IMG/VR virus record: IMGVR_UViG_3300010299_002864 | Location: 1 to 23,970 of that record | DNA: 23,970 nucleotides | Reading direction: 5' to 3' (one strand) | Source of the DNA: a virus | Part shown: positions 1 to 23,970 of the stretch, piece by piece | How the letters are laid out: the number at the start of each line of letters is the position of its first letter | Numbering within the stretch: position 1 is the stretch's first letter | Made by a program: the position numbers and the translations under genes | Notes under the pieces: generated by a model | What the model saw: the letters and a program-made list of their open reading frames with translations, nothing else | Databases searched by the model: none | What the model was told of the DNA's origin: nothing

Positions 1-3000
1 ATCAAGAATAACAACACTACTTAAGTAAGTTGCAGCTGTAGGATCATTTACTAGAGAATTGACTCTTGCATCTGTTGCATAATTTGTAACCTTAGAGTTA
101 ATTCTATTTGCGATGGTGATAAGATTTACTCTATCCAAGTCAATAACTGGAGAAACTTTTTCATCATCAGTGCTCATTGTAAATTCCATTGTAAATGACT
201 TCTTGCCTGGGAAGTCCTGAAGATAAGTCTCTTCATTTATTTGAGAAGCAATAATTCTTGGAGAATCGAATTCGGTGTTATCATTTAATGAAATGTCCAC
301 AAAACCCTGATCTATAAATGAAGTTAAGTTAGAATCTGGTGAAGATCCGCTGAAGGTCCTCACCTTTGCAGAAATTGAAGTTTGTTGTGGCAACATTGTT
401 GCAATATTTGGTCTAATGACACTGAAAGGTATATTTTGGGTGGCTTTTGGTCCTTTTGGAGAACCAGTCAAAGGAACTGTGTCATATGATCCACAAGACT
501 TATTAGAGTTGAAATAGAGAGCTGGATATCCTGCACCATTTCCAGGAGTTCTATCAATTCCCCTACCACTAGTGGAACCCATGTCCACTTTTAGATAATA
601 GTAATCAAGATCTGCTGGATAGGTTACCAAATCGGTATCTGCAAAACTATGAGTTTTGTTTATTCTTCTTAAAGATACTCCATTTAATTCATATTTGAAT
701 ACCGAAGCTTCAAGTTCATAACTTCCAGAAACTGTGTTATCAATGTTTCTGGTTATTCCGGTCAAACTATTGGTTGATGTTACAATACCAGTATACTTTA
801 TTACTTCATTTTCAATCAAAATATATCCTGGGTTTACCGCAGAAACAGTAACATTCTCAAAACTTGTGAAAATTCCAACATTACTTACAACAATACTTTG
901 CGTAGATGTAGAATTATATGTTGACTTGAGAGTTTGTGGTTTTTGATCTGGTTCTATGCCAGTTAACGTAACTTTATCGACCAAAGAATACATTCCATGG
1001 TTGTTATGACTTACTTTAAAGTGTAGACCATCAGAAAGTGATGTTATAGTATTTACAGTTGCACCCGTGAGAAGTGAGGTTCCTCCAGTACCAACATAGA
1101 ACAGACTATCTGTACTATTTTGAGTTAGAGTTCCTTGAACTCTATCAACTAACAATGAGTTAAATGATGAAATGACACCAACATTATTTGGAATACTAAG
1201 AATTAAATTAGTACCAAGATTGTCAGTTTGGGCATAGTCAACTTCAAGAGCGTCTCCATATGCATAACCAGTACCACCGATAGAAACAGTTGCTGCGATT
1301 GCAACGCCATTATCAACACTTAAATTCACTTTAGCGCCAAAACCATTACCTGTTATGGAAACAACATCTACATTGGAATAAGTTTTAAATGCAGAGGTAA
1401 ATCCAATACCAGGACCTGTTACAGATAATGTACTTCCAATTCCAATAGCACCAACAACACTTCTCAGATTAGATCTGAATACAGAGTTGTTACTTTGGAA
1501 TACTGGACTTCCAGGAGTCAATCCACTAACTTCAGATGAACTTAGACTCTTAGCCAAACCAACGAGGACAGACTTAGAAATTGTATCTAATGGATTTGCT
1601 CTTAAAGTTACAATTTGATTATTACCAACATCCAATTTTGGATTATAGAATCTTACAGTTGAGGCTTCTGTGACAAAATTAGCTCTATAGAGAGTTAATT
1701 TCAAATCTTCCAACTGGCTAGGATCCCATGTTGCACCATTTTGTGATTTGAAAAGAGAACCTAGTAACGGTTGTTGAGACACAACTACTTTCTGGGATTC
1801 TGGTAGATCCAAAGTAGTTACATCTTCTTCACCCATTCTCGATACCCACACTTTATATTCATTTGATGCAGAAAGAAGGACTACACAATATGAATTTCCA
1901 GTTTCAAGATATACTGGAGATGGGAAAGTAAATGTTGTTGGAACCTTGCCGTCATCTGATAGTTTTACTTGACTTGGGTCTAAGATCACTTCACCAAATG
2001 GGATAATGGTTGTAGTTGGCAAACCAGTTTGCATTGTTCTGATTTGCATCGTGACAGGCAAATCATTAGTATCTTTTGCTTGGAAGAATACATCACACTT
2101 GGTTATGAATACACCGTTTTCATCTGGAACTTCAAAAGATTGTGCAAGTGGATCAACCCATCTTGTTTGAGTTACAGTACGATTTGAGAATGAAGTTCCG
2201 GCCTGAAGTGTTGTTTTCTTTGACGTTAGAGTTCTCTCTTCAGAGTGATTCAATCTTTCAACATTTGCATTTCTAGTTCTTAAAGTAACTTCTTCTGTGT
2301 TGTTTAATGTTCCAGAAGATGTAAACTTAGCATCAGCAGTACTATCCGTGGAACCAACAATAGTGCTGTTAGTTGAACTAGTTGTAAGAACAAATGTCTT
2401 AGTTCCGGTTTCAAAGGATGGAGTAGATTGTAGTTTGGAATCTGGGATAAAGAGAGATCCAATTAAAGTACCAGAAGAATCTGTAATAAGTCTCAGATCT
2501 TTTACTTTCGCAATTGCTTTAGAACTTTCTCCCTTAAGTTGCATATTCTTAACAATATGTCCGTAATAACCAGAAGCAGATTGCAATTCCAAAGCAGCAG
2601 TATCAACATTCAGTATGCTAGATGTTGTTGAATATGAAGACGGAATTGTTTGATTTGGTTTATATGGATTTTGTGTGTAAACCTGATCAGCATTATTATA
2701 TGGACCATACTTGTGGTTTGGTGAAGCCAATCTAAACCTAATAGAAGTTGTGCCAACAGTACCCGTGACAGTTTCCCCAACAACGAAAGTACCACTCTTC
2801 ATTTCAATTTCAATGAGTTTTGGAACGACATACTTAAGCATGTCAACGTCATCGAAAAATGCGTATAGTTGTGTTTTTGGTTTCAGTCTTCTTGCTATGA
2901 ATTCAATATTTCTAGATCTCATAACGTGAATAACTTCAGTCGATACCACAAATGTTCCCAGGTTTACAGTATCAAATCTTTCAGATACCTTATATTGAAT

Positions 3001-6000
3001 ACCCTGTCTAGCTTGTTTTGTGGTAGTTAAAGTAGTTACGTTTGTAAAATTAGTATACTGGTCTTGGAAAGTCGTTCTTGTTGTTTCAGGAACGCCTCTT
3101 CCTTTTTGGAAACTACCTCTACTGGTGCTTCTACCGATTACTCGTGAACCAACATGGATTCTTCCCATGTTTTGTCTGGCAACGACTTTTGTTCCAGTCC
3201 ATGTTGTTTCCCATGCACCCCAGTCAATAGGAGATAGTCCAGTATTGGTGTCAACTCCTAATTGTTGGATAGTAGTTTCATAGTTTCCTTCTTGATCTAC
3301 AGTTTTTTTAGTTCCTTTTGTTTCGATCCAAGTATCTGTAGCGGGATTAAGTTCAATCGCGCCAATCCAGTTTACAACAGCAAATGGGTTGACATTTTCA
3401 ATTCTAGTTGCAAAAGTATTCTTGAGGAATTCTACATGCGAATATTTCAAACAAACAATATCACCAACTTTAACAGTATTTGGATTACCCAAATCTTTAA
3501 CAAATCTCAAGTCTGCATCTGGATTTGAAGAATTAGAAGCACCAATAACAGCTTCTGATCCGAGAAGGAGATCTATAGAAGTAGTATAGTGTTGTGGTCT
3601 AAGTAAACCATCTGTGGTGTCAATACTGCACTTATGTTGTGGATCTCCAAGAGCTCCAGTCTGAACAGACTTAAAGTTATCTACTAAGAAACCACACTTG
3701 AATCTATCAAGTTGAGTTTGGGAATCTCTTACTTTCAAGTTCTTAGTATCTGTTTCTAAGAGAGACAATGAAGTATAGTATTCTACATTTCTCAGTCTAT
3801 CTTCCAGTCTCGCTATATCTTGCATTCTATAACGTTTATGTGGAGATAATTGTACAGTTACATCACCTACGTTATAAACATAGGGTCTCATAGTAATTGT
3901 AGCAACTTCTAGAGAATTTTCAACACCGGGTGGTTCAACTGGTTTTAAAGATGGAACACCTTTAGATACAAAAAATTCTCCATATCTGTTAAGGTATAAC
4001 TTATCCGTTCTTGCAAGATAGTAGTCATAGGATAAGAATAAATCCTTATCTTTAGCGAAGTTATATGGAGTTGAGTTTGTTGATGGTAGGAATTGTCTTG
4101 AATTGAATTCAAAAGGAGAATATGGAGTTACTGAACTATCATATGGAGTAACTCTAGGTCTAAGGTCAATAATATCACTTCCCCTAAAAGATCCAATTTG
4201 GGGGAGATCTGTTGAATATCTATCAGCATCATAAGAGTTGACGGTTACAAAATCTCCATCATCATTGGGATCAATATAATAATGGTTGTACACTACTTTC
4301 AATCTTCTTGAAGGTGCAGTTACTCCCGATTTTCTTCTTATAGATGAGAAATCTGCAATTTCTTCTGTCTGACCATTTTCGAAAATAAAGTCTCCAATTA
4401 TATTTCTGTCTCCTTCTATAAGAAGACTTATTTCTGCACTAATATTTGATTCATACAGAAGAATTTTTTCTCCTGCTTGGAAAGTATTTTCATTTGTATA
4501 TACGAATTCTATTTCATTAGTTCCATTAGTTGCAACGAACATTCCCATTGCATTACTTGTCTGACCATAAACAATCTCACCTTTGATTGCATTCAAAATG
4601 TTTGCATTCAAGTCAATGAGTTCTAATTTTGGTAGATCTGCATCATTTTCATCCGAGGATTCAAAAATTCCCGCAACAAAAACTACATCAGGAACATTCA
4701 AAGATATTTTTTCATCCTGAACTCTAGTTCCGTAATAAGGTCCATATGTTAGTCCATCGGAAAGGGTGGTGCTTCCAACTCCGGATGAATTTGAACTAGA
4801 ATTTACAATATTTAAAACAGAACATCTATTATAAATTTTCTTTCTAGGTTTTAATCTTCTCTTTTTAAGAGTAACAGTTAAAGTTGCAGGCCCATTCTGA
4901 CTCAAATTGGTCAGAGTTATAGTTCTCGCTGCACTAATAGTAACTTGGCCAGAAGTTAAAGTCTCAATAGTTCCATCATCAAAAACTAGGTTATAATCTT
5001 CTTCGTCAAATTGTTCTAGTGAAAGATTGGTATCACTTTCTAAAGTGGCAGTCAATCCATTTGAAGCAATTGTTACTGGATAAGATTTTCTAAAAACGAT
5101 TTCACCTTCAGATACATCCATATTGGCAATATTGGAATGTTCCAAATCCGCGAAGAAATATGCCTCTCTAGTGTTGACCAAAACAGAGATGCCTTTTACC
5201 AAATCACTAGTTTCCACTTCACTAGTTGGCAAACTACCAATAGAGACTCCAGCAACATTTGTAGTGGCTTGAAGTTTTATGGTTTTTCCAGCAGCATTTA
5301 CTTCGGTAACTCTATTATAAGTTGGTAAAGTTTCACCTTTTTTAGTATAGACAAAAATATCACCCGTATTAATTCCAACTCCGAAAGTAGAAACTGATGT
5401 AGTTACTGTACTTATACCACCAGAATTAGCCGAAATAGTGTACTCTGAGTTCTGCGGTCCAAGTGGAACTGCTTGGTTGATTATTGTATCAGAAGTAAAG
5501 GATGTAGTAGCTCCGACATACCCAACAACTTGTCGAACATCACCGAGAGTCCAATCTCTAATATTGGTAATAGTTCTAGAAACATCTTCACCATCAATCT
5601 GCAATTGTTCTCCGATAGTAAACTCACCAGAAGCTTGATAGAGTACTATTTGACTACTGTTGTTTACATCGGAAACCAAAAATCCAGATGCAGAACTATT
5701 CTTACCTTCAACATAAGCAGGTACAGTTAAAGATATTGATGTATTTAATTGCAAATAAGTATATGTTTGCAAGTCAAAAGCGGAGGCTTCAAAAATAGTC
5801 TCAGGACCTTGATATTCTGCATTTTTTAATTTCAGATCATATACCCTACCTATTCCAATGGGAATTCCAGCAGCAACACCAGGAGTTACAGTTCTTTCTG
5901 AATATAAAGTTACCTGACTACTGACACCATATCCAACGGGGAGTGTTCCATAGACATTATCAACTTCAACTTGATTTCCAAGACTAAATGGAACTGTTAT

Positions 6001-7167
6001 GTCCTTGACGCTTTCGGTTGTTCTTGGTTTCTCCAAATCTGCGTTTACAGTTATAAGAGTCTCTACTTCATATCCCCTCACATAAGCCTTTCCTGGAGAT
6101 ATTTGTAGTGCTAGTAGATCATCTGATGGAGTATTTCCTTGTTTTGTTAATTGACCTACGTTATAAACACCATTATTTCCAATCTTATTGTTTAAAGATT
6201 CTTTAGCAATTACACTGAATGGTTTTACATAGTAATCTCCAGACTCTTCGTTGGTTCTTCTGGCCAACTCATCTGTAATAAGTTTGGGAGCATCTTCTTT
6301 TTTTGGAACTTTTTTAATAATTCCATTTTCAATTCTAACCAACTCAACAAAATTCTCATCATTAAAGTCATCTAGTGATTTTTTAATGAGAGTGGCCGTA
6401 ATTCTTAATCTGTCTGCACCAGGAGCAGCAAAGTTTGAAAATCCTCTTGCATTATCAAATAAGTCTTGATTTGATTGAGATGGTACAGCAATGTCCTCGA
6501 AAATAGATAGGCCAACCCTATAGTTTGGGACATTGGTATATTGATCTAATATTACTGCCTGAGGAAAGACATCTACGAAAAATCCTCTTATAAAATATAC
6601 ACCTTCTTCAATTTTGATCGCAGATCCAGTAGCAACTGAACCTTCAATGATTGTAGTAGCAAATGAAGATTCAGTTCTAATAACACCTAAACCATAATCA
6701 ACATTATCCAAAACGATAAGATTTTCACCATCCACAAATGTACTTGTAGAAAAATCATCTTCACTTGAACTTTGATATTTTATGTATAGAGTATAATTAT
6801 CTCTTTCCGACTCATCGCTAGTGATATATCTTTCAACTTTGGCAAAAACTCCACTCGTCTCGCCTTTAATTCTCTTCCCTACCAAATATTCAATATATGT
6901 AGATACTGGAATTCCCAAGTGAGTTGGGTCAATCTGAACACATGTGTACTCAGAATCATAAGCAGTATTTCCTGGAATTACTACTTGACCCTCTTTGAAA
7001 AAGTGTTTGCCAAATTTTTCAACTTGATTTTGAAGAATTGACTGTAGTGTTGTCAGTTCTCTAGCTTGGATTGGAGTTCCTGGCTTAAATAAGACTCGTT
7101 GATAATTTCTAGTTACATCAAAATCGTCAAAATATGGGGATGTGTTTAGATTTGTATTTTGTGCCAT
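1..7167 (-). CDS. DUF4815-type virion structural protein, 3' end beyond window
   Basis: Partial gene: it begins with ATG at 7167 and reads open to base 1, giving at least 2389 residues with no stop. The start MAQNTNLNTSPYFDDFD, followed by VLFKPGTPIQARELTTLQS (residues 20-40), is the N-terminus I associate with DUF4815 phage structural proteins. Other landmarks are DIIDLRPRV (about 995), a charged helix with RMQDIARLEDRLRNVEYY (about 1110-1135), MRSRNIEFIARRLKPKTQLY (1416 on), and a conserved-looking block from WVDPLAQSF (1670) to SRMGEEDVT (about 1783). GGTGY-type hairpins lie near residue 2000. No signal peptide or membrane segment is seen. It starts six bases after the gp8 stop, so it is probably co-transcribed and made late. 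Position after gp8 suggests a baseplate periphery or fibre-attachment role, perhaps in the gp9/gp10 slot; that is inference. The block near the left edge (PGKKSFTMEFTMS, NYATDARVN) resembles the C-terminal part of relatives, so probably only a small part is missing. Family call is from memory of motifs. Confidence 0.82.
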   Translation of the reverse strand, partial: MAQNTNLNTSPYFDDFDVTRNYQRVLFKPGTPIQARELTTLQSILQNQVEKFGKHFFKEGQVVIPGNTAYDSEYTCVQIDPTHLGIPVSTYIEYLVGKRIKGETSGVFAKVERYITSDESERDNYTLYIKYQSSSEDDFSTSTFVDGENLIVLDNVDYGLGVIRTESSFATTIIEGSVATGSAIKIEEGVYFIRGFFVDVFPQAVILDQYTNVPNYRVGLSIFEDIAVPSQSNQDLFDNARGFSNFAAPGADRLRITATLIKKSLDDFNDENFVELVRIENGIIKKVPKKEDAPKLITDELARRTNEESGDYYVKPFSVIAKESLNNKIGNNGVYNVGQLTKQGNTPSDDLLALQISPGKAYVRGYEVETLITVNADLEKPRTTESVKDITVPFSLGNQVEVDNVYGTLPVGYGVSSQVTLYSERTVTPGVAAGIPIGIGRVYDLKLKNAEYQGPETIFEASAFDLQTYTYLQLNTSISLTVPAYVEGKNSSASGFLVSDVNNSSQIVLYQASGEFTIGEQLQIDGEDVSRTITNIRDWTLGDVRQVVGYVGATTSFTSDTIINQAVPLGPQNSEYTISANSGGISTVTTSVSTFGVGINTGDIFVYTKKGETLPTYNRVTEVNAAGKTIKLQATTNVAGVSIGSLPTSEVETSDLVKGISVLVNTREAYFFADLEHSNIANMDVSEGEIVFRKSYPVTIASNGLTATLESDTNLSLEQFDEEDYNLVFDDGTIETLTSGQVTISAARTITLTNLSQNGPATLTVTLKKRRLKPRKKIYNRCSVLNIVNSSSNSSGVGSTTLSDGLTYGPYYGTRVQDEKISLNVPDVVFVAGIFESSDENDADLPKLELIDLNANILNAIKGEIVYGQTSNAMGMFVATNGTNEIEFVYTNENTFQAGEKILLYESNISAEISLLIEGDRNIIGDFIFENGQTEEIADFSSIRRKSGVTAPSRRLKVVYNHYYIDPNDDGDFVTVNSYDADRYSTDLPQIGSFRGSDIIDLRPRVTPYDSSVTPYSPFEFNSRQFLPSTNSTPYNFAKDKDLFLSYDYYLARTDKLYLNRYGEFFVSKGVPSLKPVEPPGVENSLEVATITMRPYVYNVGDVTVQLSPHKRYRMQDIARLEDRLRNVEYYTSLSLLETDTKNLKVRDSQTQLDRFKCGFLVDNFKSVQTGALGDPQHKCSIDTTDGLLRPQHYTTSIDLLLGSEAVIGASNSSNPDADLRFVKDLGNPNTVKVGDIVCLKYSHVEFLKNTFATRIENVNPFAVVNWIGAIELNPATDTWIETKGTKKTVDQEGNYETTIQQLGVDTNTGLSPIDWGAWETTWTGTKVVARQNMGRIHVGSRVIGRSTSRGSFQKGRGVPETTRTTFQDQYTNFTNVTTLTTTKQARQGIQYKVSERFDTVNLGTFVVSTEVIHVMRSRNIEFIARRLKPKTQLYAFFDDVDMLKYVVPKLIEIEMKSGTFVVGETVTGTVGTTSIRFRLASPNHKYGPYNNADQVYTQNPYKPNQTIPSSYSTTSSILNVDTAALELQSASGYYGHIVKNMQLKGESSKAIAKVKDLRLITDSSGTLIGSLFIPDSKLQSTPSFETGTKTFVLTTSSTNSTIVGSTDSTADAKFTSSGTLNNTEEVTLRTRNANVERLNHSEERTLTSKKTTLQAGTSFSNRTVTQTRWVDPLAQSFEVPDENGVFITKCDVFFQAKDTNDLPVTMQIRTMQTGLPTTTIIPFGEVILDPSQVKLSDDGKVPTTFTFPSPVYLETGNSYCVVLLSASNEYKVWVSRMGEEDVTTLDLPESQKVVVSQQPLLGSLFKSQNGATWDPSQLEDLKLTLYRANFVTEASTVRFYNPKLDVGNNQIVTLRANPLDTISKSVLVGLAKSLSSSEVSGLTPGSPVFQSNNSVFRSNLRSVVGAIGIGSTLSVTGPGIGFTSAFKTYSNVDVVSITGNGFGAKVNLSVDNGVAIAATVSIGGTGYAYGDALEVDYAQTDNLGTNLILSIPNNVGVISSFNSLLVDRVQGTLTQNSTDSLFYVGTGGTSLLTGATVNTITSLSDGLHFKVSHNNHGMYSLVDKVTLTGIEPDQKPQTLKSTYNSTSTQSIVVSNVGIFTSFENVTVSAVNPGYILIENEVIKYTGIVTSTNSLTGITRNIDNTVSGSYELEASVFKYELNGVSLRRINKTHSFADTDLVTYPADLDYYYLKVDMGSTSGRGIDRTPGNGAGYPALYFNSNKSCGSYDTVPLTGSPKGPKATQNIPFSVIRPNIATMLPQQTSISAKVRTFSGSSPDSNLTSFIDQGFVDISLNDNTEFDSPRIIASQINEETYLQDFPGKKSFTMEFTMSTDDEKVSPVIDLDRVNLITIANRINSKVTNYATDARVNSLVNDPTAATYLSSVVILD

Positions 7168-7173
7168 TTTTAT

Positions 7174-8769
7174 TTAAAACTCCAATACAATTTTAATGTC
7201 TTCCTTTTGGTTGGCAGATCTCGGAATAGGTTGTCTATTATCCAAGTAAATAACATCCCCAGATTTTTTGTTATACTCAGCAGTAGAAATTCCAGATACG
7301 AAATCTTGACCTAACTGGTATATTCTATTATTTATTGTGGTAGTTACACCACTAAATCCAGAATTAATTTGCAAAGTTGGTCCAACAATAGATGAACAAT
7401 TGATGGTCAATCCATATCCAACGTCTGGAGTTGCAGTAAAAGGAATAATTTTAAATCCAGTTTCACTTGAAGCCAGTCCTGTTGGTTGATAGTACTTTAA
7501 TACTCCGGTTATTGGATCCCAGGATGCAACATATCCAATCGCAGTAGACCCCAAACCAACGGTTTGTTTGATAACCGAATCAACACCATAAGTTGTGTTT
7601 GTTGTAACACCGGCCAGTTTCAATGCATTTAATCCACTAACAACCGAAGCATCTAAAACTTGAACATCACTACCAACAATAGTAGGATTCTTCAATATTC
7701 CCACTCTAGCAAAATCATTACCTAAAATAATATCAGGATTGCTCTCCAAAGTTTCATATCTTGAATATAAGAGGACTCTGTATGCACCAAGTTCTCTATA
7801 AACGTCATATCCATGTCCACCTTTTGGTGGAATAATAACGTTAAATGATGATATGGACGTTGTACCAATTCCAGTATTACTCAACTGACTTAGTGGACCA
7901 TTAATTTCCGACCCTGGAGCTCCAGGATAGAATTGTATGGTTCCATAAGTATATCCTTTACCACCGTCCGTAACAAAAATTTCAGATACTTTACCAAAAG
8001 AATCGATCGTAATAGTAGCTTTTCCACCAGATCCATCTCCCAAAATTGGAACATTTGAAAAAGACGTAGAGATTGGCTGATAATTTGCACCTCTATTATT
8101 AACCAAAACGACTTCTATTTTCCCATCAACCGCATTATTTTTTGTTGCGATTGACTCTCCAGATTCCCCCCAACTATCTGGAACTGGAATGTACTCAATA
8201 GAGTCAAATTTTACAATCTCTGATGGTTTAATAGTATAAAGATATTTCCAAATATATCCGTCACCACTTGCACCCGCAGCTCTTGCCTCTAGATCAATAA
8301 ATGTAGGTTGGTCGAAAGATGGTCTTCCTTTAGGATTTTCTGGGTCAGTTCCATTCTGCAGACAAACATAAACTCTCAAGTCCTCGTTTATGACATAATA
8401 ATTTGCTTCATAAAGTCCAGTCTGAGAAGTAACTGGAGTTACATTAAAAACATTATAGTCATGTCTATACATTTCATAAGTATTTCCAGCCACCCAATTT
8501 ACCTTTCTAACCAGTCTCCGTACATCTTGATTTGTTATCTGTTTCAAAGATATAATACTTTCTTTAACTTGGTACTCTTCCCTAAATCCATCAACAGGAG
8601 ATGGAGTATTGGAAGACCAAGTTGGAGATCCACCAGCAGCCGAATCGTTGCTATTCGGAAGTCCGATGAAAGTATAATATTTGTTTGAAGTGTCACCTAC
8701 GCCAGAAACACTTTTGACAAAGTTTTCTGCATTCAGAATTCTGAATTGATCCGATATTATAGCGGGCAT
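7174..8769 (-). CDS. gp8: baseplate wedge subunit gp8
   Basis: T4-like gp8, which in T4 binds gp7 and gp10 as part of the wedge. Three stretches match T4 gp8 as I recall it. The N-terminal part has an aromatic YTFIGLPN strand, then PTWSSN (49-54) and RKVNW (88-92). The middle has VYVCLQNG (133-140), GDGYIWKYLYTIKP (169-182) and EYIPVP (192-197); T4 has GDGYVWEYLFEIPP and EYIVVP. The C-terminus GDVIYLDNRQPIPRSANQ (504-521), ending KEDIKIVLEF, parallels T4 GEMIYMENRPPI and EEINILFTF. Length is 531 residues against 334 in T4. The extra sequence seems to sit in two insertions: about 215-300, with GGKGY-type beta repeats, and about 370-490, with no recognised domain. The ATG at 8769 is the first in frame, 33 bases after the gp7-position stop, and no strong Shine-Dalgarno is present. 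An ACTAAATA box lies just upstream. Confidence 0.93.
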   Translation of the reverse strand: MPAIISDQFRILNAENFVKSVSGVGDTSNKYYTFIGLPNSNDSAAGGSPTWSSNTPSPVDGFREEYQVKESIISLKQITNQDVRRLVRKVNWVAGNTYEMYRHDYNVFNVTPVTSQTGLYEANYYVINEDLRVYVCLQNGTDPENPKGRPSFDQPTFIDLEARAAGASGDGYIWKYLYTIKPSEIVKFDSIEYIPVPDSWGESGESIATKNNAVDGKIEVVLVNNRGANYQPISTSFSNVPILGDGSGGKATITIDSFGKVSEIFVTDGGKGYTYGTIQFYPGAPGSEINGPLSQLSNTGIGTTSISSFNVIIPPKGGHGYDVYRELGAYRVLLYSRYETLESNPDIILGNDFARVGILKNPTIVGSDVQVLDASVVSGLNALKLAGVTTNTTYGVDSVIKQTVGLGSTAIGYVASWDPITGVLKYYQPTGLASSETGFKIIPFTATPDVGYGLTINCSSIVGPTLQINSGFSGVTTTINNRIYQLGQDFVSGISTAEYNKKSGDVIYLDNRQPIPRSANQKEDIKIVLEF

Positions 8770-8788
8770 TGTTAACTATACTTTTTTT

Positions 8789-8796
8789 TATTTAGT
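8789..8796 (-). promoter_or_regulatory. candidate T4-type late promoter box upstream of gp8
   Basis: The minus strand reads ACTAAATA in the 33-base gap between the gp7-position stop and the gp8 start. T4 late promoters consist of a TATAAATA box at about -10, recognised by the gp55 late sigma factor, and cyanophages use similar boxes. Placing the box at -13 to -6 puts the transcription start near 8783 and leaves a leader of about 14 bases before the gp8 ATG. An A8 run follows the box. The gap is AT-rich, so a chance match is possible. Confidence 0.45.
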
Positions 8797-8802
8797 CACC
8801 TT

Positions 8803-11800
8803 TTATTGACTAACTACAGTTCTTGTTCTTAAAACTTTTGGAGATGTAGATAATCCGGTAATTCCATTGTCAATGAATACATCAAATGTTTGTGGATCGC
8901 CCAAGATTCTATTTTGATAATCATAGATCTTTGCCCAACTATATCTTCCATAGAATCCACCAGTATTAACTCCAGTATCATTTTCACCTCTAGGCCAGAC
9001 CTGTACATAATTATCAATCATAGGAGCAAAATTACATGTTACCGTAACAATGCCGATCGAAGGTGTCGTAACATCTTCTACTCTATAAACTCCATCTAAG
9101 AACTGTGTAGCAACCCCGACAACGGAATCTGGATAACTTGACATTCCCCCAAGAAGTGTTGAAATTCCAATCAGATTTCCACCAGTTTCAACGTTACTAT
9201 CTGTAATGACAAAATAATCACCCTTGGATAATTGACTATTCGTAACTCCTAAAACATTGAGTGATGAATATCCAATACCTAGAGTACTATTATCATATTG
9301 TTCAGATTTCAAGGTAAAGGAAATTTTTGGAGAAGTTGTTCCAATTCCAGGTGTTCCACTAATGTAAGTTTGAATACCAATAATAATTCCAAAATCACCA
9401 ACTACTTTAAAAGATTTTACAGTTTCAGTCTTATAAGTATCAAGTTCAACTATAGCTGGAGGTGGATTATTTGGATCATAACCAAAACCAGGATTATCAA
9501 CTTCTATAGAAGTAACAACTCCATTGGTTACTGATGAGATTGCAGTGGCTCTATTGAGAACTGGTTCTGCATACATTGCTGTAGCACCGACTCCAACAAT
9601 AACATACCTGCCATCAGAACCGAGACTATCTTCAAACACAAAGTCATTTATATAATTGGATTGGTTTGTAGATCTATAAATCCAATCAGACAGATCAAAT
9701 GAATAGTATACATCACCATTGGAAACAGTAGCGACGTAGAATCCATAACTGTAATAAACATTGGTAATATCAAGAGTTCCCAAATTATTTGCAATAATTT
9801 CATATGTATCTCTTGTGAGATTACGTAAAACCTTTCCATTATTACCAACAGCCACAAATCTTCCATCAGCATAGATTACTTTATTCAAGTTAGTGGAAAC
9901 TGGGGAAGATGCATTTTCCCAAATTGCACCATTGTTAGAAGTTCTAATAACTCCATCCGCGCCGACTGCGACAAAATATTCTGCACCAAATGCAACACTG
10001 TTGAGATCAGAAAGAGTAGATGAGAATCTATTGATAAATGCGTCGGTGGTTACTCCAGTAGCAACAAATATGGATCCTGCAGCTCCAACAGCTACCCAAC
10101 TATCAGTAACGCTGGAATATACAATTTGATTAAATGTTCCAGTATATCCACTGCCCACTTGATTAATAACACCAAACCCAGGAAGAGCAACATCTTCCTT
10201 CAAAGGAATTTGTTCCCAAACTGAAGTGGAGGTATTATAGTCTGTTGCTTTTACAATTTTACCGAGACTACCAACAGAAACTAATAAATTACTTGTACCA
10301 ATACCAACAGACTCAATAGAATTGAAATCTATACTCTGAGTTTGGCCAAAACCAACTGTGCCGATTTGCCAATCTATTCCATCATAACTTGTTGCATAAA
10401 CAGCATTGGCTCCAACAGCAACAAATCTATCATTGAATTTCAAAGAATTTAAAGAATATGTTGTGGTCAAACCAGTAGAACCCTTCCAATTGAAAATTGG
10501 ATCTTTTTGATTGATAGATGACTCGGAAATAATAACTTTTGGAGATAACGTATTTGCATATCCAACTCCACCATTTGTAATATTAATAGTAGAAACTGTG
10601 GATGAAGTGGCAACTACGGTCTCAGTAAGACACTGTTCAACTGTTTTATTCTCTAAAATTAAAATGTCTCTAATATCTTCAGAAAGTTTATCAATATCCG
10701 TAAACAGTGGGTATGCATTATCAACATAGATTGATGTGTCATCTGGTAGAATCTTTTTAATTACTGTAGCAAAAGGTTTAACGCCACTCTGCAAACTTGG
10801 TCTAGACTTAGAATAAAGTGTTCCACTGATAACAGTGTCACTAAGTTGTTTCTTCCATGTCAGTGGTCTTACTCTTGTTGGATCGGTAATAATACCAACA
10901 GAATAATAATTGAAAGTTTCTAATTGATCCGAAGTAACAATCTTTTTAACAACTCTATCAAATTGTGAAATATCATAAGGATCTAGTGGATTTTCCTGAA
11001 TAACAATATTATCACCTGGTTTAATTGTTTTTGGTGGATCGATCAATTCAACGTCAACTGAAGATCCTCTATAGTAAAGGATAACACACTTTGATCCAGC
11101 TTTTGGAGCCTCAGTAAAAGTTATTCTACTTCCAGAGAACGAATATGATGTACCGGGAACTTGTAACACATCATTAATATAGATGAAGATGTTATTAGTT
11201 ATATCTAAGTCAGTTCCATCTGGAACTTTAAGTCCTATAACAGTTCTTACTCCATTAAGTGTGGTTGCAAGTGTAAACTTTTTCCTAAATCCATTAAAGA
11301 ATGTAGAAATATCATCAAACTGTATAAACTGACCTGGATAGAAACCAGCAAATGTATCAGTTTGTACCTCTTCAACTGTCAAAATGAAAGGTTCATATTG
11401 TTTGAATGTTACTATTCCGCCTTGAGTATAATAGTGCGGTATTGTTGAAATAGAACCAGCTAAAACAGTAAACTCATTGGTAGATCCAATAGAAACTACT
11501 CTAAAGTCCCTAGCTCCATCAGTACTATCATCAGTATATCTTAAAACTCTTTGAACCGTTGGAACTTTCTTGGTATGTCCACCACCAGTGTAGTAGTGTA
11601 CGATAGTAGATATTCCAGCAAGAAACTCAAACTCTGTTGCACTATTAACTGCAGTAACAGTGAAAGTGTAACCATATTCCGAAGTACCATCTGGGAAAAT
11701 TGTTGTAGTTAGACCCACGTATTGTGAATCGCAAGTAAACGCAAGTCCAGCTAAAGTTACTTTATCTCCAACTGCAAACTCATGATTTGTAGATGTTGTC

Positions 11801-14800
11801 ACAGTTGATAGTCCAGTGACCTCATAGTAAGAGAATGTAGTAATTCCAATCTCAGACCATCCTTCAAATATATGTGGAATTGTAGAAACTCCAGCATTCA
11901 TAGTGAAAGTAGTAGAACTTATAGAAGTTAGAACTGGGAATACTCTTCCATAAGAAGATGTGCCATCTGGGAAGATTGTTGTTGTAACACCTGCATGTTC
12001 TGCAGCACAAGAGAAAGGTAAGTTGAATAGGAATACTTCATCACTAGTTTGATTTGCAGGTACATCATCTCGTAATAATCCATGAGGAGAATAAGTAACA
12101 ACTGTACAAATTCCACTAGCCTCATCATAAGAGAAGGTTTGAATACCGACTTCATCATAACCACAAGTAAATGCTATACCAGTGAGAGTTACAAGATCAT
12201 CTTCACTAAGATTGTGAACAGAATCTGTAGTAATGGTAGTGAGTCCGGTTGTGTTATTATATAAAACGTTAGAAATATTTAAAGAATCATATCTAATTGA
12301 GGTATTCGTGTATATTCCCACTGGAGTAAGTTTATCTCCAAGTTTGTATCCAAGACCTGGGCGATCAAATTTAAAGTTTATGACACTGGATCCCATACCG
12401 ATCTGAACAGAAAGTCTTGCATCCTGACCAACACCAGACGATCCATCAGCATAATCAAGTGATAGAGCGCTATATCCAGTAGGCAAACCAATTGCTGCGA
12501 CTGGTAGGGAAGTTGTTGTGTATCCACTTCCCGCATTTACAACAGTATATCCCGTGATTGTTCCACCAGCACCGACAGTAGCGGTAATACTAGCACCAGT
12601 TCCAATAGTAGATGCAATACTTACTACTGGAGCACTTCTATAACCAGAACCGCCCCCAGTAACAACAACATCACTGATTGTTCCAGCAGCAGAAACAACT
12701 ACAGTAGCCGCGGCACCAATTAATGGTATGTAACCAAAACTGGTGGAAATAGAGACTTTCGATATTCTTCCAGCGTTTGGAGTACCACTTAAGAACCTCA
12801 GAACATTTGTTCCACTACCATCTACAGTATAATCAACAGATGGGTTTTGGAAAACATTGTTTATTAGAACTATTGGATTGTTACTAATTTCTGTAGAATT
12901 ATTAACATCATTGAAAACTGTATTTGTTGTTTGATTATTAGATTTTAAAGTAAATTCTGTTGCTGCAATACCAGTAAATGACAATGATATGTCATCGAAT
13001 AGAATATTCTTATCCTCTGGAGTACCGGCATCAAATCTTCTACTAAAAGCTCTGCCACCAAATATAGATCCAGTTTCCAATCCAACAGGACCTATTTGAC
13101 CATATGGAGCAGTATCAAAATAAATTATATCTCCAATAATATTGAAACTACCGTTTAATACTGTAGCCGCCGCGCCAATAGTATGTGCAGCTGCAACTGT
13201 TCCAAAGTAACCTCTCTCAACTTCCACATGATTTTCTGAAGAAACTCCAATTTTTTTAATTGAAACAAGTTCATTATCAAGATTAATGATATCACGAACA
13301 TTTAATGAAGAAATTCCAGAAGCAATACTCAATATGTCTGTGGAGGCCGTAGAAACACTTGATGCAAGAACAACTTCAAGAGATTTTCTCGATAGTGGTT
13401 TTTGGATTACACCATCAATTGTTATCATTACGCTAGCATTTGGATCCTTATATTCCAAAGAATGTGTTGCTGTTCCAACTCCAGTTAAATTCAAAAATAC
13501 ACTAGTTGATAATCCAGAAAGTTTAAATTGATTATCATTTAGTTTAAATACAAAAAGGTTGGCTGGTAAAGAATCTGTACCAAGTTCAAGTGGTCTAAAG
13601 GATAAATCATCATTAGAACCAGATCCACCAATATAAGTACCAGCAATTGAGATTACTGAATTGGAATCATATCCAGATCCACCATTTAAAACATCGACCG
13701 AAGCAATTTCCCCATCATTATTTCTAAACACATTGAAAGTGGCTCCAGTTGCATCCGAAGAAGGAACTTCAGAATAACTTTGATTAGCTTCTGCATCCAG
13801 TACTGTTGGACCTGTTGCAGAAACCACAAAACTCAAATCATTTGTTGGAGTTGTTCCTCCCATGTATGTACCTGCGATAGATACAGTTTCTCCAATCGAA
13901 TATCCACTTCCACCCTTAATTAGAGTTATCGATGTTGAAAGTGGTTGTCCAGTAGATACACTATATGTGATTGTAACGTTAAATTCCGCACCAGTTCCAG
14001 TTGTTCCATTACCAACAGTTTGAACATATTGTTTAAAAGATGGTCCAACAGGAGACAATACTGTGGACACACCAGTTATAGAAGTTGTTAAAGCGCCTGC
14101 ATATCCATTTTCTAATACTGACGTTCCATCAAAATCATAAACATTCAACAGACTATCAACAGGTCCAGAAACGTATGAAGTGGTTGCAATTCCAATAGGA
14201 CTTCCATTTGAATAAGAGTAAATCAACTCTTGACCTGACTGGAAATTGTGGTTGGGAATAGTGAACGTATCAGTTGTGACATCAATACTAGAACTAGTAA
14301 ATTCATGTTTGAATAAAGAAATTCCTTTATTTTTTAACTTAAAGGTTGTTAATCCAACAACTGCACCACCCCTTGTCAATGATGGGAATGTTAAATCTGG
14401 TGCAAAATTTGTACCCAATCCAATAATTGTAGTTATAATTCCGACATAGTTGCCAAGAGATGATCTAACATCTGCACAATCTGCAGTTCCGTAGAATTCT
14501 GTTGGGATTCCGGCAAGACTACTATTTCCTATAGCAACTGTTAAAATTCCAACCAAAGTATCAATGTTGGTTTGGACATCTGCACAAGAAGATGGATCTG
14601 TGTTAAATCCTGTCAGTGGATCAGCTGTAATTGTGAGATCCTTGGAATACAACTGATTTGTAACAGCATCTTTCATGTATCCTCTTGAACTTTCAAAAAC
14701 ATAAATCGATTCAGATTCTTCACCAAGAAGTCCATTCGTCAAAGCAACACCAACACCATCAAAGTACTTTTTAGTATTGTATATTGTATGTTGATTAGTT

Positions 14801-17800
14801 CCATATGATAAGTCTTGAGCTACGCCATCAATAATATATCCCAAATCACGGAAACACTTATTACCCCCTGTCGTATAAGTACCCACATTAAGGACTGGCA
14901 GCGTTGCCGTGGACCCCAGAGAAATGATTGAGGTAATGACACCCACCAGACTTACAATGTTAAATTGAACGTCACTACAGGCGTTAGAATCGGTGTTAGA
15001 GACTGTTGTTCCTACACCATAAGTAGGAGGACCATCAGTAACGGTCAAATCTTGAATAGAAAGTCCATTTCTGACTGCACTTCTCATCAAATCCCTGGAC
15101 TGAACAAATCCATAGAGAGATTCGGACTGACCACCAGTTAAACTACCAGGAATGATGATGTCATTATTGAAATACGAAGCAGTAAACTCTCTGGAATAAG
15201 CATTACCGCCTGTGAATATATCAACGGAAACTGCATCAATAAATTTACCCAAATCCGATTTATATTGGGAAGTTACAGTAGAAAGTCCAGGATAAACTGA
15301 AAGACTGTTAGAATAAGAAGTATCAATAATTTCTTGTCTGTTTACCTGAATCAGTCGGTAACCATCATAATACCTGGATCTTTCATTAGTCTGATTATCT
15401 CCAGGGAAGTAAAAATCTGGGAACCCAATAGCAACAGATGCGAGAGATCTATCCTGAATTTCTCTCTTATTAGCTAGAATGAGATCTCTAGAGTCTTTAT
15501 ATCTATTAACGTTATTATTAAGAGGATCTGGAGTTACAGTAAAATTAAACTGTTGTTGTACAGATGATTGATATAAGGTTGGTGGAGTCTGATTATTGAT
15601 TACATATTGTCCAATAAACTTGACATAGTTGTATGCAAATAAAGTTTCTTCAGTTTCATTCGTAACATATGAAGAACCAGCATCCCAATATGCCAAACCA
15701 GCCTCAACAGACTTATTGTTTGAATTATACTTAAGATCGTGTGAAACAGCATCAACTATAAAACCAGTATCTCTGAGACACTTTTCTTTGCTGTAAGTTG
15801 TACTTAGTCCAATATTTGGATAGTTAAATTCAACAAAAGCAACTACCTCTTCTTTAATAAATTCTCTATTTAAATCTAATAAATCTGAAGCGTCTGCATA
15901 TCTACCTCTCAGATATTGTTCGGAAGTTCCATTAAATTGATCGGAAATATCATCAATGTTTAGAACCTTGTTAGTTCTGTTCATTATGTAAGCTTCTAGA
16001 TCAACTCCCTCATCAAAATAAACATTTTGTGTTGAACCATTTTCCAACAATTCTTCTTCATAAACTCTAGCAAAGTTCTTCCTAACACTCATAGAAATAA
16101 CTTCATCAACATTTAAGAAAGTGAACGAATCTGAAACCGCAAGTTTTGGTTTCATGTTCACAGATCTAGCAATTCCAACATTAACTTCATTTTGAGTTGG
16201 GCTAGTAACAATCTCCAGATCAGAAAACTCTTTAAATCCTGATGGGTGTACAATTGATCTTACAGATTCCCTCCACTTATCATATGGAACACCACCTTTA
16301 ATGGAATATGAGAACTTTTGATAATAGAAGTTATCTGATATTCTTTGAGAATATTCATTTAAAATACCAGAAGAGAGGTCCACCGAAGCAGTCTTATCTC
16401 TAGAAACACCGAGGGTTGCAAATAAGTTAAATTTATCAAAGTATTCTACAGTACCAGTAATCTTAGATGTTTCTCCATAAATTTTATCACCTACTGTTAT
16501 ATCTCCAGAAACATTCTTCAATCTCATTTGGTTGAGTCTACCGTCCCAACCCCTCTCCATAATTCTACCAGAAAATCTTGGTGACGTAACAACCTCATTT
16601 GATGCATAATTTACATCATCCTTTAAGATCATCTCAAAAACAGGCATGTCATTCTTATTGATCACTGTGCCCAAATTAAATTCATCACTATAGTCACCAA
16701 AAGTACCGGTAGATATGCCAGTCATATCATAAGTGACTGTATTATTAATAGAACTTATTCCAGTAACTGTAAAAAACGCATAGTCATATGAAGAAGAATT
16801 GAAATTAGCACGACCAAGAGCTCTTGTCTCATCTGTAAGTCTGCAATTTTCAACAAATATCTCGTCACCGACATTAAAGGGATATACGAAGTCGGTGCTG
16901 CCAAATCCTGTTGGTATAAATGGTGTCAGACCTGCAACGTTTGATAATTCCAGAGTTATCGAATTACCTACGACACTTATATTATCAATTTCATATCCAT
17001 TTGAATTGAATATTGTTATTACTTCAAGAGGTTTGGCTATTGAAGTAGAATTTTTATTAATAGTTACATTGGTTACAGATCCACCAGAAATAACTGCACC
17101 GAGTTCAATATCAAGATCATTATTTTTTACAAGCAATTTCGGTGGACTATTATATCTTCTGCCACCTGTTGTTATTCCAATGTAATCTATAGTTCTTATG
17201 TCTTTAACTCCAAGAACAGTAGGAACACTCAAAGATGGTGAAAGTGTTGGGTCAGTTGGATAATCAAATCCATCCTTCACTCTTGTGAAAGTTTCAACTC
17301 TACCAATATTTGGAGATATGAGTTTTACAACTGCGTTTGTTCCTCTTTCACTTTTAACTTCCCTAACTCTAGGAACTTTATTAAATCCTCTTCCTGGGAA
17401 GTTGATTTTTAATTTAGATATAGGTCCTAATGCACTGTGTGATGTAGTTTTATATGAGAAAGTTGTTAAATTTTGAGTTAGAATTTGATTTTCAATGAAT
17501 GTTGGTTTTTTATCACTAAAGAATGTAAAAGATTTATCGGAAACACTAGTAAGTTTGAATCTAGAGTTAAGTCTATGATTTACTATACTAATTTTATTAT
17601 GCGATAAAACGTCAATATCTGTTGATATTTGATTCTTACTCTGTTCTGAAGTTCCCTTAGTGAATAATCCATAATAAATTGGGAAGAATTGAGAAGAAAG
17701 ATCTAAAATAATCTTAGCTCCAGGATCTCCTGGAATACCTTCTCTTTCTACAAAGAAACCAGTTCTTTCATTAATTTTTTCGACAAAATTTACATCAAAA

Positions 17801-20800
17801 TAGAATTGCAAATCAAGACTACTAAGACTTGAATCTGATACATCAAATTCTATCTTTGTAGTTCTTATACAGGTAATCTGTGGATTTACGAAGTGTAATT
17901 TTTGATCAACTCCACCAATAGAAGTGAAATTAATGAAATTTGAATCTTCTATATCACTTCTGTATTTGCATAATTTTATAGTATTTGGATCGGTTCTTAG
18001 AACATAATATGTTGAATAATTTTCAAGTCCATTAATAGGATATGCAGATATATAAAGTACCTTATCACCAGTTACTATATTGCCAGTATATGAAGAAACA
18101 TCAATAGAACTATCAGATAAAGAAACATCAGAGTCTGAGAAAGCAACTTCTCTCATCAAAACTTTTCTGTTTACTGGATCAAAGAAAACTTTTACAACTT
18201 CGTTATAATCAGTGCTGACATTAAACAGAATTTCATCCCCAACTTGAAGATTATGGTTGGAAGTTGTGGTTACTATTCCCGAAGATTTTTCTAAGGTTGC
18301 AGTGATCTTTGGATTAATCGTTGTTAATGAATGAGCTGCACCAATTACTCCCGAAAAATCTTCTTGGTCCCAGAATTCCACAGAGTTATTGTTAGTTCCT
18401 ATACCATTAGTTGATGAAGTTGTAAATCCAACAGTTGATAATCCAATAAAATCCCTACCTAGGTTTACAGCGTAAACCGTTTGATCATCTTCCAGTTGAA
18501 TGGATTGTGCAACACCTACATTATTGACATATAGAGATGTCCCAGCAAAACCAGATCCAGAATTATATTTTAATGGTTGTCCTGTATAGAATTTATGACC
18601 GGGTAAATATATACTTCTTGGTGGTATAAGTTTCATTTCGGTAGTACTATTCCCAAAACCGACAACTGTTCTAAATGATCCAGTGCTACCAATACCTACA
18701 TCACTCTTTGGATCGAAGAACGTGGTATAGTTTTTAATAACATAATCCGTTACATTTCCGGTGGGGATAGAAAATTCTCTTGGCAAGAGATTCACATTGC
18801 CACCAGATATGGTATGAATTCCTGTATTTTCGAGTCTATTTACATGGAATCCAGATCTCTGGAAATCTATTTTGGTAATTAACAGTTTTTCTGTTCCAAT
18901 TCCAATAAAATCATTAACCTGGAAACCATTAACGTCCTTTACTTTGATGAAAGTAAATTTAGTAGTTGTAGCTTCGTCAGCAATATCTTCTGACAGTTCA
19001 ACTTCCTTATTTTTGACCTCTACAATCTGAACTCCTTCAAAAGCAGATGAAGTAATAGTAGAAATTCCAGTGATTGTTATTGGTTGTCCGTTATCGATTC
19101 CATGGGGACCAGACGTTCTTATAACAGTATTTGGAGTTCTTATATTAAATTCAGCGTTCTGTATTTTCTCCTGAACGACTGTAAAAGCGTCCACTTCTCT
19201 ACCGTCCAACTCACTTACAACAATATTTGGTTGAACACCGCCAGAACCCGTTATATCAACGTCTACGGGATCATTTACTTTGTAGTTATCTCCACTGGAG
19301 AATATAGACACATCTTCAATTTTACCAGAGTTTATAGCTGTTACAGAAAACTCCTGTTTATACTCTTCTAGAACTGTTTCGATTAAATCATAAGATGAAC
19401 TGGATCTGTTAAGATAATATGGTCCAATATTTCTGGTTAACGTCGTATCAAAAACATTAAAGTCTTGATTGAATCCTGGTAAGAAGTTTTCTTCTACTGG
19501 TTTGTTGTAGAAATATGGGCCAACAACATATGGATATTTTGGAGTAGATTCATTTGATGCACTAACATCTATCGTTGAAAAATATGCATATACTCCATTA
19601 GGGTACTCCGGAGTTATTGCAAATCTGCCATTATGAATGTCTAGGTCACCAGAACCATCATACTTATAATCATTAACAAAGAATCCCCCCTCAAAAGAAG
19701 GTGGTCTCTTACCACTAGTGGTATCAACATCTAAAACATACCCAGGATTCATCCTTCTTATAAATCCACCAGTTGTTGTATTATATGCATATGGTCCATA
19801 AATTGGATTACCATCGTAAGCATAACCCAAGATAGGAGAATGATTTAGTGTTCCAGTATTTTCTTTATTATTTTCGGTAAAGTTGTCAGATAATTGATAT
19901 CTTAAGTTCTTAGGAACATAAAAAGAAATAAACTGTAGTCCCAAATCGGTATTTTTACTGGAATATAGTATTCCATCATCATCTTTATTAATGACATCTT
20001 TACTTTTAAATATCTGGTTTATCTTCCATTCAGTTACATTGGCCAAGAACTTGGCATTTTGTCCCCTATTTTTTAACGTTAATGTGGTATTTGATGATGC
20101 ATATCCAACTCCACCAAAAACAATATTAACAGCTTGAATAGATCCATCTGATATAATTGGTTCTAATTGTGCAAAATTTCCAACTCCATCTACCAATATT
20201 TGGCAATTTTTTCTAAATCCTTTACCCCTGTTAATAATCTGAACATCTACAATTGACCCTTCAATAATAATTGGTTTTAAAATAGCATTAGAAGTTATAC
20301 TGGAAACACCAACATCCGGTCTTCTATGAAAATTAACAATATTAGTACAACCAAATCCAATTCCACCATCTTCAATATAAACATCATCAATAGATCCCAA
20401 CACAATAGGAATTAATTCAGAATTAATTATTGTGGTAGCTCCAGTTCCAGACTTTGATTCTACTTTTATTTCAATAGGTGGATATCCAAAAATATGAGTT
20501 CCTACTCCTAAAGATTCAAATTTGACAAATTTATTTTTATCATAATTTTCAGAACTTAATTGAGTACTAACTCCAGCATTATAAAGTCTAAATCTATTAT
20601 TATCTACTACCTTTACTTGATAGTATGAAGATGTCGATAATCCACTTATAGGAGTATCGGATGATTGATAAATTACATATTCTTCATTGGAGAATCCATG
20701 ATTTCTGGCATAAACATAAGAATCAAAAGTATTAATGCCAGAAACGTTATTTGCAGAAAGAAGTGAAGGAACTTTCACCTTTCTATTGGAATAACCTCTT

Positions 20801-23511
20801 CCCGGATCTTTAACATAAATTTTGGTAAAAGTATTTTTATTTTTTAAGGTTGTTATAAAGTGAAATCCAGAAGACACCCCAACAATGTCAATTTCATTTT
20901 CCTTACGAAGAGCATCTTGTTGGGTATTGAATAATTTAATTTTATTATCAGTCAGAATTCCAACAAAGTATGTTGAACTATCTACAATTCCAGGAAGGTT
21001 TTGGTTCTTATTGGAATCATATATAACTTCCTCTCCATCTTCGAATGGAATAGTGGTCAAAAACTGTATGGTATTACCTATGGTTTCAACGTTTAAATCT
21101 GCCTTAAAACCAGCGGAAACTCTAGTACTAACAAAGTTTGACTCTAAAGCACAACCTACTCCATTACCACCGGTTATCGTTACTTTTGGCTTTTCTTGAT
21201 AACCATATCCGGCATTTAATATATTAACTTCTCTGACCGTGCCACTTAGATTTAAATGTGCCTTTACAGAGTTTCCAGTTTCATCTCGTACTTCTATAGG
21301 TGGTGATTCAATAACATCATATTCTTCACCTGGATTAGTGACCTCAATAGAAGATAGTCCACCATAGTAAATATTTTCGTCAAACAAAGTTGGTGATAAT
21401 ACTTCAACACCATTTATCAACATTCCAACTTCTCTATTAAAAGTTGTCCTTTCGTTTAAATCATCAAATAGAGACTTGGAAGTTTTAAATGGGAATTTTT
21501 TTAATAACTTCTGGTGTTTTAGACTTTTTCCCTCATATCCAGATTTATAGAAAATATCACCTGATATTCCCGGATTAACATTAATATACTTTTCGGAAAA
21601 AATATCAGATTTACTATATGACAATTTTATATTATTTTTATCAACTCTTGTTGCATAATAAAGTCCAGTAGAAAGTCCAGAACTATTAGAAGTATTATCA
21701 TAATATAATACTTCTCCACTTAAATAATTATGATCTGGAATATTAAAAGTATCTGTAGAAGCTGAACCAGCGTTAGTTATTCCAATTTTCTTATTATCAG
21801 TTGAGAAAACTGTATAGTTTGGTAATCCAGAAGATGTTACATAGAAAAATTTCTCATCAGAATCAATATAAGTGTTTTGGACTCCTGCTGAAATGTTTCC
21901 AAGATCTTGGAAATAATTACTATAGTGATTTACTTTGTAAATTCTTTTCCTCAATATAGATGATTCCAAAACAGTAAATGATCCAGGATTCAACACCTGA
22001 ATCAGAACTGTATTTGCATATTTTTTAATTAAGTCTGAAGCAGAATATTCTACATCAATAATTTTAGCCTGTGTATTGTTATTAGAAGAATCTACTAAAA
22101 GAATTTCTTCCCCAACATAAAAATAAACTTTATCAAATAATTGAACTCTATATTTTGTACTATCAACCTGAGATATTACTTGAATATTGTGATTAGTTGG
22201 TAAATTATACATCCAACTATTAAATTCATATTCATCAAATAAATCTCTACCAAACCCAGACAGAGAAATAGAATCCCCCACTCTTAGATTAGAAGTTTTT
22301 GAAAAATCGATACTATCAATTACATTGACAACTCTAAATTCTACCTTAGATGTATTTCCTACACCAATGTAACTAAAAGCAAATTTTTCCTCAGTCAAAT
22401 CTAAACCAAAGTCTAAAGGTTTAGATACATTTGTGACTCCAGTAAACTGATTTATATTTTTTCCAGTATAGTTTATTGTAATATAGTCAGAATTTCGTGG
22501 TTTTACTATAATTGATCCAGAATTAGCAAATCCAACTGTAGAGTCAACTAAAATATTATCATCATTTTGCGAAACACTTTCCAAAATTCTAGTTTTACCA
22601 GATACTTCAAAATTGCCACTAAATGAAGTACTATCTAGAGAAATTTCATAAAAATTCTTATTAGCAACAGGTCTATATTCCACATTGAAAATAGAAGCAC
22701 TTACAGTTCCAATACCAGCTATGTTCTGGAACAAAAAGTTACCTTTGGTGTCTATTGGATCACCACCAGAGATTTTTTCTACAAGAATATTTTTTGTAAT
22801 AAAGTATGAGTTAGAAGATGGAGTTAAAGTATAGTCCTGTGGTTTGATTATCTCAATATCGGAACCATATAAAATTTTGAAGAGTAGTTTATATGACTGA
22901 TCTGTTCCCTTAGATGAATATAAATCCTTGATTTTATAGGCTATATTTTCTACAGAAATATTTTCATAAAAATCTCTGGACTCAAATCCTGGTAAAAATT
23001 CATACTTGAATTTTTCAAAAAACTCAACTAAAAATAAATTACTTAAATTAGAAACTACAGCTCCACTTAAATGTTCTTCGGTATTAGTAGATGTAAATAC
23101 AGCAAATTCTGGGTTATCTAATGCTCTTAGATTTTCAATTCCACTAAATCCTCTTATACAATTATTAAAAGATGTCTCAGTTTTAGAAGTATATGTGATG
23201 ATTTCGTTGTTTATCTTCAATAAACCATAGGTATCAGGCCAACCTTTTGTTGAGGTTACGTTTATTGATGTATCAAAACTCAGAACGTCAGAAGTTAGTG
23301 AAGTTTCTTCAATTAAGTCGATATTATTGAACTTTTTAGTATTTTTATACTTAGTTATGTTCGAAATAATGTCAATAGAACCCGATTGGCTCTCCATTGA
23401 CTTATAATACTGTTCAAGAAACTCTACAAGAAGAGGTGATTCTACAGATAGAAACTCTGGAATTTGTGATTCTAGGATAGAACCAATTTTTACCCTTTTA
23501 ATTTCTGACAT
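8803..23511 (-). CDS. gp7: giant gp7-position baseplate wedge protein, 4902 residues
   Basis: One uninterrupted frame of 4902 residues, about 540 kDa, between gp6-like and gp8 genes, the slot of T4 gp7 (wedge initiator, 1032 residues). Layout by residue: 1-245, a partly helical head with IPEFLSVESPLLVEFLEQYY (18-37) and LYSSKGTDQSYKLLFKILYG, resembling the start of other cyanophage baseplate proteins; about 250-1200, beta-rich with GGxGY hairpins; 1218-1337, a YHYH-like domain; 1340-2500, more beta modules; about 2520-3030, alpha-helical repeats with CxDV and GYIIDGVAQDL motifs; 3172-3307, a 55-residue duplication; 3600-3680, paired GGSGY units; 3755-4030, about 100-residue repeats with TTTIFPDGTS; 4337-4650, a likely seven-bladed propeller; 4890-4902, the tail SPKVLRTRTVVSQ. 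No signal peptide or membrane segment is seen. Start ATG at 23511 is one base past the gp6 stop. The gp7 label rests on synteny; a fibre-like adhesin carried in the same slot is the alternative. Confidence 0.8.
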   Translation of the reverse strand: MSEIKRVKIGSILESQIPEFLSVESPLLVEFLEQYYKSMESQSGSIDIISNITKYKNTKKFNNIDLIEETSLTSDVLSFDTSINVTSTKGWPDTYGLLKINNEIITYTSKTETSFNNCIRGFSGIENLRALDNPEFAVFTSTNTEEHLSGAVVSNLSNLFLVEFFEKFKYEFLPGFESRDFYENISVENIAYKIKDLYSSKGTDQSYKLLFKILYGSDIEIIKPQDYTLTPSSNSYFITKNILVEKISGGDPIDTKGNFLFQNIAGIGTVSASIFNVEYRPVANKNFYEISLDSTSFSGNFEVSGKTRILESVSQNDDNILVDSTVGFANSGSIIVKPRNSDYITINYTGKNINQFTGVTNVSKPLDFGLDLTEEKFAFSYIGVGNTSKVEFRVVNVIDSIDFSKTSNLRVGDSISLSGFGRDLFDEYEFNSWMYNLPTNHNIQVISQVDSTKYRVQLFDKVYFYVGEEILLVDSSNNNTQAKIIDVEYSASDLIKKYANTVLIQVLNPGSFTVLESSILRKRIYKVNHYSNYFQDLGNISAGVQNTYIDSDEKFFYVTSSGLPNYTVFSTDNKKIGITNAGSASTDTFNIPDHNYLSGEVLYYDNTSNSSGLSTGLYYATRVDKNNIKLSYSKSDIFSEKYINVNPGISGDIFYKSGYEGKSLKHQKLLKKFPFKTSKSLFDDLNERTTFNREVGMLINGVEVLSPTLFDENIYYGGLSSIEVTNPGEEYDVIESPPIEVRDETGNSVKAHLNLSGTVREVNILNAGYGYQEKPKVTITGGNGVGCALESNFVSTRVSAGFKADLNVETIGNTIQFLTTIPFEDGEEVIYDSNKNQNLPGIVDSSTYFVGILTDNKIKLFNTQQDALRKENEIDIVGVSSGFHFITTLKNKNTFTKIYVKDPGRGYSNRKVKVPSLLSANNVSGINTFDSYVYARNHGFSNEEYVIYQSSDTPISGLSTSSYYQVKVVDNNRFRLYNAGVSTQLSSENYDKNKFVKFESLGVGTHIFGYPPIEIKVESKSGTGATTIINSELIPIVLGSIDDVYIEDGGIGFGCTNIVNFHRRPDVGVSSITSNAILKPIIIEGSIVDVQIINRGKGFRKNCQILVDGVGNFAQLEPIISDGSIQAVNIVFGGVGYASSNTTLTLKNRGQNAKFLANVTEWKINQIFKSKDVINKDDDGILYSSKNTDLGLQFISFYVPKNLRYQLSDNFTENNKENTGTLNHSPILGYAYDGNPIYGPYAYNTTTGGFIRRMNPGYVLDVDTTSGKRPPSFEGGFFVNDYKYDGSGDLDIHNGRFAITPEYPNGVYAYFSTIDVSASNESTPKYPYVVGPYFYNKPVEENFLPGFNQDFNVFDTTLTRNIGPYYLNRSSSSYDLIETVLEEYKQEFSVTAINSGKIEDVSIFSSGDNYKVNDPVDVDITGSGGVQPNIVVSELDGREVDAFTVVQEKIQNAEFNIRTPNTVIRTSGPHGIDNGQPITITGISTITSSAFEGVQIVEVKNKEVELSEDIADEATTTKFTFIKVKDVNGFQVNDFIGIGTEKLLITKIDFQRSGFHVNRLENTGIHTISGGNVNLLPREFSIPTGNVTDYVIKNYTTFFDPKSDVGIGSTGSFRTVVGFGNSTTEMKLIPPRSIYLPGHKFYTGQPLKYNSGSGFAGTSLYVNNVGVAQSIQLEDDQTVYAVNLGRDFIGLSTVGFTTSSTNGIGTNNNSVEFWDQEDFSGVIGAAHSLTTINPKITATLEKSSGIVTTTSNHNLQVGDEILFNVSTDYNEVVKVFFDPVNRKVLMREVAFSDSDVSLSDSSIDVSSYTGNIVTGDKVLYISAYPINGLENYSTYYVLRTDPNTIKLCKYRSDIEDSNFINFTSIGGVDQKLHFVNPQITCIRTTKIEFDVSDSSLSSLDLQFYFDVNFVEKINERTGFFVEREGIPGDPGAKIILDLSSQFFPIYYGLFTKGTSEQSKNQISTDIDVLSHNKISIVNHRLNSRFKLTSVSDKSFTFFSDKKPTFIENQILTQNLTTFSYKTTSHSALGPISKLKINFPGRGFNKVPRVREVKSERGTNAVVKLISPNIGRVETFTRVKDGFDYPTDPTLSPSLSVPTVLGVKDIRTIDYIGITTGGRRYNSPPKLLVKNNDLDIELGAVISGGSVTNVTINKNSTSIAKPLEVITIFNSNGYEIDNISVVGNSITLELSNVAGLTPFIPTGFGSTDFVYPFNVGDEIFVENCRLTDETRALGRANFNSSSYDYAFFTVTGISSINNTVTYDMTGISTGTFGDYSDEFNLGTVINKNDMPVFEMILKDDVNYASNEVVTSPRFSGRIMERGWDGRLNQMRLKNVSGDITVGDKIYGETSKITGTVEYFDKFNLFATLGVSRDKTASVDLSSGILNEYSQRISDNFYYQKFSYSIKGGVPYDKWRESVRSIVHPSGFKEFSDLEIVTSPTQNEVNVGIARSVNMKPKLAVSDSFTFLNVDEVISMSVRKNFARVYEEELLENGSTQNVYFDEGVDLEAYIMNRTNKVLNIDDISDQFNGTSEQYLRGRYADASDLLDLNREFIKEEVVAFVEFNYPNIGLSTTYSKEKCLRDTGFIVDAVSHDLKYNSNNKSVEAGLAYWDAGSSYVTNETEETLFAYNYVKFIGQYVINNQTPPTLYQSSVQQQFNFTVTPDPLNNNVNRYKDSRDLILANKREIQDRSLASVAIGFPDFYFPGDNQTNERSRYYDGYRLIQVNRQEIIDTSYSNSLSVYPGLSTVTSQYKSDLGKFIDAVSVDIFTGGNAYSREFTASYFNNDIIIPGSLTGGQSESLYGFVQSRDLMRSAVRNGLSIQDLTVTDGPPTYGVGTTVSNTDSNACSDVQFNIVSLVGVITSIISLGSTATLPVLNVGTYTTGGNKCFRDLGYIIDGVAQDLSYGTNQHTIYNTKKYFDGVGVALTNGLLGEESESIYVFESSRGYMKDAVTNQLYSKDLTITADPLTGFNTDPSSCADVQTNIDTLVGILTVAIGNSSLAGIPTEFYGTADCADVRSSLGNYVGIITTIIGLGTNFAPDLTFPSLTRGGAVVGLTTFKLKNKGISLFKHEFTSSSIDVTTDTFTIPNHNFQSGQELIYSYSNGSPIGIATTSYVSGPVDSLLNVYDFDGTSVLENGYAGALTTSITGVSTVLSPVGPSFKQYVQTVGNGTTGTGAEFNVTITYSVSTGQPLSTSITLIKGGSGYSIGETVSIAGTYMGGTTPTNDLSFVVSATGPTVLDAEANQSYSEVPSSDATGATFNVFRNNDGEIASVDVLNGGSGYDSNSVISIAGTYIGGSGSNDDLSFRPLELGTDSLPANLFVFKLNDNQFKLSGLSTSVFLNLTGVGTATHSLEYKDPNASVMITIDGVIQKPLSRKSLEVVLASSVSTASTDILSIASGISSLNVRDIINLDNELVSIKKIGVSSENHVEVERGYFGTVAAAHTIGAAATVLNGSFNIIGDIIYFDTAPYGQIGPVGLETGSIFGGRAFSRRFDAGTPEDKNILFDDISLSFTGIAATEFTLKSNNQTTNTVFNDVNNSTEISNNPIVLINNVFQNPSVDYTVDGSGTNVLRFLSGTPNAGRISKVSISTSFGYIPLIGAAATVVVSAAGTISDVVVTGGGSGYRSAPVVSIASTIGTGASITATVGAGGTITGYTVVNAGSGYTTTSLPVAAIGLPTGYSALSLDYADGSSGVGQDARLSVQIGMGSSVINFKFDRPGLGYKLGDKLTPVGIYTNTSIRYDSLNISNVLYNNTTGLTTITTDSVHNLSEDDLVTLTGIAFTCGYDEVGIQTFSYDEASGICTVVTYSPHGLLRDDVPANQTSDEVFLFNLPFSCAAEHAGVTTTIFPDGTSSYGRVFPVLTSISSTTFTMNAGVSTIPHIFEGWSEIGITTFSYYEVTGLSTVTTSTNHEFAVGDKVTLAGLAFTCDSQYVGLTTTIFPDGTSEYGYTFTVTAVNSATEFEFLAGISTIVHYYTGGGHTKKVPTVQRVLRYTDDSTDGARDFRVVSIGSTNEFTVLAGSISTIPHYYTQGGIVTFKQYEPFILTVEEVQTDTFAGFYPGQFIQFDDISTFFNGFRKKFTLATTLNGVRTVIGLKVPDGTDLDITNNIFIYINDVLQVPGTSYSFSGSRITFTEAPKAGSKCVILYYRGSSVDVELIDPPKTIKPGDNIVIQENPLDPYDISQFDRVVKKIVTSDQLETFNYYSVGIITDPTRVRPLTWKKQLSDTVISGTLYSKSRPSLQSGVKPFATVIKKILPDDTSIYVDNAYPLFTDIDKLSEDIRDILILENKTVEQCLTETVVATSSTVSTINITNGGVGYANTLSPKVIISESSINQKDPIFNWKGSTGLTTTYSLNSLKFNDRFVAVGANAVYATSYDGIDWQIGTVGFGQTQSIDFNSIESVGIGTSNLLVSVGSLGKIVKATDYNTSTSVWEQIPLKEDVALPGFGVINQVGSGYTGTFNQIVYSSVTDSWVAVGAAGSIFVATGVTTDAFINRFSSTLSDLNSVAFGAEYFVAVGADGVIRTSNNGAIWENASSPVSTNLNKVIYADGRFVAVGNNGKVLRNLTRDTYEIIANNLGTLDITNVYYSYGFYVATVSNGDVYYSFDLSDWIYRSTNQSNYINDFVFEDSLGSDGRYVIVGVGATAMYAEPVLNRATAISSVTNGVVTSIEVDNPGFGYDPNNPPPAIVELDTYKTETVKSFKVVGDFGIIIGIQTYISGTPGIGTTSPKISFTLKSEQYDNSTLGIGYSSLNVLGVTNSQLSKGDYFVITDSNVETGGNLIGISTLLGGMSSYPDSVVGVATQFLDGVYRVEDVTTPSIGIVTVTCNFAPMIDNYVQVWPRGENDTGVNTGGFYGRYSWAKIYDYQNRILGDPQTFDVFIDNGITGLSTSPKVLRTRTVVSQ
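9561..10503 (-). other. probable seven-bladed beta-propeller in the giant wedge protein
   Basis: Encodes residues 4337-4650. Seven strand repeats of the form (F/Y/W)VAVG-x-x-G-x-(V/I) begin at residues 4363, 4409, 4472, 4513, 4552, 4591 and 4636. Several are followed by Asp-box-like turns: SYDGIDW (4375-4381), SNNGAIW (4525-4531) and SFDLSDW (4604-4610). Spacing is 39 to 63 residues. This resembles BNR/sialidase or Ycf48-type propellers; no catalytic residues can be assigned. Confidence 0.7.
11410..12250 (-). repeat. tandem ~100-residue repeats with TTTIFPDGTS motif
   Basis: Two near-complete copies lie at 12147-11848 and 11847-about 11569. Both start GI-x-TFSY-x-E and carry an FxC cysteine step, then TTTIFPDGTS-x-YG and an AG-x-STI-x-H ending. 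A truncated copy precedes them (LTTITTDSVHNLSEDDLVTL and TGIAFTC), and a decayed copy follows, ending AGSISTIPHYYTQGG. Copy 1 has an extra loop rich in D and N before its cysteine. Confidence 0.78.
13591..13998 (-). repeat. two-copy internal repeat ending SIAGTYxGG
   Basis: Copy 1 is 13998-13822 and copy 2 is 13752-13591 on the minus strand. Copy 1 runs from GTGAEFNV through GGSGYSIGETVSIAGTYMGG to NDLSFVV. Copy 2 runs from ATGATFNV through GGSGYDSNSVISIAGTYIGG to DDLSFRP. A spacer of about 23 residues separates them. The order of elements is identical, so this is a tandem duplication of one beta module. Confidence 0.78.
14400..15960 (-). repeat. alpha-helical repeat region of the giant wedge protein
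   Basis: Encodes residues about 2518-3038, which look mainly helical in an otherwise beta-rich protein. Three related segments align: CLRDTGFIVDAVSHDLKYN (C2578), SDLGKFIDAVSVDIFTGGN (D2753) and CFRDLGYIIDGVAQDLSYGT (C2886), each followed by an aromatic-rich helix such as YNTKKYFDG. Three shorter helices share C-x-D-V: CSDVQFNIVSLVGVITSII (C2845), CADVQTNIDTLVGILTVAIG (C2976) and CADVRSSLGNYVGIITTIIG (C3012). The copies are diverged and found by eye in protein, not DNA. Confidence 0.68.
19500..19860 (-). other. YHYH-like domain within the giant wedge protein
   Basis: Encodes residues about 1218-1337. The block contains HSPILGYAYDGNPIYGPYAY (from H1224), then DLDIHNGRFAITPEYPNGVY and YFSTID. 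This follows the HSPxxGxAxDGxPIYG ... DxxNGRxxxTxEYPxGxYHYF pattern of the YHYH protein family. The family's name motif reads Y-A-Y-F here (1308-1311), so its histidine is replaced by alanine. Function of this domain in phage baseplates is unknown to me. Confidence 0.72.
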
Positions 23512-23512
23512 T

Positions 23513-23970
23513 TTATCTCGTATACTTTCCGTTTAGGTAGCTAGATGTAGTTACATAATTTGTTGCAGAAGAATTTTCGCCAGAACTGACAACATCTTCT
23601 ACAATATTTACCACAGTATTTTGAACGTCCAATTGCAGATACAGATCCTGCAGTCCGATGATATCGTTCGATTCTGGTATTGCTTGGACCTCAACAAATC
23701 CATTGGTTAAAGAAGCAGATGTTATATTAACAACATCTAATCTTATTTCACCTCTAATATAATCAACAGTTCCTGCAATATTTTTCACATTTACAGGTAA
23801 ATTATTCACCAATTTAAAGAAGAAAATCGTACCTGTTTTTTTATCCGTAGAAGATGGTCTATCCGCCATATAAAGAGTTTCATTTACACCATCAATTGTA
23901 AATCCAGTAGATTTTATTGAATATCCAGAATCTCTAATATGTATTTGATTTCCAAAACAGAGTTCATAGG
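23513..23970 (-). CDS. gp6: baseplate wedge subunit gp6, C-terminal part only
   Basis: The 3' end of a gene that enters from the right edge. The frame is open from 23970 and ends with TAA at 23513-23515, giving 152 complete codons. A methionine at 23869 lies inside the frame, but 33 further open codons precede it, beginning YELCFGNQIHIRDSGYSIKS, so it is not the real start. The visible part is beta-rich, with GTIFFFKLVNN and GTVDYIRGEIRLDVVNI, and then a low-complexity tail ending SSYLNGKYTR. Position directly before the gp7-position and gp8 genes is that of T4 gene 6, whose product dimerises and ties neighbouring wedges together. The pattern G-x-V-D-Y-x-x-G-E-I fits my memory of the C-terminal part of T4-like gp6, but most of the protein lies outside the window, so the call depends largely on synteny. 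Confidence 0.72.
   Translation of the reverse strand, partial: YELCFGNQIHIRDSGYSIKSTGFTIDGVNETLYMADRPSSTDKKTGTIFFFKLVNNLPVNVKNIAGTVDYIRGEIRLDVVNITSASLTNGFVEVQAIPESNDIIGLQDLYLQLDVQNTVVNIVEDVVSSGENSSATNYVTTSSYLNGKYTR
23516..23520 (-). promoter_or_regulatory. possible ribosome binding site of the giant gene, inside the gp6 3' end
   Basis: The minus strand reads CGAGATAAAATG across the junction. The GAG core lies five bases before the ATG at 23511 and overlaps the last codons of the gp6-like gene; the gp6 stop TAA is separated from the ATG by one A. This layout suggests translational coupling. The match to the Shine-Dalgarno consensus is short. A GGAAAG further upstream is the other candidate. 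Confidence 0.35.

Follow-up and report, generated by a model that had tools for sequence, protein, structure and literature searches.

A giant open reading frame between gp6-type and gp8 genes

The sequence analyzed here (the window, 23,970 bases) is the entire contig of IMG/VR record IMGVR_UViG_3300010299_002864, a 24-kb fragment of an incomplete phage genome. The source is a marine T4-like phage of the Kyanoviridae, near Synechococcus phages S-SCSM2R and S-SSM7. The following genes were identified:

23513..23968, minus strand: gp6-type wedge protein, C-terminal end, open at the contig end (phrog_219 positions 475-596 of 598, E = 4e-18)
8803..23511, minus strand: giant gp7-type baseplate wedge protein, 4,902 aa, 534 kDa (phrog_2885 baseplate wedge subunit, 2261 bits)
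7174..8769, minus strand: gp8 baseplate wedge protein, 531 aa (phrog_438, E = 1e-156; Pfam Phage-Gp8)
1..7167, minus strand: large DUF4815 ('VrlC', phrog_358) virion protein, after gp8, open at the contig end (PF16075)

An earlier sequence-only reading of this DNA described a single 14.7-kb frame of 4902 codons that takes 61% of the window between gp6-like and gp8 genes, and our analysis bears this out. The open reading frame is intact, with an ATG start and no internal stops, covers 61.4% of the window, and has phrog_219 and phrog_438 members as its neighbors. The longest stop-free run was 4,909 codons, compared with 171 in 200 shuffles of the window. Its location between the gp6 C-terminus and gp8 is the gp7 slot; the order gp25-gp6-gp7-gp8 is that of annotated cyanophages, and gp6-gp7-gp8 is that of T4. 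The exceptional size claimed for this wedge protein was also evident (4,902 aa versus 1,032 for T4 gp7), although the calculated mass of 534.3 kDa is slightly lower than the 540 kDa given earlier. In a Pfam search of the window, PF16075 had no match in the giant protein, and the domain was confined to the separate ORF at 1-7167.

A contig from a different metagenome (L179) carries a frame of identical length (4,902 aa), with ~90% protein identity to the window protein. The dN/dS ratio between the two was 0.098 overall and ranged by region from 0.045 (N-terminal half of the gp7 core) to 0.127 (propeller-like repeats), both described below. These low values in every region indicate purifying selection across the whole giant frame.

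Two collinear segments match T4 gp7

The published record on gp7 of cyanophages is divided. gp7 was counted among the genes common to non-cyanophages, with gp7, gp10, and gp12 described as so divergent that they formed as many as nine clusters (Sullivan et al. 2010, PMC3037559), and it was stated to be absent from cyano- and pelagimyophages and apparently replaced by VrlC (Zaragoza-Solas et al. 2020, PMC7029224). We therefore examined gp7 homology by profile comparison. A T4-type gp7 profile was built from five phages (T4, RB49, LPCS28, P19, and F86), and the window protein was cut into 48 overlapping 220-aa profiles, each of which was aligned to it with hhalign. Only the profiles over residues 1-420 (scores 91, 77, and 61) and 2301-2620 (scores 50 and 40) were clearly above background, for which the median score was 16 and the next-best profile reached 28. 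The core and the features associated with it are as follows:

22603..23511, minus strand: gp7 core, N-terminal half (residues 1-303; residues 187-303 match T4 gp7 724-822)
23062..23346, minus strand: small beta domain within the N-terminal half (about residues 56-150; comparison with relatives)
16531..22602, minus strand: insert of ~2,024 residues, 224 kDa, splitting the core (residues 304-2327; from alignments of the core halves; T4 gap 104 aa)
19558..19860, minus strand: YHYH domain within the insert (residues 1218-1318; PF14240, E = 4e-21)
15892..16530, minus strand: gp7 core, C-terminal half (residues 2328-2540; residues 2328-2430 match T4 gp7 810-892)

The hhalign E-value for the N-terminal segment was 1.6e-11 (97% probability) and the profile E-value for the C-terminal segment was 8e-6, and the two segments are in the same order as in T4. 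The C-terminal half carries the motif YYQ-FSY-IK...W.E.V...HPSGF. The core totals ~516 residues, or ~10% of the window protein. Residues 1-1000 had been put forward as the region in which to seek gp7; this proposal needs correction, as the core lies in two blocks ~2,000 residues apart and a fused module makes up the final ~2,360 residues. Plain BLAST and phmmer searches of the window protein against T4 gp7 or PDB returned essentially only a short motif at residues 190-222, and profiles were needed to detect the remainder. The phrog_2885 profile matched the window protein in six stretches, the best of which spanned residues 5-2530.

No window segment scored above background against the N-terminal domains of T4 gp7 (residues 1-640) in the sliding-profile comparison. 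Since the slot and the core are retained without these domains, we do not regard them as diagnostic of the wider family.

Fourteen whole records were then searched with core profiles built from the window, IMG/VR contigs, and a small number of cultured phages. Both core halves were found, in order, in one gp7-slot ORF per record in 14 of 14. Profile A4 includes the C-terminal cores of Melnitz and HTVC008M, profile A3 includes S-SM2, P-SSM2, and S-SSM7, and both include IMG/VR contigs of the searched clade, so matches in these phages and contigs are by construction. T4, phiM19, DLP6, S-H34, P-HM2, Syn9, and S-SZBM1 are in neither profile. Weaker extra matches of the N-terminal profile, in Syn9 and record G019, involved the small beta domain alone. 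Across the whole T4 genome (168.9 kb), the core profiles matched gene 7 only, at residues 725-757 (N-terminal profile, E = 2e-8) and 862-890 (C-terminal profile); taken alone, the latter match is short and modest (29 residues, E = 0.003 genome-wide). A separate second gp7, which the sequence-only reading had named as evidence against its assignment, was looked for and not found in the 14 genomes; for the window's own, incomplete genome the search extends to the 24-kb fragment. These profile comparisons indicate that the giant window protein is the gp7 of its phage, in agreement with that assignment.

A long insert divides the core at a fixed point

The insertion point corresponds to T4 gp7 residue ~815. 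At the short end, the gap between the core halves was 104 aa in T4, 339 in DLP6, 360 in Melnitz, 493 in HTVC008M, 808 in phiM19, and 1,589 in S-H34. Cyanophage values included ~2,113 (records G015 and G019), 2,130 (S-SCSM2R), 2,154 (S-SSM7), 2,186 (S-SM2), and 2,200 aa (P-SSM2), and the largest were 2,324 (P-HM2) and 2,687 aa (Syn9); all values were taken from match coordinates. The N-terminal core of Syn9 (L098) and S-SZBM1 (L212) is itself broken by a further ~510 residues, which constitutes a second insertion site. This spacing series and the second site show the core to be a small constant frame that carries inserts at fixed places.

The window protein and T4 gp7 (PDB 5IV5 and 5HX2; 1,032 residues) share the core (~724-892 in T4 numbering) and the gene order gp6-gp7-gp8, and they differ in what surrounds the core. 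The first ~640 residues of T4 gp7 have no detectable counterpart in the window, the stretch between the halves is 104 aa in T4 and ~2,100 in the window, and the stretch after the core is 142 aa in T4 and ~2,370 in the window. The short gp7 proteins of Methylophilales phage Melnitz (896 aa), Pelagibacter phage HTVC008M (1,016 aa), and Sinorhizobium phage phiM19 (1,007 aa) also have both core halves in order and in the same slot, with an insert of 360-810 aa and without a fused extension, whereas the insert of the window protein is far longer and its extension is fused.

The small beta domain of the N-terminal half is absent from the DLP6 and phiM19 gp7 proteins, in which the flanking helical segments adjoin (in phiM19, model positions 8-40 and 141-220 are contiguous). 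A second copy of this domain (model positions ~62-118) was observed a short distance beyond the first, at window positions 22435-22617, residues ~299-359, and also in several relatives. Separate YHYH-domain genes occupy the same slot in S-SZBM1 and Syn9.

The C-terminal extension is fused or separate and carries swappable cassettes

Comparison with relatives divided the remainder of the protein into the following parts:

8806..15891, minus strand: C-terminal extension (residues 2541-4902), ~2,360 aa, 252 kDa; relatives have a homologous stand-alone gene
14497..15654, minus strand: exchangeable cassette 1 (residues ~2620-3005), with repeats of tail-fibre type (phrog_4527 short tail fibre, E = 9e-82)
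12301..14496, minus strand: constant part of the extension (residues 3006-3737; comparison with relatives)
11407..12300, minus strand: exchangeable cassette 2 (residues ~3738-4035; phrog_17885 tail fibre protein, E = 3e-34)
10612..11406, minus strand: most conserved domain of the extension (residues 4036-4300; comparison with relatives)
9583..10611, minus strand: tentative beta-propeller-like repeats (residues 4301-4643), five of VAVG..G type (repeat pattern; Pfam beta-propeller E = 0.005, below cut-off)

Seven related contigs (L195-L197 and L199-L202) encode the extension as a gene of its own. In these, gp7 is 2,730-2,790 aa long, its end lying no more than a few hundred residues beyond the C-terminal core, and the next gene, encoding 900-1,650 aa, lies a few bases away or overlaps. 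The profile of one such separate extension protein (902 aa) aligned with window residues 3051-4251 (hhalign E = 1e-55). Other arrangements were found in L190, where gp7 is 2,628 aa long and is separated from the extension by several genes, and in S-SSM7, where the extension itself is interrupted at window residue ~3423 and a gp9/10 N-terminal-domain gene lies between the pieces. Mapping the fused and split states on a gp8 tree gave at least four changes, or three without the doubtful contig L183. In this close relative of the window (L183:8116-8212), a frameshift at window residue ~2703 yields products of 2,725 and 2,212 aa, either through a sequencing error or through a recent natural split. 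In S-H34, HTVC008M, and phiM19, no extension was detected in the protein that occupies the slot, and it thus seems dispensable for a wedge.

Within the window's own clade, whose members are 55-90% alike over the rest of the protein, some relatives have the cassettes, and others lack them or have different sequence in their place. Searches with the propeller-like region gave nothing significant in PDB or NCBIfam, and its Pfam matches were sub-threshold only.

In S-SSM7 (L001:18615-19637), Syn9 (L098:23018-24238), S-SZBM1 (L212:16111-17607), and Melnitz (L007:9328-10212), gp7 is followed by a small gene that encodes the N-terminal domain of T4 gp9/10 (PF07880). The window has no PF07880 gene between gp7 and gp8.

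Structure prediction for a short relative

The window protein exceeds the length that can be folded in one piece, and the distance between its core halves is too great, so a naturally short relative was folded instead. AlphaFold was applied to a Melnitz-type gp7 of 896 aa with an alignment of 40 sequences. The model had a pLDDT of 52; confidence was lowest in the helical core segments and highest in the beta insert (~238-400 and ~457-606). When this low-confidence model was compared with 350,542 PDB chains, the top two matches were 5iv5_BJ (E = 4e-4) and 9f4a_A0 (E = 1e-3), followed by a third at 0.014. We read these two as the T4 and KP1 gp7 chains from their lengths of 1,004 and 1,031, both PDB entries being known to hold gp7. 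Global TM-scores were low (0.08), as expected for loosely placed domains. A tentative likeness to the gp7 fold, proposed as a check by the sequence-only reading, was seen in the short relative; these matches to T4-type gp7-length chains support the assignment at the level of a predicted model and do not prove it.

An AlphaFold model of the extension (pLDDT 52) had no significant match in PDB, and among viral models it matched, for the most part, fragments of other cyanophage wedge initiators and of tail proteins. A PDB sequence search found no structure of a giant gp7.

Virion data for related proteins

S-SZBM1_208 (6,619 aa, 724 kDa), which we found to have both gp7 core halves, was detected by 71 peptides from purified virions by mass spectrometry, and no long tail fibres were seen in S-SZBM1 by electron microscopy (PMC9146016). 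ORF122 of S-CREM2 (1,937 aa), located between two wedge genes, was represented by 91 unique peptides (PMC10665884); from its size and position, it would be equivalent to the S-H34 gp7.

Proposed arrangement and alternatives

The T4 baseplate contains six monomeric copies of gp7; the protein contacts gp6, gp8, gp9, and gp10 and has a domain that swings through ~45 degrees at the baseplate switch (PMC3004832). In other contractile injection systems, the gp7-like part is a hotspot of re-engineering and mediates fibre contacts (PMC8894135). The gp7-like part of the AlgoCIS protein Alg12, a known system from the same study, is likened to the window protein here by description rather than by sequence.

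We consider it very likely that the window protein is a gp7 whose core is split by the ~2,024-residue insert and followed by the ~2,360-residue fused extension, with the core in the wedge and the arms outward. By homology with T4 and related injection systems, the two core halves would meet and join two gp6 chains in the wedge. The insert and extension would extend from each wedge toward the outside as strings of beta domains, and, as the fibre-type cassettes and the cited analogies suggest, these arms may touch the host or dock fibres. In this arrangement, the receptor-facing part and the wedge part involved in the contraction switch would be one polypeptide, with outer domains exchanged as cassettes. 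The external arms or skirt suggested earlier, the six copies, and the figure of over 3 MDa per baseplate would follow by analogy with T4 only. A further step, which is possible although we hold it to be doubtful, is that the wedge protein has taken over host recognition, with receptor-binding cassettes in gp7, six (or more) per baseplate, replacing separate long tail fibres. If so, the sensor and part of the contraction switch would be a single polypeptide.

The protein may instead be a gp7 that is cleaved once made, with gp7 and the extension then functioning as two distinct virion proteins, as they would in the split relatives. Several relatives encode the extension on its own, and a covalent link is therefore unneeded; however, LC-MS reported a relative as one 6,619-aa entry (PMC9146016), albeit with a peptide list compatible with cutting. 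We judge such cutting to be unlikely. Considerably less probable is that a tail-fibre or adhesin giant simply sits in the gp7 slot while VrlC (DUF4815) performs the true gp7 function. Much of the window protein does resemble the fibre families phrog_4527 and phrog_17885, and VrlC has been called the replacement for an absent gp7 (PMC7029224). Against this, the core halves occur in order and are together in no other ORF of the 14 genomes, the C-terminal core was never matched in any VrlC gene, and the pelagimyophage reference HTVC008M has the same core in its gp6-gp8 slot. The collinear gp7 core thus largely refutes this explanation.

It is more improbable still that the extension corresponds to T4 gp10, fused here, or to some other known wedge protein of T4. 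gp10 is the partner that gp7 meets first and precedes gp7 in ordered T4 wedge assembly (PMC3004832), and gp9/10 N-terminal-domain genes lie beside gp7 in S-SSM7, Syn9, S-SZBM1, and Melnitz. However, the profile of the separate extension protein gave nothing against T4 gp6 to gp12 (all E above 0.1), and the gp9/10-type genes are distinct from the extension because both coexist in S-SSM7. Finally, an assembly chimera or erroneous join of two genes, a kind of error or change that the L183 frameshift shows to occur, has a negligible chance of being correct and was rejected because L179 has the same 4,902-aa frame with an overall dN/dS of 0.098 and similar fused frames occur in many other contigs and isolates.

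Relation to published annotations

Giant cyanophage gp7 proteins have been annotated for years, which limits the surprise of the present one. Proteins annotated as gp7 or 'baseplate wedge initiator' measure 4,156 (S-SM2), 4,454 (P-HM2), 5,172 (S-SCSM2R), and 5,195 aa (P-SSM2), and gp7-slot proteins measure 6,076 (Syn9), 6,619 (S-SZBM1), and 3,007 plus 3,001 aa (S-SSM7). The window protein shares its slot with the phrog_2885 giants and is collinear with those compared over residues 1-2530 (30-52% identity); the constant parts of the extension are also homologous, whereas the cassettes and the length differ. We found no description of a split gp7 core or of extension fusion in the open-licence literature. 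As far as that literature shows, the new elements are the two-part core with its fixed insertion point, which all genomes examined possess, and an extension that has been joined to gp7 or split from it.

The two-part core, found in one ORF in each of the 14 genomes, contradicts the published absence of gp7 (PMC7029224). The comparisons suggest a route by which a small wedge protein may grow to 500-700 kDa, namely insertion at a fixed point, fusion with a neighbor, and exchange of outer cassettes. The ~516-residue core would be the piece to seek in a cyanophage baseplate map.

Annotation of short relatives can also obscure the core. I899_gp055 of HTVC008M (L006:9436-12486) is annotated 'head closure Hc2', the name of phrog_3465, yet it lies in the gp6-gp8 slot and holds both gp7 core halves. 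The Hc2 name probably stems from shared glycine-rich beta repeats.

Follow-up and report, generated by a model that had tools for sequence, protein, structure and literature searches.

Phage baseplates are already known to carry beta-propellers, and two cases are described in the available text of PMC4901313. The first, PhiKZ gp131C (PDB 4GBF), has seven blades and is found at the outer edge of the baseplate of a myophage, where a role in receptor binding is suspected for it but unproven, and the second is gp45, the receptor-binding protein (RBP) of Staphylococcus phage phi11, with a five-bladed propeller platform on the baseplate that is closed by an N-terminal strand (PMC4901313). Among cellular propellers, Ycf48 has a conserved arginine patch that, according to the available text of PMC9145668, binds membrane proteins. 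T4-like cyanophages possess very large baseplate proteins with extra domains, and the propeller described below is one such domain with exact borders. To our knowledge, the virion parts that touch the picocyanobacterial surface are largely unknown. For S-SM1, the available text of PMC3037559 gives a virion of 41 proteins.

The locus and its giant gp7-like protein

The window, i.e., the whole 23,970-base stretch of an IMG/VR virus record that was analysed, is a fragment of a T4-like (Kyanoviridae-type) phage with all of its genes on the minus strand. It contains the C-terminal part of gp6 (23513..23968; phrog_219, baseplate wedge subunit), a giant, 4902-aa gp7-like baseplate wedge protein (8803..23511), the baseplate wedge subunit gp8 (7174..8769; Pfam Phage-Gp8, 43.8 bits; phrog_438), and a DUF4815 structural protein that is cut by the window edge (1..7167; PF16075, 179.5 bits; phrog_358) and is gp10-like from its position alone. 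The phrog_2885 profile (“baseplate wedge subunit”) matches residues 5-2530 of the 4902-aa protein (E=0, 2261.6 bits), and the Pfam Baseplate_wedge model scores 19.1 bits against a cut-off of 27. The ORF occupies the place annotated as gp7, “baseplate wedge initiator”, in Kyanoviridae records, and the window’s gp6-gp7-gp8 order is also found in S-SSM7, S-CAM9, DSL-LC03, and S-8S55. As judged from sequence, similarity and position both place the protein in the T4 gp7/cyanophage wedge initiator family. A preliminary description of the locus had assigned the propeller to a baseplate protein, and the phrog_2885 match, together with the gene order gp25-gp6-gp7-gp8 in named relatives, bears this out. 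The window’s gp8 is 75-80% identical to gp8 of the Synechococcus phages S-SCSM2R, Sf-FS3, and S-SSM7, and a picocyanobacterium is the natural guess for the host.

Positions 4517-11976 of the window are 99.8% identical, across 7460 bases, to IMG/VR contig 3300010297_000232. Within gp7, a YHYH domain (Pfam PF14240, 76.4 bits) occupies residues 1218-1318 (19558-19860, minus strand). Both gp7 and gp8 (7174-23511) contain recurring GxGY hairpin repeats, which are probably the reason why each of them matches phrog_460, head closure; annotation by way of such repeat-driven matches is unsafe. Finally, two consecutive ORFs are labelled gp7 or wedge initiator in S-SSM7, DSL-LC02, and B23, with a small structural gene separating the two in S-SSM7, and the giant gp7 seems to be split in some phages.

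A seven-bladed propeller near the gp7 C-terminus

Positions 9561-10503 (minus strand), reported in the preliminary description as a seven-bladed propeller, encode residues 4337-4651 of the ORF at 8803-23511. The insertion borders derived from propeller-less relatives, near residues 4330 and 4651, are almost the same, and the insert is delimited here as residues 4336-4651 (9559..10506, minus strand). An AlphaFold2 model, computed from a 36-row alignment of 424 residues that included the flanks, has a mean pLDDT of 90.4 and a pTM of 0.85 and contains seven sets of four strands (A-B-C-D). A Foldseek search of the PDB returned Ycf48 chains first (E 1e-10, TM 0.74 on target, 18% identity), and among the 50 matches listed by VIA-align, WD40-type propellers, presumably also seven-bladed, are near-tied at Z 27.7-29.1, the superposition at Z about 29 having an rmsd of 2.6-3 over about 280-297 aligned residues. 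The best viral model is that of S-SSM7 gp7 (BFVD E3SL21_2; E 1.8e-38, 36% identity, TM 0.90 on query); PDB sequences gave no match to the propeller profile at E<=0.01. The model and its matches to solved seven-bladed propellers confirm, at the level of structure prediction, that residues ~4336-4651 of gp7 form the closed seven-bladed beta-propeller that had been proposed.

The seven VAVG-type strand repeats noted at the outset are recovered as the B strands of the blades (FVAVG, LLVSVG, WVAVG, FVAVG, FVAVG, FYVATV, and YVIVG), six of which end in VG, with blade 6 (FYVATV) being degenerate. That the blades are repeats of one another is likewise supported, as each of the seven blade profiles finds another blade as its best non-self match, ahead of all 214 windows taken elsewhere in gp7 and of all 1000 shuffled sequences; many single blade pairs do not stand out, and blade 6 is the weakest. 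By the model and the blade profiles, blade 1 spans residues 4353-4387 (10351..10455), blade 2 residues 4395-4441 (10189..10329), blade 3 residues 4459-4497 (10021..10137), blade 4 residues 4502-4539 (9895..10008), blade 5 residues 4541-4578 (9778..9891), blade 6 residues 4581-4618 (9658..9771), and strands A-C of blade 7 residues 4620-4653 (9553..9654), all on the minus strand. The outer (D) strand of blade 7 would be supplied by the N-terminus of the insert, KDPIFNWKG (10480..10506, minus strand), which resembles the W-bearing D strands of the other blades and whose KDPI and W are invariant across the 36 alignment rows. Strand order and this resemblance suggest that the KDPIxxW strand pairs into blade 7, closing the ring in “velcro” fashion. 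Since the first and last strands of the insert would both lie in blade 7, the chain would enter and leave at one point, and gp7 can carry the ring as a side domain while itself remaining undisturbed.

The three clear Asp-box turns previously described are present in a short form, S-x-[DN]-[GL]-x-x-W, at residues 4375 (SYDGIDW, blade 1), 4525 (SNNGAIW, blade 4), and 4604 (SFDLSDW, blade 6). No others occur anywhere in the 4902-aa protein. Each lacks one residue relative to the canonical Asp box, and one 8-mer has the canonical spacing with N in place of D. Such turns recall BNR/sialidase propellers and would suit a baseplate-borne enzyme of the sialidase type that cleaves glycans. Four relatives weakly match an NCBIfam glycosylhydrolase model (best E 0.0024). 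Sialidase propellers have six blades, however, as opposed to the seven found here, and no Pfam or NCBIfam enzyme family matches the window’s propeller; we regard an enzyme of this type as very improbable.

Filled and empty insertion sites

The propeller sits cleanly between two GxGY hairpin repeats in the C-terminal region of gp7. Repeat 1 (about residues 4295-4329; 10525..10629, minus strand), with modelled strands at 4295-4300 and 4306-4313 and a matching repeat in propeller-less gp7, forms the upstream edge of the site, and repeat 2 (about residues 4654-4690; 9442..9552, minus strand), likewise placed from the model and propeller-less gp7, forms the downstream edge. Further out are a conserved upstream domain (residues 4152-4271; 10699..11058, minus strand), found in 44 named phage records, and the C-terminal domain of gp7 as defined by alignment (residues 4695-4902; 8806..9429, minus strand). 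A tblastn search with the region after the propeller (8806-9513) matched 34 named phage records.

A scan with the upstream domain, which is blind to the propeller, recovered 71 IMG/VR loci, 64 with the propeller and 7 without it (here and below, many IMG/VR loci are near-copies, and the counts are not independent events). Upstream-domain probes from P-SSM2, S-SM2, and S-B05, representing three other cyanophage clades, supplied the best 80 of 196, 567, and 183 loci, respectively, and the propeller-only model matched none of these 240. Closed frames are present in 232 of them, and in every one of these the stretch between the upstream domain and the stop codon measures 260-399 aa, against 631 aa in the window and in its near-copy. 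Both flank pieces were recognised in order in 153 of the 240, with the first mostly ending at profile positions 48-49, the second mostly starting at 367-371, and a linker of mostly 3-19 residues (commonest 7) between them. On this alignment evidence, the 153 loci with ordered, adjoining flanks are empty sites. With the whole flanked model, 31 of the 240 gave matches that extend over more than 150 positions of the profile, and the rows inspected (e.g., L399) were gapped alignments with few residues.

All loci in which the upstream domain reaches 54% likeness to that of the window have retained the propeller, including one (L541) with a stop inside it. In the latter (also L029; contig IMGVR_UViG_3300049043_000117), the stop falls within the propeller of the gp7 frame, where sequencing error, truncation, and domain loss are indistinguishable.

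Among named phages, the propeller model matches 7 of the 22 gp7 C-terminal regions read, i.e., those of Sf-FS3, S-SSM7, and S-SCSM2R (E 6e-95 or better), S-8S55 (E about 1e-30), DSL-LC02 (E 3.5e-15), DSL-LC03, and S-CAM9. The other 15 gave no match; by eye, the two hairpin repeats follow each other directly in several of them, whereas the repeats, like the propeller, are missing from S-SRM01, S-SKS1, and AG-345-D19. AG-345-O18 comes next in gp8 identity, but its record does not reach far enough upstream of gp8 for the site to be judged. Finally, tblastn with the propeller matched 17 named phage records, in 13 of which the match lies inside a gp7-type protein and in four of which it lies in other proteins (Limnohabitans DC31, S-CBWM1 twice, and Actinomycetia DSL-LC01).

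Inheritance and selection

In a maximum-likelihood tree of gp8 with 33 rows, 15 propeller rows are separated from 18 others on one branch (support 98/97; 97% of bootstrap trees). With a root that is not fixed, and with one propeller locus (L087) left out for its partial gp8, the tree fits one gain or one loss of the propeller. Within the clade, propeller and gp8 identities are correlated (Spearman rho 0.86; 595 pairs, 35 rows), and the domain is therefore inherited vertically within the clade and not swapped. The earlier suggestion of capture from a cellular gene is partly in keeping with these results: one acquisition within a single phage clade would agree with it, but the event is old and the searches revealed no close source among cellular genes.

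Identity is lower in the propeller than in the C-terminal domain at 81 of 82 loci, by a mean of 14.7 points, and lower than in the upstream domain at 80, the 82 being those of 87 loci in which all four segments had at least 70% coverage. In 10 of 10 loci, dN/dS is 0.05-0.22 for the propeller and 0.015-0.047 for gp8; the C-terminal domain exceeds the propeller in three (L040, L043, and L045), as does the upstream domain in L040. By these estimates the propeller is under purifying selection that is looser than that on gp8. Diversifying selection was considered and not seen, dN/dS being below 1 throughout the 10 loci. Mean column entropy is 1.73 bits for the AB loops, 1.55 for CD, 1.44 for DA, and 1.41 for BC, and 1.02-1.40 for the strands; the loops are only modestly more variable than the strands, and no hypervariable face stands out.

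Since none of the 240 gp7 loci from three other clades has the propeller, a baseplate works without it, and it might be a neutral passenger, i.e., a tolerated insertion with no important role. A dN/dS well below 1 in all 10 loci argues against this, as does its retention wherever the upstream domain reaches the 54% similarity given above (L541 with its stop), and we give such a passenger only a slight chance.

Vertical inheritance with gp8 and presence throughout one clade would also suit a fixed part of the virion, such as a protein-binding platform that keeps a tail fibre, or a further wedge protein of this clade, in place and never touches the host. WD40-like propellers are typical protein platforms, and they superpose on the present domain at Z about 29. 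There is also a cyanophage precedent in A-1(L), where the long tail fibre is anchored by an insertion domain of the wedge (available text of PMC10966104). On the other side, the propeller diverges faster than its gp7 neighbours and far faster than gp8, and a docking partner would therefore need to co-vary. We consider virion-internal docking possible, though on balance doubtful.

Ycf48 and cellular relatives

The preliminary description had called the propeller Ycf48-like. For the fold this stands, with Ycf48 as the first Foldseek PDB match, but it does not extend to the sequence, where the profile probability is 22% as against 99% for another group, and WD40 propellers superpose equally well. 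If the propeller were a captured photosystem II assembly factor, it might interfere with, or make use of, photosystem II during infection. Several results favour such an origin besides the Ycf48 chains that are the best solved Foldseek matches (E 1e-10): among 36 alignment members, 15 match PSII_BNR at E<=0.01 and 11 match the NCBIfam Ycf48 model at E<=0.1 (best 1.5e-7); two relatives, L116 (28.3 bits) and DSL-LC03 (31.0 bits), pass the PSII_BNR cut-off of 27 bits; and a phmmer search of the PDB with L116 matched Ycf48 alone (E 2e-4). The PSII_BNR matches fall in differing blade registers, with 25-93 of L116 aligned to profile positions 230-301 and 183-297 of DSL-LC03 to positions 8-122. The window’s own propeller matched neither PSII_BNR (Pfam, up to E 10) nor the NCBIfam Ycf48 model.

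In a profile comparison, “AVG-repeat” proteins reached a probability of 99% (E 1e-17), compared with 22% (E 1e-3) for the alignment of Ycf48, with a bias in that the AVG-repeat proteins had been chosen because the phage profile found them. The phage profile itself scores 4-28 bits on 26 of 26 Ycf48 frames and 102 and 119 bits on the AVG-repeat proteins L168 and L169, respectively. With the profile comparison favouring AVG-repeat proteins over Ycf48, the photosystem II link is unsupported, and, where a Ycf48-lineage member would be a free protein, the propeller is embedded in gp7, a baseplate protein of the virion. Capture of Ycf48 is thus strongly disfavoured and has, in our estimation, very little probability; after the Pfam, NCBIfam, phmmer, Foldseek, and profile comparisons, a Ycf48 origin was kept as a resemblance of fold alone.

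In cyanobacterial genomes, the phage profile matched in 3 of 292 for the phylum and 4 of 151 for the family, two sets that overlap (G275 is in both). A blastp search with a Ycf48 fragment found just five Ycf48 controls and none of the frames matched by the phage profile. The cellular matches are repeat proteins of the pattern FVAVGxxGxIxTSxDGxxW, and in two of them (L168 and L175) IPT/TIG-like domains can be seen by eye before the propeller, which suggests that the nearest cellular profile matches are exported surface proteins. By the profile scores, the propeller appears nearer to these bacterial exported AVG-repeat proteins (L168, L169), for which no family name was found, than to Ycf48.

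The DSL-LC01 propeller (positions 7959-8831 of locus L035) is free-standing, lies near collagen-like genes, and is annotated “photosynthesis system II assembly factor” in a phage whose listed host is an actinomycete; the label was probably transferred by family resemblance. Labels of this kind on phage propellers should not be read as photosynthesis genes.

A second module near the hairpin array

The gp7 genes of RN05-S and S-B05 are 99.5% identical over 2900 bases and later again 94-99% identical, and between these stretches RN05-S has 934 bases that are 90.7% identical to a Syn33 gene lying between gp9 and gp8. Recombination brought this module, together with diverged hairpin repeats, into gp7 of one of the two phages. 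In RN05-S gp7 it lies at about 2908-3840, with counterparts in Syn33 and in IMG/VR stretches L419-L498; in L419 it stands, by eye, directly before a YHYH-like stretch. The module comprises ~290 aa with the motif EHVFHTLHMHG and is found in 85 named phage records and 133 IMG/VR stretches. Its contexts are visibly different in the 10 loci whose flanks were inspected, identity between contexts is high, and it has the appearance of a module of virion proteins that was mobile until recently. Sequence searches of Pfam, PHROG, and the PDB gave no meaningful match, and a genome scan gave 10 pattern stretches and no relative; its AF2 model is poor (pLDDT 62; best Foldseek E 4.3) and permits no inference of fold. 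The possibility that the RN05-S insert occupies the same slot as the propeller was rejected, as in the alignment this insert precedes the propeller site by about 40 residues and coincides with the beginning of hairpin repeat 1.

In RN05-S, S-B43, and RB11-B, the ~290-aa module lies at the start of the hairpin array and was acquired by recombination. The RN05-S insert supports the view that the gp7 hairpin array tolerates grafts, which does not in itself show the propeller’s route of arrival. A more speculative idea, and in our opinion a rather unlikely one, is that the array is a general grafting platform for self-contained binding modules, with the propeller in one clade and the ~290-aa module in these three phages. 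If this were true, modules grafted at the hairpin array would set how the phage grips its host.

Proposed role of the propeller

The propeller probably binds something, be it at the surface of the host or on the phage particle. Our proposal, in which confidence and doubt are about evenly balanced, is that the baseplate displays it as a binding module without enzymatic activity, which aids host adsorption, and a receptor-recognition head is plausible. As the model and the empty-site comparison show, the propeller is inserted between two hairpin repeats near the gp7 C-terminus. It would have been gained once in one phage clade and then passed on with the baseplate genes, in agreement with the gp8 tree if suitably rooted. 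It would be exposed on gp7 and would have the same copy number. In the T4 baseplate, gp7 is present in six copies. The propeller surface would then help the phage to adsorb to the envelope of its host, either while the baseplate opens or before it does so.

Baseplate-propeller precedents for host adsorption are the phi11 RBP and PhiKZ gp131C (available text of PMC4901313). Several points weigh against it: the fast divergence of the propeller may reflect no more than weaker constraint; the C-terminal domain has the higher dN/dS in 3 of 10 loci; no face stands out, although one hypervariable face might be expected of a head that binds a receptor; the propeller is not swapped within its clade, unlike many receptor-binding tips; and the gp7 proteins of three other clades manage without it. 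Nevertheless, host adsorption appears likelier than fibre docking. With the site filled in one clade and empty in others, an adsorption role is open to a clean deletion or binding experiment.

Comparison with known systems

PhiKZ gp131C resembles the gp7 propeller, by description, in having seven blades in a myophage baseplate, but its propeller is the C-terminal domain of another protein, unlike the gp7 insert. It is absent among the 50 Foldseek and 50 VIA matches listed, which does not exclude likeness. The phi11 gp45 propeller is also borne on a baseplate and closed by an N-terminal strand, but it has five blades and belongs to a trimeric RBP of a siphophage with a Gram-positive host. Ycf48/PSII_BNR (2xbg, 5ojr) is likewise seven-bladed with Asp-box-type turns, although it is a free photosystem II assembly factor and remote by profile. 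The AVG-repeat proteins (L168, L169) have FVAVGxxGxIxTSxDGxxW blades in common with the propeller but are cellular, with regular repeats, in some cases after IPT/TIG-like domains. The titles and abstract beginnings found name no propeller in a cyanophage gp7, which is weak evidence of novelty, with the subscription literature mostly outside their scope. Finally, S-SSM7 gp7, annotated as separate ORFs and with no mention of a propeller in its annotation, has the same domain in the same place.
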